Shown here: piece by piece, positions 1 through 64,000 of the stretch
Layout: each line of letters begins with the position of its first letter
How positions within the stretch are numbered: the stretch's first letter is position 1
NCBI GenBank assembly: GCA_003021105.1
Contig: PXRG01000008.1
Location: 1-64,000, forward strand
DNA length: 64,000 nucleotides
Reading direction: 5' to 3'
Origin: Halobacteriales archaeon QS_1_68_17
GTDB lineage: Archaea > Halobacteriota > Halobacteria > Halobacteriales > Haloarculaceae
Notes under the pieces: model-generated
Databases searched by the model: none
The model's input: the letters and a program-made list of their open reading frames with translations, nothing else
What the model was told of the DNA's origin: nothing
Program-made: the position numbers and the translations under genes

Positions 1-2
1 GG

Positions 3-89
3 CTGCGGCGGTTCAGACACTACTACAACCGAGATCGGCCGAACCAGGCATTAGATGGCCGCACTCCCGCCGCGGAGGTGCTGAACTAG
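3..89 (+). mobile_element. C-terminal end of an integrase-core (rve) transposase, cut by window start
   Basis: Frame 3 reads LRRFRHYYNRDRPNQALDGRTPAAEVLN*, the typical HYN..RPNQALDGRTPAEVL tail of rve-type transposases. Confidence 0.75.
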
Positions 90-384
90 ACAGTGCCCCT
101 CCGGGTAATATTAATTGAATATAAGAAATCGAGGGAGGGTCAGGGTCATCTGAAATTGTGTAATTATAGTTTTCGTCATCTCTACCCAAACTAATCTCCC
201 TTCCCCAAGAACTCTCTTCACTCCCATCAAATCCGTCTAATACATAAACGAAGGTTCCATCCCGCAACTCTTGGGTTGATTCGTATTCATATTCTCCATC
301 TCTATCTACGTCTTCTTTAATTGTAACTGACGCCATCATTCCCGGAGGAACTCCAGCCTCGCAAATCAATCCGATTTTCGTCAT
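90..384 (-). pseudogene. Truncated hypothetical protein; reading frame runs into the antisense of the transposase tail
   Basis: ORF 13..384(-): the first ~95 aa look natural (acidic, haloarchaeal), then the frame continues through antisense of the transposase end, suggesting disruption. Confidence 0.4.
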
Positions 385-465
385 AAATCCGTATCCGGTT
401 TCGGCAACTATAATGGTCGGTTTGGAGAAGTTTGAACAGCCCGAACGACCTCGCCCATCCCCTGA

Positions 466-633
466 ATCGAAGACGGCGTTGAGAAACTACTGACCCGACT
501 CGATGACCACCGCGATGAGGGTGGAGTACGTGAACATCGAAGACCTCGAAGGTGAGATGACGCCGTATATGACCTATTCGATCTGACCGAGGACAAGCGT
601 GAGGTCGTGGAGGACTACCTCGAAGTGTTCTAA
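466..633 (+). pseudogene. Remnant of the C-terminus of a PglX/Eco57I-type adenine-specific DNA methylase
   Basis: With frameshifts: IEDGVEKLLTRLDDHRDEG / VEYVNIEDLEGE / DAVYDLFDLTEDKREVVEDYLEVF*; the 'iDDaVYDLFdLteeer.iVEeyL' ending is typical of these methylases. Confidence 0.5.
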
Positions 634-1217
634 CTACCCCCCGCCTCATCGCGTTTCGACTCCTTGATTTCGCTCTCTACTCGTTCAATCAGGTCGTCTC
701 CGAGCCACGCTGAACTCTGCTGTATCTGTTGAAGGATTTCAAGTGCTTCAGTAGCAGAAATCTGGCTCTCATCAACCGCGTCAAGAAGGATACCGAGAGA
801 GCCAGTCACCGGGATAGTCAAGTCCCTACAGCGCCGCCGAAGATACCCGTCGTCGGTCACTATTTCGACGTTGCTCGTATGCAATGCCGCTCCGACTAAT
901 GCCGCGTCGCCACTCCAATGTAATTCTCCTCCAACAAACGGTGTGGTTTCATCAAGATGAAAAGCCGCCGCTCGATAGTAGGGAAAGAGTCTTCAAGCGA
1001 TGTGGTCGGTCTGCGATACCGTCAGATTGTATGAGTGAATCGCGCGGTGTAGTTCACCCATTACAGGCTCGTCAGTAACTTCTGAGACAACGTGTTCTGG
1101 TACTTTGACCGATTCACTCCTCCCGTAGAAAAGATTCCCTGCACCGACTTCAACAAGGGTGATGAAAGAACTTGTGTCAACTAAGAGTATTTTCTTAGCC
1201 GGATGCTCGGAACCCAT
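630..1217 (-). pseudogene. PIN-domain (DUF3368/VapC-like) nuclease interrupted by an in-frame TGA at 993-995
   Basis: ORFs 993..1217 and 630..884 are in the same frame; read-through gives KKILLVDTSSFITLVEVG...TDHIA*RLFPYYRAAAFHLDETTPFVGGELHWSGDAALVGAALHTSNVEIVTDDGYLRRRCRDLTIPVTGSLGILLDAVD. Confidence 0.65.
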
Positions 1218-1260
1218 CCACCAATATCGTCGTATTCTAACGTTTTCAAACTATAGGAGA

Positions 1261-2223
1261 TTATTCCCGCGTTCTCTCAAAGACGAGGATGCCAAGAATT
1301 GACCCAACTACTGTCGCGGCCTTCCCTTCTGTCCCGCCAATGAATGCGGGCAACGAGTTCAACAACTGAAAGGAAATAAACAGCAAAGTGCTTCTATCAA
1401 ATTTGTCTCCGAAAACCTCCAAAGCCTGATACGTGCGACGGAATGCGAGTTGGGTTCTTACCTCGGACAGATAATCTTCAATCTCAGATGCTACGTGGGT
1501 CGAATCCTCAAACGGCTCTTGAACATCATTTGTAGGTGAAACTGAAGACTGTAAGCGGGTTTCAATTGTACCAGATACCTCTGGACCAATCAGCGAACCA
1601 GTCTGGAGAGTATAATCAAGATTGTCGATTGCGTCAAGTCCCGAAAAGAGGGATGAATCCAACTGACTTGCCGCGATGAGTGTAGGGAGTGTGGTTTCTA
1701 GATTATCCATCGCCTTCATTGCTGAGAATATCGTTGAATCCAGTCGGCCTACGGGGTAAACGGCAGAATCCAAGTTTCCTATAGCGTTTATTGTAGAGAG
1801 GAACCCGGAATCCAATTGACCCATCATAGGAGATTGAAACGAATCGAACTCACTCATCACACGCAGGGTGGATGATATGGAAGAATCGAGGCCATTCAGC
1901 GAACCAATGGCCGAATAAATCGCGGGATTCCTGAGCGAATCCATTCCGTTCATTGCTGAGAGAACCCCTGAATTATTCAGAGAATCCATCGCCCTAAGAG
2001 CCGAGAACACCCCGGAGTTCTCTAACGAACACATCTGATTCAACGCTGAGAACATCCCCGAGTTGTTCAAGGATTCCATCGCCTTGAGAGCCGAAAACAC
2101 ACCCGAATTTTCTATAGAATTAAACGCCGCTATTGCTGAGGCTGAATCGAGGTTCTCAGTAGTATCACTTGATTTAGAATCCTCTTCGTTTTCCTCAGAC
2201 TCATCCTCTCCGTCTGTCATCAC
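1261..2223 (-). CDS. Repeat-containing protein with ~15-aa tandem repeats and a C-terminal membrane segment
   Basis: 320-aa ORF; repeats such as LENSGVFSALRAMDS / LNNSGVLSAMNGMDS; hydrophobic C-terminus. Confidence 0.75.
   Translation of the reverse strand: MMTDGEDESEENEEDSKSSDTTENLDSASAIAAFNSIENSGVFSALKAMESLNNSGMFSALNQMCSLENSGVFSALRAMDSLNNSGVLSAMNGMDSLRNPAIYSAIGSLNGLDSSISSTLRVMSEFDSFQSPMMGQLDSGFLSTINAIGNLDSAVYPVGRLDSTIFSAMKAMDNLETTLPTLIAASQLDSSLFSGLDAIDNLDYTLQTGSLIGPEVSGTIETRLQSSVSPTNDVQEPFEDSTHVASEIEDYLSEVRTQLAFRRTYQALEVFGDKFDRSTLLFISFQLLNSLPAFIGGTEGKAATVVGSILGILVFERTRE
1600..2154 (-). repeat. Degenerate 45-nt (15-aa) coding tandem repeat array
   Basis: About 11-12 imperfect units L(D/N/E)(N/S)SGVFSAL.AMDS in the 320-aa ORF. 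Confidence 0.75.
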
Positions 2224-2424
2224 TCAGGAAGAACTACCGCTCGGAGAGTATATATGTAGTTTCCCGATGCTCTTGAGGTAACAGTACTCCCCACATCATC
2301 GCGTATGGACTTAGCCGAGCGAAACAGAACGAACTTCCCACGAATTGAGTAGTTCTAAAGAATTAAGCCTTTGTTCTTACAGTGACCAACACAATTTTTA
2401 TCCATCTGTCTGAACTACCGTATA

Positions 2425-3375
2425 ATGCCTGAACCATACGCGTACTTTTTTACGCTGATACAGGCTTCTACGGCAGCAATTAGCATTGTTCTTGTATTCA
2501 CCATCACAATTTATGCAACTCGACAATCAATCCGTCAGGATTTAGATATGCGCTTTGAGGAGGAAATCCGGCAAATGAGCGACGCTTATTTTAACGAGTT
2601 TGATAGATTTTCTGCAATGCTTTTGCAAACTGAATCCAATTCTGTCGACTCGCGACTTTTATTCAATGCTGGCACACAGACCGACCAGATAACTGTAGAA
2701 AATGTAAGAAGATGGGCTGATAAGCAGGCAAATGAAGAATTAGCAGCGGCTTTTGGTCATATCATCGTTGCAAATTTTTGTTTAGAATCATTTGGGGCTT
2801 CTCCGTACATTGAGTATAAAAAGGACGTATTTGAGAATCTTGGCGACCATCTACTGGAGGCCAAAGAGTCGCTCTCATCAGAAGAAGTGAAACAGACCAT
2901 TATCCAATCATCTGAAACAACTGAGGAGGAGTACAAAGAGATGCAATCAACGGTTGGTGATGCAATGAATAACTGGATTTCGATTAGTACAAAAAATTAC
3001 ACAATAGACATCGTGAACAAGGGGATTATAAGTAACATCATCAATTATTGCAAGTGGCTATTTATCGCCGGCGTCCTTATTCCTATTATATTCCTTATTT
3101 ATATTCCACCCTCCGCCTTGGACTACGGAACAGCACTTCTCCATCGTACACTTGGAAATACTGGAATGCAAATCATTGACTTATCATCTTATATCATTTC
3201 TATATCTCAATTAATAATCACTTGTGTTGTTGTCTGGTTATCATGGCAACTCCTCAGACAGGTGCGAGATTTTTTTAATAGTTTTAATAAACCGAAGAAT
3301 CCCATGTCTCAGGACGAAAAAATGGATGTGATAGATGATATGCCGAATATCTCGGACGAACTGTTTAATGATTGA
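2425..3375 (+). CDS. Hypothetical membrane protein (one N-terminal and two C-terminal TM segments around a soluble helical region)
   Basis: 316-aa ORF, AT-rich; TM-like ASTAAISIVLVFTITIYA, WLFIAGVLIPIIFLIYI, IISISQLIITCVVVWLSW. Confidence 0.75.
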   Translation: MPEPYAYFFTLIQASTAAISIVLVFTITIYATRQSIRQDLDMRFEEEIRQMSDAYFNEFDRFSAMLLQTESNSVDSRLLFNAGTQTDQITVENVRRWADKQANEELAAAFGHIIVANFCLESFGASPYIEYKKDVFENLGDHLLEAKESLSSEEVKQTIIQSSETTEEEYKEMQSTVGDAMNNWISISTKNYTIDIVNKGIISNIINYCKWLFIAGVLIPIIFLIYIPPSALDYGTALLHRTLGNTGMQIIDLSSYIISISQLIITCVVVWLSWQLLRQVRDFFNSFNKPKNPMSQDEKMDVIDDMPNISDELFND

Positions 3376-3381
3376 ATGATA

Positions 3382-3651
3382 CTATGTATCAGTCAAATAT
3401 TCTTCCCGGCGCTCCATCTGCTTGTTCTTGATCGCTTTGTCGTAATGCTTCTCCATGATATCGTGAGTCATATCCACTCTATCCACAGTCACTTCCTTCG
3501 GCTGTCCGGCGTTCAACGCCTCGGTGACGTAGCCTCGCCGAAGCGCGTGCGGGCTTATCGAAGACAGATATTTGTCGGCACTACACGTTGGAGAGGTACT
3601 GTCTCCTCTGCTCTGCTTTCTCGTCTTCTGTTCGTCGGTCGTAGTGTTCAT
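3382..3651 (-). pseudogene. C-terminal fragment of a second tyrosine recombinase/integrase
   Basis: ISPHALRRGYVTEALNAG...MEKHYDKAIKNKQMERREEYL carries the HxLRRG box and catalytic Tyr; no N-terminal part. Confidence 0.65.
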
Positions 3652-4624
3652 CGAGAACGTCCTGTGAGACGTTCATCCGGTCAGATACCACTTTCTCAGG
3701 GACATCACGTCGAAGGAAGTGAGTGATAGACCCGCGCCGAACCGGATGCCCCGAGACGGTAGATGGACACTTGCAGGCGTCGTTCGTTCGCTGTGCCGCT
3801 TCACAGGTATCGGGGTCTTCGCCGTGAGGACAGTCCCGGCCTGTGGCGCAGGGTCGCGTAGCGGCGTAGACACTGCGCCGTATCGAATTTTTCGCCGGTC
3901 GTCCTCGCTTGGTCGTAAACAGCGGTTCACGTCCATACTCATCGGTGACGGCATGACGGTTCTCAGTCACGTAGTCAGCCAACACTTCCGTCACGTCACC
4001 AGAGAGTGTGATAAACCGCTCTGCCGCGTCCCCGTTCTTGAGCGGTGTTTCCGTGTCTGGTCTGTGTCTAATCCGTAGTCGCTCACGTTCGGTGTCCAAG
4101 TCGCTCACATCGAGAGCCTGCGCGGTCCCGGTTCGAATCCCCGTATGCCAGAGAAGCGTCATCAGCGCATGCGTGCGGCTTCCGTGGTGGTACTTCCGCA
4201 GGTAGGTGAGTATCGTCTCTGCCTCTTCGGGGTCGAGCATCTCCGTGCGAGCATTACGGTCGCGGTCGGGAAGCACAATCTTCTCGGCTGTGCCGCCTGC
4301 TACGCCGTCGATACTCTCACAGAACTTGATGAACTGACGGACGGTACTGAGGTAGATACTCAGGGTTGATTGGGCGAAGCCGTCCTTGATGTGGAGTTTA
4401 TACCCGTGGACGGCGCGAGCGGTTACGTCGTTCATGTTCTCGATGTCGCTCTCGTGGCACCACTCCACGAACGACCCGACGTGTTTCTCGTGGAGTGTGA
4501 GCGAGCGGTCGGCTAACTCGTCGCTCCGCGATTGCAGGTACAGAGTTTTCGCCCGACTGGGCGTGAGTGGTTCGAGTGTGCCTGTGCGTGCATACTGGTT
4601 CCGAGCGTCGTCATCTGCGTTCAT
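3581..4624 (-). CDS. Site-specific tyrosine recombinase/integrase (phage integrase family)
   Basis: 347 aa; SAM-like N-domain, R in TGIRTGTAQAL, HPVRRG box, catalytic HYDRR. Confidence 0.88.
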   Translation of the reverse strand: MNADDDARNQYARTGTLEPLTPSRAKTLYLQSRSDELADRSLTLHEKHVGSFVEWCHESDIENMNDVTARAVHGYKLHIKDGFAQSTLSIYLSTVRQFIKFCESIDGVAGGTAEKIVLPDRDRNARTEMLDPEEAETILTYLRKYHHGSRTHALMTLLWHTGIRTGTAQALDVSDLDTERERLRIRHRPDTETPLKNGDAAERFITLSGDVTEVLADYVTENRHAVTDEYGREPLFTTKRGRPAKNSIRRSVYAATRPCATGRDCPHGEDPDTCEAAQRTNDACKCPSTVSGHPVRRGSITHFLRRDVPEKVVSDRMNVSQDVLDEHYDRRTEDEKAEQRRQYLSNV

Positions 4625-4665
4625 GATTTGCTCCGAACCACCAGATAGCGCCGTGCCGTAGCGCG

Positions 4666-4794
4666 TCGGAGACGCGCGACAACGACCGCAAGTACTACTC
4701 GCTGGAACCCGCCCGCGAACTCATCGGATACGAACCGCGGGACAACTCCGCCGACTGGGACGGCAAGGAGAAGGTATTACAGCCACCAGTATGA
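4666..4794 (+). pseudogene. 3' fragment of an NAD-dependent epimerase/dehydratase (extended SDR) gene
   Basis: Frame reads SETRDNDRKYYSLEPARELIGYEPRDNSADWDGK..., typical C-terminus of haloarchaeal NAD-epimerase-like SDRs; no upstream domain. Confidence 0.5.
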
Positions 4795-5181
4795 GCCGTC
4801 TTGGGTCGGGAGAGCAAATCGGGTTTCCCGCCGATTTTCGCACCCCAGTTTCGTTGTCATACACGGCGTGTCGGTGGGTGGTCGCCATCTACCAGTCCAT
4901 TCGTATTGCCCGCCGAGATCTAGTTCTCGTGGTGACGAGGTGAGACGGACTCTGTATATCCGATATCGAAACAGAACCCTAAAATACAATGATAAACATT
5001 ATAAAAAATAATATACTCGGGATAGCATAAGACGGTTAATAAGTTCGATTCGTCTTTCAACAATCTAATAGGCGATTATTGAACGTTTTTTCAATATTTA
5101 CCCGGGTTGCTTTTACTGACGAAAAGAGTAGAAAGGGTTTTAAACGTATGATCGAACATACTGGGACGGGGGTTCCAAACA

Positions 5182-6375
5182 ATGAGATCGAACAGGAGTA
5201 GTGATTCGGAAACGGAGCGAAGAAAGTTCCTGCAGGCCGTCGGGGCCGCCGGTCTGGTCGGACTGGCCGGCTGTGCCGGCGACGGCGGCGGCGACGGCGA
5301 CGGTGGCAGCGATGGTGGTGGTAGTGGCGACGGCAGTGACGGAGGGGGTAGCGACGGCGGCGACAGTGGCGACGGCGGCGACAGTGGCGACGGCGGCGAC
5401 GGAGGGCAATCGGTCGAGTGGATCATCGGCACCTCGGGACCGGAGACGGCGACCCACGCGTCCGGGGTTGCGATGTCGGAGGTCATCTCCGAGAAGTCCG
5501 ACAGCATCAGCATGAGCGCCCAGACGACCGGCGGGACCGCGGCGAACCCCCGGTTGATCGCCCAGGGCGACATCGACGTGGCACAAAGCACCGACTGGGC
5601 GGTCGCGCGCTCGAACGACGGCGCCGAACCCTACGGCGAGCCCGTCGGGAAGACGATGACCCAGGTGTTGCCGTTCATGACCCTGGAGTACTACCTGGTC
5701 AGGCGGACCGACGACAGGCTGAGCGACATCGAGACGGTCTCGGACATCCCGCAGGACGGCTCGATCTCGATGGCGTTCGGCCAGCGCGGCGGGACGAACT
5801 TCTTCGCCGGTCTCGACGGCTTCCGGCTCTCGGGCATCGAGGACGTGCAGGACAAGTACGACCTCCAGTCGATGAGCTGGGGCGACCAGGGTGCGCAGTT
5901 CGCCGACGGCCGCCTCGACGTGATGCTCGTCTACGGGGTCAGCCGCGAGGTGCTGACCGGCTGGGCCCAGGAGGCCGGCGCACAGACGGACGTCGCGGTC
6001 GTCGAGTGGGAGTTCTCGGAGGAGGACATGGCCAACTCGGATCTCCCGTACACGTACATCGAGACGCCGGCGGACCTCTGGGACAGCCAGGACATCCGGA
6101 TGGACTCGATCCCGGCGGTCGGCGTCGGCTACCAGACGGTCTTCCCTGCCGACGTACCGGAGGAACTGGGCTACGAGTTCGTCAGCACCGTCATGAACGA
6201 CATCGACGCGGTCCGCGAGGCGAGTTCGGTGCTCCAGCGTGCCGGGCCGGAGTTCGCCCAGGAGTTCCTGCTTCCCTCCCCGAACGCTCCGGTCCACCCG
6301 GGTGCCGAGCGCTACTACAAGGAACAGGACCTCTGGAAGGACGGGCTGACGACGCTGGACGAGTACGAGGGGTAA
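5182..6375 (+). CDS. TAXI-family TRAP transporter solute-binding protein (Tat lipoprotein)
   Basis: ERRKFLQAVGAAGLVGLAGCAG lipobox, Gly/Asp linker, GTSGPETATHASGVAMSEVI.. TAXI-type sequence; followed by fused TRAP permease. Confidence 0.88.
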   Translation: MRSNRSSDSETERRKFLQAVGAAGLVGLAGCAGDGGGDGDGGSDGGGSGDGSDGGGSDGGDSGDGGDSGDGGDGGQSVEWIIGTSGPETATHASGVAMSEVISEKSDSISMSAQTTGGTAANPRLIAQGDIDVAQSTDWAVARSNDGAEPYGEPVGKTMTQVLPFMTLEYYLVRRTDDRLSDIETVSDIPQDGSISMAFGQRGGTNFFAGLDGFRLSGIEDVQDKYDLQSMSWGDQGAQFADGRLDVMLVYGVSREVLTGWAQEAGAQTDVAVVEWEFSEEDMANSDLPYTYIETPADLWDSQDIRMDSIPAVGVGYQTVFPADVPEELGYEFVSTVMNDIDAVREASSVLQRAGPEFAQEFLLPSPNAPVHPGAERYYKEQDLWKDGLTTLDEYEG

Positions 6376-6420
6376 GCTCCCCCGCCCGTATTTTACACCG
6401 GTACCAGGAAACGCCGACCG

Positions 6421-8619
6421 ATGACGACCGACGATTCGACCGACGAGGACGGTCCCGAGCAGGAGCCGGGCGGACGGGATGCCGGTCCCGGCTCCGGCCG
6501 ACAGTCGACGGCGGGGGACGGGAGCCTCGACCGGAACTCAAGGGCAGGGGGAACAGACCCGGACGCGGACGGGTCGGGTGGTCGGTGGGTCGATCCCGAC
6601 CGGATACGCGCACTCAAGTACGGGTTCCTGGTGGTGCTGGGCGTCGTCTCGACGGCCTACCACCTCTGGTTCACCCAGCAGTTTCCCTTCGAGCAGGACC
6701 AGCACAAGATCGCGCACCTCGGGTTCATGCTCGTCGGTGCCGCGATCGTCGCCTACGAGCCCGAACCCGAGACCCGCCGGGAGCGGCTGGGCAACTACGC
6801 GACGCTGTTCGAGGCCGCGCTCTCGGCGGTCGTCGCAATCTACCTCTTCACGGCCTTCGAGCGCGTCGTCTACGAGCAACTCGGCATCTACACCGACCTG
6901 GACCTCTTCGCGGGGCTGTTGATCGTCCTGCTGTTGCTCGACGTCTGTCGGCGCGTGTACGGTCCGATGCTCTCGCTGGTCGGGGTCGTCGGTCTCGCGT
7001 ACGCGCTGTACGGGCCGTACTTCCCGGGTATCCTCAACCACAACGGCGTCACGGCCGAACGGCTCGTCCAGGGACTGACCGTCGAGTTCGGTAGCGGCGT
7101 CTTCGGCGTCATCGTCGAAGTCTCGGGGACGTTCATCATCATCTTCATGATTCTCGCGGGGCTGCTGGAGGCTTACGGCGCCCTGGAGTATTTCGTCCAG
7201 GTCGGGACGCTGATCGGCAAGCGCGTCCGCTCGGGGCTGGCCCAGATGACCACCGTCGCGAGCATGGGGATGGGGTCGGTCAACGGCAGCGCGGCGGCCA
7301 ACGCCGCGACGACCGGCGCCTTCACCATCCCGTTGCTCAAGCGCCACGGCCTCGACAGGGACACCGCCGCGGCCTTCGAATCGGTCGCCTCCAGCGGCGG
7401 CCAGATCATGCCGCCCATCATGGGTGCCGCGGCCTTTATTATGGCCGAGATCACCGGGACGAGCTACCTGACGATCATCGTCGTCGGCTTCCTGCCGGCA
7501 CTACTCTTTTACGGGTCCGTCGCCGTCGGCGTCCACCTGACGACCATCAAGGAGGGGCTCACCAGCGAGGTCGACGAGGAGGAACTGGACGACGTCGAGA
7601 TGGTCGAACAGGAACGTACCGACGCCTTAGAGCGGATCTTCGGGCGCACGACCTCCGCGGTTTCCTTCGGCGAGATTTCCGCGCGCAACCTCGTCGTCGA
7701 GGGGCTCGCGCTGTGGGTTCCCCTCGCGGTCCTGCTGTACACGCTGGTCGTGCTCCTGTACGACCCGCTCTATGCGGGTTTCCTCGCCATCATGTCGGCG
7801 TTCCCGGCGGCGTTCGTCCAGGGAATCGCCTTCCGGGAGAGATACGGCGTCTACGACTTCGCCGTGGACACGCTCGACGGACTGGGCCGAGGACTGGAAA
7901 ACGCCGCTCCAATCGCGGTGTCGCTGGGCGTGATGAACATCTTCGTGGGCGTGCTGAACCTCACCGGGTTCACGCAGGTGTTCGCCTCCAGCCTCGTCGA
8001 CCTCTCCGGCGGCGTGCTGGCGCTGTTGCTCGTGTTCGCGATGGTCGCCGCACTCCTGTTCGGGCTCGGGATGCCGACCGTCGCGGCCTACATCACGGCC
8101 GTGTTGCTGATCGCGCCGGCGCTCACCGACGCGGGCATCGAGTTGCTCGCCGCGCACTTTTTCGTGTTCTACTTCGCCATCCTTTCGGCACTGACGCCGC
8201 CGGTCGCCATCGCCTGCCTCGTCGCCGCCAGGGTGGCCGACGGGAACTTCTGGCGGACCGCGAAGAAGTCACTGGTGCTCGGTGCGCCGCTGTTCGTCCT
8301 GCCGTACATCTTCGTGGTCAACGACAGTCTCCTGTTCTGGTCGTTCCCCGCCACGCCGATCGCGTTCGTCGTCGTTGCGGCCGGCATGGTCGGCCTCGCG
8401 ACGGCCCTGGTCAACTACCTCTCGGGGCCGCTCCGCGTCCCGAGCCGGGGCGGCCTGCTGGTCGCTGCCACGGCCGCGGCGTTCGCCCCGCTCGCACCGA
8501 TGACCGCGGTCGTCCAGGTCGGCGCGACAATTGCGATCGTCGCGCTGTTGCTCCTGGAGGCGAAGTACGTCCCGGGAGGGGACTCGGGGCGACCCGAACA
8601 GGCCTCGGTCGACGACTGA
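6421..8619 (+). CDS. TRAP transporter fused permease (4TM + 12TM)
   Basis: 732-aa multi-TM; MGMGSVNGSAAANAATTGAFTIPLLKRHG and GLGMPTVAAY motifs. Confidence 0.92.
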   Translation: MTTDDSTDEDGPEQEPGGRDAGPGSGRQSTAGDGSLDRNSRAGGTDPDADGSGGRWVDPDRIRALKYGFLVVLGVVSTAYHLWFTQQFPFEQDQHKIAHLGFMLVGAAIVAYEPEPETRRERLGNYATLFEAALSAVVAIYLFTAFERVVYEQLGIYTDLDLFAGLLIVLLLLDVCRRVYGPMLSLVGVVGLAYALYGPYFPGILNHNGVTAERLVQGLTVEFGSGVFGVIVEVSGTFIIIFMILAGLLEAYGALEYFVQVGTLIGKRVRSGLAQMTTVASMGMGSVNGSAAANAATTGAFTIPLLKRHGLDRDTAAAFESVASSGGQIMPPIMGAAAFIMAEITGTSYLTIIVVGFLPALLFYGSVAVGVHLTTIKEGLTSEVDEEELDDVEMVEQERTDALERIFGRTTSAVSFGEISARNLVVEGLALWVPLAVLLYTLVVLLYDPLYAGFLAIMSAFPAAFVQGIAFRERYGVYDFAVDTLDGLGRGLENAAPIAVSLGVMNIFVGVLNLTGFTQVFASSLVDLSGGVLALLLVFAMVAALLFGLGMPTVAAYITAVLLIAPALTDAGIELLAAHFFVFYFAILSALTPPVAIACLVAARVADGNFWRTAKKSLVLGAPLFVLPYIFVVNDSLLFWSFPATPIAFVVVAAGMVGLATALVNYLSGPLRVPSRGGLLVAATAAAFAPLAPMTAVVQVGATIAIVALLLLEAKYVPGGDSGRPEQASVDD

Positions 8620-8758
8620 CCGCGACTCGCGGGCGAACAGAGGGGCAGTTCCGTCCCCTCGCCGACGACCGTCGGTCACGGGACGACGGGGTTTGCGCTC
8701 GTATCGCTATCACGGTGATTAACTAGAAGGTGGAACAATGGGTGAACGGGACTGAACC

Positions 8759-10612
8759 GTGGCCGCGTCCATCGAACTCGTGACGATCGTCGTGACGATC
8801 CTGGGGCTGGGAGTCGCCGCGCAGATCGTCGCCGATAGACTGCGGGTCCCGAGCGTCATGTTTCTCATCCTCGCGGGCGTCGCCGTCGGTCCGGAGGGGC
8901 TCGGCGTGATCACGCCCGCCGTCTTCGGGGACGGACTGCCGGCGATCGTCGGACTCAGCGTCGCCATCATCGTCTTCGAGGGGGCGTTTCACCTCAATCT
9001 CGAACGACTGCGCGAAACGCCGCGGGAGACGTTCCGGCTCGTCACCGTCGGCGCGGCCATCTCCCTCGTCGGTACCGCGGTCGTCGTCCGGTACGCGCTC
9101 GATGCCCCGTGGGACATCGCCCTCCTGGTCGGATCGCTCCTCGTCGCCACCGGGCCGACGGTCATCACGCCGATCATGAACGTCGTGCCCGTGCGCAACC
9201 GCGTCGCTACCACCCTCGAAACTGAAGGCGTCGTCAACGACGTCACGGCCGCGATCCTCGCCATCGTGACGTTCGAATTCGTCCTGCTGGAGATGGAGGG
9301 GGTTCCGACGCTCATCCGCGAATTCGGAGTGCGACTCGGGGTCGGGATTCTCGTCGGCGGCGTCGTCGCGGGGGGTATCTGGTATCTCCTGCGACACGTC
9401 AGCCTCTCCGTCGAGAACGCGCCACAGAACGCGCGGCTGCTCGTCCTGATCGCGTCGCTCATCATGTACGGAATCGCGGAGCTGGTGGCCTCGGAAGCGG
9501 GCATCGCCGCCGTCGCGGCCGGCGGGTTCATCCTCGGGAACACCGACATCCCGTACCGGGAAACGATCGAACGTTTCAAGGGCGACATCACTCTCCTCGT
9601 GATCGCGTTCGTCTTCATCACGCTCGCCTCGTTGCTCTCGATCGAAGACCTGCTCGCGCTCGGGGTGGGCGGGGTGGTCGTCGTCGTCGCGGTCGCCGGC
9701 GTGATCCGTCCGGCGCTCGTCATGCTCTGTACGGTCGGGGATCGCCTGACGTTCGACGAGCGCCTCTTCATCAGCCTGATCGGCCCGCGCGGGATCATTC
9801 CCGCGAGCGTCGCCACCCTGTTCGCGCTCGAACTGCAGCCACAGAACCCGCGAGCCGCGACGCTACTCGTCGGCACAGTGTTTCTGGTGATCGTCTCGAC
9901 CGTCGTCTTTGAAGGGGGTCTGGCCCGTCATATCGCCCAACTACTGGAGGTAATCCCGATGCGAACGCTCATCGTCGGCGGCGGCCGCGTGGGACGGGCC
10001 CTGGCCGAACGGCTCGAGGAACGCGGCGAAGAGGTCCTGATCATCGACAACGACGAGGAAATCGTCGAAACGCTCCGCGGGGACGGCTTTTCCGTCCGGC
10101 ACGGAGACGGAACGCAACAGGAGGTACTGGAGACGGCAGGCGCCAGAAACGCGAAGGTAGTGGCGGCCGCCACCGGCGACGACGACGTGAATCTGCTGAT
10201 CGCCCAGCTCGCGAAAAACACGTACGACGTCCAGCGCGTCGTCGCCCGCGTAAACAAGCCGGGCAACGTCGACGCGTTCGAGGACCTCGACATCGAGGCG
10301 ATTTCGACCGGCCTGTCCGTCGCGTGGTCGATGGACAACGTCATCGAGCGACCCGCCATCTCCCGCTGGATGAACGAACTCGGTCGGACCGGCGACGTTC
10401 AGGAAATCGAAGTCACGAACGACGCGATCGTCGGCGAGACGGTGTCGGAACTCATGGCCGAACTCCCGGAGGACTGTCACCTCGCGCTACTGAGCCGGGA
10501 CGAAACGAACCAGCTCCCCCACCCGGACGACAGGATCGAGCGGGGCGATCACCTGACATTTATCGGGCGGACGGAAGCGGTCAGGCGGGCGATCGACCAC
10601 TGTACGGTGTGA
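8759..10612 (+). CDS. Cation:proton antiporter (NhaP/CPA type) with C-terminal TrkA-N/TrkA-C domains
   Basis: 617 aa from GTG; CPA TM domain then TLIVGGGRVGRALAERLEERGEEVLIID Rossmann. Confidence 0.9.
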   Translation: MAASIELVTIVVTILGLGVAAQIVADRLRVPSVMFLILAGVAVGPEGLGVITPAVFGDGLPAIVGLSVAIIVFEGAFHLNLERLRETPRETFRLVTVGAAISLVGTAVVVRYALDAPWDIALLVGSLLVATGPTVITPIMNVVPVRNRVATTLETEGVVNDVTAAILAIVTFEFVLLEMEGVPTLIREFGVRLGVGILVGGVVAGGIWYLLRHVSLSVENAPQNARLLVLIASLIMYGIAELVASEAGIAAVAAGGFILGNTDIPYRETIERFKGDITLLVIAFVFITLASLLSIEDLLALGVGGVVVVVAVAGVIRPALVMLCTVGDRLTFDERLFISLIGPRGIIPASVATLFALELQPQNPRAATLLVGTVFLVIVSTVVFEGGLARHIAQLLEVIPMRTLIVGGGRVGRALAERLEERGEEVLIIDNDEEIVETLRGDGFSVRHGDGTQQEVLETAGARNAKVVAAATGDDDVNLLIAQLAKNTYDVQRVVARVNKPGNVDAFEDLDIEAISTGLSVAWSMDNVIERPAISRWMNELGRTGDVQEIEVTNDAIVGETVSELMAELPEDCHLALLSRDETNQLPHPDDRIERGDHLTFIGRTEAVRRAIDHCTV

Positions 10613-10804
10613 CTGCAGTGAAAACAGGAACGGCAGTCCGGACGGGGCACCGCTCGCCTTCCGCGATCCGCTCGCGTGCTGTCGGTTCCTCCGGTGCGTG
10701 TCCGCGGGCACCTCGTGGTCCGGCCGGGGCCGGTAGCGACCGTCAAACGGCCCTTTGACCCTCCTCAGTTTTTAAGTCGCTGACGGGACACCGGGGAGAC
10801 ACAC

Positions 10805-11971
10805 ATGGTCTCCACTCCCTCGCGTCGAACCGTCGCCGTTCTCCTGGTCGCACTGCTCGCCGTCCTGGCCGGGTGTTCCGGCGGAGGCGGCCAGCAGGCC
10901 GCACAGAGCGGCGGCGACGGCGGGCGTAGCGTAGAAGGCGGCGGGGGTGGCGGTGGGGGTGGCGTCGGCAGCTACTACACTGACGACGGCGACCGGGTGA
11001 TCGTCCGGGAGTCGAACATGCGCCTGGAGGTGGGTAACTTCTCGCGGTCGTTCAGGCGACTCCGGCGAATCGCGGCGCGCCACGGCGGGTACGTCGGCGA
11101 CCGCTCCCAGGACAGCGAGGGCGAGTACGACACCGGACGGATCACCGTCCGCGTCCCGGCTGAGAACTTCTCGGCCGCGCGGGACGACGTGGCCGGGCTG
11201 GGGACCCTGGAAAACGAGAACGTCGAGGTGCTCGATTTCACCGCGGAGTACGAGAACCGCGAGCAGCGGATCGAACAGCTCCGGGCGGACGAACGCCGCC
11301 TCGAAGGGCTGCTCAACCGCACGAACGACACCGACCGGGCCGCGGAGCTGTACGACCAGCTCCAGGAGATCCGCGAGCAGATCCGCGAACTGCAGCAACA
11401 ACAGCAGACGCTCCGGAGCCGCCAGACCATGAGCACGATCCGGGTCTCGATGCACGAACCCGAGAGCCGGAAGCCACCGAAGAACTACGACACCGCCTTC
11501 GGGTTCGGCGACGCCTTCCTCGAGGCGTTCTACGGCGGCCTGGAGGCGGTCAAGTGGGTGATCGTCTTCTTCGGCTACGCCATCCCGGTCGGCATCGCGC
11601 TCGTCCCCCTCGGCGGACTCGTCGCGGGCCTGATCCTGGTCTGGCGGCGCACCTACGCGGAACTCTCGGGACTGCTCGATCGGAAAACGGGACCGGGCGA
11701 CCGTGGGGGCAGTGGCGGTGACGGTCGCCGCTCCACGCCCGACGACGGTACTGGTGAGGAAAGCGGCAGCGGCGGTGATAGTGATGGAAGCAACAGCGAC
11801 GGCGGCACCAGCGACCAAGGGAGCGACGACAACGACCGCGGCGACGGAGGTGACAGCGGCGGTGACAAGAGCAGTGACGGCGACGAAGACGGCGAAAGCG
11901 GCCGAAGCAGCGACAGCGACGGAAACGACGAAGGCGACGAACGCGACCGGAACAACGAAAGCGGCGACTAG
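10805..11971 (+). CDS. DUF4349 domain lipoprotein
   Basis: Lipobox [43 protein letters not shown]..., coiled coil, C-terminal TM and acidic Ser/Gly/Asp tail. Confidence 0.82.
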
Positions 11972-13221
11972 AGGGCTTCCTCGTAGGCTTCGAGGGTGCG
12001 TTCGACGTCCTCCTCGGTGTGGGCGTAGCTGACGAACTGCGCCTCGAACTGGTTCTGGCTGAGGGCGATCCCGCGGTCTTTCATCTGGGGCCAGAAGACG
12101 CGCCGCCAGCGATCGGTCTCGCAGTCGGCGACGTCGCCGCCGGTCTTCGGGCAGTAGTCGTACCGGGGACAGTCGGTCCGCTGGGTACAGCCGGCCTCGC
12201 ACTGGCCGTCGAGCGAGTCGGGACCGTCGCGCGTAAAGAGGACCTTGAACATGCTGTCGGTGCCGGCGACGGTGTAGCCGGGCGCTTGGTCGGCGACGAC
12301 CTCGACGAGGCCGCGCCGGAGTCGCTCGCCGAGGCCGTTCACGTGGTCGTAGACGTCGTTCTCGGCGGCGAAACGGAGCGTCTCCAGCCCCGCGGCCATC
12401 GTCACCGGGTGGCCGGAGAAGGTGCCCGCCTGGAAGACGTCGCCCGAGGGCGTGAAGTGCCGGAGGACGTCCGCCTGGGCACAGCCGAGACCGCCCACGC
12501 GAAAGCCCGTGATGACCTCGTCCCAGATCAACAGCGCCCCGTGGTCGGCGGTCAGGTCCCGGAGCGTCTCGTGGTAGCCGTCGACGGGCGCGACGATGCC
12601 CTTGTTCGCCAGGATCGGCTCGACGAGGACGGCCGCGATGTCGTCGCCGTGGGCCTCGAACACCTCGTGGGCGGCCTCGGCGTCGTTGAACGGCACCGGG
12701 AGTGTGTGCTCGGCGAAGGCGTCCGGAATCCCTGGCGAGGAGGGGCGCTGGCTCCCCGGCGCACCCTCGACGAGCGTCGACTCCTGTGCGCCGTGGTAGC
12801 CACCCTGCATGACGACGATCTTGTCGCGGCCGGTGTACCCGCGGGCGAGCCGGACCGCCGAGACCGTCGCCTCGGTGCCGGAGTTGACAAACCGGATCAT
12901 CTCCACCGAGGGGACGTGACGAGCGACGAACTCGGCGTGTTCGACCTCGATCTCCGTGGGCATGCCGTACATCGGCCCCTCGCTGGCCCGCGACTGGACG
13001 GCCGCCCGCACCGGGTCGGGCAGGTCGTGGCCGAGAAGGAGCGGTCCCAGGCCCATCACCCAGTCGACGTACCGGTTGCCGTCCGCGTCGATCACGTGGC
13101 CGCCGTCGCCCCGCTCGACGAAAAACGGGTACGGCTCGATTGCGGCCCGGACCGAGGAGTTGACGCCGCCCGGCAGCACTGACAGCGCCCGGTCGTACAG
13201 GTCGCGTGACTCGTCGGACAT
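11968..13221 (-). CDS. hemL: Glutamate-1-semialdehyde 2,1-aminomutase
   Basis: [26 protein letters not shown]... strong class III aminotransferase/HemL sequence; start chosen at 13221. Confidence 0.93.
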
Positions 13222-13294
13222 GTCCCCGCTTACGAACCGCGGGGGAAAGTAAGTATGCGGTTTCTGCCGCCGCCGGCCGCTCGTCACCCCTCTG

Positions 13295-15154
13295 TCAGTC
13301 GTGTTCGCCCGGCCTGGAGAGGTCGGGCTCCTCGTCCTCGGTGCCGGGCCCGACCGGGAAGTAAAACTCCCGTTCGGTCTCGGTCTCGAAGCCCTTGAGC
13401 ACGTCCCCGAGCGGCCCGACGTACCGCTTGAGGTCCCGCGCGGTCTCCGAAACCTCGGTCAGCGTCGCCGTCTGCTCTTCGGCCGCCGCCGCGACGTTCT
13501 CTGCCTCCGCGGTCGTCTCGTCGACCAGCGCCGCCGTCTCCGCCGCCTCCCGGGCCACCTCGTCGATCCGGTCGGCCAGCTCCGCCGGGTCGACGTCGGC
13601 GTCGGGATCGCTCAGCGTCGCGCGGATGTCCTCGATTTCCTCGGAGATGGCGTCGAGCTGGTCGGCTTGATCGGCCGCCGCCGTCGATATCGTCTGGACC
13701 GACTCGGCGACCTCCTCGCTGGCGTCCCGGACCGCCTCGGAACTGGCCAGCACCGCCTCCCCCGAGTCGCCCACCTCGTCGGCGAAACTCCGCAACTGCC
13801 CGATCGTCTGTTCGAGCTGGGACATCATCTCGTTGAAGTCCTCCGCGATCTGGTCCATCGCCGCGTTCCGCCCGTCCGGCTCGAGCCGCCGGGTCAGGTC
13901 GCCCTCCGCGGCCCGCTCCATGATCTCGCTGTACTCGGTCGCCCGCTCTTCGAGGTGCCGGCTCATCTCTTCGGCCTCCTGGCGGGCCTCCTCGGCGTCG
14001 ATCCGCGCCGTCCGCGCCTCCCGGATGGTCTCCCGGAGCGAGTCGCGCATGGACGCGAAACTGGCGTACAGCCGGCCGATCTCGTCGACGCGGGCGGTCC
14101 GGAGGTCCACGTCCAGGTTGCCCTCCTCCATCGCCTCGGCGCGGTCCCGGAGTTCGGCGAGCGGGCCGGCGGTCTGGCGCCCGAGCACGACGCCGACCAC
14201 GAGCAGCGAGAGCAGGGCCCCGGCGACGATCAGGCCGACGTTCTGTCCGACCGTCCGGCTGACCGCGTAGACGCTCGATTTCGGCGTCGTGGTGACCGCC
14301 ACCCAGTTGACCGACTCCACGGGTGCGTGGGCGACGATCTGGTCGTCGTGGTCGTCGAGTGTCACCTCCCCCTGGCTGGCCTGCTGGAAGGCGCCGCTAC
14401 CCGCGAGGTCCGCGAGGGAGCCGGCACCGTCCTCCGGTTCGAGCACGACCCCGCCGTTCTGGTTGAGCACGACCGTCGAGGTCTGGGGACCGGTCAGTTC
14501 GCCGACCCGCGTTTCGATGCTGCCGACCACGACGATGACGTAGTTCGAGTCCGGAATCGGGCTGGCGAAGGCCATCACTGTCTCGCTGTTGCGCTCGTAG
14601 GCGGTGTCCGAGACGGCCACGACCGAGGGACTGTCGCGGTTGTAGCTTGCGGCCTCCTTGATCATCCAGCCCCAGGGAACCCCGAGATCGCTCGCGGATT
14701 CGCCGCGGTACTCCATCGACGTGCTGTGTTCGATACCGTAGGTCCGGGCGTTGACGTAGTGGATGTTCACCACGTCCCCCGTCAGGCGGGAGATGGTCTC
14801 CCCGTTTTTCGCCCGTTGCAGGAAGGCGTCGACCTCCGTGTTGACGTTCGAACGGTCCTGGAGTTCCGGGTGGGACGCGATCAGTCGCGTCTGGGCGCGC
14901 ATCCCCACGACCCACTCGTCGAGCGCGTCGGCCTGGAGCTCCGCGGTACTCGTCAGTTCCTCCTCGGCGTCGGCCCTCGTCAGTTCCTGGGTCTGAACGT
15001 ACCCCCAGGCGCCGACGGCCGCAACGACGATTACCACGGCCAGAAAGCCCAGTGCGAACTTGACCGCGTACCGCCGCCTGACGAAATCCGGAACGATCGC
15101 CGCCTCCACGCCGCCGTCGGCGGCGTCCGGGTCGCTGTCAGTACTGTCTACCAT
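13295..15154 (-). CDS. Cache + HAMP transducer (MCP-like) lacking the conserved signalling hairpin tip
   Basis: N-terminal TM, extracellular Cache-like region, second TM, HAMP, coiled-coil; no [21 protein letters not shown]-type tip. Confidence 0.8.
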
Positions 15155-15264
15155 CGGTTACGGGCCCTCCCCACACCGAACATACTACGGCATTCGTGTC
15201 AGAACTCCTTATTAAAATTCACGGTTAGTTCGCGGATCGAGTCGAACCGGCGCGGGCCCCGCAC

Positions 15265-15741
15265 CTACCCGTCACCGGCGACGTCGATCCGGAACACCTC
15301 GTGTTCGCGGACGATATCGCGGACGACGTTCGTCGAGACGCCGGTGACCTGCGGGTCCGTCACCAGGTCGACGATCTGTGCGTTCATCGACTGCACGTCG
15401 GCGAACTTCCCGACCGCGACGACGTCGTGGCTGCCGGTCACCTCGTAGACGTCGATCATCCGGTCGTGATCCCCGAGCAGTTCGACCACGTCGGCGATCC
15501 CCTCGCCGTCGACCGAGAGGTGGAAGACCGCGGTCAGCGGGAAGCCGAGTTCGGCGTAGTCGAGCCGGGGGACGTACCCCTCGACGACCCCCTGTTGCTC
15601 GATGGCGTCGAGCCGCTGGGTCACCGTGGCCGTCGCGGCGCCGACCTCGGTCGCCACGTCGCGGATGGTCGCGCGCCCGTCGGCCAGCAGGGCATCGAGG
15701 ATCGCCCGATCGAGGTCGTCGAGGTCGCCGCCGTTCATCAC
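15265..15741 (-). CDS. Lrp/AsnC family transcriptional regulator
   Basis: LDDLDRAILDALLADGRATIRDVATEVG HTH plus RAM domain. Confidence 0.93.
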   Translation of the reverse strand: MMNGGDLDDLDRAILDALLADGRATIRDVATEVGAATATVTQRLDAIEQQGVVEGYVPRLDYAELGFPLTAVFHLSVDGEGIADVVELLGDHDRMIDVYEVTGSHDVVAVGKFADVQSMNAQIVDLVTDPQVTGVSTNVVRDIVREHEVFRIDVAGDG

Positions 15742-17412
15742 TCAGACCGCGTCGCGCCCCCGTTTGCCAGTCCGGACCTGGACGGCGTCCTCGACCGGCA
15801 GGACGAATATCTTCCCGTCGCCGGGTTCGCCGGTGTGAGCGCCCTCGCGGATCGCCTCGATGACGTCATCGGCGGGGACGTCGGCGACGATGCACTCGAT
15901 TTTGACCTTCTGGTGGAGGTCGACGACGTACTCCTCGCCGCGCCACTGGCCCTTCTTGGCGGGCTGGCTCCCCCGGCCGGAGACGTTGGTGACGGTCATC
16001 GACGACGCCCCGGCCTCGGCCAGTTCCGCCTTGATGTCGCCGAGCTTGTCGGGACGGACCATCGCCGTAACCATCTTGATGCCGCCGTCGTTGGGGAGGC
16101 CGCCGTCGGTCCGCAGTTCGCCGCCGTCGGTGACGGTCGCCCGATCGCCGCCCACGCTGAACTCGGGGTAGGTCTCGACGCCGTGCTCGGAGACGTCCAG
16201 CCCCTCGCGCTCGTGGTCGGCGGAGACGCGGGCCTGGCCGAGCGCCTTGATGACCCCGAAGACGACGGCCGTAGCGACGACCGTCCAGCCGGCGATGACC
16301 GCGACGCCGGCGATCTGGCCGACGAAGCTCACGCCGTACCCCGGGATCGCGAAGATCGGCATCAGCACCGCGCCGAGCATGCCCGCCGACCCGTGGACCG
16401 GGAACACCGCACAGACGTCGTCGATCTGGAGCCGCCGCTCGACGAAGTCGAAGACGATCGGCAGCTGTGCGCCGGCCAGCAGGCCGATGACGAGACCGCC
16501 GACCCAGGTGATCGCGTTGGTGTTGCTGGTGATGCCGACCAGCCCGGCGAGCATGCCGTTTGCCACGTACAGGGTGTCGACTTTCTGGGTCTTCACCAGC
16601 GAGATGGCGGCCGCGCCGATCGCGCCAGCGGCCATCCCGAGGGTCGTCGTCAGCGCGACCCGGCCGACGGTGCTCTCGAAGGCCGCCAGGGTCAACTCGC
16701 CGTTCTCGGCGGCGAACACCGACGCGGCCGTGCCCACGTTGAAACCGTACCAGCCGAAACAGAGGATCAACGTGCCCAGGACCGCGAACGTCAGCGAGTG
16801 GCCGGGGATGACGTTGACCGTCCCGTCGTCGTTGAACCGACCCATCCGCGGCCCGATGACGGCGGCAGCGGTCAGGCCGGCGATGCCGCCCATGCCGTGG
16901 ACGATCATGCCGCCGGCGAAGTCCTGGAAGCCCGGCCCGATGTCGTTCAGGAAGCCGCCGGCCCAGGTGAACCCGACGACGACCGGGTAGATCACCGCGG
17001 CCAGCAGGATCGTGTACGCGACGTACGCGCGGAGCTTCGCGCGGCCCGCCACCGCCCCGGAGACGATGGTCGCGGCCGTCATCGCAAAGACCGCGCCGAA
17101 CAGCCAGCTCACCCAGGCGCTCGATCCGCCGTTGACGTAGGCGAACGCCTCGGACAGCGGAGCGCCGCCGACCAGCCCCGAGACGCCCGCACCCACCAGG
17201 AAGAACACGATGACGCCGACGCTCCAGGTCAGCATGTTCTTCGTCAGCTGGTTTGCCACGTTCTTCGCGCGTACCTGCCCCGCCTCCAGCATGGCGAAGC
17301 CGGCGTGCATGAAGAAGATCAGGAACGACACCGTCAGCACCCAGACGGTGTTGACGCCGCTGACGACCGTCGTCGGGTCGATCTGCAACGGAGCGAGCAA
17401 CGTTCCGGCCAT
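15742..17412 (-). CDS. amt: Ammonium transporter (Amt) with fused C-terminal PII (GlnK-like) domain
   Basis: Amt TM domain then [35 protein letters not shown]...[25 protein letters not shown]. Confidence 0.93.
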
Positions 17413-17714
17413 CTAGTTCACCACCCGGACACCGAGTGCCGACCTAACCGCGCATTCGTCTAACTTTTCGGTGTTTGCCTTCATATTTGTGTTCTCTCTC
17501 ACGGGGAAGCTCTCGGAATCACACCACAAAAGGGTTTGCTTTAAAATACGGGACATTATAGGGTCATGGATAGACATTTGTCCAGATTGCAATAGAATAT
17601 TACCGATATAAGGTTGTAAAGCGTCCAGAAACCGACCGCTCGCCGGACCGGTTCCGGACGATTGTCAAGCGGCGCGGGCGGCCGGCGCGGGCGGTTCGGG
17701 CCGTGCGCGCGCCG

Positions 17715-18689
17715 TCAGAGCCGGGACGCGAGGTCCTCGGCGAAGTACGTGAGGATCAGGTCGGCACCGGCCCGCTTGATCGACAGCAGCGATTCGTGGG
17801 CGACCGCTTCGAGGTCGAGCCATCCGCGGTCCGCGGCGGCGTGGAGCATCGCGTACTCGCCGCTGACGTTGTAGGCGGCGACGGGGTGGTCGAACCGCTC
17901 GCGCACGGCGCGGACGACGTTGAGGTAGGCGAGCGCGGGCTTTACCATCAGCACGTCCGCGCCCTGTTCGACGTCGAGCGCCACCTCGCGGACCGCCTCG
18001 CGGGCGTTGGCGGGGTCCATCTGGTAGTGGCGGCGGTCGCCGAACGCGGGTGCGCCATCGGCGGCGTCCCGGAACGGGCCGTAGAAGGCACTCTCGTACT
18101 TGGCGGCGTAGCTCATGACCGGCACGTCCGCGAAGCCGGCATCGTCGAGCGCGCCGCGGATCGCCCCGACCATGCCGTCGATCATGCCGCTGGGCGCGAC
18201 CATCTCCGCGCCGGCCTCGGCGTGGGAGACCGCGATCTTCCGGAGCAGATCGAGCGTCTCGTCGTTCGCCACCGTCAACACCGGATCGTCGGCCGCGTCG
18301 GGGTCGAGCACGCCGCAGTGACCGTGGTCGGTGTACTCGCAGAGGCAGACGTCGGTAATCACCGACGCGTCCGTCCCGTCCGTGATCCGGCGGACCGCCC
18401 GCTGGACGACGCCGTCCTCGGCCCACGCCCGTGATCCCCGCGGGTCCTTCGACTCGGGGACGCCGAACACCATGACGACCCGGATGCCCGTCTCGCGGAT
18501 CTCCCGGACGCGCGCGGCCGCCTCGGCGACGGGCACCCGCTCGTGGCCCGGCATCGACTCGATGGGGACGCGCTCGTCTGCGGTCGCGTCGACGAACACC
18601 GGCACGATCAGGTCGTCGGCCGACAGGTCCGTCTCGCTGACCAGCGGCCGGACGCCGTCCCGGCGGAGTCTGCGCGGTCGGCGTGTCAT
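17715..18689 (-). CDS. hemB: Delta-aminolevulinic acid dehydratase (porphobilinogen synthase)
   Basis: [51 protein letters not shown]. Confidence 0.95.
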
Positions 18690-18693
18690 ACTA

Positions 18694-18791
18694 GTGGCTG
18701 TAATTCTTTTACTCGACAGTCTCTGCTATCTGCGGATACAGACCCTTTCCGCCTGGATTCTCAATTCGAGTTTTCACGTACTTACAGCCAC
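18694..18791 (+). mobile_element. MITE-like element copy 1 (10-bp TIR GTGGCTGTAA / TTACAGCCAC)
   Basis: 98-bp element; 92 bp matched in reverse complement at 60976-61067 with 1 mismatch by eye. Confidence 0.75.
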
Positions 18792-18817
18792 CTGTCCCCG
18801 ACCTTCTCGCCGCGTCG

Positions 18818-19471
18818 TTGCTGGCTGTCCCCCTCCTCGCGTCGACGCACTTCGCGACGGGCCGGGTCCGCCGGCTGATCGAAGACTACGGCCTCCTGGT
18901 GGTGGCCGCCGGGGCCGCGGTCCTGGGCGTCGTCGGCGTCGCTCTCTACGTCGTCGGCGACCGGGAACTGTTCCGGACGATGGTCGAGCGGTACGGGCTG
19001 TACGCGCTTCTATTCGTGTTCGTCCTGGAGGGAGCGATGTTGCTCTACTTCGCGCCCAGCGAGGCGCTCGTGCCCGCGGCCATCGCCGTGCTCCTCCCGC
19101 CCGACGCCGGCCTCGCGGGCTACGCGACGATCATCGGCGTCGCGGTCGCCGGCGCGACGGTCGGCCAGTACGCCCTGTTCGTGCTGGCGAAACGCGGCGG
19201 CCGCGAGTACCTGCTGGCCAAGCCGTGGTTCCGGGTCAGCACCGACCAGCTCGCGCGGTTCGAGCGGTGGTTTCAGCGCTGGGGCCTCGTGGTCGTCCCC
19301 GTGAGCAACGCCCTCCTTTTCACGCGGGGGATGGTGACTGTCCCCGCCGGCCTCGCCGACATGGACGACCGCCGGTTCGTCGTCCTCTCGGCGCTCGGGA
19401 CGGCGGTCTTCGAGACGTGGCTGGCGGCCGGCTGGCACCTCCTCGCGCCGACGGTTGCCGGAGTGCTCTGA
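18818..19471 (+). CDS. DedA/VTT-domain (SNARE-associated) membrane protein
   Basis: YFAPSEALVPAAIAVLLPP..., FTRGMVTVPAGLADMDDRRFV. Confidence 0.85.
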   Translation: MLAVPLLASTHFATGRVRRLIEDYGLLVVAAGAAVLGVVGVALYVVGDRELFRTMVERYGLYALLFVFVLEGAMLLYFAPSEALVPAAIAVLLPPDAGLAGYATIIGVAVAGATVGQYALFVLAKRGGREYLLAKPWFRVSTDQLARFERWFQRWGLVVVPVSNALLFTRGMVTVPAGLADMDDRRFVVLSALGTAVFETWLAAGWHLLAPTVAGVL

Positions 19472-19922
19472 TAAGTCGATTCACCGTCACATTCGACCAC
19501 CAATAATATTTCAATAATATCGTCGGCCGGCTGACCGTGGGAGAGATTCGACGCCGGCAGTGGGCGCGTCGCGGGGCGACGACAGGTAATCGGCTACGTG
19601 GCGGCCGTCCTGTTCGACGCTCCGGGCCGTCCACCGGGTGCAGATCCGCCGACCGCCGGATTCGGGAACTGGGCCGTCTACCGGCCGTTCGCGGCCACAG
19701 CAGGACGACGAGTCGGCGACGGAACGCGCCGACGGCGACGGCAAGTAACAGATACCAATATATGATTGACTTCTTATTTTTCGTCGCATAGGGCGGCAGG
19801 TCCACGACGGGACCGCCGGAGTAGCGACGGGGAGACATCGGTCCGTCGCCCGCCGTGGACCGGCGGCGTCGCCGTGGCTATCACCAGTATTTATAACTGT
19901 GCGGTAGAATTTATAGGCGTCA

Positions 19923-20930
19923 ATGCCCCAGCAAGAGACGACAGTCTACCGTGACGAGGACGCGGATCTATCGGTCCTAGACGACCGGACGATCGCGATC
20001 GTCGGGTACGGGAACCAGGGACGAGCCCAGGCGCTGAACCTCCGCGACTCGGGCGTCGACGACGTCGTCGTCGGGAACCGGGAGGATTCCTCCTGGGAAC
20101 AGGCCGAGGCGGACGGGTTCCCGGTGTACGGCATCGGCGAGGCCGTCGACCGCGCCGACGTGATCTTCCTGCTCGTCCCCGACGAGGTCCAGCCGGAGAT
20201 CTACCGCGAGCGGATCGAACCGAACCTGGAGGCGGGCGACGTGTTGAACTTCGCGTCGGGGTACAACATCACCTACGGGTTCATCGATCCGCCCGAGAGC
20301 GTCGACGTGGTGATGGTTGCGCCGCGGATGATCGGCGAGACGGTCCGGGAACTCTACCTGGAGGACGACGGCGCGCCGGCGCTGGTGGCCGTCGACCAGG
20401 ACGCCTCGGGGGAGGCCGAGGACGTGGTGCTCGGCCTGGCCAAGGGGATCGGCGCGACGCGGTCGGGCGCGATCGACTCGGACTTCGAGTCCGAGACGGT
20501 CACGGACCTGATGACCGAGCAGGCGCTGTTCCCGGTGTTCGTCAACGCCCTGCTGACGAAATACGAGGTCGAGGTCGAGGCCGGGGTCGCCCCGGAGACG
20601 GTCCTCATGGAGCAGTACCTCTCGAAGGAGATGTCCCACATCTTCGAGAAGGCGGCAACGATGGGGCTGGTCGAGCAGCTGTCCCTGCACTCCCAGACGA
20701 GCCAGTACGGCCAGCTCAGGTTCGCCGCCGAGTTCGACCGCGGGCCGCTCCGGGAGTTCATGCAGGGACGACTCGAGGAGATCCGGAACGGCCGGTTCGC
20801 CACCGAGTGGACGCTCGAACAGCAGGCCGACTACCCGCAGTACGGCCGGCTCCACTCGCAGTTCCAGGACGCGGAGATGTTCCGGAAGGAACAGGAGACG
20901 ATGGACCGGTTCGACCTCCACGAGGACTGA
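19923..20930 (+). CDS. Divergent ketol-acid reductoisomerase-like protein
   Basis: IAIVGYGNQGRAQALNLRDSG and TDLMTEQALFPVFVNALL align with KARI, but canonical active-site motifs are altered. Confidence 0.8.
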   Translation: MPQQETTVYRDEDADLSVLDDRTIAIVGYGNQGRAQALNLRDSGVDDVVVGNREDSSWEQAEADGFPVYGIGEAVDRADVIFLLVPDEVQPEIYRERIEPNLEAGDVLNFASGYNITYGFIDPPESVDVVMVAPRMIGETVRELYLEDDGAPALVAVDQDASGEAEDVVLGLAKGIGATRSGAIDSDFESETVTDLMTEQALFPVFVNALLTKYEVEVEAGVAPETVLMEQYLSKEMSHIFEKAATMGLVEQLSLHSQTSQYGQLRFAAEFDRGPLREFMQGRLEEIRNGRFATEWTLEQQADYPQYGRLHSQFQDAEMFRKEQETMDRFDLHED

Positions 20931-21039
20931 TAGTGATTGTTGGGACTCTTTACCGCCGAGAAGTCACAATTCGTGGGCTTCAGCCCGCGAACCAACCGTT
21001 CACGTGACGTGGTCGCGAAAATAATCGCAACAATCACTA
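20931..21039. mobile_element. MITE-like element with perfect 12-bp TIRs (TAGTGATTGTTG ... CAACAATCACTA)
   Basis: 109-bp noncoding segment directly after the KARI-like stop codon; internal GGGCTtcAGCCC hairpin. Confidence 0.65.
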
Positions 21040-21052
21040 CGAGCCGGCGGCG

Positions 21053-22147
21053 CTAGTTCAGCCGCGGTGCGTTCTCGTCGTGCCCATCGAAGAGGTGCAA
21101 CTGCGAGGGGTCGAAGACGAGGTACCCCTCCTGGCCGAACGAGAGAGCGCCCGCGGGCACGACCCCGGTGATCTCGGTGCCGCCGGCCGTCCGGCAGCGG
21201 ACGATGTCCTCGGTCCCGATCTTCTCGATGACGTTGACCGAGACGGGGACCGCCAGCGAATCCGCGGGCCGTTCGTCGGCCCAGGAGAGGTGTTGCGGGC
21301 GGATACACAGCGTCACTGCCTCGCCGGTCGCGCCGTCGAGCACGTCGGCGGCGTCGGCGGGCAGTTCCAGTTCGAGTTCGCCGTCGGTGAGCGTCCGGTC
21401 CCCGGCGATCCGGCAGTCGAACCGGTTGATCTGTGGCGAGCCGATGAACGTGGCGACGAACAGCCGCGCCGGTTCGTTGAAGACGGTGTCGGGATCGCCC
21501 ATCTGTGCGATCTCGCCGTCGTTCATCACGACGAGCCGGTCGCCCATCGTCATCGCCTCCTCCTGGTCGTGGGTGACGTGGACCATCGTGATCCCGAGGT
21601 CCTTCTGGATGCGGACGACCTCGGCCCTGAGCTGTCGCTTGAGCAGTTCGTCGAGGTCGCTGAACGGCTCGTCCATCAGGAAGACCTCGGGTTTCCGGAC
21701 TAGCGCGCGCGCGAGCGCGACCCGCTGGCGCTGGCCGCCCGAGAGGTCGACGACCTTCTTGTCGAGGAACTCCTCGCAGTTGGTCGCGCGCGCGACCTCC
21801 TCGACGCTCTCGCGGACGGTCGTCTCGGGTTGCTGGCCGTCGGCGTGGAGCGGGAACGCGACGTTCTCCGCGGCGGTCATGTGGGGGTACAGCGCGAGGT
21901 CCTGGAACACCATGCTGATGTCCCGGTCCTGCGGTGCCCGGTCGGTCACGTCGGTGTCGCCGAAGTGGATCGACCCGCTCGTGGGCGTCTCCAGCCCCGC
22001 GATCGAGCGGAGCGTCGTCGTCTTGCCACAGCCGCTCGGACCGACCAGCACCACCAGTTCCCCGTCGTCGATGTCGATCGAGATGTCGTTCGTCGCGACG
22101 ATCGAACCGTACTCCTTCGTCAGATTGTCGATTGTGACTTCTGCCAT
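21053..22147 (-). CDS. Sugar ABC transporter ATP-binding protein (MalK/UgpC type)
   Basis: Walker A GPSGCGKTT, LSGGQRQR, Walker B VFLMDEP, C-terminal TOBE. Confidence 0.93.
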   Translation of the reverse strand: MAEVTIDNLTKEYGSIVATNDISIDIDDGELVVLVGPSGCGKTTTLRSIAGLETPTSGSIHFGDTDVTDRAPQDRDISMVFQDLALYPHMTAAENVAFPLHADGQQPETTVRESVEEVARATNCEEFLDKKVVDLSGGQRQRVALARALVRKPEVFLMDEPFSDLDELLKRQLRAEVVRIQKDLGITMVHVTHDQEEAMTMGDRLVVMNDGEIAQMGDPDTVFNEPARLFVATFIGSPQINRFDCRIAGDRTLTDGELELELPADAADVLDGATGEAVTLCIRPQHLSWADERPADSLAVPVSVNVIEKIGTEDIVRCRTAGGTEITGVVPAGALSFGQEGYLVFDPSQLHLFDGHDENAPRLN

Positions 22148-22150
22148 GTG

Positions 22151-22987
22151 TTACACCTCGGCCACGCCGAGAGTCATGCCCTCGATGATGTGTTTTCTGA
22201 ACGCGATCAGGATCAGCGTCGGTGGGATGGTGACGATCACCGCCATCGCCATGATCTGGTTCCAGAGGATCTGGTTGCTGAGGATCAGCGTCGGGATGAT
22301 CGTCGGATACGGGTTGACGTCGTTGCCCGTGACGATCAGCGCGAAGATGAACTCGTTCCAGGCGAACACCCACGACAGCATCGTCGTGGCGATCAAGCCC
22401 GGCCGCACCAGCGGGAAGACGACCTTCCGGAACGCCCGCAACGGCGAGTAGCCGTCGACGTAGGCCGCCTCCTCGAACGAGTAGGGGATCTTGTTGAAGA
22501 AGTCCCGCATCAGCCACGTCGTCAGCGGGAGGTTGAACGTCAGGTACAGGAGGATGAGCCCGATGTGGGTGTCCTGGAGGTTGAACCAGCCGAAGATGAA
22601 AAATATCGGGAGCACGACCGCGATGGGCGGGAACATCCGGGTCGACAGCAGCCAGAACGCGACGTCCTCGCCGCCGACGTCGTCGCCGTACCGGGAGAAG
22701 CCGTAGCCCGCCAGCGCACCCAGCAGCACCGACAGGACGGTCGTCCCCGACGCGATGATGAGGCTGTCGATGATCGAGCCGGTCGCCCGCGAGTTCGTCA
22801 GCACCCACGTGAACGCCTCCAGGCTGGGGTCCGTCGGGACGAACGTCGGCGGGAAGGTGTTGATCAGTTCCAGCGGTTTCAGCGCCGTGTTGATCGTCCA
22901 GTAGATCGGGAAGGCCGCGAAGACGGCGTAGATCAAAAGGAAAAGCTTCCCGAGCGCGGGCGTGAGCCGGGTGTCCGTGGTCGCCAT
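22151..22987 (-). CDS. Carbohydrate ABC transporter permease (MalG-like)
   Basis: EAAYVDGYSPLRAFRKVVFPLVRPGL EAA loop. Confidence 0.92.
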   Translation of the reverse strand: MATTDTRLTPALGKLFLLIYAVFAAFPIYWTINTALKPLELINTFPPTFVPTDPSLEAFTWVLTNSRATGSIIDSLIIASGTTVLSVLLGALAGYGFSRYGDDVGGEDVAFWLLSTRMFPPIAVVLPIFFIFGWFNLQDTHIGLILLYLTFNLPLTTWLMRDFFNKIPYSFEEAAYVDGYSPLRAFRKVVFPLVRPGLIATTMLSWVFAWNEFIFALIVTGNDVNPYPTIIPTLILSNQILWNQIMAMAVIVTIPPTLILIAFRKHIIEGMTLGVAEV

Positions 22988-22990
22988 CGG

Positions 22991-23884
22991 TCACACCTCC
23001 TCCACGGTCCGCATGTACCGCCAGAACAGCATCATGGTGATGATCGACCCGAGCCCGAGCACCCACGTCAGCGCGGCCGCCCGGCCGATGTTGAAGTTCT
23101 GGAAACCGACCAGGTACGTGAAGTAGGTCGGCAGCTCCGTCGTCGACCCCGGGCCGCCGTTGGTCATGACGAACAGCTTGTCGAAGAACTTGTAGGCGTC
23201 CATAAACCGAAGGATGGCGGCGACGATGATGAGATTCCGGAGCTGCGGGAGCGTGATCCGGCGGAACATCATCCAGCGGGAGGCCCCGTCGACCTGTGCG
23301 GCCTCGTAGAGGCTGTCGGAGAGGCTCGCCCGCCAGGTGTCCGCCACCATGATCGACGTGAGGCCGAGCCACCGGGAGCCGAGCCACGACGGCTGTGGCA
23401 GCCCGAGAATCCCGAGGAAGCCGTTGACGACGCCGCCGCCGGGCAGGAAGAGCAACTGCCACATCCGCCCGGCCACCAGCGGTGCGTACATCATCGGGAC
23501 GACGAACAGCGTCAGCAGGCCCACCCGGAGCGTCTGGTTCTCGACGTAGTTGTACAGCGCGAGCGCCAGCAGGGTCCCGAGCGCGACCTGGATGAACACG
23601 CCAACGCCGCCGTAGTACGCGAAGTTGACCACCGAGTGGATGAACCGGTCGTTGGTGAACAGCCACGCGAAGTTGTCGACGCCAGTGAACGTCGGCTCCT
23701 GGTAGGCGAGCGAGCCCGGCTTCCACCGGTTGAAACTCAGCCACAGCGACCAGAGCATCGGCCCGATCGTCACGAGGAAAACGGTGACGATGGTCGGCCC
23801 GACCAGCAGGTACGGTGCCAGCTCCCGGTCGGCGAGCCGGTCCCCGACCACCGGGAGCGAGATGTCCCATCGTGTCGTACTCAT
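22991..23884 (-). CDS. Carbohydrate ABC transporter permease (MalF-like)
   Basis: EAAQVDGASRWMMFRRITLPQLRNLI EAA loop. Confidence 0.92.
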   Translation of the reverse strand: MSTTRWDISLPVVGDRLADRELAPYLLVGPTIVTVFLVTIGPMLWSLWLSFNRWKPGSLAYQEPTFTGVDNFAWLFTNDRFIHSVVNFAYYGGVGVFIQVALGTLLALALYNYVENQTLRVGLLTLFVVPMMYAPLVAGRMWQLLFLPGGGVVNGFLGILGLPQPSWLGSRWLGLTSIMVADTWRASLSDSLYEAAQVDGASRWMMFRRITLPQLRNLIIVAAILRFMDAYKFFDKLFVMTNGGPGSTTELPTYFTYLVGFQNFNIGRAAALTWVLGLGSIITMMLFWRYMRTVEEV

Positions 23885-24028
23885 GTGCGGTATCCCTTTT
23901 CCGGAGAGAGCGGTTTATACATTGTGTTTGTGTCGCTATGCCACTGGGGAGAAGCGACGTATTCCGACCGACCGCCGGCCGGGAGGCGTTCGTCCCGGAG
24001 TCTCACACCCCGTTCGCGTCAGGAGCCG

Positions 24029-25723
24029 TCAGACGTAGTCCAGATCCCGTGCGGTCTGGAGGAACTGCTGGTAGGCCTGTTGCTGGGCGTCGCGGCCGAG
24101 TTCGTCGACCGTGTTCCGCCACTTCTCGGCTGCGTTGTCGAGGGCCTCCTGTGGCGACTCCTGGCCGGAGAGCGCCCGCTGGATGTGGATCGAGAGGTCC
24201 TCGATGTACTGGTTGGCACCGGGCCAGTTGGGCTGTGGGAACCCGTTTTCCATGTTCACCTGGCCCGCCTCGATGTGCTGTTTGGCCTGCTCGAACGCGC
24301 TCCGGCCTTCCGGGTACTCCTTGTCGGGCGCGAAGATCGGCACGTTCTTCGGGAACCCTTCGCCGGTCTCGCGGAGGGGGTTTTTCTCCGTGTAGGCCTC
24401 GGCGGCCTCGTCGGTGTAGTGTTGCTGGAGGAACGGGTCGAGCCCGGTGTAGGGATCGGCACAGGCGTTGACGCTGTAGTCCGGGTGCGAGATGCGCATG
24501 GCCGCGTAGAACGCGGCCTCCTTCCGGGCGTCGTCGAGCGACGCCGGGATCGAGTACAGCCGGTTGTACAGCATCATCGCGTTGCGCCGGACCGAGCCGT
24601 CGTCCTGTTCCCAGCCGGGGATGGCGGCCGCGCTCTGGTCGCCGACCACCGGGAAGTCACCACGGGCCGTGAACTCCGTGAGGTCGATCCACCAGACCGA
24701 CATCACGACGTTGCCCTGCTGCCACTGCTCGATCGTCTCGGCGACGCCGAGCTGGTCGGTGTTCGGGGGCGCGTAGTCGGTCGTCTCGACCATGTGCTCC
24801 AGGGCCGCGACCCCGTCCTCGGAGTTGATCTGTGGCTCCATGTTCTCGTCGAAGTAGATGACCCCGCGGGAGGCCGCGCGGTCCATCCACCACCCGAAGT
24901 TCCACGGGCGCGCACCGAAGACCTGCGTGCCGTAAACGCCGTCCTCGGTGTTCTCCGTGAAGTACTTCGCCACCTGGTTGAATTCGGGCCACGTCTGGGG
25001 CACCCTGAGTTCCTGTCCGTACTCGTCCTGGTACTGCTGCTGGTGTTGTTCGTCGTTGAAAAAGGACGGCCGGTAGAACAGGTTGTGGATGTCGCCGTCG
25101 ATGGGGAGCGCCACCGTGTCCCCGTTCCACTTCATGTAGAACTCGCGGTACGGCTCGATCACGCTGTTGACGTACTCGTCCATCCCCTCGTATTTGTCCA
25201 GGTACGGGTCGAGCGGTTCGAACAGTTGCCGGGCCTGGAAGTCCCCGAGGTACAGCGGCAACAGCAACGCGATGTCGTGGGGGAAGTCGCCGCCGCCGAC
25301 GAACTCCGAGTTCAGCGAGGAGTAGTAGTTGTCCGGCGGCAGGACCTTCCCCTCGTTGAACGAGACGCCACACTCCTCGCCGATCGCCGGCCCGAACATC
25401 GAGAACAGCGGACCGGCCGCGTTGTCGGTCGTCCACTGGAGTTCGATGTCCGAGAAGGCGTCGTCGTTGCGCGGCACCGGGATCTGCTCCCCGCCGCCAC
25501 CGTCGCCGCCGTCGCCACCGCCCCCGTCGCCTCCCCCGTCTCCGCCGTCTCCGCCGTCGCCACCGCCGCCGCTACAGCCAGCCAGCGCCGGCAGTCCGGC
25601 GGCGACCCCGGCCGCGCCGAAGTACTTGGCCCACTCGCGTCGTGTCATCCCGTACGGGAGCGTCGATTCGGACGGGCTACCCTCTTCGTGGGGAGGTGAG
25701 GTATCTTCTCCCATACCGCTCAC
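24029..25723 (-). CDS. ABC transporter sugar-binding protein (Tat lipoprotein)
   Basis: TRREWAKYFGAAGVAAGLPALAGCSGG; extracellular binding protein family 1-like; same operon as permeases. Confidence 0.9.
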   Translation of the reverse strand: MSGMGEDTSPPHEEGSPSESTLPYGMTRREWAKYFGAAGVAAGLPALAGCSGGGGDGGDGGDGGGDGGGGDGGDGGGGEQIPVPRNDDAFSDIELQWTTDNAAGPLFSMFGPAIGEECGVSFNEGKVLPPDNYYSSLNSEFVGGGDFPHDIALLLPLYLGDFQARQLFEPLDPYLDKYEGMDEYVNSVIEPYREFYMKWNGDTVALPIDGDIHNLFYRPSFFNDEQHQQQYQDEYGQELRVPQTWPEFNQVAKYFTENTEDGVYGTQVFGARPWNFGWWMDRAASRGVIYFDENMEPQINSEDGVAALEHMVETTDYAPPNTDQLGVAETIEQWQQGNVVMSVWWIDLTEFTARGDFPVVGDQSAAAIPGWEQDDGSVRRNAMMLYNRLYSIPASLDDARKEAAFYAAMRISHPDYSVNACADPYTGLDPFLQQHYTDEAAEAYTEKNPLRETGEGFPKNVPIFAPDKEYPEGRSAFEQAKQHIEAGQVNMENGFPQPNWPGANQYIEDLSIHIQRALSGQESPQEALDNAAEKWRNTVDELGRDAQQQAYQQFLQTARDLDYV

Positions 25724-25813
25724 AGTGGGGCATTACCGAAAAGAACCTTTCTATTGATCAGGTGATATTTCATCGCCGGACCACCGACCGACGGGATCGG
25801 CGGTCGGGGGAGA

Positions 25814-25830
25814 ATTCGAACATCCTGAAC
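25814..25830 (+). promoter_or_regulatory. Candidate IclR-1 operator ATTCGAACATCCTGAAC
   Basis: One of four related 17-mers around the IclR gene. Confidence 0.45.
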
Positions 25831-25899
25831 AGTAGTTCGCCGCTCTCGGGAGAATGTCGGCGCAATCGGCGGGACTGATCCGTCCGCCGCCCGCTCGCT

Positions 25900-25916
25900 G
25901 TTCAGTATATCGAAAA
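25900..25916 (-). promoter_or_regulatory. Candidate IclR-1 operator (reads TTTTCGATATACTGAAC on - strand)
   Basis: Ends about 32 bp upstream of iclR ATG (25948). Confidence 0.5.
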
Positions 25917-25947
25917 GGTTTAGTCGTGGTAGGAGATAGCGGAACAC

Positions 25948-26712
25948 ATGTCACAAGATCCGAAAAATCCGGTGTCGACGACGCGGAAGACGATCCGCAT
26001 CGTCGAAGCCCTCCAGGAACTCGGGCGGGCGCGGCTGACCGACATCGCCGACGAGATGGGAATGAGCAAGAGCACCGTCCACAGCCACCTGAGCACCCTC
26101 GAGGAGGGCGGGTTCGTCGTCAAGGAGGACAAGGAGTACCGGCTCGGGTTGCGATTTCTGGAGCTGGGCGGGTTCACGCGGAGCCGGATGGACCTCTACA
26201 AGACGGCGGAACCCGAACTCGGCCGGCTGGCCGCCGAGACGGGCGAACTGGTCAACCTGATGACCGAGGAGTACGGCCGCGGCATCTACCTCTACCGGGC
26301 GAAGGGGGAGCGGGCCGTCGGCCTCAACACGTACGCGGGCTACCGAACGCCGCTCCACACGACCGCGCTCGGGAAGGCGATCATAGCACACCTCCCGCGC
26401 GAGCGGGTTTCGGAGATCGTCGACAGGCACGGCCTCGAATCCCGGACGGCCGAGACGGTGACCGACAGGGAGAAGCTGTTCGACAGGCTCGACGAGATCC
26501 GCTCCCGCGGGTTCGCGCTCGACGACGAGGAGTACATCAGCGGTGTCCGGTGTGTCGCCGCCCCCGTCCTCGACACCGACGACCGGGCGATCGGCTCGAT
26601 CAGCGTCTCCGCGCCGACCAGCCGCCTCTCCAGCGAGAAGTTCGAGGAGGAGGTCCCGAACCTGGTCCGGAGTACGGCCAACGTGATCGAACTCAACATC
26701 AACTACTCCTAG
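25948..26712 (+). CDS. IclR family transcriptional regulator (IclR-1)
   Basis: TIRIVEALQELGRARLTDIADEMGMSKSTVHSHLSTLEEGGFV wHTH plus IclR effector domain. Confidence 0.94.
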   Translation: MSQDPKNPVSTTRKTIRIVEALQELGRARLTDIADEMGMSKSTVHSHLSTLEEGGFVVKEDKEYRLGLRFLELGGFTRSRMDLYKTAEPELGRLAAETGELVNLMTEEYGRGIYLYRAKGERAVGLNTYAGYRTPLHTTALGKAIIAHLPRERVSEIVDRHGLESRTAETVTDREKLFDRLDEIRSRGFALDDEEYISGVRCVAAPVLDTDDRAIGSISVSAPTSRLSSEKFEEEVPNLVRSTANVIELNINYS

Positions 26713-26746
26713 GCGACCGTTACACTGCTATGACTGTAATGCCGTC

Positions 26747-26763
26747 GTTCAGCATATTCGAAC
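26747..26763 (-). promoter_or_regulatory. Candidate IclR-1 operator (reads GTTCGAATATGCTGAAC on - strand)
   Basis: 17-mer motif in the convergent intergenic region iclR/pdxA. Confidence 0.45.
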
Positions 26764-26867
26764 TCGGAAGCGCCGGGTTGCTGGCCGGACGGCCGTAATC
26801 CGCCCCCGTACTGGCGCTATCTCCGATCGACAGGAGCGAAGATGCGAAAAGACGACGACTGCGGGGC

Positions 26868-26884
26868 GTTCGGAAATGCTGAAC
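26868..26884 (+). promoter_or_regulatory. Candidate IclR-1 operator GTTCGGAAATGCTGAAC
   Basis: Second 17-mer in the same convergent intergenic region. Confidence 0.45.
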
Positions 26885-26899
26885 GACTCCCGCGCTGGC

Positions 26900-27901
26900 T
26901 CACCCGCGACGGTGCCGGGCGATGCGGGCGGCGGTCGCAACGGCGTCGATCATGCTCCGTTCCGAGGCGACCCCGTCGCCGGCGATATCGAAGGCGGTAC
27001 CGTGGTCGACGCTCGTCCGGACGATGGGGAGTCCGACGGTGACGTTGACGCCGCTGACGGCCGCGTCCCGGGCGAAGCCGAGCATCTTGATCGGGATGTG
27101 GCCCTGGTCGTGGTACATCGCAACGACGCAGTCGTAGTCGCCGCCCGCGGCCGCCGCGAACACCGTGTCCGGCGACGCCGGGCCGTGGACGTCGAGCCCA
27201 TCGGCCCTGGCGGCCTCGACGGCCGGTTCGATCTCGCGGGCCTCGGTCTCCCCGAGGAGGCCGCCGTCGCTGGCGTGTGGGTTCAGCCCGGCGACGGCGA
27301 TGCGGGGGTCGTCGACGCCCAGTTCGGCGAGCGCGTCCGCGGTCACTTCGACGGTCGACCGCACGCGGTCGGCGGTGACGTACTCGCAGGCCGCCGGCAG
27401 GGAGACGTGGGTGCTGACGTGCGTGACCCGGAGGTCGTCCTCGATCAACATCATCGCGTAGTCGTCGGTCCCGGTCCGGTCGGCCAGGAGGCCGGTGTGG
27501 CCGGCGTGGGTGCTCCCGGCGAGCCGCGTGGCCTGTTTGTTGATCGGGGCCGTGACGATCCCGTCGATCGAGCCCTCGACGGCCAGGTCGACGGCCCGCT
27601 CGACGTACTCGAGGCTCGCGCGCCCGTACTCCTCGCGCAACTCTCCGAAGGCGAGGTCGTCGACGTTGTCGAGGTCGAGGACGTCGATCGTTCCGGGGGC
27701 GAACGACGCCGCCGACACCGACGAGACCGGCCGGACCGCCAGCGAACTGTCACACAGGGCGATAGCCTCCCTGATGACGTCGGCGTCGCCCACGACCACG
27801 AGGTCGGCGTGGTCCCTGGCCGCCGCGAACGCCTTGACGATCACCTCGCTGCCGATGCCTGCCGGGTCACCCATGGTGAGCCCGAGTATCGGGTCATCCA
27901 T
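26900..27901 (-). CDS. PdxA-family 4-phospho-hydroxyacid dehydrogenase (PdxA2-like)
   Basis: LGLTMGDPAGIGSEVIVKAF, APINKQATRLAGSTHAGHTGLLADRTG, MYHDQGHIPIKMLGF; adjacent to DUF1537 kinase. Confidence 0.9.
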   Translation of the reverse strand: MDDPILGLTMGDPAGIGSEVIVKAFAAARDHADLVVVGDADVIREAIALCDSSLAVRPVSSVSAASFAPGTIDVLDLDNVDDLAFGELREEYGRASLEYVERAVDLAVEGSIDGIVTAPINKQATRLAGSTHAGHTGLLADRTGTDDYAMMLIEDDLRVTHVSTHVSLPAACEYVTADRVRSTVEVTADALAELGVDDPRIAVAGLNPHASDGGLLGETEAREIEPAVEAARADGLDVHGPASPDTVFAAAAGGDYDCVVAMYHDQGHIPIKMLGFARDAAVSGVNVTVGLPIVRTSVDHGTAFDIAGDGVASERSMIDAVATAARIARHRRG

Positions 27902-29153
27902 CGCTCGACAGATGGGCGAGCGCCGATATGACTGTTGTGCTCTCGCCGAACCCGCCGGCCTTGGTGACGACCGGGATGCCGTCGAAGGTCCCGCCGTCGA
28001 CCACCCCCACCGGGACCCCGGCGGCGACCGCGTCGCCGGTGAGTTCGACCGCACCGGCTCCGCCGGCCGACAGGACCGCCGCGGCGACCGCGCCGCCGGT
28101 CAGCACGAGGCCGTCGACGCGCGATTCCGCCCGGACCAGCAGGGCCGTCCGCGCCAGCGCCGCCGCGATCCGGTCGCCCGCGGTCGCCCGCGAGACGCCC
28201 GCCTCCCTGGCGGCCGCCGTCGCGGCCTCGACGGCCGACGCGTCGGGGACGGACGTGACGACGGCCGGCTCGTCGGCCCGGAGGCGCTCGATCGCCGCCG
28301 GGGCGGTCCGCTCCGCGGCCGTCTCGGGATCGCGGACCGCCGCCGCCACCGGGAGCGCGACGACCGCCTCGTCCGGGACGGCGTCGACCTGGGCGCGCGT
28401 CTCCGCCGCGGTGCTTCCGGCGACCGCGAGCACCCGCGGGCCGGCCGCCGACCACGACGCGGGACCGCGCGCGGCGTCCGGGAGCGGCACGTGCGGGGCG
28501 AGGCCGCCGCTGCCGACGAACAGCACGTCCCCGCGGCCGTCGACGGCCCCCGCGGCGGCTTCGAGGTGGCTGTCGTGGATCGCGTCACAGACCGCCAGTC
28601 CCGGCCCGTCTGCCTCGTCCGGCAGGGCCCGGGCGACGGCGGCCGGTCCGCGGGCGACCCGGTCGATCCCGACCCGCTCGACGGCGGCCGTCGAGTCCGC
28701 GAACACCTCGTCGAGTCGCCACGAGGACGGCCGGGCCGCCGCCCCGTCGTCGAGCCAGTCGGTCACCGGCCGGCCGTCGACGAGGTGGGTCCCGCAGGCG
28801 GTCGCCCGGCCGGTCGCGGGAAAGGCCGGCGCGACCACCGCGAGGGTCGCCCCGGCGGCCGCCATCGCGGCGTCCGTCTCGGCGACGACGTTGCCCCGGA
28901 GCGTCGAGTCGACCTTCTTGTAGACGGTCGCCGCGTTCCGGCGCTCGACGGCGGCGCGCACGCGCGCGACCGCCTCGTCGGCCGCGGCCTCGCGGCTGTC
29001 CGTGTCCACGACCACCACGCCGCCGGGCGAGGGGTCGTCGTCGGCTAGCGGGACGACGACCCGCCGTCCCCGGACGGCGAACGCGTGTCCCGTGTCGAGC
29101 GCGCCGGTGAGGTCGTCGGCGACGACCAGGCCGTCCCAGGGCGACCCGGTCAT
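27894..29153 (-). CDS. Four-carbon acid sugar kinase family protein (DUF1537)
   Basis: VVADDLTGALDTGHAFAVRG, YKKVDSTLRGNV, overlaps pdxA start by a few nt. Confidence 0.9.
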   Translation of the reverse strand: MTGSPWDGLVVADDLTGALDTGHAFAVRGRRVVVPLADDDPSPGGVVVVDTDSREAAADEAVARVRAAVERRNAATVYKKVDSTLRGNVVAETDAAMAAAGATLAVVAPAFPATGRATACGTHLVDGRPVTDWLDDGAAARPSSWRLDEVFADSTAAVERVGIDRVARGPAAVARALPDEADGPGLAVCDAIHDSHLEAAAGAVDGRGDVLFVGSGGLAPHVPLPDAARGPASWSAAGPRVLAVAGSTAAETRAQVDAVPDEAVVALPVAAAVRDPETAAERTAPAAIERLRADEPAVVTSVPDASAVEAATAAAREAGVSRATAGDRIAAALARTALLVRAESRVDGLVLTGGAVAAAVLSAGGAGAVELTGDAVAAGVPVGVVDGGTFDGIPVVTKAGGFGESTTVISALAHLSSDG

Positions 29154-29240
29154 CGGGACGCCCCGCCCGAACGCGAACCGGCCCCTCGCCGCCGGCCGGC
29201 ACGGACCGGGGGCCGACGAGGGCGGACGGGGGCGGACACG

Positions 29241-29951
29241 TCAGAGGAACGCGAGCGCACGGACCGACGCTCCGCTCGTGTCCTGGTAGTTCAGCGGCAG
29301 GTAGAGGAAGTAGGCCCGGCGGGTGTCGGCCCCGTCGAGTACCGTCCCGAGGTTCCGGAGTTCCTCGATGGGGATGATGTCGTTTTCCAGCAGCGGGAGG
29401 TGGGACTCGTCGGGCATGTCCTCGGTCGTCGCGGGGCCGTGGACGGGGGCCTCGTCGACCCACCCGCCGACCGACGCGCCGTCGGTGCCGACCGCCTTCG
29501 GCTCCAGGCCCGCCAGGTACTCGGCCGCGTCGCCGGTCAGGTACGGGAACTCGAAGAGATACTCCGGCGTCCGGCCGTGGTACTGGTCCCACCCGGTGTG
29601 GAGCATGACGACGTCGCCGGCCTCGATGTCGTCCTCGAAGGCGGCCAGTTCGTCGACCGTGATCGCGGCCTCGGGCTCCTTGGGCGCCAGGTCGAGCACC
29701 ACGCCCTCTCCCATGAACTTCTCGATAGGGAACTCGTCTAGGGTCTTTCCCTCCGGGATGAAATGCAGCGGCGAGTCGATGTGCGTGCCGGTGTGGGTCG
29801 ACATCTCGACCATCTCCATCGTGAACCCGTCGCGGGCAGCCCACGCGGACTGTTCGAGCGTGACCGACGGCAGCGTCGGCCAGACGGGGATGCTCTCGTC
29901 GATCGGGTTGCTGAGGTCGATGACCTCCTCGGGTGGTTCGAACATCGCCAC
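29241..29951 (-). CDS. Cyclase family protein (kynurenine formamidase-like metal hydrolase)
   Basis: IDLSNPIDESIPVWPTLPSV, STHTGTHIDSPLHF metal-binding motif. Confidence 0.9.
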   Translation of the reverse strand: MAMFEPPEEVIDLSNPIDESIPVWPTLPSVTLEQSAWAARDGFTMEMVEMSTHTGTHIDSPLHFIPEGKTLDEFPIEKFMGEGVVLDLAPKEPEAAITVDELAAFEDDIEAGDVVMLHTGWDQYHGRTPEYLFEFPYLTGDAAEYLAGLEPKAVGTDGASVGGWVDEAPVHGPATTEDMPDESHLPLLENDIIPIEELRNLGTVLDGADTRRAYFLYLPLNYQDTSGASVRALAFL

Positions 29952-30080
29952 CGAATTCTTCCCAGCCGATAAAAAAAGTTCCTCCGGACCGCGAGGCCGC
30001 CGTTCCGGTCACGGCGAGCGCGTCGCCGAACGACGGTCCGCCAGTCCAAAGGTATAAAGAGTTCGGCCGGGAGTCTTCCC

Positions 30081-30869
30081 ATGACCATGGGACGGCTCGA
30101 ACCGAACTTCGAGGACGAGACAGTGATCGTGACCGGGGCGGCGTCGGGGATCGGCCGCGAGGTCGCCCGCCGGTTCGGGGCGGCGGGCGCGACGGTGCTC
30201 GTCGCCGACATCGACAGGGAACCGAAGGACGGAGACGTCCCGACCCACGAACTCGTCGAAGAGGAGGGCGGCACCGGCGAGTACGTCCGGACCGACGTCA
30301 CCGAACCGGGGCAGATCGAGACGCTCGTCGAGGCGGGCCACGAGTACGGCGGCGTCGACGTGATGATCAACAACGCCGGGCTGATCATCCCGGGATCGTT
30401 GCTCGACCTCTCGCCGGAGGAGTTCGACCGGGTCCACGCCGTCAACGCCCGGGGCGTCTACTTCGGGACGCAGGCGGCCGCCAACGATATGATCGAGCGG
30501 GACGATCCCGGCTGTATCATCAACACCGCCTCGATCAGTTCCCACTACGCCCAGTACGACCAGGTGCAGTACGACTCCTCGAAGGGAGCCGTCAGAATGA
30601 TCACCCGCGGCTCCGCGCTCGAACTCTCGGACCACGGCATCCGCGTCAACGCGGTCGCGCCCGGCCAGATCGCCACCGAATTCGTCGAGGGGTGGTCCGA
30701 CGAGGCGACCGAGAAGGCCGCCAGCGACGACCTCGTGAAGCCGGTCCCGATAGGCCGGGCGGGCACGCCCGAGGACGTGGCGGGGGCCTACCTCTACCTC
30801 GCCAGCGAGGACGCCCGCTACGTGACCGGCGAACTGGTCTTCGTCGACGGCGGTTGGAGCGTCTTCTAG
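30081..30869 (+). CDS. SDR family oxidoreductase
   Basis: VTGAASGIGREVARRFG, NNAG, YDSSKGAVRMITRG, C-terminal FVDGGWSVF. Confidence 0.93.
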   Translation: MTMGRLEPNFEDETVIVTGAASGIGREVARRFGAAGATVLVADIDREPKDGDVPTHELVEEEGGTGEYVRTDVTEPGQIETLVEAGHEYGGVDVMINNAGLIIPGSLLDLSPEEFDRVHAVNARGVYFGTQAAANDMIERDDPGCIINTASISSHYAQYDQVQYDSSKGAVRMITRGSALELSDHGIRVNAVAPGQIATEFVEGWSDEATEKAASDDLVKPVPIGRAGTPEDVAGAYLYLASEDARYVTGELVFVDGGWSVF

Positions 30870-32335
30870 CCGCGGTCCGCGCCGCCGTCGTCGGCTGGCG
30901 TCGGCGGCGACCCCGTCGCCCGTTCCGGGTGTCGCCGCTCGACGAAGGTGCGGGCCTGGGATGGCGAGGCCCCGGCGATGCGGTACATCCGGCCGGGCCA
31001 CCGGGCGAGCGCGACCCTGATCGCGGCCACGACCGCCAGCCCCGCGAGCAGACCGACCGGCATCGGCAGGGCCAGCACGCCGTTGGCCGGCGACCCGGAG
31101 AGGCCGGTCGTCACGATGGTGTCCCCGCCGAGCGGCGCGCCAGCGTGCTGTCCGGCCCTGTCGACGAGCGGTGCGAGCCACGTGGCGACGTAGTGGACCG
31201 GCACGAGCAGGACCGTCCCCGACACGACCATCCTGACGACGTCGCGGTCGGCGATGGGGGCCATCATCGCGAAGAAGAACGGGAACGTCGCTAGGTCGAC
31301 CCCCCACAGCAGTTCGTTGCCCGGCAACAGGACCATCATCACGACCGCGATCGGGATCATCAGCAGGCCGGCGGCGGCGACGGCCTGGTCGCCGACCAGG
31401 ATCGCCGAGTCGAGACCGACCGCGAACTCCCGGTCGGGGAACCGGTCGGTCATGCGGTCGCGGACGGCCTCTGACAGCGGCGTCAGCCCCTCCATCAGGA
31501 TGCCCGCCACCTCCGGCAGGAGGTACATGACCATGGCGAACAGGACCCCGAGTTCGAGGATCCGGTACCAGCCGTCGAGCGTGCCGAGCGCGTCGGCGTA
31601 CGCGCCGACGCCGAGGCCGATCCCCACGGCAGCCCCGAGGGCGACCGGTTCGCCGAGCGCGCCGAGCCGCTCCTGGATCGTCTCGGGGTCGGCCCCCAGG
31701 TCGGCCACCGGCGTCCGCCGGACGAGGGCGTCGACCGGGAGCGCCGCGACGGCCATGACCGCCGAGAACCCGTGCGGGATCGAGATGTCGTCGACGTCGA
31801 ACGTCTCCTCGATGGCCGGCTGGGTCCAGTCGGCGACCACCAGCGAGAACGCCCCCAGTACGAGGCCGACCGCGAGCGCGTACGGCCAGTTGCCGGTCCG
31901 GACGTAGACCAGCCCCGCGATGAACGAGAAGTGCCAGTAGTTGTGGATGTCCACGTCGAGGGTGTGGGTAAAGCCGACCGCGAACAGCGCGAGGTTGACG
32001 ACGACGAAAATCGGGATCATCCAGAAGCCGATCTCGGCGATCCCGAACGCGATGGCCGCGGCGGTCGGCCAGCCCATGTCGACGGCCGGCAGCGCCAGCG
32101 GCGTCGTCGCCGTCAGCCGAACCGCGGCCGGGGCGATCCGGTCGGCGGCCAGCCCCAACACGAGGTAGATCGCGGCGAAGCCGACGCCGATGCGCAACCC
32201 CGACCCCGCCGCGTCCCTGGGGGGGATGCGGAACGCCAGCGCGATCAGGAAGACGATCACGGCCAGCAACACCGGCGCGGGCACCCCACCGAGCGCCCCG
32301 CCGAGGTCGCCGACGGGCGTTGTCTGCAGTTGCAT
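30866..32335 (-). CDS. PTS galactitol-family EIIC (GatC/SgcC)-like membrane transporter
   Basis: VDMGWPTAAAIAFG...WMIPIFVVVNLALFAVGFTHTLDVDIHNYWHFSFIAGLVYVRTGNW...ISIPHGFSAVMAVAALPVDALV aligns with GatC as remembered (VDVGWP.., VDIWNIWH, IPHGTSAY). Confidence 0.8.
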   Translation of the reverse strand: MQLQTTPVGDLGGALGGVPAPVLLAVIVFLIALAFRIPPRDAAGSGLRIGVGFAAIYLVLGLAADRIAPAAVRLTATTPLALPAVDMGWPTAAAIAFGIAEIGFWMIPIFVVVNLALFAVGFTHTLDVDIHNYWHFSFIAGLVYVRTGNWPYALAVGLVLGAFSLVVADWTQPAIEETFDVDDISIPHGFSAVMAVAALPVDALVRRTPVADLGADPETIQERLGALGEPVALGAAVGIGLGVGAYADALGTLDGWYRILELGVLFAMVMYLLPEVAGILMEGLTPLSEAVRDRMTDRFPDREFAVGLDSAILVGDQAVAAAGLLMIPIAVVMMVLLPGNELLWGVDLATFPFFFAMMAPIADRDVVRMVVSGTVLLVPVHYVATWLAPLVDRAGQHAGAPLGGDTIVTTGLSGSPANGVLALPMPVGLLAGLAVVAAIRVALARWPGRMYRIAGASPSQARTFVERRHPERATGSPPTPADDGGADRG

Positions 32336-32404
32336 CGTTCACACACCCCACGGGCGGACTACATAAGTGTCTCGGAGCGGGAACGTCCGCGGATCGCCGG
32401 CCGG

Positions 32405-32917
32405 CTACGTCGCGGGCGGCTCCTCCTCGGCCAGGTTGGCGTGCATGTGCTCGTAGCCCCGGGAGTGGACCTCGACGATGTTCCCCCAGGGGTCGGCGCA
32501 GTAGCACATCTTGTACTCGGGGTAGTCGGGGAAGATCACCCAGACGTCCGAGAGCTGGTCGCCGCCGGTCTCGACGACGGTCTCGACCAGGTCCTCGATG
32601 TTCGGGTCCTGCACGCAGAAGTGAAACAGGCCCGGCTGGGTCGGGGTGGGATCGGTGTCGCCCTCGGTGGCCTCGAACTCGAACAGTTCGAACCCGACGT
32701 GGTTGCCCGTCGCCATGTGGGCGATCTTCATCTCGCCGAAGTCGAAGCCGACGGCGTCCTGCGCGAGGTCGCCGAAGTGGCCGTCGCCGGCGACGACGGT
32801 GTCCGGCTCCATCACCGGCGTGAACCCCAGCACGTCGCGGTACCACTCGAAGGCGGCCTCGATGTCGTCGACCGTCAGGCCGATGTGCCCCAGCACGCGC
32901 GGATGTGCTTCGGTCAT
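32405..32917 (-). CDS. VOC family (glyoxalase/dioxygenase-like) protein
   Basis: HIGLTVDDIEAAFEWYRDVLGF, FHFCVQDPNIEDLVE, DPWGNIVEVHSRG. Confidence 0.88.
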   Translation of the reverse strand: MTEAHPRVLGHIGLTVDDIEAAFEWYRDVLGFTPVMEPDTVVAGDGHFGDLAQDAVGFDFGEMKIAHMATGNHVGFELFEFEATEGDTDPTPTQPGLFHFCVQDPNIEDLVETVVETGGDQLSDVWVIFPDYPEYKMCYCADPWGNIVEVHSRGYEHMHANLAEEEPPAT

Positions 32918-32990
32918 ACGGCGGAGCCATTGGACCGCCTCTGTAATAGGTATTCGGGGGTACGAGAGATTGCAGTGGCGGACGGCGAAC

Positions 32991-34325
32991 CTACAGCGTC
33001 CGGGAGAACTCGCCGTCGGCGTCGAACGCGAGCGGTTCGGGGTCGCCGACCGTCACCGTCGGGTCGTCCCGGAGGTCCTCGGCCACGGGTTCGGAGACGA
33101 GCAGTTCGTCCGGATCGAGCGTGTTCCGGATGCGGGCGATCCGGAGGTCGCCCGGGTGCTGCCGGCCGGTCGTCGAGGCCGCCATCAGGAGGGCGGCCTC
33201 GTCGGTGGGCACGACGAACGGCAGTTTCGCCCGGCCGGGTTCGCCGCTGGTCGCCACGTTGACGTAGGTGTCCGCGAGGTCGACCGCGCGCACGACCCGC
33301 TGGTGGACGAAGTCGGCCAGCCCCATCCCGAGCGCGTTGCCGTGCGAGCCCTCGGTCAGCGACCGGACGTAGATGCGGGTGATCGCCGGCTCGTCGGGAT
33401 CGGGCTGGCCGTGGAACCGGACCCGGCCGACGACGTTCGTGTCCATCCCGGTCCCGCTCACCTCCTTCCCGATCCCGTCGAGGACGAGCATGTCCAGGTC
33501 GGACACCGGGAGCGTGGCGAGCAGTTCCTTCGAGCGGGCGAGCAGTTCCGGCTCGCGGTCGAGGATCTCCTCGACGGGGACCCCCTCGACGATCGCCGCC
33601 CGCTCGTCGGCGTTCTCGACGATGGCGACCCCGCCGATCACCGGCGTCTCCGCGAAGAGGACCCGCGCCCGCTCGGGGATGACCGACTGGAAGCCGCGGG
33701 CCAGCGCGGCGTTGTGCATCGTCTCGGCCCCCCGGTGTTTGCCGAGGCCGACGACCGCCATCTTCGCCAGGCCGCTCTCGTAGTCGCCGTTGTAGTCGGT
33801 GTGTGCCTTCACCCGGTTGACCAGCACCACCGCGTCGGCGGCCAGCGCGTCCTCGGCGGCGTGGACGGGGCGGCCGTCGGCGTCGGTGCCGACCGTCTCG
33901 ACGGCCATCGACGACCGGATCGGACAGCCCAACCACTCCTCGGTGATCCCCAGCGACGCCAGCACCTCGGCCTGTCCCTCCGCGGTCGCACCGCCGTGGC
34001 TCCCCATCGCGGCCATGACGAACGGGTCCAGCCCCCGGTCCTGGAGCGCCGCGACCGTCGCCGAGAGCACCGCCGGCAGGTCGCGGATGCCGCGGCTCCC
34101 GGCCGTGATGGCGACCGACGCGCCCGGAGAGAGCGAATCGAGGTCCAGGTCGGCCAGCGCCGCCCGCGTCGCCGCGGCCACGTCGTCGATCGCCGGCTGG
34201 TCCCGGTGTTTGGTCGCCCGGGCGAACCGGGGGAGATCCCCCGTCTCGGCGTCGCTCCAGGCCGCGAAGCGCTCGGCCGTCGGGAACTGGAATGGGATCG
34301 GCTCCCCCGCGTTGTCGTCGGTCAT
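32991..34325 (-). CDS. LarA-like (lactate racemase domain/DUF2088) protein
   Basis: SVAITAGSRGIRDLPAVL, MGSHGGATAEGQAEVLASLGI; start placed at 34325. Confidence 0.75.
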   Translation of the reverse strand: MTDDNAGEPIPFQFPTAERFAAWSDAETGDLPRFARATKHRDQPAIDDVAAATRAALADLDLDSLSPGASVAITAGSRGIRDLPAVLSATVAALQDRGLDPFVMAAMGSHGGATAEGQAEVLASLGITEEWLGCPIRSSMAVETVGTDADGRPVHAAEDALAADAVVLVNRVKAHTDYNGDYESGLAKMAVVGLGKHRGAETMHNAALARGFQSVIPERARVLFAETPVIGGVAIVENADERAAIVEGVPVEEILDREPELLARSKELLATLPVSDLDMLVLDGIGKEVSGTGMDTNVVGRVRFHGQPDPDEPAITRIYVRSLTEGSHGNALGMGLADFVHQRVVRAVDLADTYVNVATSGEPGRAKLPFVVPTDEAALLMAASTTGRQHPGDLRIARIRNTLDPDELLVSEPVAEDLRDDPTVTVGDPEPLAFDADGEFSRTL

Positions 34326-34498
34326 GGCTGTCGGCGTACTGTCGCCCGTTCGCGGGCCCGCGACAAGAAAGTTCCTCCCGCGAGTCCCGCGGATGCTCCG
34401 GTGGCGCGAGTCCCGCGGATGCCGCGGATGCCCCGGCGGCGCGAACGGCGCGGTGCCCCTGGCGGCGCGGACGCCCCCAGGCCGGAAGCGCGAGCGCG

Positions 34499-35179
34499 TC
34501 ACCCAGGGACGGCCGCCGCGATCGCCTCCAGCAGCGACTCGCGGTCGTCGGCCAGCGAGACCGCCGAGGCCGCGCCAGTGGCATCGGCCCCCTGCTCGAA
34601 CGCCAGGCGGACGTCCTCGGGCGTGGAGATGCCCCCGCCGACGATCGCCTTCGTCCGCGGGTTCGTCTCCTCGACGGCCGCCACGAACGCCCGGACGCGG
34701 TCCGGGTGGGTCTGTGTGATCGCGCGGTCGGTCGAGATGTCGTCCGGTTTCTCGAAGATCAGGGCGTCCGGGTCGAACGCGGCCACGGCGCGCGCCGCCG
34801 CGACGGTGTCGACACACACCAGCGAGTCGATGCCCGCCGCCCGGCACCGCTCGATCTTCCGCTCGACGCCCGTGATCGTGTCGCGGGCCTCGGCGTGGTT
34901 GACGACGGCGCCCGCCGCGCCGGCGTCGGCCAGCGTCTCCGGGAGGGTCCGACCCATGCCGCGACCGGGTTCGACGGCGTCGACGCGCGGGGCCGTCACC
35001 GCGACGTCCGTCTCCCGGGCGACGAGGCGGACGTCCGGCAGCTGTGGGGTCACGACGAACGACGCGCCCGTCCGTTCCTGTACCTGTTCGACCGTCCGTG
35101 CGATGTCGACGCCCTGTGCGCCGAGCGTACCGGGGTAGACTTTGAAGTTGACCCCGAAGTGGGGGTACGGGACGTTCAT
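34499..35179 (-). CDS. Triosephosphate isomerase-family protein
   Basis: PHFGVNFKVYPGTLG, VNHAEAR, FEKPDDISTDRA, IVGGGISTPEDVRLAFEQGADATGAASA - archaeal TIM fold. Confidence 0.85.
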   Translation of the reverse strand: MNVPYPHFGVNFKVYPGTLGAQGVDIARTVEQVQERTGASFVVTPQLPDVRLVARETDVAVTAPRVDAVEPGRGMGRTLPETLADAGAAGAVVNHAEARDTITGVERKIERCRAAGIDSLVCVDTVAAARAVAAFDPDALIFEKPDDISTDRAITQTHPDRVRAFVAAVEETNPRTKAIVGGGISTPEDVRLAFEQGADATGAASAVSLADDRESLLEAIAAAVPG

Positions 35180-35706
35180 GTGTATCGTGAGCGCAACGGC
35201 CGGCGACCACGCCGCTACCGGTGCACGCACGGGTAACGCTGGTCGGCGACGAAAAACTTCCGGGACTGGACGACCGGCCCCGCCGGCTGTCCCGTACCGG
35301 CGGAAGTGGCCGGGCGACTGCCGCGGAGCGACCGTCCAAAAGTATAGAATTTCTTATTATAACGTCGAACAGTACTTTTAGTTATCTTTTTCGGAGACGG
35401 GAATGGGTCGGGACCGGAGCGACTCGGTCCGGGCGGCGAAAAATCCACGACAGCGGCCGTCTGAGCGGTTGCCTCTTCGGTCAAGGGAAATGCTGGCAGC
35501 CCACGGCAGACCGGACGACGGCCGGCGGCGGTTCGCGGGTCGTCTCGTGATCGAGACGGCAGCAGGCGTCGGGAGGCGACCGCGACGGTCGGCAGGATAG
35601 CGGCGCGACGGTCGGCGCGGTGGCGAGAGGACGGCGAGCGGTGTCGGTCGACGGTGTCGTCGGAAGTATAATATTGATAGGTATATTCGCTCAATTATAT
35701 ACTCGG

Positions 35707-36033
35707 TTACGCGTCGGGATCGACGACCGCGGTTTCGTCGCCGTGCTGGAGCGCGACGCCGTGGTCGGTGTGGCGCGCGTGGGTTCGCGCCCACCGGCGG
35801 GCCGGGCGCTCGCGCAGGAACCGCTCGCCGGCCGGACAGCACCGGCAGGCCGCGATCCACGGCGTCACCCCGTCGGGGTAGTGGCCGGTGTGGCGCTCGT
35901 GGTCGAGCGCGAACTGCTCGACCGCCGAGTTGCCCGCCCGGAGTTCGTCGAGTTCGTACGCGAGGTCCCACTCCCGGTCGCACCGCGAACAGGTGATCGT
36001 CGGCGTGTCGTCGATGTCGGTCGGTTCGGACAC
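35707..36033 (-). CDS. Hypothetical haloarchaeal zinc-ribbon-like protein
   Basis: CSRCDREW ... CRCC cysteine pairs; GTG start at 36033. Confidence 0.6.
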   Translation of the reverse strand: MSEPTDIDDTPTITCSRCDREWDLAYELDELRAGNSAVEQFALDHERHTGHYPDGVTPWIAACRCCPAGERFLRERPARRWARTHARHTDHGVALQHGDETAVVDPDA

Positions 36034-36204
36034 GGTAGGTCTTCCGGAGCAAAACCCAAGTAACTGTGTATCCCGCGACCGGGGGCGCATTCGAGCCGTT
36101 CCGGATACGCGCCCGTCCCGATGGTGGTCAACATCGCCTTGCGAGACCACAACCGGTGGCCGCGCCAGAGCAGGGCAGGGGTCGCTACGGACGGGGCTGT
36201 GTAC

Positions 36205-36663
36205 TCACGGGAGGTCGAACCGCTCGAAGTACTCCCGGACGTAGCGGTTCGCGCCCTCGAGCGGGGCCGTCACGACGCAATAGTCGTCGTGCTGGTCGTC
36301 GAGCGCGATCGACTGGGTTCCCTCGGGGGTGACCCGGTAGACCACGGGGACCGTGTGCCGGGAGTCGAGTCCCGCCACGGACGAGCAGTCCCAGAAGTGC
36401 TCGCTGACGCCGAGTCGCTCGATCGCGACCGGATCGAGCCCCAGTTCCTCGCGGGCGACGCGGACGGCCGCGTCGTCGAGTCGTTCGCCCCGGTAGAGCC
36501 GGCTCCCGGGCCAGAACCACTCGCCTTTCGCCGGTTCGTTCCGCCGGCGGGTCAGCAGGATGCCGCCGTCGTACGCGACCACGAGGTCGACGCAGGGCTG
36601 GGGCATGTGGGCGAGACACGTCGCAAACGTCTCCTCGGGAATGCGGCCGTCGTTGACCTCCAT
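36205..36663 (-). CDS. Nudix hydrolase (GDP-mannose mannosyl hydrolase-like)
   Basis: KGEWFWPGSRLYRGERLDDAAVRVAREELGLDP. Confidence 0.82.
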   Translation of the reverse strand: MEVNDGRIPEETFATCLAHMPQPCVDLVVAYDGGILLTRRRNEPAKGEWFWPGSRLYRGERLDDAAVRVAREELGLDPVAIERLGVSEHFWDCSSVAGLDSRHTVPVVYRVTPEGTQSIALDDQHDDYCVVTAPLEGANRYVREYFERFDLP

Positions 36664-36908
36664 ACGCCCGGATCGCGGCCCGGAATGAAGGCCGCTACGC
36701 TTCGGAGCAGGCGTTCGGGAGTGCGGATCGAATGACGCGTCCCGAGCGCGCGGCGCACCGAGAGACAACGGGTCACCGCGACATACGGCGGCCGAAGGCC
36801 GCCGTTTCACCGGACGCGAACGGAGGGAGCGTCCGGCCTTTTTCTCCACGTTTTTGCTGCGAGCGGTTCCGCGCCGGGCGTGGAATCCGAGCGGAAAAAA
36901 GTGGTAAC

Positions 36909-39095
36909 TTAGTCGTCGGCGGGCGCGGCGGCCCCGTCGCCGGCCTCGGCGTCGATCTCGACCCCGTGGGTCTCGACGGCCTCGACGAGCAGTTCGGCCA
37001 CGTCGACCACCTCGATGTCGTCCTCGTAGCCGCCGGTCTTCCGGCCGTCCTCGTACATCGTCATGCACATCGGGCAGGCGACGACGAACTTCTCGACGGC
37101 GTCGCCGGCGTCGGTGTCTTCGAGGGCCTCGCGCATGCGCTCCTCGCTGGGTTTGGTCTCCTCCTCGATGTCCATCCAGAGGCCGCCGCCCCCGCCGCCA
37201 CAGCAAAAGGAATCCGAGCGGTTGCGGGGCATCTCGTGGAGGTCACACCCCGTCGCGCGGATCAACTCGCGGGGGGCCTCGTACTCGTCGTTGTACCGGC
37301 CGAGGTGACAGGGATCGTGGTAGGTGACCGTGTAGTCCAGTTCCGTGCCGCGGAGGCCCAGCCGACCGTCCGCGACCAGTTCCTCGACGACCTGGGTCCA
37401 GTGGAGGACGTCGATCTCGCCGTCGGCGTTCCAGTCGTCGCCGTACTCGAAGCCCATCATCGGATCGTCGGCGAACTCCGAGAAGTCGACCTCGGGGTAC
37501 TCGTTTTTGAAGGTGTTGAACGAGTGGGGGTCGGTACAGACGATCTTCTCGAACTCGCAGTCGTCGAAGGTCTCGACGTGGTGGCCCGCCAGGTCGACGT
37601 AGAGGAACTCCTCGCCGAGCCGCCGGAGGTCGTTGCCGTCGTACTTCTCGTCCTCGAAGAGGATGCCGAAGCTGACGTCGGCGTGCTCGAACAGCCGGGC
37701 CAGCGACCGGGCGACCTTCTTGTTCCGGTCGTCGTAGCTCGGGTAGTCGCCGACGTACCAGAGGTACTCGACTTCTGTCTCGCGGGCGTCCTCGAGGTCG
37801 AACGCGAGGTCGTCGGCCCAGTCGGCCCGGTCGCCGGGCGCGTTCCCGAAGGTGTTGCCCCGCTGCATCACGTTCTGGAACATGTCCTGGACGTTCGGGT
37901 CGACGTCGCCCTGGTCGGTGAGCTGTCGGTGCATCCGGGTGAACGACTTGAGGTGTTCGATCTCGACCGGGCAGGCGTCCATGCAGGCCATGCAGGCCAT
38001 GCAGGATTCCATCGTCTCGCTGTCGATGACGCTGGTGCCGCCGTCGGCGATGATGTCGACCTCGTCGGTCCGGCCCGCGTCGAGGTCCTGCCGGTAGTTC
38101 TTCAGATCGAGGATCACGTCCCGCGGGCTGAGCGGCCGGCCCGAGGCGTGGGCCGGACAGGCCGCGGTACACCGGCCGCACTTGGTACAGGCGTCCTGGT
38201 CGAGCAGTTCCTTCCAGGAGAAGCTGTCGATGGACTCGGCACCGGTCTCGGCGTCCAGGTCCGCGGGGACGCCGGGCAGGCGCTGGCCGGCCTTCTCGTC
38301 GCGCGTGACGACGTTGGCGAACGAGGAGATCATGTGGAACGGCTTCGCGTAGGGGATCGCCGCGATGAAGACGAACGCGACCGCGGCGTGGGCCCACCAG
38401 GTGATCGGGTAGAACGCCCGGGCCATCTCCGGGGTGACGCCGGCGACCGCGAGCACGTCGGCGACGAACCAGCCGACGAAGCTGACCGTCTCGAACGACG
38501 GGAAGTCCTGCCCGAGGATGCGAACGCCCTCCGTGAGGTAGCCCCCGACTCCGAGGACGAACAGCGCCCAGACGAACAGGTGGTCCTCGGCGCTGGAGTT
38601 GGGGCCGAAGAGCCGCTCGTTGCGGACGACGTACCGGCGGTACAGCGCCACGCCCAGCCCCACCACGAACAGCAGGCCCATCGCGTCCATCACCAGCGAG
38701 TACGACAGGTAGAAGTCGCCGACGAAAAAGGAGTCGCCCGTCAGTTTCCGGTAGAAGTCCATGTCGATCGCGAGGATGGTCGTCCCGATCAGGAGGGTCA
38801 GAAAGCCCCACATGATAAAGGCGTGCATCAGCCCGCCGACCAGGTCGCGGTTGAACTGCTTCTCGTTGGAGATGACGATCTTCGCGGCGCTCATCACGCG
38901 CTCCCCGAGGTCGTCGACCCGGTCGAACCAGTCGTCGGTCCCCCGCGAGTACCGCGCGAACCGCTCGTAGACCCCGTAGACGAGCACGGCGATCGTCACC
39001 GCCGCGAGGTAGTAAAACACCGCCTCCCCGACCGCGCTGATCTGCCAGAACGTCGGGCGAGTGACCGTACCGCCCGACTGGAGCAGGAACGTCAT
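36909..39095 (-). CDS. Membrane-bound heterodisulfide reductase-related Fe-S oxidoreductase (NarI-like TM + 2x4Fe4S + CCG domains)
   Basis: CTKCGRCTAACPAHASG, CMACMACMDACPVE, DPCHLGRYNDEYEAPRELI, CCGGGGGGLWMD. Confidence 0.93.
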   Translation of the reverse strand: MTFLLQSGGTVTRPTFWQISAVGEAVFYYLAAVTIAVLVYGVYERFARYSRGTDDWFDRVDDLGERVMSAAKIVISNEKQFNRDLVGGLMHAFIMWGFLTLLIGTTILAIDMDFYRKLTGDSFFVGDFYLSYSLVMDAMGLLFVVGLGVALYRRYVVRNERLFGPNSSAEDHLFVWALFVLGVGGYLTEGVRILGQDFPSFETVSFVGWFVADVLAVAGVTPEMARAFYPITWWAHAAVAFVFIAAIPYAKPFHMISSFANVVTRDEKAGQRLPGVPADLDAETGAESIDSFSWKELLDQDACTKCGRCTAACPAHASGRPLSPRDVILDLKNYRQDLDAGRTDEVDIIADGGTSVIDSETMESCMACMACMDACPVEIEHLKSFTRMHRQLTDQGDVDPNVQDMFQNVMQRGNTFGNAPGDRADWADDLAFDLEDARETEVEYLWYVGDYPSYDDRNKKVARSLARLFEHADVSFGILFEDEKYDGNDLRRLGEEFLYVDLAGHHVETFDDCEFEKIVCTDPHSFNTFKNEYPEVDFSEFADDPMMGFEYGDDWNADGEIDVLHWTQVVEELVADGRLGLRGTELDYTVTYHDPCHLGRYNDEYEAPRELIRATGCDLHEMPRNRSDSFCCGGGGGGLWMDIEEETKPSEERMREALEDTDAGDAVEKFVVACPMCMTMYEDGRKTGGYEDDIEVVDVAELLVEAVETHGVEIDAEAGDGAAAPADD

Positions 39096-39153
39096 ACTGT
39101 AATACGCGGAAAGGGAGCCTCTTAAGAGTTGCCGCGAATTGAGACACGGGTTT

Positions 39154-39858
39154 TTACAGGAGGGCGGCGGCACCGAGAAAAGCCGCCAGCGCGAGCGCCG
39201 GGAGGTCCCGCCGACCCAGCGCGAGGCGGGGGAGCGTCGGGTTCCAGGCGAAACAGCGGGCCCGGAGGGCCAGCGCCAGCCGGTCGGTCCGGGCCAGCGC
39301 CCGCCGGAGTCCGCCCGTGGCGACCAGCCGGATGCGCTCGGAGAGCGGCTGTTCCGTTCCGAGCCGCGCGCGCATGCCGTCGCGCGCCCGCCGGAGGTCG
39401 GCCTGCAACACCGGCAGAAACCGGAACACCAGCGCCACGCCGACCCCGAGGAACTGTCCCGCCCTGCCGGGAACCGTCCGCTGGACCGCCGCCCGCGAGT
39501 CGCGGACCGGCGTCGTCCGGACGTAGGCCGCACTGACCAGCAGGATCAACAGCACCCGGTAGCTCGACAGCGCCGGGACCGTCGCTTCGGCGACCGAAAA
39601 CCACGGCGGGCCGAGGGTCAGCCCCTCCAGCAGCGGCGCGCCGGCGAGAAAGGGCGCGGCGAACCGGAACTCCCGGAGCGTGGCGGGAAGCGACAGCCGG
39701 GCGGCCGCCGCGAGCGCGAGCACCAGGACGGTCAGAACCGCGAGCGCCCGCGGCGTCGTGTGTGCGAACGCCGCGGCGGCGAAGCCGACCTGGACGGCCA
39801 GTTTCGACCGCGGGTCGAGGCCGTGGGCGAACGAGTCGCCCGGCTCGTAGGTCAACAT
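39154..39858 (-). CDS. ECF transporter transmembrane protein EcfT (CbiQ/BioN)
   Basis: GDSFAHGLDPRSKLAVQVGFA, LRRARDGMRARLG; follows ecfA and bioY. Confidence 0.88.
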   Translation of the reverse strand: MLTYEPGDSFAHGLDPRSKLAVQVGFAAAAFAHTTPRALAVLTVLVLALAAAARLSLPATLREFRFAAPFLAGAPLLEGLTLGPPWFSVAEATVPALSSYRVLLILLVSAAYVRTTPVRDSRAAVQRTVPGRAGQFLGVGVALVFRFLPVLQADLRRARDGMRARLGTEQPLSERIRLVATGGLRRALARTDRLALALRARCFAWNPTLPRLALGRRDLPALALAAFLGAAALL

Positions 39859-40556
39859 TCGACGTCGCGGACGCCGTGGGCGGCGAGCCGTCCCCGGACC
39901 GCGGCGGGCGGACCCTCGAGGGCGACCGCGCCGTCCTCGATCACGACCACCCGGTCGGCGGGGTCGAGGACGTCCCGCAGGTCGTGGGTGACGACGACGA
40001 CGCTGGTCCCGCCGTCGTGGAGGTCCCGGAGCCGGTCGAGGACCGCCCGCCGGGCCGGCCAGTCCAGCCCGGCCAGCGGTTCGTCGAGCACCAGGTGGTC
40101 GGGGTCCATGGCGAGCGCGCCGGCGATGGCGACGCGGGCCTGCTCGCCGCCCGAGAGCCGGTCGACCCGCTCGTCGTCCCGGCCGTCCATCCGGACCGCC
40201 GCCAGCGCGTCGGCGACCCGGCGGTCGATCTCCGCGCGGTCCAGCCCGAGGTTCTCCGGGCCGAAGGCCACGTCGGCGGCGACCGTCGACGCGACGAACT
40301 GGGCGCGCGGGTCCTGGAACACCATCCCGACGGCGGTCCGGGCGGCGACCACGTCATCGGCGACCGGGCGACCGTTGACCAGCACCTCGCCGGCGTCCGG
40401 CGCGAGGAGGCCGTTGAACTGGCGGACCAGCGTCGTCTTCCCGGAGCCGTTCGGGCCCGCCAGCACGACGAACGCGCCGTCGGCGATCCGGAGGTCGATT
40501 CCGTCCAGCGCGGTCGTCCCGTCGTAGCGAAAGACCACCTCGCGCGTCTCGATCAT
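39852..40556 (-). CDS. ECF transporter ATPase (EcfA/BioM)
   Basis: Walker A GPNGSGKTT, LSGGEQARVAIAGALAMDPDHLVLDEPLAGLD. Confidence 0.93.
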   Translation of the reverse strand: MIETREVVFRYDGTTALDGIDLRIADGAFVVLAGPNGSGKTTLVRQFNGLLAPDAGEVLVNGRPVADDVVAARTAVGMVFQDPRAQFVASTVAADVAFGPENLGLDRAEIDRRVADALAAVRMDGRDDERVDRLSGGEQARVAIAGALAMDPDHLVLDEPLAGLDWPARRAVLDRLRDLHDGGTSVVVVTHDLRDVLDPADRVVVIEDGAVALEGPPAAVRGRLAAHGVRDVEC

Positions 40557-41134
40557 TCGGCCGCGACGGCGTCGCTCCGGACGATCCCGACGGCCGCGGC
40601 GATCTTGAACGCCTCGGCCGGGATGAACGCGGCCGCACCCTGGACGAACGCCGTCACCGGCCCCATCCCGAGGACGACCATCAGCCCCGCGATACCGAGC
40701 GCGTAGATGATCGCCGTCCCGGCGACCATGCCGCCGACCAGTCGCGCGAGTCCCGCCCGCCGGGGGTCGTCCAGCGCCAGGCCGCCGTGAACGATGACAC
40801 CGGTGACGGCGGCGGCGATCGGGTACGACCAGAGGTACCCCCCAGTCGGCCCGAGCAGCGCCCCGACCCCGGCCGACCCGCCCGAGAAGACCGGCGCGCC
40901 CAGCGCCCCCGCCAGCAGGTACAGGACCATCGAGGCCCCGCCCCACACCGGCCCGAGCATGATGCCCGCCAGGAAGACGCCGAGCACCTGCAGGGTGATC
41001 GGCGCGGTCGAGAAGGGGTTCGGGAACGACACGTAGGCGAACGCGCCGACCAGCGCGGCGAAAAGCGCCGTCCGCGCGACGTTCTCGACGGTCTCGTCGC
41101 CCACCAGATCGACGCTCCCGGTCCCGGTACTCAT
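40553..41134 (-). CDS. bioY: Biotin transporter substrate-binding subunit BioY
   Basis: PITLQVLGVFLAGIMLGPVWG, GPTGGYLWSYPIAAAVTG. Confidence 0.93.
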   Translation of the reverse strand: MSTGTGSVDLVGDETVENVARTALFAALVGAFAYVSFPNPFSTAPITLQVLGVFLAGIMLGPVWGGASMVLYLLAGALGAPVFSGGSAGVGALLGPTGGYLWSYPIAAAVTGVIVHGGLALDDPRRAGLARLVGGMVAGTAIIYALGIAGLMVVLGMGPVTAFVQGAAAFIPAEAFKIAAAVGIVRSDAVAAE

Positions 41135-41174
41135 CGTCCACCCCGCGAACGCAGCGCGTGCATACCTGTTCAAT

Positions 41175-41208
41175 CCCGTCAACCCCGATTAAAACTTTGG
41201 TTGACGGG
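41175..41208. promoter_or_regulatory. BirA-like biotin operator CCCGTCAACC-N14-GGTTGACGGG upstream of bioY
   Basis: Perfect 10-bp inverted repeat with 14-nt spacer containing TTAAAA, 40 bp upstream of the bioY start. Confidence 0.7.
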
Positions 41209-41733
41209 TTTGCTGCCGGTCCACGAACGGATCGGAACGATGGAGATAAAAATAATTGTACCCGGCTGGTTCGCGGACTGGGAGGTAGTCGATGGGAGGC
41301 CGGCGTCCCCGGAGCAGTCGGCGGCGTCGACTGCCCCGGAGACCGATTCCGGTCGTCCGCGGAGGCGTCGACGGCCGACGAGACCGTCTTCCGCAAGACA
41401 TCGACGGCGACGAGGCCGGTCGTCCGCGGAGGCGTTGCAAACTCGACGGGAGCGGCCGCCGCGAGAGCCACGATCCGTGCGCAATCGTCACCCGACGCGC
41501 GACCACAGCCGTCCGAGCCGCTCTTCCGGGGCGTTTCCCGGGGATTCCTCAGCCCCGGCCGTCCTCGCGGCCGCCGACCTCCGGACGGGAAACGACGTCG
41601 CCCCGGCGATGAGTTACCCAGTGAAAGGGAAGCGTTCGGCCGAGAAGCGGAACGATGATTCCAACTATTTCTATGTTTTTTCGCCGCCGGATAGGGAACG
41701 CGGAGCGCGCGATGCGAACCCGCCCGGGGGCGC

Positions 41734-41770
41734 GGAACGACGTGACCGGCGGTTTACCAGGTGTCGTACC
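41734..41770. repeat. 37-bp direct repeat, copy outside AKR gene
   Basis: GGAACGACGTGACCGGCGGTTTACCAGGTGTCGTACC, identical to 41808-41844. Confidence 0.85.
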
Positions 41771-41807
41771 CCGGGGTGACCGCTCGGGCGTCCGGACGGA
41801 CGGCAAC

Positions 41808-41844
41808 GGAACGACGTGACCGGCGGTTTACCAGGTGTCGTACC
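41808..41844. repeat. 37-bp direct repeat, copy covering AKR stop codon
   Basis: Identical to 41734-41770, offset 74 bp. Confidence 0.85.
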
Positions 41845-42859
41845 GGCCATCGATTCCGCGCGCGGGCGCGGACTCGATGCCGGCGAACGGGCCGGGTTTG
41901 GCGGCCGCGAGCCGGTCGAACTGGTCGTCGGTCAGCGACACGTCGGCCGCGGCGAGGTTCTCCTCTAGCTGGGCGACGGTGCGCGCGCCGACGATGGGGC
42001 CGGTCACCAGGTCGTGGTGGAGATGCCAGGCGATGGCGACCTGCGCGGGCGAGGCACCGACCTCGTTTGCGACCGCCCGGAGGACGTCGAGTGCCGCGAA
42101 GTTCTCGTCGGAGAGGTACTTCTCGGCGAAGCGGTCGTCCTCCGCGGCCCGGGAGTCGACCGACGAGACGTCGTCGCGGTCGTACTTCCCCGTCAGGAAG
42201 CCCTCCCCGAGCGGGCTCCAGGGGACGACGCCGAGGTCGTACTCGGCGCACATCTCCAGGTACGGCCCCTCGATCTCCCGGTCGACGAGGTTGTACCGGG
42301 GCTGGACGACGGTGAACGGTTCGTAGCCGTACTCGTCGGCGACGGCGTTGGCCCGGACGACCTTCCAGGCGTTGGGCCAGAGCGTCGACGACCCGAGGTA
42401 GTTGACCCGGCCGGACTCGACGAACCCGTCGAGCGTGCGCACGAACTCCCGGACCGGCGTGGCGTCGTCCCAGCGGTGGATGTACAGCAGGTCCAGGTAG
42501 TCGGTCCCCAGCCGATCCAGGATCAGGTCGATCTGCCGGCGGAGGTGTTTCCGGCCCAGGCCCCGCCCGTTCGGTTCGCCCGTCCGGACCGGCCAGTAGA
42601 TCTTCGAGGCGATCACGAACTCCTCGCGGTCCCGGTCGGCGAGCCACTCGCCGATCCACCGCTCGCTTTTCCCGCTGCCGTACATGTCGGCGGTGTCGAT
42701 GAAGCGGCCGCCGGCCGCCTCGTAGGCGTCCAGGAGTTCGTGTGCGCGCTGGCAGTCGATCTCGACGTTGCCCGCGTCGGTCTCGCGGCCGAACCGCCAG
42801 GTCCCGAAGGGCAGTTCGCTGACCATCGTCCCGGTCCGACCGAGGGGTACGTAGTCCAT
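41828..42859 (-). CDS. Aldo/keto reductase
   Basis: MDYVPLGRTGTMVSELPFGTWRFG, FIDTADMYGSGKSERWIGEWL, start at 42859. Confidence 0.92.
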   Translation of the reverse strand: MDYVPLGRTGTMVSELPFGTWRFGRETDAGNVEIDCQRAHELLDAYEAAGGRFIDTADMYGSGKSERWIGEWLADRDREEFVIASKIYWPVRTGEPNGRGLGRKHLRRQIDLILDRLGTDYLDLLYIHRWDDATPVREFVRTLDGFVESGRVNYLGSSTLWPNAWKVVRANAVADEYGYEPFTVVQPRYNLVDREIEGPYLEMCAEYDLGVVPWSPLGEGFLTGKYDRDDVSSVDSRAAEDDRFAEKYLSDENFAALDVLRAVANEVGASPAQVAIAWHLHHDLVTGPIVGARTVAQLEENLAAADVSLTDDQFDRLAAAKPGPFAGIESAPARGIDGRYDTW

Positions 42860-43126
42860 GGGCGTGGGAGGTGGGGCCGTTCGGCTGATAAATCCTCCGC
42901 CCGGCGGCGGCCGCGGTGGCGCGGACGACGCGTCCGCCCGTCGCCCCGGGCCGGCCGCGGTCGGCGGGAGCCGGCCCGGCCGGTCGTGGAGTGTCGACGG
43001 CACCTCGTCGGGGTCTGGAGGGGTGAGCCGGAGCGGGTCCCGTCGGGGCCGGGCCGTTCGCCGGGGAGTACCGGTATATTTATGCGACAACCTGTCACAG
43101 TGCCAATCACGGTAGCTGGGAGCAGC

Positions 43127-44629
43127 ATGTTCATCGGAATCGACATCGGTCACACGAACGTCAAGGCCGTCGCCTACGACGCGGACTGGACCGTCGCGGG
43201 TGTACACGGGATCGAAGGGGGGATGATCCACCCGAGCGACGACCGGACGGAGATCCCAATCGAGCAGCGGTGGGAGATCGTCCTGGAGTGTCTCGACGAA
43301 CTCGAAAGCGACGTGGACGGGGAGATCGAGGGAATCGGGCTGGCCGGCGGCGGCGGGGGACTCTACCCGCTCGGCGCAGACGGGGAGCCGGCGATGAACG
43401 GGGTCCCCTTGCTGGACGAACGGACCAGAGGGGGGCTGTTCGACCGGTGGGACGACGACGGGACCCGCCGGCAGATCTCCGAGATCACGGGCATCCCGCT
43501 GCCGCCCGGGGGCGTGCTCATCATGCTCCGCTGGCTGAAGGAAAACCAGCCCGGAACGTACGACGACATCGCGCACGTGCTCAACCTCAAGGACGCCGTG
43601 CGCTACCGGCTCACGGGCGAACTCGCAAACGAGATCAGCGACGCGACCTTCAGCCTCACGAACCACCGGACCCAGGACTACGACCACGAACTGTTCGAAC
43701 TCGCGGGGGTCACGGAGAAGTGGGACGCCCTGCCCGAGTTGAAGTCGGCGAGCCACGAGGTCGCCGGGCACGTCACCCCCGAGGTCGAGCGGGAGACCGG
43801 CATCCCGGCGGGGACGCCCGTCGTGGCCGGCGCACACGACGCCTGTGCCAACACGCTCGGGGTCGGGGCGCTCGGCGCGGACACCGTCACGACCGCGGGC
43901 GGGACGTGGTCGCTGAGCACGATGGCGCTGGACGAACCGGCGGTCGCGCTCGATAGCTGGTGTTGCGAGAACTTCCTGGAGCGCGGGACGTGGATGCTCG
44001 AAATCTCGACGCCGACCGGGACGGTCTCGCTGGACTGGTTCGTCGAGGACTTCTGCGATCCCGAGCGCGAGCGGGCCGAACGCGAGGACAGGGCGATCTG
44101 GGACGTCATCGAGGAGAAGATCGCCGGCGTCGAGACCAACGCCGTCTTCCACCCGTTCCTGTTCGGGAACCCGTGGGGGTACCTCTACCAGGACAACGCC
44201 TCGGGGAGTTTCACCGGCCTGCGGCCGACCGACGGCCGGATCGAGATGCTCCGTGCGGTCTACGAGGCCATCGCGTTCATGCACCGCTGGCAGGTCGACC
44301 TCTACGACGAGGCCTTCGGCGTCGAGGAGGTCCGGTTTACCGGCGGGGCCGCCCGGAGCGACTTCTGGGCGGAGATGTTCGCCGACGTGATGGACAAACC
44401 GGTCGTCGTCACGGAGAAAGCCGAGTCGGGCTGTTTCGGCGCGGCGATGCTGGCGGCCATCGGCGTCGGGGAGATCGACGGCCTGGACACGACGGCGTCG
44501 CTGGTCGAGATCGACGAGGTGTACCGCCCGGGCGAGACCGACTACGACCCCAAGTACAGGAGCTTCAGGACCCTCGCCGGCCGCATGGAGGGAGTCTGGG
44601 ACGAACACGACGCGCTCCGGAGCCGGTAG
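43127..44629 (+). CDS. FGGY-family carbohydrate kinase
   Basis: MFIGIDIGHTNVKAVAYDADW, GTPVVAGAHDACANTLGVGA, VRFTGGAARSDFWAEMFADVM. Confidence 0.92.
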   Translation: MFIGIDIGHTNVKAVAYDADWTVAGVHGIEGGMIHPSDDRTEIPIEQRWEIVLECLDELESDVDGEIEGIGLAGGGGGLYPLGADGEPAMNGVPLLDERTRGGLFDRWDDDGTRRQISEITGIPLPPGGVLIMLRWLKENQPGTYDDIAHVLNLKDAVRYRLTGELANEISDATFSLTNHRTQDYDHELFELAGVTEKWDALPELKSASHEVAGHVTPEVERETGIPAGTPVVAGAHDACANTLGVGALGADTVTTAGGTWSLSTMALDEPAVALDSWCCENFLERGTWMLEISTPTGTVSLDWFVEDFCDPERERAEREDRAIWDVIEEKIAGVETNAVFHPFLFGNPWGYLYQDNASGSFTGLRPTDGRIEMLRAVYEAIAFMHRWQVDLYDEAFGVEEVRFTGGAARSDFWAEMFADVMDKPVVVTEKAESGCFGAAMLAAIGVGEIDGLDTTASLVEIDEVYRPGETDYDPKYRSFRTLAGRMEGVWDEHDALRSR

Positions 44630-44745
44630 GAGCCGCCGCCGGGGACCGGCCGTCTCCCGGCGGGGGTGCGTCCGACGCCCTGGAGACTCCGCGTCCCGTC
44701 CGGTTCGGCGTTCGGACGGTCGAACCGCCCCCGGACGGGACGATA

Positions 44746-44775
44746 TGAGGGAAAAAATTATATACAATTCCCTCA
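44746..44775. promoter_or_regulatory. Inverted repeat TGAGGGAA-N14-TTCCCTCA spanning TATA-like sequence upstream of the second ABC operon
   Basis: Perfect 8-bp arms around AAAATTATATACAA, 15 bp upstream of the ATG at 44791. Confidence 0.6.
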
Positions 44776-44790
44776 CAACCTTATCACGGT

Positions 44791-46269
44791 ATGTCAGATA
44801 AACGGCTACAGAGGCGTAAGTTCATCCAGTCGACAGGTGCCGCGGCGGGCATCGCCGCCATTGCCGGCTGTACCGGCGATGGTGGCGACGGTGGCAGCGG
44901 CGACGGTGGCGGCGGCGACGGTGGCGACGGTGGCGGCAGCACGAGCACGCCGCCGGGCGAGGACGTCGAACCCGCCGACAAGATCCAGTTCATCTCGGAG
45001 TCGACGCCGCCGAGCAAGGCGCTGAAGTCGATCATCAGCCGCTTTACCGACGAGACGGGCATCGAGGTGGAGTTCACGCTCACTCCGCTGCTCAACTACA
45101 CGGAGAAACTGGCGAACGACCTCACCAGCCAGGCGGGCAACTTCGACGCCGTCTACGTCGACCCGTACAACATCGGTGCCCCGTACTATCCGGATCTGGA
45201 ACCCCTCGACGCCTACATCGAGGACAACAACTACGACATGGACGACCACATCCAGATCCACATCGACGCGTGTTCGGTCTACGAAGAGGACGGGACGGTC
45301 AGGGGGCTCCCCTACGACTGTCCGACGATCACGCTGGCCTACCGCCAGGACGTCTTCGACGAGTACGGCGAGCAGGCCACGAGCGACCTCGGGTTCGAGG
45401 CCGAGCCCAACCCCGACATGACCTGGTCGCAGTACATGGAGGTCGCCAGGTGGATCAACGAGAACGTCCCAGACGACATGGTGGAGTACGGGACGGGGCA
45501 TATGGCCAAGCAGCACCAGTCGCTGGCCAACGAGTTCGAGATGATCCAGTGGGCCTTCGGCGGGACACAGCTCACGGGCTTCGACGGGAAGGACCCGATC
45601 CTGCCGGACGACATCTCGGCCGGATTCACCGACGACGCCTCCATCGAGGCGGCGGAATTCTACACCGAACTGGTCGGCGAAGTCGCCCACCCGGGCAGCA
45701 CGACCTGGAACTGGACGGGCGTCGCCCAGGCGTTCGCCAACGGCAAGATTGCCATGGCACCCGAGTGGCACGAGTTCAACGGCCTGTTTGCAGACACCGA
45801 GTCGAGCGTGGTCGCCGACAAGGTCAGCTGGACGCTGGCCCCGTCCGGTCCCGCCGAGAACCGGAACGTCCAGGCCCACTACGGCGGGAGTAGCATCGGC
45901 ATCAACGCCCACACCTCCGACGCCAAGAAGAAGGCCGCGTGGAAGTTCATCGAGTGGACCACCTCGCCGGACATCCAGTTCGAACTGCTGAAGGCCGCGG
46001 GCGGGACGCCGACCCGCCAGTCCGTCTACGACCGCAGCGAGGTCAAGGAGGCCAGCCAGGCCCAGACCGCCGAGAGCAAATACCCGAACGTCGTGCCGCC
46101 GGTGCTCGAAGCCTGGAAACAGGAGAACATCGGCCAGCGCCCCCACCACCCCGACTGGCTCCAGCTCGAGCAGGTCATCTACACCGAGGGCTCGAAGATG
46201 GTCAACGGCGACCAGTCGCCCGAAGCCACCATGCAGGCCTGCGCCGACGGCTTCAGCAGCATCCTGTAA
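44791..46269 (+). CDS. ABC transporter sugar-binding protein
   Basis: RRKFIQSTGAAAGIAAIAGCTG lipobox; family 1 extracellular binding protein. Confidence 0.92.
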   Translation: MSDKRLQRRKFIQSTGAAAGIAAIAGCTGDGGDGGSGDGGGGDGGDGGGSTSTPPGEDVEPADKIQFISESTPPSKALKSIISRFTDETGIEVEFTLTPLLNYTEKLANDLTSQAGNFDAVYVDPYNIGAPYYPDLEPLDAYIEDNNYDMDDHIQIHIDACSVYEEDGTVRGLPYDCPTITLAYRQDVFDEYGEQATSDLGFEAEPNPDMTWSQYMEVARWINENVPDDMVEYGTGHMAKQHQSLANEFEMIQWAFGGTQLTGFDGKDPILPDDISAGFTDDASIEAAEFYTELVGEVAHPGSTTWNWTGVAQAFANGKIAMAPEWHEFNGLFADTESSVVADKVSWTLAPSGPAENRNVQAHYGGSSIGINAHTSDAKKKAAWKFIEWTTSPDIQFELLKAAGGTPTRQSVYDRSEVKEASQAQTAESKYPNVVPPVLEAWKQENIGQRPHHPDWLQLEQVIYTEGSKMVNGDQSPEATMQACADGFSSIL

Positions 46270-46353
46270 CGGCGGGGTCCCGGCGGATCAAAACAGTCAA
46301 GACGGTCCTTTTTTATCCATTACGGTACACACTGGCAGGGAGAAACAAAAGCA

Positions 46354-47325
46354 ATGGTCGAACACCAACGCACGACGGAGGTCTCCGGCGTTTCGACCGA
46401 CGCGTACGTCGGCGAGGAGCCGGACGACACGGGGGAATCGATCCTGGAGTCGCTACCCATCTCCTTCGAGATGGTGCTGCTGGCACCCAGCATCATCACA
46501 CTGGCGATCCTGAGCATCATCCCGCTGGTGGTGATCATCTGGCTGTCGTTCATGGAGATCAACTTCACGCCGGTGAACGAACAGATCTTCGTCGGCCCCC
46601 AGAACTACGCCGACATGGTCAATAACGGCAACGTCTGGGACGCCTGGAAGGCCACGGTCGTCTACGTCGGCGGGTCGCTATCGCTTCAGCTCGGGCTCGG
46701 CATCCTCATCTCGGTGATGCTCCACCGGGTCATCGTGGGCGAGAACGTGTTCACGAGCATCGTCATCATGCCGATGATGATCGCGCCGGTGGTCGTGGGG
46801 TTGCTCTGGCAGTTCCTGCTCGATCCCACGTTCGGGCTGTATACGTACATGATGAACCAGATCGGACTGTTCATCAACCAGCCGATCCTGGGGGACCCGA
46901 ACAGTGCGATGGCGGCGCTGATCCTCATGGACACCTGGCAGTGGACGCCGCTGATCGTGCTGATCGTGCTGGCGCAGCTCAAGTCGATCCCGGAACACCT
47001 CTACGAGGCCGCGCGCGTGGACGGGGCGACCGGGTTCACCCAGTTCCGGTACGTGACGCTCCCGCTGTTGAAACCCGCCATCGCCATCGCCCTGCTGTTG
47101 CGGTCGATGGACCTGATGCGGTACTTCGCGAAGGTGTTCATCACGACGGGCGGCGGTCCGTCGAACACGACGAAGATCATCGGCCTCTACGTCTACGAGC
47201 AGGGCCTGCGCTTTTTCAACCTCGGCTACGGCTCCGCGGTCGGGCTGGTGATGCTCGTGGTCACGATCCTGATGGGACTTGCCTTCGTCGAGATGATCAT
47301 GGGAGGTGCCGGCGACAATGAGTAA
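46354..47325 (+). CDS. Carbohydrate ABC transporter permease (MalF-like)
   Basis: YEAARVDGATGFTQFRYVTLPLLKPAI. Confidence 0.93.
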   Translation: MVEHQRTTEVSGVSTDAYVGEEPDDTGESILESLPISFEMVLLAPSIITLAILSIIPLVVIIWLSFMEINFTPVNEQIFVGPQNYADMVNNGNVWDAWKATVVYVGGSLSLQLGLGILISVMLHRVIVGENVFTSIVIMPMMIAPVVVGLLWQFLLDPTFGLYTYMMNQIGLFINQPILGDPNSAMAALILMDTWQWTPLIVLIVLAQLKSIPEHLYEAARVDGATGFTQFRYVTLPLLKPAIAIALLLRSMDLMRYFAKVFITTGGGPSNTTKIIGLYVYEQGLRFFNLGYGSAVGLVMLVVTILMGLAFVEMIMGGAGDNE

Positions 47326-48169
47326 GGCGAACCAGTCGACCGCGTTGCCCAGGCCGATCAGGCGGTACGGCCCGCTGGCCGTGCTGGGCGTGTTCTCGCT
47401 GTGGACGCTCGTCCCGCTGTTCTGGATGTTCCTCTCGTCGCTGAAGATCCGGAAGAGCATGTTCGAGTTCCCGCCGACGATCATCTTCGACCCCACGTTG
47501 CGGTACTACCAGGACATGTTCCTGGGATCGAACCCGGTGACGCCGTTCCTGGCAAACAGCGTGATCGTCGCGCTGGGGACCGCCGTGCTCTCGGTCGGGC
47601 TGGGCACCGTCGGGGGCTACGGCCTCTCCCGGCTCGACCTCCGCGGGAAGAAACACCTCGCGTTCTGGATCATCAGCACCCGGATGGCCCCCATCGTCGT
47701 CGTCGTGATCCCGCTATTCTACGTCTACAAGACCGCGGGGCTGTTGAACACCCACGTCGGGCTCATCATCGCCCACACGACGTTCAACCTCCCCTTCGCC
47801 ATCTGGCTGATGCGCTCGTTCTTCGACGAGGTGCCCGTGTCACTGGAGGAGGCGGCGATGATCGACGGGGCGACGCGGTGGCAGGCCTTCCGAAAGGTGT
47901 CGCTCCCCCTGGTGTTGCCGGGGATGGGCGCGACCGCGATCATCGCCATCGTCTTCTCGTGGAACGACTTCATCTTCGCGTTGATCTTCACCAGCAACGC
48001 GACCCAGACGATGCCCGTCGCGGCGTCGCAACTGGTCACACAGACGGGGACGCTGTGGGGACAGGTGATGGCCACCGGGGTCGTGATCCTGCTCCCGATG
48101 GTGACCTTCGGCGTCATCGTCAAGAAGTACCTCGTCAGCGGCCTCACGATGGGGGCGGTCAAGGAATGA
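47318..48169 (+). CDS. Carbohydrate ABC transporter permease (MalG-like)
   Basis: EEAAMIDGATRWQAFRKVSLPLVLPGM; start 47318 overlaps previous stop. Confidence 0.93.
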   Translation: MSKANQSTALPRPIRRYGPLAVLGVFSLWTLVPLFWMFLSSLKIRKSMFEFPPTIIFDPTLRYYQDMFLGSNPVTPFLANSVIVALGTAVLSVGLGTVGGYGLSRLDLRGKKHLAFWIISTRMAPIVVVVIPLFYVYKTAGLLNTHVGLIIAHTTFNLPFAIWLMRSFFDEVPVSLEEAAMIDGATRWQAFRKVSLPLVLPGMGATAIIAIVFSWNDFIFALIFTSNATQTMPVAASQLVTQTGTLWGQVMATGVVILLPMVTFGVIVKKYLVSGLTMGAVKE

Positions 48170-48230
48170 CCGGCGCGACCGACGTGTCGGTGACCGACGA
48201 CAGTCGACAGGAGGGTTACAACGACTAACC

Positions 48231-49406
<1,176 letters not shown>

Positions 49407-49438
49407 AACGCATCCTTCTGCAGTCTCCTCCCGTCGGA

Positions 49439-49756
49439 TCAGCCGGCCGTGGATTCCTCGGATTCCCCGGATTTCTCCGAGTGCTCGGAGTCCTCGAACA
49501 GTTCGACCACGCCCGTGCCCGTGACGGTGACCGCGTAGCCGGCAAACCGGAAGGTGACGCGCAGGTCGTGGTCGGCCGATCGGTCGTCCGCCGCGACCAG
49601 TCCGTCCAGCGCGTCCGGATCGACGGCGCGGTACAGCGGCGGCAGCGCCATCGGGTCGGTCCCGGAGGCGCGCGAGACGGCGTTGACGACGGCCCCTACC
49701 GGGCTGTCCTGTTGCCAATCGTACGTCGACCGAAAGCGGGTGGAATGCGTTCCCAT
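49439..49756 (-). CDS. HalOD1 output domain-containing protein
   Basis: 105 aa; SPVGAVVNAVSRASGTDPMALPPLYRAVDPDALDGLV.. VTFRFAGYAVTVTGTGVVEL. Confidence 0.85.
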   Translation of the reverse strand: MGTHSTRFRSTYDWQQDSPVGAVVNAVSRASGTDPMALPPLYRAVDPDALDGLVAADDRSADHDLRVTFRFAGYAVTVTGTGVVELFEDSEHSEKSGESEESTAG

Positions 49757-49970
49757 CTGTCCAGTACCCGGTTTCCACAGGCACGTAGTTCAATCTGTGG
49801 GTTCGTCGCGGGACCGGCCCCGCCGGCGACCCCGCCAGTTCGGCCGGTCCCGCCGTCGCTGTCGGTCCCGCCCTTCTGCAGATCCCGCCGTCGCTGTCGG
49901 TGTGCCGGCCCCGCTCTCGCTGCCGGGCGGAGGCAAAGCTTCATTTGGGTGTGCCCGGTATCGGCTGTCG

Positions 49971-50993
49971 ATGTCAACAGACCTGCCTATCGTCGGCGTC
50001 ACCATGGGTGACCCGGCAGGGATCGGGAGCGAGATCATCGTGAAAGCCTACCCACAGGTGTTCGACGCGGCCCGGCCGGTCGTACTCGGGGACTTTGACG
50101 TGATGGCAGACGCCGTCGCCGCCTGCGAGAGCGACCTCGACCTGCGCCGCGTCGAGACAGTCGACGAGGCGCGCTTCGAGACCGGGGTGCTCGACGTCGT
50201 CGACTTCGACAACCTCGACGAGGTCGTGCGGGGCGAACACCGCGGCGAGTACGGGCGGGCCAGCCTCGACTACGTCGAACACGGGATCGAACTCGCCACG
50301 TCGGGAGCCATCGACGCGATGTGCAACGCGCCCATCAACAAGAAGGCCCTGGAGATGGCCGGCAGCGACTACGCCGGCCACACGAACCTGCTGGCCGACC
50401 GCACCGGGACCGACGAGTACTCGATGTTGCTCATCCAGGACGAACTCCGGGTCACGCACGTCACGGTCCACATGTCCCTCCAGGAGGCCATCGACACGAT
50501 CACGACCGAACGGGTGCTCGAAACCATCGAGGTCACCGACGAGGGACTCCGGGGCCTGGGGATCGAGGACCCGTCGATCGCGGTCTGTGGCCTGAACCCC
50601 CACGCCGGCGAGGGGGGCGTGCTCGGGACCACGGACGCGGAGGAGATCGAACCGGCCGTCGAACGGGCGCGGGACGCGGGGATCGACGCCTCCGGTCCGT
50701 GGGCCGGGGACAACATCTTCAACCAGGCCGCCGTCGGTCGGTTCGACGGGGTCGTCGCCATGTACCACGACCAGGGTCACATCGCCACCAACGTCCACGG
50801 CCTCCTCCCCAGCGGGGGTTTCGCCGGCGTCAACATGACAATCGGACTGCCCATCGTCCGCACGAGCACGACACACGGGACCGCCTTCGACATCGCCGGG
50901 ACGGGCATCGCCGACGAGGACAGCATGGTCGACGCGATCCGGGCGGCCGCGCGGGCCGCGGAGGCCGGGATGGCCGGGACGGCTGCCGACTGA
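49971..50993 (+). CDS. PdxA-family dehydrogenase, second paralog (PdxA2-like)
   Basis: VGVTMGDPAGIGSEIIVKAYPQ, APINKKALEMAGSDYAGHTNLLADRTG, MYHDQGHIATNVHG. Confidence 0.92.
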   Translation: MSTDLPIVGVTMGDPAGIGSEIIVKAYPQVFDAARPVVLGDFDVMADAVAACESDLDLRRVETVDEARFETGVLDVVDFDNLDEVVRGEHRGEYGRASLDYVEHGIELATSGAIDAMCNAPINKKALEMAGSDYAGHTNLLADRTGTDEYSMLLIQDELRVTHVTVHMSLQEAIDTITTERVLETIEVTDEGLRGLGIEDPSIAVCGLNPHAGEGGVLGTTDAEEIEPAVERARDAGIDASGPWAGDNIFNQAAVGRFDGVVAMYHDQGHIATNVHGLLPSGGFAGVNMTIGLPIVRTSTTHGTAFDIAGTGIADEDSMVDAIRAAARAAEAGMAGTAAD

Positions 50994-50999
50994 CCGCGC

Positions 51000-51725
51000 T
51001 CACAGCGCCTGGTGGTCGCCGCCGTCGAGGTGGAACTCGTGGCCGGTGACGAACCCGTCCTGGAACAGGAGGTAGTCGAGCACGCCCATAACGTCCTCGT
51101 ACTCCGGCGTCCGCCGGAGCGGGGGGCTCTGCTCTTCCTCTTTCATGATCTCCTCGACCGTGGTGTCGCGGGCGCGCGCCCGCCGGACGTGCGTGACGGT
51201 ACCGTCACGTTCCGTGGCGACGACATCACGCAGGTGGCCACGGAGGACATCGCCATCCGCGGGGTCGGGCTCGTCCCCGGAGGCGGTCACGACGACGTGG
51301 GCGGTGTCGTCGCCCGCCACCAGCAACGGGGCCGACTCCGAGACCGTCAGGTACACGCCGTTGAGGTTGACGTCGATCACCTGCTGCCAGTCCTCGTAGC
51401 TGGTGTCGGCCAGTTCGACCGGCCCCGAGATGCCGGCGTTGGCGAACAGGTAGTCCAGTCGGCCGTAGTCGGCCTCGACGGCCGCGACCATCCCGGCGAC
51501 CGAGGACTCGTCGGTCACGTCCACGAACGTCCCCCGGGCGTCCCCGCCGTCGTCCTCGATCCCGGCGGCGACGTCGCGGGCCGCCGACTCGTCGACGTCC
51601 GCGAGCACGACGGCGACCCCGTGGCGAGCGAGCCAGCGGCCGATCTCCGCGCCGATGCCGGATCCGCCCCCCGTCACCAGGGCGACGCGACCCGCTCCGC
51701 GCTCCGAGTGGTCGGTAGCGTCCAT
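51000..51725 (-). CDS. SDR-like protein lacking the catalytic YxxxK segment
   Basis: VTGGGSGIGAEIGRWLARHG, NAGISG, DVNLNGVYLTV present; region expected to carry YxxxK replaced. Confidence 0.8.
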   Translation of the reverse strand: MDATDHSERGAGRVALVTGGGSGIGAEIGRWLARHGVAVVLADVDESAARDVAAGIEDDGGDARGTFVDVTDESSVAGMVAAVEADYGRLDYLFANAGISGPVELADTSYEDWQQVIDVNLNGVYLTVSESAPLLVAGDDTAHVVVTASGDEPDPADGDVLRGHLRDVVATERDGTVTHVRRARARDTTVEEIMKEEEQSPPLRRTPEYEDVMGVLDYLLFQDGFVTGHEFHLDGGDHQAL

Positions 51726-51807
51726 ATGTCGAGTACCCTACCCTACCGAACAGGCCCCCGCGTGTTAATGGTTTCCCGACCGGCAAAGTCGCAACTGCCG
51801 GGCGTCG

Positions 51808-52464
51808 TCAGTTCGTCTGGCCGTAGTCCGCGAACCGCTCGATGAGGGTGTCGATCTCCTCGTCGGGCAACAGCGCGGGCTCGCCGACGTTGAGCGCCTG
51901 GTAGTGGATGCGGGCGCAGTACTCGGTCATCAGCGCCACCTCGAAGGCGGCCTCCGTGTCCTCGCCGACCGCGAGGACGCCGTGGTTCTTCAGGAGACAG
52001 GCGTTGTACTCGTCGCCGAGCGTCTCGATGGCCAGTTCGGCCAGTTCCTCGGTGCCGTAGGTGGTGTAGTCGGCCACCGGCACCTTGTCGCCGACGAACG
52101 CGATCAGGTAGTGGGAGGCCGGGATCGGTTCGGCGATGCTGGCGAAGGTGGTCGCGTACGGCGAGTGGGTGTGGACGACGCCGCCGACGTCGTCGCGCTC
52201 GCGGTGGACGGTCGTGTGCATCGCGATCTCGCTGGACGGTTCCCGGTCGCCCACGACCGTCTCGCAGTCGAAGTTCACGACCGGGACGTCGGCGGGCTCG
52301 ATCTCGTCGTAGGCCATCCCCGAGGGGCTGATGGCGACCGTGTCGTCGCCGACGCCCTCGCTGATGTTGCCGCCGGTGCCGGTGGTCAGTCCCCGGGAGA
52401 GCATCTGCCGGCCGAGTTCGCTGACGGTTCGCCGCTGGTCGAAGTGCTGGAGTTCGTCTGCCAT
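51808..52464 (-). CDS. Class II aldolase/adducin family protein
   Basis: LTTGTGGNISEGVGDDTVAISPSGMAYDEI, VVHTHSPYATTFA, LLKNHGVLAVG. Confidence 0.92.
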   Translation of the reverse strand: MADELQHFDQRRTVSELGRQMLSRGLTTGTGGNISEGVGDDTVAISPSGMAYDEIEPADVPVVNFDCETVVGDREPSSEIAMHTTVHRERDDVGGVVHTHSPYATTFASIAEPIPASHYLIAFVGDKVPVADYTTYGTEELAELAIETLGDEYNACLLKNHGVLAVGEDTEAAFEVALMTEYCARIHYQALNVGEPALLPDEEIDTLIERFADYGQTN

Positions 52465-52624
52465 TGTCGGGTACTCCTGACGTCGTGGTCGGAGTTGTCC
52501 CTCTTCTCGCAATCGACGCTAATCAATGTTCCCATGCGAGCGTGGGTACGGCCCGTGGCGAGCCGCGCGAGCGGCCGTTCGGGGCCGGCGATACGCATAA
52601 GCCCGTCGTGGGACATGAAGACGT

Positions 52625-53776
52625 ATGCGCGTGACCGACTACGAACTGTTCGCCGTGCCGCCCCGGTGGCTGTTTCTGAAGCTGACCACCAGCGACGGGA
52701 CCGTCGGCTGGGGCGAACCGATCCTGGAGGGACGGACGGAGACCGTCCGGGCGGCCGTCGCGGAGTTGGTCGAGGACTTCGTGCTCGGGGGCGACCCCGC
52801 GGAGATCGAGCGCCACTGGCAGCGGTGTTACCGGGGCGGCCACTACCGCGGCGGGCCGGTGTTGATGAGCGCCATCGCGGGCATCGACCAGGCGCTCTGG
52901 GACATCAAGGGCCGGCAGTTCGGCGCTCCGGTCTACGAGTTGCTCGGGGGCCGGGCCCGCGACCGGGTCCGGGTCTACCAGTGGGTGGGCGGCGAGCAGC
53001 CGGCGGAGGTTGCCGCCGACGCCGAGCGGGCCGCGGCGGCCGGCTACTCGGTCGTGAAGATGATGCTCAGCGCCCGGTCGCACGAGCGCGACCGGGAGAA
53101 ACTCGTCCGGACCGGCCGCGAACGGCTCCGCGCGGTCCGGGAGGCGGTCGGCGACGAGGTCGACGTCGCGGTCGACTGCCGGGGCCGGATCAGCAAGTCG
53201 AAGGTGACCCGCCTGGCGTCGGCCATAGAGGAGTTCGAGCCGCTCTTCCTGGAGGAACCGGTGTTGCCCGAACAGAACGAATCGCTGGCGTCCATCGCCC
53301 CCGAGATCGACATCCCCGTTGCGACCGGCCAGCGGCTCTACTCCCGGTGGGAGTTCACCGGCCTGCTCGAGAACGACGCCGTGGGGATCGTCCAGCCCGA
53401 CATCTCCCACGCCGGCGGCATCTCCGAAGTCCGGAAGATCGCCGCCATGGCCGAGGCACACGACGTCTCGCTGGCCCCGAAGTCGCCGGTCGGTCCCATC
53501 TCCCTGGCCGCCTGTCTCCAGGTCGACTTCTGTACCCCCAACGCCGTCCTCCAGGAGCAGAACCTCGACGTCCACGAGACGACCGACAACGAACTGCTCC
53601 GGTACCTGGCGAACCCGTCCGCGCTCGCGGCCGAGGGTGGATTCCTCGAACCGCCCGACGGCCCCGGCCTCGGCGTCGAGATCGACGAGGCGTACGTCCG
53701 CGACCAGGCGGAAAAGGAGGTCCGCTGGCAGACCCCGCTGTGGTACAACGAGGACGGGAGCGTCGCCGAGTGGTGA
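52625..53776 (+). CDS. Mandelate racemase/muconate lactonizing family protein, galactonate dehydratase-like with altered active site
   Basis: Collinear with DgoD-type enzymes (LFLEEPVLPEQNE.., DISHAGGISEVRKIAAMAEAHDVSLAP.SP.GPISLAACLQVD, PLWYNEDGSVAEW). Confidence 0.88.
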   Translation: MRVTDYELFAVPPRWLFLKLTTSDGTVGWGEPILEGRTETVRAAVAELVEDFVLGGDPAEIERHWQRCYRGGHYRGGPVLMSAIAGIDQALWDIKGRQFGAPVYELLGGRARDRVRVYQWVGGEQPAEVAADAERAAAAGYSVVKMMLSARSHERDREKLVRTGRERLRAVREAVGDEVDVAVDCRGRISKSKVTRLASAIEEFEPLFLEEPVLPEQNESLASIAPEIDIPVATGQRLYSRWEFTGLLENDAVGIVQPDISHAGGISEVRKIAAMAEAHDVSLAPKSPVGPISLAACLQVDFCTPNAVLQEQNLDVHETTDNELLRYLANPSALAAEGGFLEPPDGPGLGVEIDEAYVRDQAEKEVRWQTPLWYNEDGSVAEW

Positions 53777-53781
53777 CGTCT

Positions 53782-53798
53782 GTTTTGCGATACTGAAC
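53782..53798 (+). promoter_or_regulatory. Candidate IclR-2 operator GTTTTGCGATACTGAAC
   Basis: 34 bp upstream of IclR-2 ATG (53832). Confidence 0.5.
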
Positions 53799-53831
53799 AG
53801 ATTTATTGTCGACGAGCCCGGAAGGACACCC

Positions 53832-54587
53832 ATGGACGAGCGCGCCCGGAACCCGGTCAAGTCGGTCCGCACGGCCCTCCGGATCGTCGAGGCGCTCGTG
53901 GAGCGCGACGGGGCCACGGTGACCGAACTCGCCGACGCCCTCCCGGTGACGAAGGGCACCGTCCACAACCACCTCGCCACGCTCCGCGAGCGGGGATACG
54001 TGACCGAGGAGGACGGCGTCTACCGCGCCGGGCTGGGCTTTCTCTACCCGGCCGACAGCGCCCGGTCGCGGGAGGTCCTGTCCGGGCTGGGGACCGACGC
54101 CGTCGCCAGGCTCGCCGACACGACCGGCGAACGGGTCGACCTCGTGGCCAGACAAGGGAACCACGCCGTCCTCCTCGCCAGCGTCGCCGGCGACCGCTAC
54201 GAGGGACCCCGCGGCGTCGCCGGGGAACGGCTCCCGCTTTACTGTACGGCGACGGGGAAGGTCGTCCTCGCACACGCCGCGGACCTCGACCCGGAGCGCG
54301 TCGTCGCCGACGCGACCGGCCGGACCGACCGGACGATCACCGACCCGCAGGCGCTCGAAAGCGAGGTCGGGTACATCCGCGACGAGGGACTGGCCTACGA
54401 CCGCGGGGAGTACGATCCCCACCGCCGGGGCATCGCTGCCCCCCTGTTCCGGGACGGGGAGATCGCCGGCGCTGTCGGGATCGCCGGCCCGGCCGACCGG
54501 CTCCGGGGGAAGACCTTCCAGCAGGACCTGCCCGGGCTGTTGGTCAACACCGCCGACCAGCTCAACGTCGAACTCGACGACCTCTGA
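53832..54587 (+). CDS. IclR family transcriptional regulator (IclR-2)
   Basis: VRTALRIVEALVERDGATVTELADALPVTKGTVHNHLATLRERGYV. Confidence 0.94.
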   Translation: MDERARNPVKSVRTALRIVEALVERDGATVTELADALPVTKGTVHNHLATLRERGYVTEEDGVYRAGLGFLYPADSARSREVLSGLGTDAVARLADTTGERVDLVARQGNHAVLLASVAGDRYEGPRGVAGERLPLYCTATGKVVLAHAADLDPERVVADATGRTDRTITDPQALESEVGYIRDEGLAYDRGEYDPHRRGIAAPLFRDGEIAGAVGIAGPADRLRGKTFQQDLPGLLVNTADQLNVELDDL

Positions 54588-54594
54588 TCGTTCC

Positions 54595-54611
54595 GGTTAG
54601 CGATGCTAAAC
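54595..54611 (+). promoter_or_regulatory. Candidate IclR-2 operator GGTTAGCGATGCTAAAC
   Basis: Contains palindrome TTAGC-GAT-GCTAA. Confidence 0.5.
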
Positions 54612-54718
54612 AGTCGGGCCGCCGTCCGGACCCGACCGGGCAGCCGTCGAGCGGCGCTCGAATCGGTCCACGCCGGTTGGCAAGAAGTAGCGTACCATAC
54701 GAGCCGTCCGGGCAGTTC

Positions 54719-54735
54719 GTTTGGCGACGCTAAAC
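54719..54735 (+). promoter_or_regulatory. Candidate IclR-2 operator GTTTGGCGACGCTAAAC
   Basis: Near-perfect palindrome in the same convergent intergenic region. Confidence 0.5.
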
Positions 54736-54736
54736 G

Positions 54737-55759
54737 CTATCGGCGCGGGTCGACGAGTTTCTTCAGCCCCTCGTTGCGGTCCATCTCCTCGAAGGCGGTC
54801 GGGAGGTCGTCGAGGCCGTACTCGCCGGTGACCAGGCCGGCCGGTTCGATCCGGCCGTTCCGGAGCAGCGACACCGCCCGGGCGAAACTGTCGGGCGTGA
54901 GCGAGTAGCTCCCGACCAGGTCGAGCTCCCCGGAGAAAACCCGGAACGGGTCGAGCGAGAGGCTCGCGTCCTCGGGCGGGACGCCGAAGACCAGGGCGGT
55001 GCCGCCGGGGCCACAGGCCGCGACGGCCGATTCGAGCGTTTGCTCCAGCCCGACCGCCTCGACGGCGAGGTCGACCCCGTCGTCGCCGGCCATCGCCTCG
55101 ACGGGGTCGGCCGCGGTCGGGTCGACGACGGCGGTCGCGCCCACTTCCCGGGCGCGCTCGCGGCGGCCGTCGACGGGTTCGGAGACGACGATCCGTCCCG
55201 CGCCGGTCGTCCTGAGCAGGTCCACCAGCAGGAGGCCGATGGGGCCGGCCCCGAAGACGCCGACGGCGTCGCCCGGCGCGAGGTCGACCCGACCGAGAGC
55301 GTGGACGCAACAGCCCAGCGGTTCGGCGAACGCGGCCGTCGCCGCCGGGATGTCGCCGACCGGTTCGACGTTGCCCGCGGGCACCGCCACGTACTCGGCG
55401 AACGCGCCGTCGCTCATCCGGGGGGCGACGCCGCCGATCGACCGCAGGTCGGGACAGCGGTTCTCGGCACCCCGCTTGCAGTGTGCACACTCCCCACAGG
55501 GGACGGAGGGATTGATGGCGACTCGGGTGCCGGGTCCGTACCGTTCGACGCCCTCGCCGGTCTCGACGACCTCGCCGACGCTCTCGTGGCCCGGAACGAG
55601 CGGGTACGGGGCCGACAGCGCCCCGGTGTAGAGGTGGTGGTCGGTCGCGCAGACGCCACATGCCTCGACGCGAACGAGCAGTTCCGACCGCCCGGGCGAC
55701 GGCCGGTCCCGCTCGTCGACCGCAACGGAACCCGGTCCGCGGAGTTCGGCGACGCGCAT
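54737..55759 (-). CDS. Zinc-dependent alcohol dehydrogenase (sorbitol/threonine dehydrogenase-like MDR)
   Basis: CGVCATDHHLYTG, GHESVGEVVETG, GADAVGVFGAGPIGLLL-type NAD site, structural Zn Cys cluster CGECAHCKRGAENRC. Confidence 0.92.
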   Translation of the reverse strand: MRVAELRGPGSVAVDERDRPSPGRSELLVRVEACGVCATDHHLYTGALSAPYPLVPGHESVGEVVETGEGVERYGPGTRVAINPSVPCGECAHCKRGAENRCPDLRSIGGVAPRMSDGAFAEYVAVPAGNVEPVGDIPAATAAFAEPLGCCVHALGRVDLAPGDAVGVFGAGPIGLLLVDLLRTTGAGRIVVSEPVDGRRERAREVGATAVVDPTAADPVEAMAGDDGVDLAVEAVGLEQTLESAVAACGPGGTALVFGVPPEDASLSLDPFRVFSGELDLVGSYSLTPDSFARAVSLLRNGRIEPAGLVTGEYGLDDLPTAFEEMDRNEGLKKLVDPRR

Positions 55760-55945
55760 ACGGTGCGGTCGGCGAAGACCCGGGTAAGTGTTTCGGGGAG
55801 ACGCCGCCGCGAATTATATTCGACAAAATAAATGACAATAGTACGGAAGCGATCAAAAATAATCTCCCGGGCGCGAGCGCGAGCGAGCGAGGAACCGATC
55901 GTGACGGGGACACCCGACGGGACGGCCGACGGATCTCGGCGCTGT

Positions 55946-55971
55946 GAATAACAACATTAGTGCTGTTATTC
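55946..55971. promoter_or_regulatory. 26-bp imperfect palindrome GAATAACAACATTAGTGCTGTTATTC
   Basis: 8-bp perfect outer arms in the 55.8-56.3 kb intergenic region. Confidence 0.45.
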
Positions 55972-56320
55972 CAGTGCGGTCGAGCACGGCGTGGCGACGA
56001 CGTGGGCGTTCGGGCCGGACGACCGCGCCGGCGGAGCATGCGAACCGGTAACAGCCCGAAGAGTATTATTGACGTCAGAGACGAAAAAATTGGGTTGTGT
56101 ATTAGTCGTAATTTACGAACATATGGCTGTAACGGGATCGGCCGGTCCGAACGGTCGGCCCGACAACTGACGACCGCATGAGTGTAATCCATCCCGACCA
56201 CACGGGCCTCCGTTTGCGACAGGGCGTGCCCGGGGTCCGCGCCCCCGCCTGCTCGAAAAGCGTGCGGGTTCGGCGTCCGGAAACGGTCTCCCGGGCGTTT
56301 CGGCGACGGGCGTACCGCGT

Positions 56321-57097
56321 TTAGTAGTCCTGGATTTCCAACTCGATCATGTTGGCCGCGTCCGAGACGAGGCGAGCGAGTTCGTCCTCGAAGTACTCCC
56401 CTTCCATCCGACTGGCCGGGCCGGCGAGGCTTATCGACCCCAGGACGTCCTGTCGCTCCTTGTCGACGTACCGCGTGATGGGGGCGGCGACACAGCACAA
56501 CCCCTCCAGTTGCTCTTCCCTGTCGAAGGCGACGCCCTGCTCGCGAATCCGGTCCAGTTGTTTCATGAGGCGCTGTCTGTCGGTGACGGTGTGTCTGGTG
56601 TTCTCCAGGAGACCGCGGGTCTCGATGATGCTGTCGACGCGCTCCTGTGGGAGGTACGCGAGGATCGCCTTTCCGAGCGCGTTGTCGTGGAGCGTCTTCC
56701 TGCTCCCGGTCGCCTCGAAGTCGACGCCCCGCTCGCCGCTGTTCGAGTAGAGGTAGAACCCGTAGCCGTACTCCTCACACATCAACACGCACATCTCGCC
56801 GGTCTCTTTCGCCAGGCGGTCGACCTGTGGCTTTGCGACCCTGTAGAGGTCCATCCCCGCGCGGCGGCCGTTGCCGATGGTGAGGAACTTGAGCGCGGGC
56901 TTGTACTCCCCCGAGGCGTTGACCACGTACTCGAAATCCTCCAGCGTCTTGAGGTGGTAGTGGACCGTGCTCTTCGGGAGACCGGTCGCCTCGGCGAGTT
57001 CCGTCCCCGTCGCCCCGCCGACTTCCATCAAAGTATCGAGTATCTGCAAGGTCCGTTTGGAGGCTTTGATCCGTTTTTTCTCACCCGTCTTCGGCAT
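56321..57097 (-). CDS. IclR family transcriptional regulator (IclR-3)
   Basis: SKRTLQILDTLMEVGGATGTELAEATGLPKSTVHYHLKTLEDFEYV; start at 57097. Confidence 0.94.
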   Translation of the reverse strand: MPKTGEKKRIKASKRTLQILDTLMEVGGATGTELAEATGLPKSTVHYHLKTLEDFEYVVNASGEYKPALKFLTIGNGRRAGMDLYRVAKPQVDRLAKETGEMCVLMCEEYGYGFYLYSNSGERGVDFEATGSRKTLHDNALGKAILAYLPQERVDSIIETRGLLENTRHTVTDRQRLMKQLDRIREQGVAFDREEQLEGLCCVAAPITRYVDKERQDVLGSISLAGPASRMEGEYFEDELARLVSDAANMIELEIQDY

Positions 57098-57209
57098 GGA
57101 CGACGACACGGGTCCGACCGACTTAAATCTGACCGGCCACGTCGGTCCCGCGGGGTGTGGTGCCACCACGGTGGCGTCTCGTCTCCGCTGGATTATACTA
57201 CCTCCCCGA

Positions 57210-57224
57210 TTCAACAGGATTGAA
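57210..57224. promoter_or_regulatory. Candidate IclR-3 operator TTCAACAGGATTGAA
   Basis: TTCAAN5TTGAA palindrome, 112 bp upstream of IclR-3. Confidence 0.5.
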
Positions 57225-57599
57225 AGCTCCTGCCGGAACGACACGGGGGGTTCGGTCGCCGTTACTCGACGATGCCGTACCCCCCCTCGGCCCGCTCCAG
57301 CGCCTCTCGTGTCCGAAACACCTGTCTGCCGTCGCCGCTCCGCATATTCGTTTCCCACATCCAAAATGATGAAGGATTATGTTAGAAAGTCATTCAAAAA
57401 CAGCGCACACAATAAAACATTAATTATTTAGCTAATAGAAACCAAACCCCCGCGGTCGACTTCGCAACGACGGTACCCATCCTGTCAGTCATGAGATGGA
57501 CTGGTCCGGTCGGACCGCCAAAACCGTGCCACAGCACGCCGTCCGACGGTACCACCCCACCGTCCGAGTTCTTGGTACGTCATCACACGACAACCTCGG

Positions 57600-57614
57600 T
57601 TCAACGGTGTTGAA
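57600..57614. promoter_or_regulatory. Candidate IclR-3 operator TTCAACGGTGTTGAA
   Basis: Perfect TTCAAC-N3-GTTGAA palindrome. Confidence 0.55.
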
Positions 57615-57727
57615 TGGTTGCGCGGGTCGTCGGCGACGCGACGGCGGACGCAAGGAGAGCGTGGGTTGGAAATCCGGGTCACGTCCGTGACTTGTGAGGC
57701 GGTCCGGAGCGTCGGTCGACCTGCTCA

Positions 57728-57742
57728 TTCAACTGTGTTGAA
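57728..57742. promoter_or_regulatory. Candidate IclR-3 operator TTCAACTGTGTTGAA
   Basis: Perfect TTCAAC-N3-GTTGAA palindrome; an extra half site TTCAAC follows at about 57766. Confidence 0.55.
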
Positions 57743-57786
57743 CCGTTTTCCCCGGCTCGGAGCGGTTCAACTGTCGGTTTCGGCAC

Positions 57787-58722
57787 TCAGAGGAACTCCT
57801 TCGGGAATCCGGCCGCGACAGTGAACTTGGGGTTTACGACCTGTGCCAGGCGGACCCGTCCGGCCGCGCTGCACAGGTGATAGGCTTCGGTCTCGTCGAA
57901 CCCGTAGTCGTCGACGAGCCACTCGATGAGGTCCAGGTAGGCGAACTTGACCGCGTCTTCGGCGGGGCGTGCCGCGGCGACGGACATGATCTCGTCGTCG
58001 GACTCGATGCGGGGCCAGGAGAGGTCGGCGTCGGAGACGGTATCGACCCGTAGCGTGACCGTCGCCGGAACCTCGACGCTGATGCCACAGATTTCACCGT
58101 CGCCCTGGGCCGCGTGACAGTCGCCCAGAAAGAGGTACCCACCATCGACGTCGACCGGCAGGTACAGCGTGTTGCCCTCGGTCACCTCCCTGCAGTCCAT
58201 GTTCCCCCCGTTCTCGTGGGGTTTGACCGAGTATCTCCCCTCGTGTTTCTCGGCCGTACCGATGGTCCCGACCTGCGGGTGGGCGGGGATGGAGACGTCC
58301 TGCTCGTCCTCGCGGGGATAGGTCACCGTCCCGTCCTCGATGTCACAGAACACCGTCTCGGGGTCGCTCGGCGGCGCCAGGTCGCCGATGGACGGTTCCA
58401 GCCCGCCGAACCCGGGGAAGATGTTGATGACGCCCCGGTCGGGGAGTTCGATTTCCTCTATCTCGACGGCCAGGGCGTCGCCGGGGGAGACACTATCGAC
58501 GCGTATCGGCCCTGTCACGGGGTTGATGTTGTCGTCCAGCCGGTCGGTTCCCCACACGTCGCCGAGCCGTGTCGACTCCGAGAGGATGTCCCCGAGGTAG
58601 TCCGTGGTCTCTACGGCCACCCGCTCGCCGGGCGAAATCGTCGCTATCGGGCTGTGTCGGGCGTCGATGGTCAGGTGCGTGTGGTCCTCCGGCGCTTTCG
58701 ATATCTCTCGCATGGGAAGCAT
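57787..58722 (-). CDS. Acetamidase/formamidase family protein
   Basis: GERVAVETTDYLGD, NPVTGPIRVDSVSPGDALAVEI, LFLGDCHAAQGDGEICG; start 58722 or 58713. Confidence 0.92.
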   Translation of the reverse strand: MLPMREISKAPEDHTHLTIDARHSPIATISPGERVAVETTDYLGDILSESTRLGDVWGTDRLDDNINPVTGPIRVDSVSPGDALAVEIEEIELPDRGVINIFPGFGGLEPSIGDLAPPSDPETVFCDIEDGTVTYPREDEQDVSIPAHPQVGTIGTAEKHEGRYSVKPHENGGNMDCREVTEGNTLYLPVDVDGGYLFLGDCHAAQGDGEICGISVEVPATVTLRVDTVSDADLSWPRIESDDEIMSVAAARPAEDAVKFAYLDLIEWLVDDYGFDETEAYHLCSAAGRVRLAQVVNPKFTVAAGFPKEFL

Positions 58723-58810
58723 GCTATTGCATGTCAGGGTCGGATAAAACGGTACCGGTCGTGGATAGTCCGGCCGAATCTTTTTGTTCGCACGTCGAGA
58801 GCCACCTCGC

Positions 58811-59587
58811 ATGGGCGACGCACGGTTCGATTTCGACGGGGAGACGGTGGCAGTCACGGGCGGCAGTTCCGGCATCGGCCGGGCCATCGCGCTCGCGTTC
58901 GGGGCCGCGGGGGCTACGGTCCTCAACGGCGACGTCCGGCCGGACCCGAAGGTCGGCGACGTCCCGACACACCGGCACATCCGCGAGGAGGGCGGGGACG
59001 CCGAGTTCCTCGAGACGGACGTCAGCGACCCCGAGCAACTGCTCGCGCTCGCCGACCGGGCCGCCGAGTTGGGGGGACTCGACGTGTTCGTCAACAACGC
59101 GGGCGTCTTCGAGGATGTCCCCTTTCTCGGGGCCGACGAGGCGACGCTCGACGGTCACTACAGCGTCAACGTCAAGGGCGTCTACTTCGGCTGCCAGGCC
59201 GCGGCACGCCACATGGTCGACGGCAGGGGCGCCATCGTCAACGTCGCGTCGATCAGTTCGCGGGTCGCACAGGGTGGCCTCGTCCACTACGAGGCTTCCA
59301 AGGGGGCAGTCGAGATGGTGACCCGCGGCGTCGCGTTCGAACTCGCGGGCGAGGGCGTCCGCGTCAACGCCGTCGCACCCGGCATCGTTCCGACCGAACT
59401 CTACGAGGGCTACTCGGAGAGGTACCGAACCGAGGAGGAACGGGACGAACTCGTCAAGCCGATTCCGATGGGTCGTCCGGGGACCCCCGAGGAGGTGGCC
59501 GACGCGGCGCTGTTTCTGGCCAGCGACGCCGCCGGCTACACCACCGGCGAGACGCTGTTCGTCGACGGCGGCTGGATGGTCATCTGA
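58811..59587 (+). CDS. SDR family oxidoreductase
   Basis: VTGGSSGIGRAIALAFG, NNAGVFED, YEASKGAVEMVTRG, FVDGGWMVI. Confidence 0.93.
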   Translation: MGDARFDFDGETVAVTGGSSGIGRAIALAFGAAGATVLNGDVRPDPKVGDVPTHRHIREEGGDAEFLETDVSDPEQLLALADRAAELGGLDVFVNNAGVFEDVPFLGADEATLDGHYSVNVKGVYFGCQAAARHMVDGRGAIVNVASISSRVAQGGLVHYEASKGAVEMVTRGVAFELAGEGVRVNAVAPGIVPTELYEGYSERYRTEEERDELVKPIPMGRPGTPEEVADAALFLASDAAGYTTGETLFVDGGWMVI

Positions 59588-59644
59588 CCTCCCGCGACTA
59601 GTGGTTTTATTTAGCAGCGTGGTTTTTGAGGGACTGTCCTGCAG

Positions 59645-60970
59645 ATGAGCCCAGAGACCCCCGGCGGGGAGTTCGACCGAATCAGACTGGTCTGGACGGA
59701 CCTCAACGGCGTCCCACGAGGGACGTCCCTCCCTGCCGACGAATACGAGCACGCGCTCGCGGAAGGTATCGGATTCGCGAACGGCGTCACGGAGTTCACC
59801 CTCGAACCGGGACTGGTCGAGGACCCCGCCCACCCGCCACAGGCGGGGGATATGCTCGCACATCCCGACCCGGAGTCGCTCGTGCCCCTGTCGTGGGACG
59901 ACGGCGTCGGACTGGTCTTTTCGGACCTCGCGGACGTCTCCGGGACGCCCCAGCGACTGTGTGCGCGGAGCGTCCTCCAGCGGGTCCTCGGGGAGTACGA
60001 CGACCTCGGCTACACCCCGATGGTCGGACTGGAACCGGAGTTTTCGCTCCTCGCTGACGGGGACGTCCCGTTCAACGAGCGGACCTCCTACGACGTCGAC
60101 GCGCTGGACAGGGCGTCGACGCTCATCGGCGAGTGGACCGAGGCGATGGAGGTGGCGGGCTACTCGGTCGGGGGCGTCCACCAGGAGTCCCAGCCCGGAC
60201 AGTACGAGATGAACATCGCCTACGCCGACCCGCTGACGACTGCCGACGGCATCGTGCTGTTCAGACACGCGCTCAAGAGCGTCTCGCGGCGCCACGGGTA
60301 CACCGCCACGATGATGCCCCGGCCCCACTCGGGCGAGGACGCCAACGGGATGCACTTCCATCTGAGCCTGTGGGACGCGGCCGGCGAGACCAACCGGTTT
60401 GCCGGCTCCGAGCGCCACCTGGAGTTCCCGACCGGCCAGCGGCCCCCGGACGCGGGGCTGTCGGCCGACGCGCTCGGGTTCGTCGGCGGACTCGTCGAAC
60501 ACATGCAGGCGCTGACGGCAGTCTGTAACCCGACGGTCAACTCCTACAAGCGACTCATCCCCGGGCTGTGGGCCCCCTGCAACACCGCCTGGGGGCCGGA
60601 CAACCGCTCGGTGAACCTGCGGATTCCGCCCGAACTGGGCCCGGCGACCCGCGTCGAGTTCCGGTCGCCCGACTCCGCGGCCAACCCGTATCTCGCGCTC
60701 GCGGCCACCCTCGCCGCCGGCCTCGACGGCATCCGCAACGACATCGACCCCCCGGAGCCGACCACCGGGAACGCCTACGAGGAGACCCACCCGCGGCTCC
60801 CGCGGACCCTCTGGGCGGCGGTCGACCACTTCGAGGACGACGACGTCCTCCGGGAGGCACTCGGGGAGACGCTCGTCGACCAGTACGTCAAGATCAAACG
60901 CGAGGAGTTCGACCGCTCACAGCACCACGTCAGCGAGTGGGAACGCGACGAGTACAGGGACGAGTTCTGA
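59645..60970 (+). CDS. Glutamine synthetase-family protein (possibly gamma-glutamylamide/polyamine synthetase)
   Basis: RLVWTDLNGVPRGTSLP, GLEPEFSL, PRPHSGEDANGMHFHLSLWD, NPTVNSYKRLIPGLWAPCNTAWGPDNRSVNLRIP. Confidence 0.9.
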   Translation: MSPETPGGEFDRIRLVWTDLNGVPRGTSLPADEYEHALAEGIGFANGVTEFTLEPGLVEDPAHPPQAGDMLAHPDPESLVPLSWDDGVGLVFSDLADVSGTPQRLCARSVLQRVLGEYDDLGYTPMVGLEPEFSLLADGDVPFNERTSYDVDALDRASTLIGEWTEAMEVAGYSVGGVHQESQPGQYEMNIAYADPLTTADGIVLFRHALKSVSRRHGYTATMMPRPHSGEDANGMHFHLSLWDAAGETNRFAGSERHLEFPTGQRPPDAGLSADALGFVGGLVEHMQALTAVCNPTVNSYKRLIPGLWAPCNTAWGPDNRSVNLRIPPELGPATRVEFRSPDSAANPYLALAATLAAGLDGIRNDIDPPEPTTGNAYEETHPRLPRTLWAAVDHFEDDDVLREALGETLVDQYVKIKREEFDRSQHHVSEWERDEYRDEF

Positions 60971-60975
60971 TACTG

Positions 60976-61067
60976 GTGGCTGTAAGTACGTGAAAACTCG
61001 AATTGAGAATCCAGGCGGAAAGGGTCTGTATCCGCAGATAGCAGAGACTGTTGAGTAAAAGAATTAC
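60976..61067 (-). mobile_element. MITE-like element copy 2, inverted relative to copy 1, right end truncated
   Basis: Reverse complement matches 18700-18791 with one mismatch; 6 bp after the GS-like stop. Confidence 0.75.
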
Positions 61068-61095
61068 GTCCCGGACGGCGACCCGATAAAGAGGG

Positions 61096-63135
61096 TCAGT
61101 TGTCGTCGGCTATCGATTCCTGGTTTTCAGTCTTCCACTTGTCGATGTCCTTGATCTCGTGTTCGGGGGGCACGTCGATGGCGGGGTTCTCCTCGAAGAA
61201 GTGGGCGGGCTCGAGTTTGAACGACATCATCTTCGCCGGCAGTATCGGCCAGTCCTCGGGAGCACAGACGTGTGTCTGGTTCATGTTGTACCAGACGACG
61301 ACGTCCTCGTTTTCGACCGAGCGGTCCTGCTGGACCCACTCGGGAAGCCCCTCGCCGCCGGGGTTCTGGTTGGGGAACTCGCCTGCCGGGAACACCTCGT
61401 CGTCGTCGTACTGGGTGACCCACAGGTGTTTGTCCGCGAGCCCCAGCCGTTTCATGTCCGAGGAAGCCGGCTGTGCGGCGAAGGCGGTGTTGTCGCCGTT
61501 TTTCTGCCGGAGCCGGTAGCCGACCGGCTGGCCGGTGGCGTCGTTGTGTTCGTTCTCGTTTACTATCTCCCAGTACCGGCCGGTCTGTGGGTTCGTCAGC
61601 GCCTGGGCATCCGACTCGGATTCGTACTTCTGGCGGCTCGCGTAGGCGGCCTGTCCGTAGCGGTTCGAGTGGTGGCGGTCCGGTTCCTGGTGGGCCTCGG
61701 TGTCGTACCCCTCGGGACCGTACGGGACCGTCTCGAGGTCGACCTGCTGGACGGAGTTTTCGACGCCGTCGATCTCGAAATCGAGCCGGCAGGTGAACAC
61801 GTGCTGGTGGATCATCGACTTGTGGTCCGGCCCGACCATCTCGGCATACCCCGTCTCCGTCTCGCCCGGGGGCATCGGCCCGGTCGCGTTACAGCCCGTC
61901 AGGCGGACCTGCGCCTCGATGCCGCCGTCCTGGTAGAAATACCAGTAGAAGGCAAAGTCGTAGTTGCCGATGGTCGAGATGAAAGAGACGACCAGCCGCC
62001 GGTTGCGCCGCACCTCGTCGTCCCCGACCCGCCAGTCGTGGTGTTTCCACAGCAGGCCGTAGTCCTCCTCGTGGAGACAGATGGCGTTCTCGATGACCGA
62101 CGGGTTCCCGTCGGGGTCGTTCAACACCGCATCGAAGTAGTGCATGTACCCCAGACAGTCACACCCCTCGGTCAGGGAGTTGGCCAGGCGACCGATGCCG
62201 TACTCGCCGACGTCGAACGGCGTCTTCCAGTAGTGGTCCGGGTCCGGGTCGTTGTAGGGGGTTGCTACCTCGGGGAACGACGCCCGGTTGATGATGCTCC
62301 TGACCTCGCCGTCCTCCTCGTAGCCGACGTCGTAGAGAACCAGCCCCTCGCGGGGGTTGAACCCGACCCGGAGGTTCCAGTTCTGCCAGCTTATCTCGCG
62401 GCCGTCGACCTCCCAGCTTGCGCCATCGGGCTGGACGACGTTGTAGGGTTCCAGGTCCTCCCGGAGGTCCCGGTTTTCCGCCCGGTAGTGGTAGGTCTTC
62501 ATGTTGTCGACGACGTCGGGGTTCTTGACGCCGGTGTCGATGACCTTGATGACCTCCTTGTCGTCGAGGTCGACCCAGGCGTGGATGCCCGAGAGCGGCC
62601 GGTTGTACGCGTTTGCCCCCTGCTCGCTCTCGTCGCCTTTGACCCACGTCACGCCGTGGGCCAGGCGGCGACTCCGGTCGATGTCCTCGGGGACGAAGTC
62701 ATAGCCCGCCGACCACGCCGTCACGATGGCCAGGTCGGGGTCCGCGCCGCGCTTGCGGACGGCCTCCCGGAACGTTTCGTTTGCCGTGACGACCTCCTCG
62801 ACCTCCACGAACTCCTCGCCGACCATCCGCGGTTGCGCGTCGGGGAGGTGCTCCCAGGAGACGACCGTCTCCTCGTCCAGGGAGACGACTCCCTCGTAGG
62901 TCTCTTTCTCGTCTTTGTCCCGGACGACGATTTTCGCCTGCCGCTCGACCGGATCGCCGTCCCGCTCGTAGGCCTGCATGTCGTCTTTCGGAGGTTCGTC
63001 GAGAACGATTTCGATATAGCGGGCCCCCTCGGAGAGACCCTCCTGTGTTTCGAGTATCTCTCGGGCCGCATCGACCTCGTCGGGTGCCAGCGGGTCCAGT
63101 GGATGTTCCACGGGATAATCACTGTTGGTTCCCAT
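61096..63135 (-). CDS. Copper-containing primary amine oxidase
   Basis: TIGNYDFAFYWYFYQDGGIEAQVRLTG with the TPQ consensus NYD; DWPILPAKMMSFKLEPAHFFEENPAID. Confidence 0.93.
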   Translation of the reverse strand: MGTNSDYPVEHPLDPLAPDEVDAAREILETQEGLSEGARYIEIVLDEPPKDDMQAYERDGDPVERQAKIVVRDKDEKETYEGVVSLDEETVVSWEHLPDAQPRMVGEEFVEVEEVVTANETFREAVRKRGADPDLAIVTAWSAGYDFVPEDIDRSRRLAHGVTWVKGDESEQGANAYNRPLSGIHAWVDLDDKEVIKVIDTGVKNPDVVDNMKTYHYRAENRDLREDLEPYNVVQPDGASWEVDGREISWQNWNLRVGFNPREGLVLYDVGYEEDGEVRSIINRASFPEVATPYNDPDPDHYWKTPFDVGEYGIGRLANSLTEGCDCLGYMHYFDAVLNDPDGNPSVIENAICLHEEDYGLLWKHHDWRVGDDEVRRNRRLVVSFISTIGNYDFAFYWYFYQDGGIEAQVRLTGCNATGPMPPGETETGYAEMVGPDHKSMIHQHVFTCRLDFEIDGVENSVQQVDLETVPYGPEGYDTEAHQEPDRHHSNRYGQAAYASRQKYESESDAQALTNPQTGRYWEIVNENEHNDATGQPVGYRLRQKNGDNTAFAAQPASSDMKRLGLADKHLWVTQYDDDEVFPAGEFPNQNPGGEGLPEWVQQDRSVENEDVVVWYNMNQTHVCAPEDWPILPAKMMSFKLEPAHFFEENPAIDVPPEHEIKDIDKWKTENQESIADDN

Positions 63136-63311
63136 ACACCCACGGGTGGTCACGGTAGCTCTTAACGTTTTTGGGGCACGCGGCCAGCCGGTGCCTCAGG
63201 GGTCGCACCCGGCGTTCGCCCGTCCCGGCACCGACCGGGCAGCGACTCCCCGAATACGTGGGAGGATACGATTGGACATAACTGCAGGAATTAAGTAGGT
63301 GGAGAATATGT

Positions 63312-64000
63312 ATGGCAATGTCGACCATGAGAAACAGTCTTAAACGGAGAGAGTATCTCCAAGGTATAGCCATCGGGGCGAGTAGTGTAGCCATCGCCGG
63401 GTGTTCCGGCGACGGCGGTGGCGACGGCGGCGACGGCGGTGACAGCGGCGACGGCGGTGACGGCGGTGGCGACGGCGACGGCGGTGGTGGCGTCCAGGAG
63501 AACTGGGAACGGGAGGAGATGGCGACCGTCCAGGCGAAATCCCACCCGGAACTGCTCGAAGCTACCGAGGCCGAGAAGGACCTGGGAGCGACCGTCTCGC
63601 ATCTGACGTGGGCGGGCTACGACGGGGAGAACGTCCAGCAACCGTTCCGGAAGCAGTTCAACGCCGAGACATCGCTGGACCTATTCACCGACGACCCCAA
63701 GGCCATCAACCGGCTCAGTGCCGGCGAGTGGGAGCAGTTCGACGTCTTCACCCCGAACAACGCGTTCGTCGTCGACGCCTACGACGAGGACCTCCTGCGA
63801 CCCCTCGACGAGGAGGCGTGGCGGCCGTACACGTTCGACAACTACCTCGACCTGTTCAAACCGGAGAACGGGTACAAGTACGGCCACATCAACGAGGACG
63901 GCGAGTTCGACCCCGAGGGCCAGCTGTACGCACTGCCACAGCGCTGGGGTTGGGTCTCGATGTGTGTCAACACGGACGTCGTGCCCGAATCCGACTGGAC
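63312..64000 (+). CDS. Spermidine/putrescine-type ABC transporter binding protein (PotD-like), runs off window end
   Basis: LKRREYLQGIAIGASSVAIAGCSG lipobox + Gly/Asp linker; ATVSHLTWAGYDGENVQQPFRKQFNAETSLDLFTDDPKAINRLSAGEWEQFDVFTPNN. Confidence 0.85.
   Translation, partial: MAMSTMRNSLKRREYLQGIAIGASSVAIAGCSGDGGGDGGDGGDSGDGGDGGGDGDGGGGVQENWEREEMATVQAKSHPELLEATEAEKDLGATVSHLTWAGYDGENVQQPFRKQFNAETSLDLFTDDPKAINRLSAGEWEQFDVFTPNNAFVVDAYDEDLLRPLDEEAWRPYTFDNYLDLFKPENGYKYGHINEDGEFDPEGQLYALPQRWGWVSMCVNTDVVPESDW

Follow-up and report, generated by a model that had tools for sequence, protein, structure and literature searches.

A haloarchaeal gene cluster predicted to degrade tetronates joins a DUF1537 kinase and a PdxA-type enzyme to a putative nickel-pincer C2-epimerase

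We consider it moderately probable that a gene cluster in a haloarchaeon takes up and degrades tetronates, with a LarA homologue flipping the configuration at C2 and a DUF1537 kinase and a PdxA-type enzyme giving dihydroxyacetone phosphate (DHAP). The cluster occupies positions 26900-35179 of the stretch of DNA analysed (the window, 64,000 nucleotides), part of a haloarchaeal genome assembled to 60.8% completeness. In the proposed route, an importer would bring the four-carbon acid sugar (tetronate) into the cell, where the LarA-like enzyme, using the nickel-pincer nucleotide, would flip C2, with D-erythronate and D-threonate as the most likely pair of epimers. The kinase would then spend ATP to phosphorylate the preferred epimer at C4, and the PdxA-type enzyme would oxidise C3 with NAD(P), the 3-oxo acid losing CO2 to yield DHAP, which would enter central metabolism. 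More tentatively, an SDR oxidoreductase and a cyclase-family hydrolase may make the tetronate from a tetrose via a lactone, and a second triosephosphate isomerase, TIM2, may have a tetrulose phosphate as its substrate. All substrates and reactions in this scheme are predictions drawn from the identities of the genes, their catalytic residues, the conservation of the PdxA, DUF1537 and LarA trio, and the presence of larC in the genome.

Gene identities were obtained by reading the window and by scanning it with Pfam and NCBIfam models; the scans confirmed every gene named in a first-pass annotation of this DNA, which had overlooked one encoding a VOC-family protein. The span holds eight genes, all on the minus strand except that of the SDR. 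The PdxA2-like dehydrogenase/decarboxylase, predicted to convert tetronate-4-phosphate to DHAP (26900..27901, minus strand; ATG at 27901, 333 aa; PF04166, 345.6 bits), overlaps by 8 bp (27894-27901) the gene for the DUF1537 acid-sugar kinase, a predicted tetronate 4-kinase (27894..29153, minus strand) both of whose domains score above cut-off (PF07005, 145 bits; PF17042, 85 bits). Further along are a cyclase-family metal hydrolase, possibly a lactonase, with the motif HTGTHIDSPLHF in its translation (29241..29951, minus strand; PF04199, 127.6 bits); the SDR oxidoreductase, possibly an aldose or polyol dehydrogenase, with a YDSSK motif (30081..30869, plus strand; PF13561, 203.8 bits); an EIIC-GAT permease, a candidate for uptake (30866..32335, minus strand; PF03611, 213.9 bits; TIGR00827, 300 bits, below its cut-off of 542); the VOC-family protein (32405..32917, minus strand; PF00903, 49 bits; TIGR03645, 147 bits, below cut-off); the LarA homologue, a member of nickel-pincer isomerase group 22 and predicted tetronate C2-epimerase (32991..34325, minus strand); and TIM2, whose substrate is possibly another phospho-sugar (34499..35179, minus strand; PRK04302, 240 bits). 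Adjoining the span are a gene for an IclR-family regulator (25948..26712, plus strand; PF01614, 146.8 bits) and a four-gene ABC importer on the minus strand (21053-25723), made up of a substrate-binding protein (24029..25723; PF01547, 47.8 bits), two permeases (22991..23884 and 22151..22987) and an ATPase (21053..22147). The substrate-binding protein has copies 68-69% identical beside PdxA in two other haloarchaeal genomes (G032 and G050), which also hold copies of the permeases (68% and 68-70%, respectively) and of the ATPase (67-68%). Of the transporter and IclR genes that the first-pass annotation had assigned to the cluster, the EIIC-GAT permease is the transporter within the span and the IclR gene lies just outside it.

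The combination of PdxA and DUF1537 in this archaeon is not peculiar to it. DUF1537 was found in 49 of 300 haloarchaeal genomes, and comparison of 54 neighbourhoods of about 20 kb, plus the window, separated two types. Type a, to which the window kinase belongs, comprises 44 loci including the window and occurs in about 40 of the 300 genomes. PdxA is adjacent at 42 of the 44, so the pairing is not due to chance; in the two exceptions (G029 and G273) PdxA lies about 115 kb away. PdxA was present in all 26 type a genomes tested and in none of the four with type b only. The suggestion that the assembly might be new was accordingly overstated, since PdxA and DUF1537 are widespread in haloarchaea, including Haloferax volcanii, and together with LarA are also found in Bacillota. 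Other parts of the cluster recur as well: the ABC importer, IclR, cyclase and TIM2 genes surround PdxA/DUF1537 in both G032 and G050, with the SDR also present in G032, and DUF1537, LarA, VOC, TIM and SDR genes are together again in Halomicroarcula. At some haloarchaeal PdxA/DUF1537 loci LarA is absent nearby.

At 501 bits, the LarA homologue exceeds the cut-off of 400 set for NF052515, the model of group-22 nickel-pincer isomerases. Its residues H110, H175, K188 and H204 are invariant in 14 homologues of its clade, and their spacing (65/13/16) is like that of H108, H174, K184 and H200 in LarA. The roles of H108, H174 and H200 in LarA have been described (PMC12393405, PMC11851776). An AlphaFold model of the protein (mean pLDDT 83.7) matched LarA structures at E 4.6e-11, and all 18 Foldseek matches with E < 0.001 were of the LarA family; searches of the PDB by sequence for LarA relatives, with a single sequence and with a profile, returned chance matches only. 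The source genome encodes larC (contig C32). Across the 300 haloarchaeal genomes, larC is present in 130 of 132 bearing the group-22 LarA versus 123 of the 168 others, and this LarA is itself present in 38 of 40 type a genomes versus 132 of 300 overall, the Fisher tests on both co-occurrences ignoring shared ancestry. The protein shares with LarA and with the racemases and epimerases of 2-hydroxyacids that use the nickel-pincer cofactor (PMC7583248, PMC11770544) the fold, the two catalytic histidines, the cofactor lysine, the spacing of the nickel histidine and the larC gene in the genome, and differs from them in belonging to group 22 and in having a kinase and PdxA as gene neighbours.

We found no description of the activity of group-22 isomerases in the open-access literature searched. 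Other LarA homologues epimerise 4-deoxy-threonate and 4-deoxy-erythronate at C2 (PMC11770544), so the chemistry of a tetronate C2-epimerase has precedent. That the window protein is such an enzyme, acting on D-erythronate and D-threonate, is a prediction that we place between even odds and moderately likely; the epimerase would probably let the pathway accept both C2 configurations. The first-pass annotation had listed the LarA-like and TIM genes and had not drawn this consequence of the former, nor recognised the latter as a second, divergent copy.

The gene neighbourhoods of LarA point in the same direction. We built a tree from 65 group-22 sequences of haloarchaea and scored a locus as linked when LarA lay less than 9 kb from PdxA and/or DUF1537. 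The window protein falls in a clade of 25 (support 100/99), 24 of which are linked, a ratio that describes this sample because its unlinked loci were a chosen subset; the linked members span 10 genera in 6 families. A wider sample added four more unlinked members to the clade (quick tree), one of which, from Haloferax sulfurifontis, has DUF1537 about 19 kb away on the same contig. Some members of the clade, such as those from Halomarina, sit with enolase-superfamily genes instead. Separately, other haloarchaeal group-22 clades (represented by four loci and their relatives) also adjoin enolase-superfamily genes, which suggests that they are aldonate epimerases.

The same trio occurs in bacteria. 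When the genomes of 85,462 species were scanned, group-22 relatives turned up at no fewer than 80 loci, with many bacteria among the matches listed. Among these matches, LarA has DUF1537 and PdxA as direct neighbours or at a distance of a few kb in Oceanobacillus, Alkalihalobacillus, Bacillus, Neobacillus, Heyndrickxia, Fredinandcohnia, Brevibacillus and Domibacillus, and PdxA alone is beside LarA in two Actinomycetota and one Bacteroidota. In a quick tree the LarA proteins of these bacteria formed lineages apart from the haloarchaeal clade. The gene order in Heyndrickxia coagulans is larE, a PrpR-type activator, DUF1537, PdxA, LarA and a membrane protein with a weak resemblance to nickel permeases; larE is thus two genes from DUF1537, and larC lies about 3 kb from larE.

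We give roughly even odds to the reading that the haloarchaeal and Bacillota group-22 isomerases epimerise tetronates at C2, so that a single kinase and a single PdxA-type decarboxylase can serve both D-erythronate and D-threonate. The strongest competing explanation keeps the tetronate role of the kinase and PdxA and has LarA act on some other 2-hydroxy acid, either glycerate or a C5/C6 aldonate, as a neighbour brought in by the clustering of catabolic genes only. It draws on the association of other group-22 clades with enolase-superfamily dehydratases, on the members of the same clade that are without DUF1537, and on a gene near one trio with the name DUF4147, which presumably covers glycerate kinases. 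We judge it possible but rather unlikely, since distinct LarA lineages of haloarchaea and Bacillota show the linkage, often with the genes directly adjacent, and in its PdxA-only form it extends to Actinomycetota and Bacteroidota. LarA may serve other 2-hydroxy acids, given the clade members found with enolase-superfamily genes and the PdxA/DUF1537 loci that lack a nearby LarA. The linkage of the three genes could also stem from an upstream substrate that they have in common and that has more than four carbons.

A second alternative concerns the kinase and PdxA themselves: were the acid sugar broken down by the cluster larger or branched, the pair might handle a substrate that is not a simple tetronate. 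Both families include enzymes with other substrates (TphB, 4aty, for PdxA; the OiaK model for DUF1537), and the SDR, cyclase-family hydrolase and VOC protein are foreign to the minimal bacterial tetronate pathway. In addition, the kinase scored 227 bits against the D-threonate kinase equivalog model NF047819, short of its cut-off of 450, and a Bacillota kinase beside PdxA and LarA was also short (327 bits); for this reason the window kinase is not filed as DtnK. The scores for OiaK and TphB make this alternative improbable. The kinase obtained 107 bits with the model for 3-oxo-tetronate kinase (OtnK) and 30 bits with that for OiaK (cut-off 700), and its nearest DUF1537 structures were 4xfm/4xgj and 4xfr/4xg0 rather than 3dqq/1yzy. 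For PdxA, the best PDB scores were with 4jqp (292 bits), 6e85, a D-threonate-4-phosphate dehydrogenase (287), and 2hi1, PdxA2 (285), as against 185 for E. coli PdxA and 147 for TphB. The THV, NPHA, MYHDQG and DHGTA motifs, which we take to hold the metal-binding residues, are retained in the alignment. DUF1537 kinases are established in four-carbon acid sugar catabolism, in work cited in PMC7954711, which favours a pathway from a tetronate to DHAP over other readings, and a tetronate kinase plus PdxA function is likely for the pair on sequence grounds. The proposal that the two act as a kinase and an oxidative decarboxylase on a tetronate to give DHAP was thus upheld by the proximity of PdxA2-like structures, the nearer D-threonate kinase model and the absence of PdxJ. 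Making or salvaging vitamin B6, by phosphorylation and oxidation of 4-hydroxythreonine, is suggested by the database name of PdxA and by a report of DUF1537 phosphorylating 4-hydroxythreonine (PMC7954711), but is very improbable as it is already contradicted by the occurrence of PdxJ in 0 and PdxS in 14 of 15 genomes tested (the exception being the incomplete window genome), which rules out a DXP-dependent B6 role for PdxA.

Tetronate catabolism thus remains our preferred function, and it has bacterial counterparts. Zhang et al. reportedly described, in 2016, bacterial catabolism of D-threonate and D-erythronate by DUF1537 kinases (DtnK/DenK) and PdxA2. This system is cited in PMC7954711 and PMC12540250. 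The window resembles it in having a two-domain kinase and a PdxA2-type enzyme encoded side by side, with overlap, and in the predicted product, DHAP. It differs in being archaeal, in adding a group-22 isomerase, a second TIM, a cyclase-family hydrolase, an SDR and a VOC protein, and in a kinase that falls under the curated cut-off for the bacterial D-threonate kinase. The LtnD-OtnI-OtnK-OtnC route for L-threonate and D-erythronate (PMC10580937, PMC12540250) likewise has a DUF1537 kinase and ends in DHAP, but there the kinase works on a 3-oxo acid and the decarboxylase is of the class II aldolase type; the window cluster contains neither OtnI nor OtnC.

We found no description of archaeal tetronate catabolism in the literature searched, which was mostly open-access. 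If the epimerase proposal is right, both the activity and the route would be without description in the open-access literature searched, and the route would be, as far as our search shows, the first tetronate catabolism in archaea. It would also supply a function for one clade of a nickel-pincer isomerase group found in 132 of 300 haloarchaeal genomes, connect the catabolism of sugar acids with a rare nickel cofactor, and make catabolic enzymes of PdxA proteins whose genes databases label as belonging to vitamin B6 synthesis in organisms that lack this pathway.

TIM2 retains the catalytic Lys, His and Glu, with residues of loops 6 and 8 replaced. An ordinary triosephosphate isomerase function in using DHAP is not preferred, given these altered phosphate loops and a separate, canonical TIM elsewhere in the source genome (contig C12). 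TIM2 is present in 7 of 12 genomes, chosen for having DUF1537, and in each case DUF1537 is no more than about 15 kb away. FGGY kinase genes and a DeoC/LacD aldolase lie next to TIM2 at related loci, neighbours that suggest phospho-tetrulose or a similar compound as its substrate. Tetritol and erythrulose pathways have TIM-family isomerases (LerI/EryH), and two loci (L160 in Halomicroarcula, and L259), where FGGY kinase genes flank the divergent TIM paralogue, resemble that setting in gene context; unlike them, the window cluster has no FGGY gene. A module that combines TIM2 with an FGGY-family kinase, a DeoC/LacD aldolase and a small YjbQ-like protein recurs at six loci (L061, L062, L070, L074 and L256, in Haloferax-like genomes, and L259) and, with or without GatB/C/A, looks like a phospho-sugar pathway. 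Copies of the cyclase (65-69% identical) lie near PdxA/DUF1537 in five genomes (G032, G050, G104, G267 and G295), and copies of the SDR (62-78% identical) also occur at PdxA/DUF1537 loci, the two recurring jointly in all of these five but G050. A VOC copy (76% identical) lies between LarA and TIM2 in Halomicroarcula.

Among the genes of the cluster there is no IIA or IIB beside the EIIC-GAT permease, and a PTS function for it was rejected on this ground. A GntP permease lies near the PdxA/DUF1537/LarA trio in several haloarchaea, and IclR homologues are beside PdxA at many haloarchaeal loci. At Haloferax-like loci TIM2 is followed by genes judged from their sequences to be GatB-, GatC- and GatA-like. 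Elsewhere in the source genome (contig C31, 74001-90000), GatA-, GatB- and GatC-like genes, with a gene for HPr close by, make up a haloarchaeal PTS of the galactitol type; when this set was scored with models, IIA and IIB fell below the curated cut-offs.

The window holds a second PdxA gene (49971-50993, plus strand) in another catabolic cluster (44791-55759) without DUF1537, accompanied by ABC importer, SDR, IclR and alcohol dehydrogenase genes, a galactonate dehydratase (PRK14017, 546 bits) and a class II aldolase resembling L-fuculose/ribulose-1-phosphate aldolases, below cut-offs. In this PdxA another residue takes the place of the lysine that normally follows MYHDQGH (HIATNVHG), so its substrate may differ. 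Finally, at the 11 type b loci DUF1537 lies beside a RuBisCO-like protein in seven (PF00016, 250.6 bits at L046) and with a class II aldolase in others; some of the loci with a RuBisCO-like protein adjoin genes that look like TRAP transporters, and the pairing presumably resembles known bacterial apionate pathways.

Follow-up and report, generated by a model that had tools for sequence, protein, structure and literature searches.

The gene at positions 52625-53776 of the window, by which we mean the whole 64,000-nucleotide stretch of Halobacteriales archaeon QS_1_68_17 DNA that was analyzed, encodes a paralogue of D-galactonate dehydratase (DgoD) that, judged from its sequence, is very unlikely to be a galactonate dehydratase itself. 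This assessment follows from its replaced catalytic residues, its position in a clade of altered paralogues, its operon and a changed PdxA-family partner. We favor the interpretation that the protein, termed DgoD' here, is a neofunctionalized enolase-superfamily enzyme that derives from a haloarchaeal D-galactonate dehydratase and has its role in another acid-sugar pathway. An old enzyme has probably given rise to a new one here, and we give a probability of about 0.6 to the reading that it is active, is not a galactonate dehydratase and forms part of a kinase/aldolase pathway.

The reading frame is open, begins with ATG and shows a GC3 of 0.94 and an acidic composition. Its product contains the Pfam domains PF02746 and PF13378 (MR_MLE N- and C-terminal) of the enolase superfamily, with the MR/MLE fold, and matched PRK14017, the curated galactonate dehydratase model of NCBIfam, with 546 bits (cut-off 311). 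The top-ranking relative of solved structure was 3rr1, a putative D-galactonate dehydratase from Ralstonia pickettii, with a phmmer score of 420 bits across residues 3-383. The active sites of the two proteins aligned without gaps, dFHGR, GERM and APHCP of 3rr1 facing dCRGR, GQRL and APKSP of DgoD'. The earlier note had read the changes from VDFHGR to VDCRGR, APHCP to APKSP and GERM to GQRL, and these motifs were confirmed exactly. The lysine that it placed at the position of the His base is K286, opposite the His of APHCP in 3rr1, and the change from GERM to GQRL, described there as a motif change, corresponds to the substitution of the third metal-ligand Glu by Gln, Q236. A shifted alignment that would put the His residues elsewhere, named in the note as a test, could be excluded since there is no gap near the active site.

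The relevant motifs of DgoD' are VD184-C-R186-GR, E210-E-P, GQ236R, QPD259 and APK286SP. Based on the roles in E. coli DgoD, where the acid/base His pair was reportedly assigned by Wieczorek in 1999, a study cited in PMC11219438, we take positions 186, 236 and 286 to be the general acid, the third metal ligand and the general base. In DgoD' the general acid His is changed to R186 and the general base His to K286, with the paired Asp D259 present, while the substitution by Q236 leaves the set of three carboxylates at the ends of strands 3, 4 and 5 incomplete. The metal ligands D184 and E210, the dyad Asp D259 and the strand-8 Glu E311 are retained. Further changes are N to M147, F to C185, YN to ET318-319 and H73 in place of F73; N147, F73, Y318 and N319, all four altered here, are also conserved in canonical DgoD. 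The candidate acid/base groups are K286 on one face and, on the opposite face, R186 as the sole obvious one. An alignment-based AF2 model of DgoD' reached a pLDDT of 91.2 and a pTM of 0.92 (prediction from the single sequence, pLDDT 37), and its best Foldseek matches were 3rr1 and the Mg-bound 3rra, with TM values of 0.91-0.92. Given the confident model and these nearest solved structures, the fold is predicted to be intact.

H186, E236 and H286 are each 100% conserved in 112 canonical relatives from haloarchaea and bacteria. The combination R186/Q236/K286 occurred in all three K-type sequences, those of the window, Haloplanus ruber (L031) and Haloplanus G281 (L114), which also have D184, E210, D259 and E311 unchanged. 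The window protein is 72% identical to the two Haloplanus K-types, and the genomes were sequenced independently; because the three residues are identical in both Haloplanus genomes, they result neither from sequencing error nor from chance. Between the two Haloplanus genes dN was 0.014 and dS 0.226 (dN/dS about 0.06), similar to the neighboring PdxA gene of the same pair (dN 0.021, dS 0.172); the values for the window versus H. ruber were 0.19 and 0.87. The low dN/dS shows that the K-type gene is under purifying selection. Together with the identical changes in two other genomes, it rules out a pseudogene as well as a sequencing error. Apart from the two Haloplanus copies, no K-type turned up in 392 genomes of the order, in 170 from the Haloplanus family and 146 from the window's family, in PLSDB plasmids or in GTDB contigs. 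Since such wide searches added no members, the K-type branch is rare, with a total of three sequences in the data searched.

The genes around DgoD' in the window are as follows.

41828-42859, minus strand: aldo/keto reductase, 84% identical to the H. ruber copy in the same place
43127-44629, plus strand: FGGY carbohydrate kinase, immediately preceding the transporter; its N-terminal sequence resembles the FGGY kinase beside the same PdxA type in genomes G284 and G082
44791-46269, plus strand: sugar-binding lipoprotein of an ABC transporter
46354-47325, plus strand: ABC transporter permease
47306-48169, plus strand: ABC transporter permease
48231-49406, plus strand: CUT1-type ABC transporter ATPase
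49971-50993, plus strand: PdxA-family dehydrogenase with the motif HDQGHIATN, about 80% identical to its Haloplanus counterpart
51000-51725, minus strand: short-chain dehydrogenase (SDR) with a Rossmann N-terminus, lacking YxxxK
51808-52464, minus strand: class II aldolase (FucA/ribulose-1-phosphate aldolase type) with the catalytic E and the HTH motif
52625-53776, plus strand: K-type DgoD paralogue DgoD', 383 aa
53832-54587, plus strand: IclR-type regulator directly downstream of DgoD', sharing 54% identity with the IclR that follows the Haloplanus K-type gene

The order binding protein, two permeases, ATPase, PdxA, DgoD' and IclR is the same in the window, H. ruber and G281, and in both Haloplanus genomes a rhamnulokinase-like FGGY kinase and an aldo/keto reductase adjoin the transporter. 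The class II aldolase of the window shares 59-71% identity with those found next to R-type DgoD', the Arg/His paralogues described below. Unlike in the window, no class II aldolase was found within 17 kb around the Haloplanus K-type copies; a DhnA-type aldolase lies in their surroundings and a PfkB-like kinase is also near. The SDR of the window shares only 27-42% identity with the SDRs of the other loci compared. Two class II aldolase domains occur in a single 447-aa ORF beside an R-type DgoD' (L169, 8072-9415), and a similar tandem adjoins the R-type DgoD' of L171/L125.

The neighborhoods of 12 K- plus R-type loci were compared with those of 36 canonical haloarchaeal dgoD loci. An FGGY kinase was present at 11 of 12 K- and R-type loci and at 0 of 36 canonical ones, and a class II aldolase at 8/12 versus 0/36 (Fisher 5e-10 and 1e-6, respectively, both ignoring shared ancestry). 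PdxA was likewise confined to the former (5/12 versus 0/36), whereas KDPG aldolase was seen at 12 of the 36 canonical loci and at none of the 12 others; no KDG/KDPG aldolase stood beside K- or R-type copies. KDG kinase was found in 6/36 canonical neighborhoods. Canonical haloarchaeal DgoD, for example of Halorubrum and Haloferax, is known to lie beside KDG kinase and KDPG aldolase (PMC3102087). None of the three K-type loci had the De Ley-Doudoroff neighbors KDGal kinase or KDPGal aldolase, which a distant locus could supply. An IclR regulator always stands beside the K-type gene.

The partner PdxA is altered as well. The Lys of its HDQGxxxK motif, which we take to be a substrate-contacting residue, is replaced by Asn in the window and by Tyr in both Haloplanus partners, while the metal-binding His residues are kept. 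A PdxA without this Lys stands beside the K-type gene in all three genomes, and related ones are found in G082 and G284, where they adjoin an FGGY kinase and, in G284, also lie near an RQH-type DgoD'. The PdxAs with Tyr or Asn (window 49971-50993; L180, L181, L183, L184) form a small haloarchaeal subgroup located near FGGY and not DUF1537 kinases. Nearly all other haloarchaeal PdxAs compared, including a second one in the window, keep the Lys; a further exception, with Phe, stands beside an R-type DgoD' in G219. The absence of the Lys and the presence of an FGGY instead of a DUF1537 kinase suggest that decarboxylation precedes phosphorylation. The second window PdxA belongs to a minus-strand locus at 26915-29153, where a D-threonate-kinase-like (DUF1537) gene is its neighbor and an ABC transporter and an IclR gene lie close by; this is probably a four-carbon acid-sugar operon.

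Haloarchaeal DgoD paralogues have radiated into several types with changed active sites, REN, RQK, REH/RQH and RGQ (residues 186/236/286), and K-type genes are one branch among them. In a maximum-likelihood tree built without the catalytic columns, the altered paralogues formed one clade inside haloarchaeal DgoD (bootstrap 95, SH-aLRT 94), and the K-type and the R-type, or Arg/His type, were sister groups (support 99/80). Arg186 changed at least two times on the best tree; a single origin across R-, N- and K-types was not rejected (AU p 0.31). R-type proteins have R186 (Ser in one), H286 and sometimes Q236, giving the forms REH, RQH and SEH; most keep His286, E311 is lost and D259 sometimes so. 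Since this pattern differs from that of the K-type, the same reaction cannot be assumed for both. In the N-type (L071, L075, L138-L167 and others), D147, R186, E236, N286 and D311 were found in 32/32 sequences. Its neighbors, a SelA/DgaE-like PLP enzyme, an LmbE-like deacetylase, a RidA-like protein and a glucose-dehydrogenase-like enzyme, suggest a role in amino-sugar-acid breakdown. The clade also includes L070, L074 and L078, in which both His are kept and EQP or DQP replaces EEP at the second metal-ligand site; these genes adjoin a class II aldolase or ABC transporters. The window organism has a second DgoD paralogue (G000 contig 22, 9139-10287; L113, L115) with R186/G236/Q286, an active site eroded further, which adjoins an FGGY kinase and apparent genes of a 2-oxo-acid dehydrogenase complex. 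A very divergent paralogue on a long branch, in Haloplanus G233 (L111/L117, 46% identity), carries Gly where canonical DgoD has its third metal ligand, and QPS instead of QPD.

How DgoD' might work can be proposed from the retained residues. D184, E210 and perhaps Q236 would bind a metal in a fold that also keeps D259 and E311, so that a carboxylate substrate could still be enolized at C2, with K286 replacing His as the likely base. As R186 takes the place of the acid that expels the 3-OH, dehydration would be disfavored and the enediolate would be reprotonated, a proton transfer without elimination. DgoD' could then be a C2 epimerase or a similar enzyme that gives the right isomer to PdxA, a tentative assignment that we consider rather improbable in this specific form. 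Oxidation and decarboxylation of the acid by the PdxA-type enzyme would give a ketose, which the FGGY kinase would convert to the ketose-1-phosphate; from this the class II aldolase would produce DHAP and glycolaldehyde (or lactaldehyde), and a reductase would remove the released aldehyde. The aldolase step has an experimentally established counterpart in haloarchaea, where ribulose-1-phosphate aldolase yields DHAP and glycolaldehyde (PMC9700705). The complete scheme, a new haloarchaeal "decarboxylate first, phosphorylate later" route with a Lys-based DgoD' epimerase (aldonate to epimer, to ketose and CO2, to ketose-1-phosphate, to DHAP and a small aldehyde), is somewhat less probable again than the epimerase assignment. 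Several points count against the favored reading. Epimerization normally requires a second acid/base on the opposite face, for which R186 is the only obvious group; we know of no precedent for a Lys at this end of the seventh strand in the role of base; Gln binds metal less well than Glu; and no class II aldolase lies in the 17 kb surrounding the Haloplanus genes.

Instead of an epimerase, DgoD' may still be an acid-sugar dehydratase, acting on another aldonate or on an amino- or deoxy-aldonate. K286 would be the base, R186, water or H73 would aid the leaving of the 3-OH, and the 2-keto-3-deoxy product would enter the local pathway. Many enolase-superfamily dehydratases use differing acid/base pairs, most of the barrel is retained along with D184, E210, D259 and E311, and the DhnA-type aldolase and PfkB-like kinase near the Haloplanus copy would suit this explanation. 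However, the general acid is gone in both K- and R-types, a KDG/KDPG aldolase is absent from all 12 of their loci, and a PdxA-type enzyme requires a 3-hydroxy acid, whose hydroxyl group a 3-deoxy product lacks. We therefore regard a dehydratase for another substrate as unlikely. A pseudoenzyme acting as a sensor, or scaffolding PdxA, the aldolase or IclR, is a little more doubtful still. The replacement of three central catalytic or metal positions, one metal ligand included, and the constant adjacency of IclR are consistent with it, but the same specific replacements recur across genera instead of being scattered, D184, E210, D259 and E311 are unchanged in all three K-types, and the dN/dS is as low as in the enzyme neighbor PdxA. 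An ordinary D-galactonate dehydratase that tolerates the changes is suggested by the NCBIfam score and can practically be dismissed, as the replaced His pair is the one reportedly assigned as acid and base in E. coli and the De Ley-Doudoroff genes are missing from the operon.

The favored reading of DgoD' as a neofunctionalized enzyme thus agrees with the proposal of the earlier note that chemistry or substrate differ from D-galactonate dehydration, which is supported by the replacement of all three essential side chains in a lineage under purifying selection, the altered paralogue clade, the switched neighborhood and the PdxA replacement. Since the three defining DgoD residues are absent, DgoD' is not classed here as a galactonate dehydratase. 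The case is a warning as well, since automated annotation would give this name to all these paralogues because the family model far exceeds its cut-off; plasmid-borne relatives of DgoD' are annotated in this way, and the N-type probably would be. In the enolase superfamily, misannotations of proteins that lack a functionally important residue form a recognized class (PMC2781113). We found no description of an altered DgoD variant or of a comparable pathway in the open-access literature. The superfamily is one of the main models of how new reactions arise on a single fold. In the series HEH, REH, RQH, RQK, REN and RGQ, the catalytic His, Glu and Asn positions change stepwise together with the pathway, so that the order in which this happened can be put to the test, and the conserved operon provides a concrete, testable hypothesis for a new sugar-acid pathway of halophiles.

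Compared with known systems, DgoD' shares with DgoD (PRK14017; mandelate racemase subgroup of the enolase superfamily; 3rr1/3rra) the fold, the length, 49% whole-chain identity, D184, E210, D259, E311 and the C-terminal SVAEW. It differs in the His to Arg acid, the His to Lys base, the Glu to Gln ligand, the substrate-side positions N147, F73, Y318 and N319 and the operon context. Canonical haloarchaeal DgoDs are the closest canonical sequences (57-63% identical), yet they keep H/E/H without exception and lie in De Ley-Doudoroff neighborhoods. The R-type paralogues (REH, RQH, SEH; RGQ in the window's own genome) resemble the K-type as its sister clade, in Arg186 (Ser in one), in the FGGY kinase/class II aldolase neighborhood and, for some, in E236Q, whereas most of them keep His286 and they lack E311 and sometimes D259. 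With mandelate racemase and other epimerases of the superfamily, DgoD' would share proton abstraction alpha to a carboxylate and a metal-stabilized enediolate, but it lacks both the KxK base of the second strand (K-M-M) and the His of the seventh. Finally, the D-threonate/D-erythronate pathway (DtnK-PdxA2) likewise relies on the oxidative decarboxylation of a hydroxy acid by a PdxA-type enzyme, whereas the window PdxA, without the conserved Lys, is paired with an FGGY kinase and not with a DUF1537 kinase.
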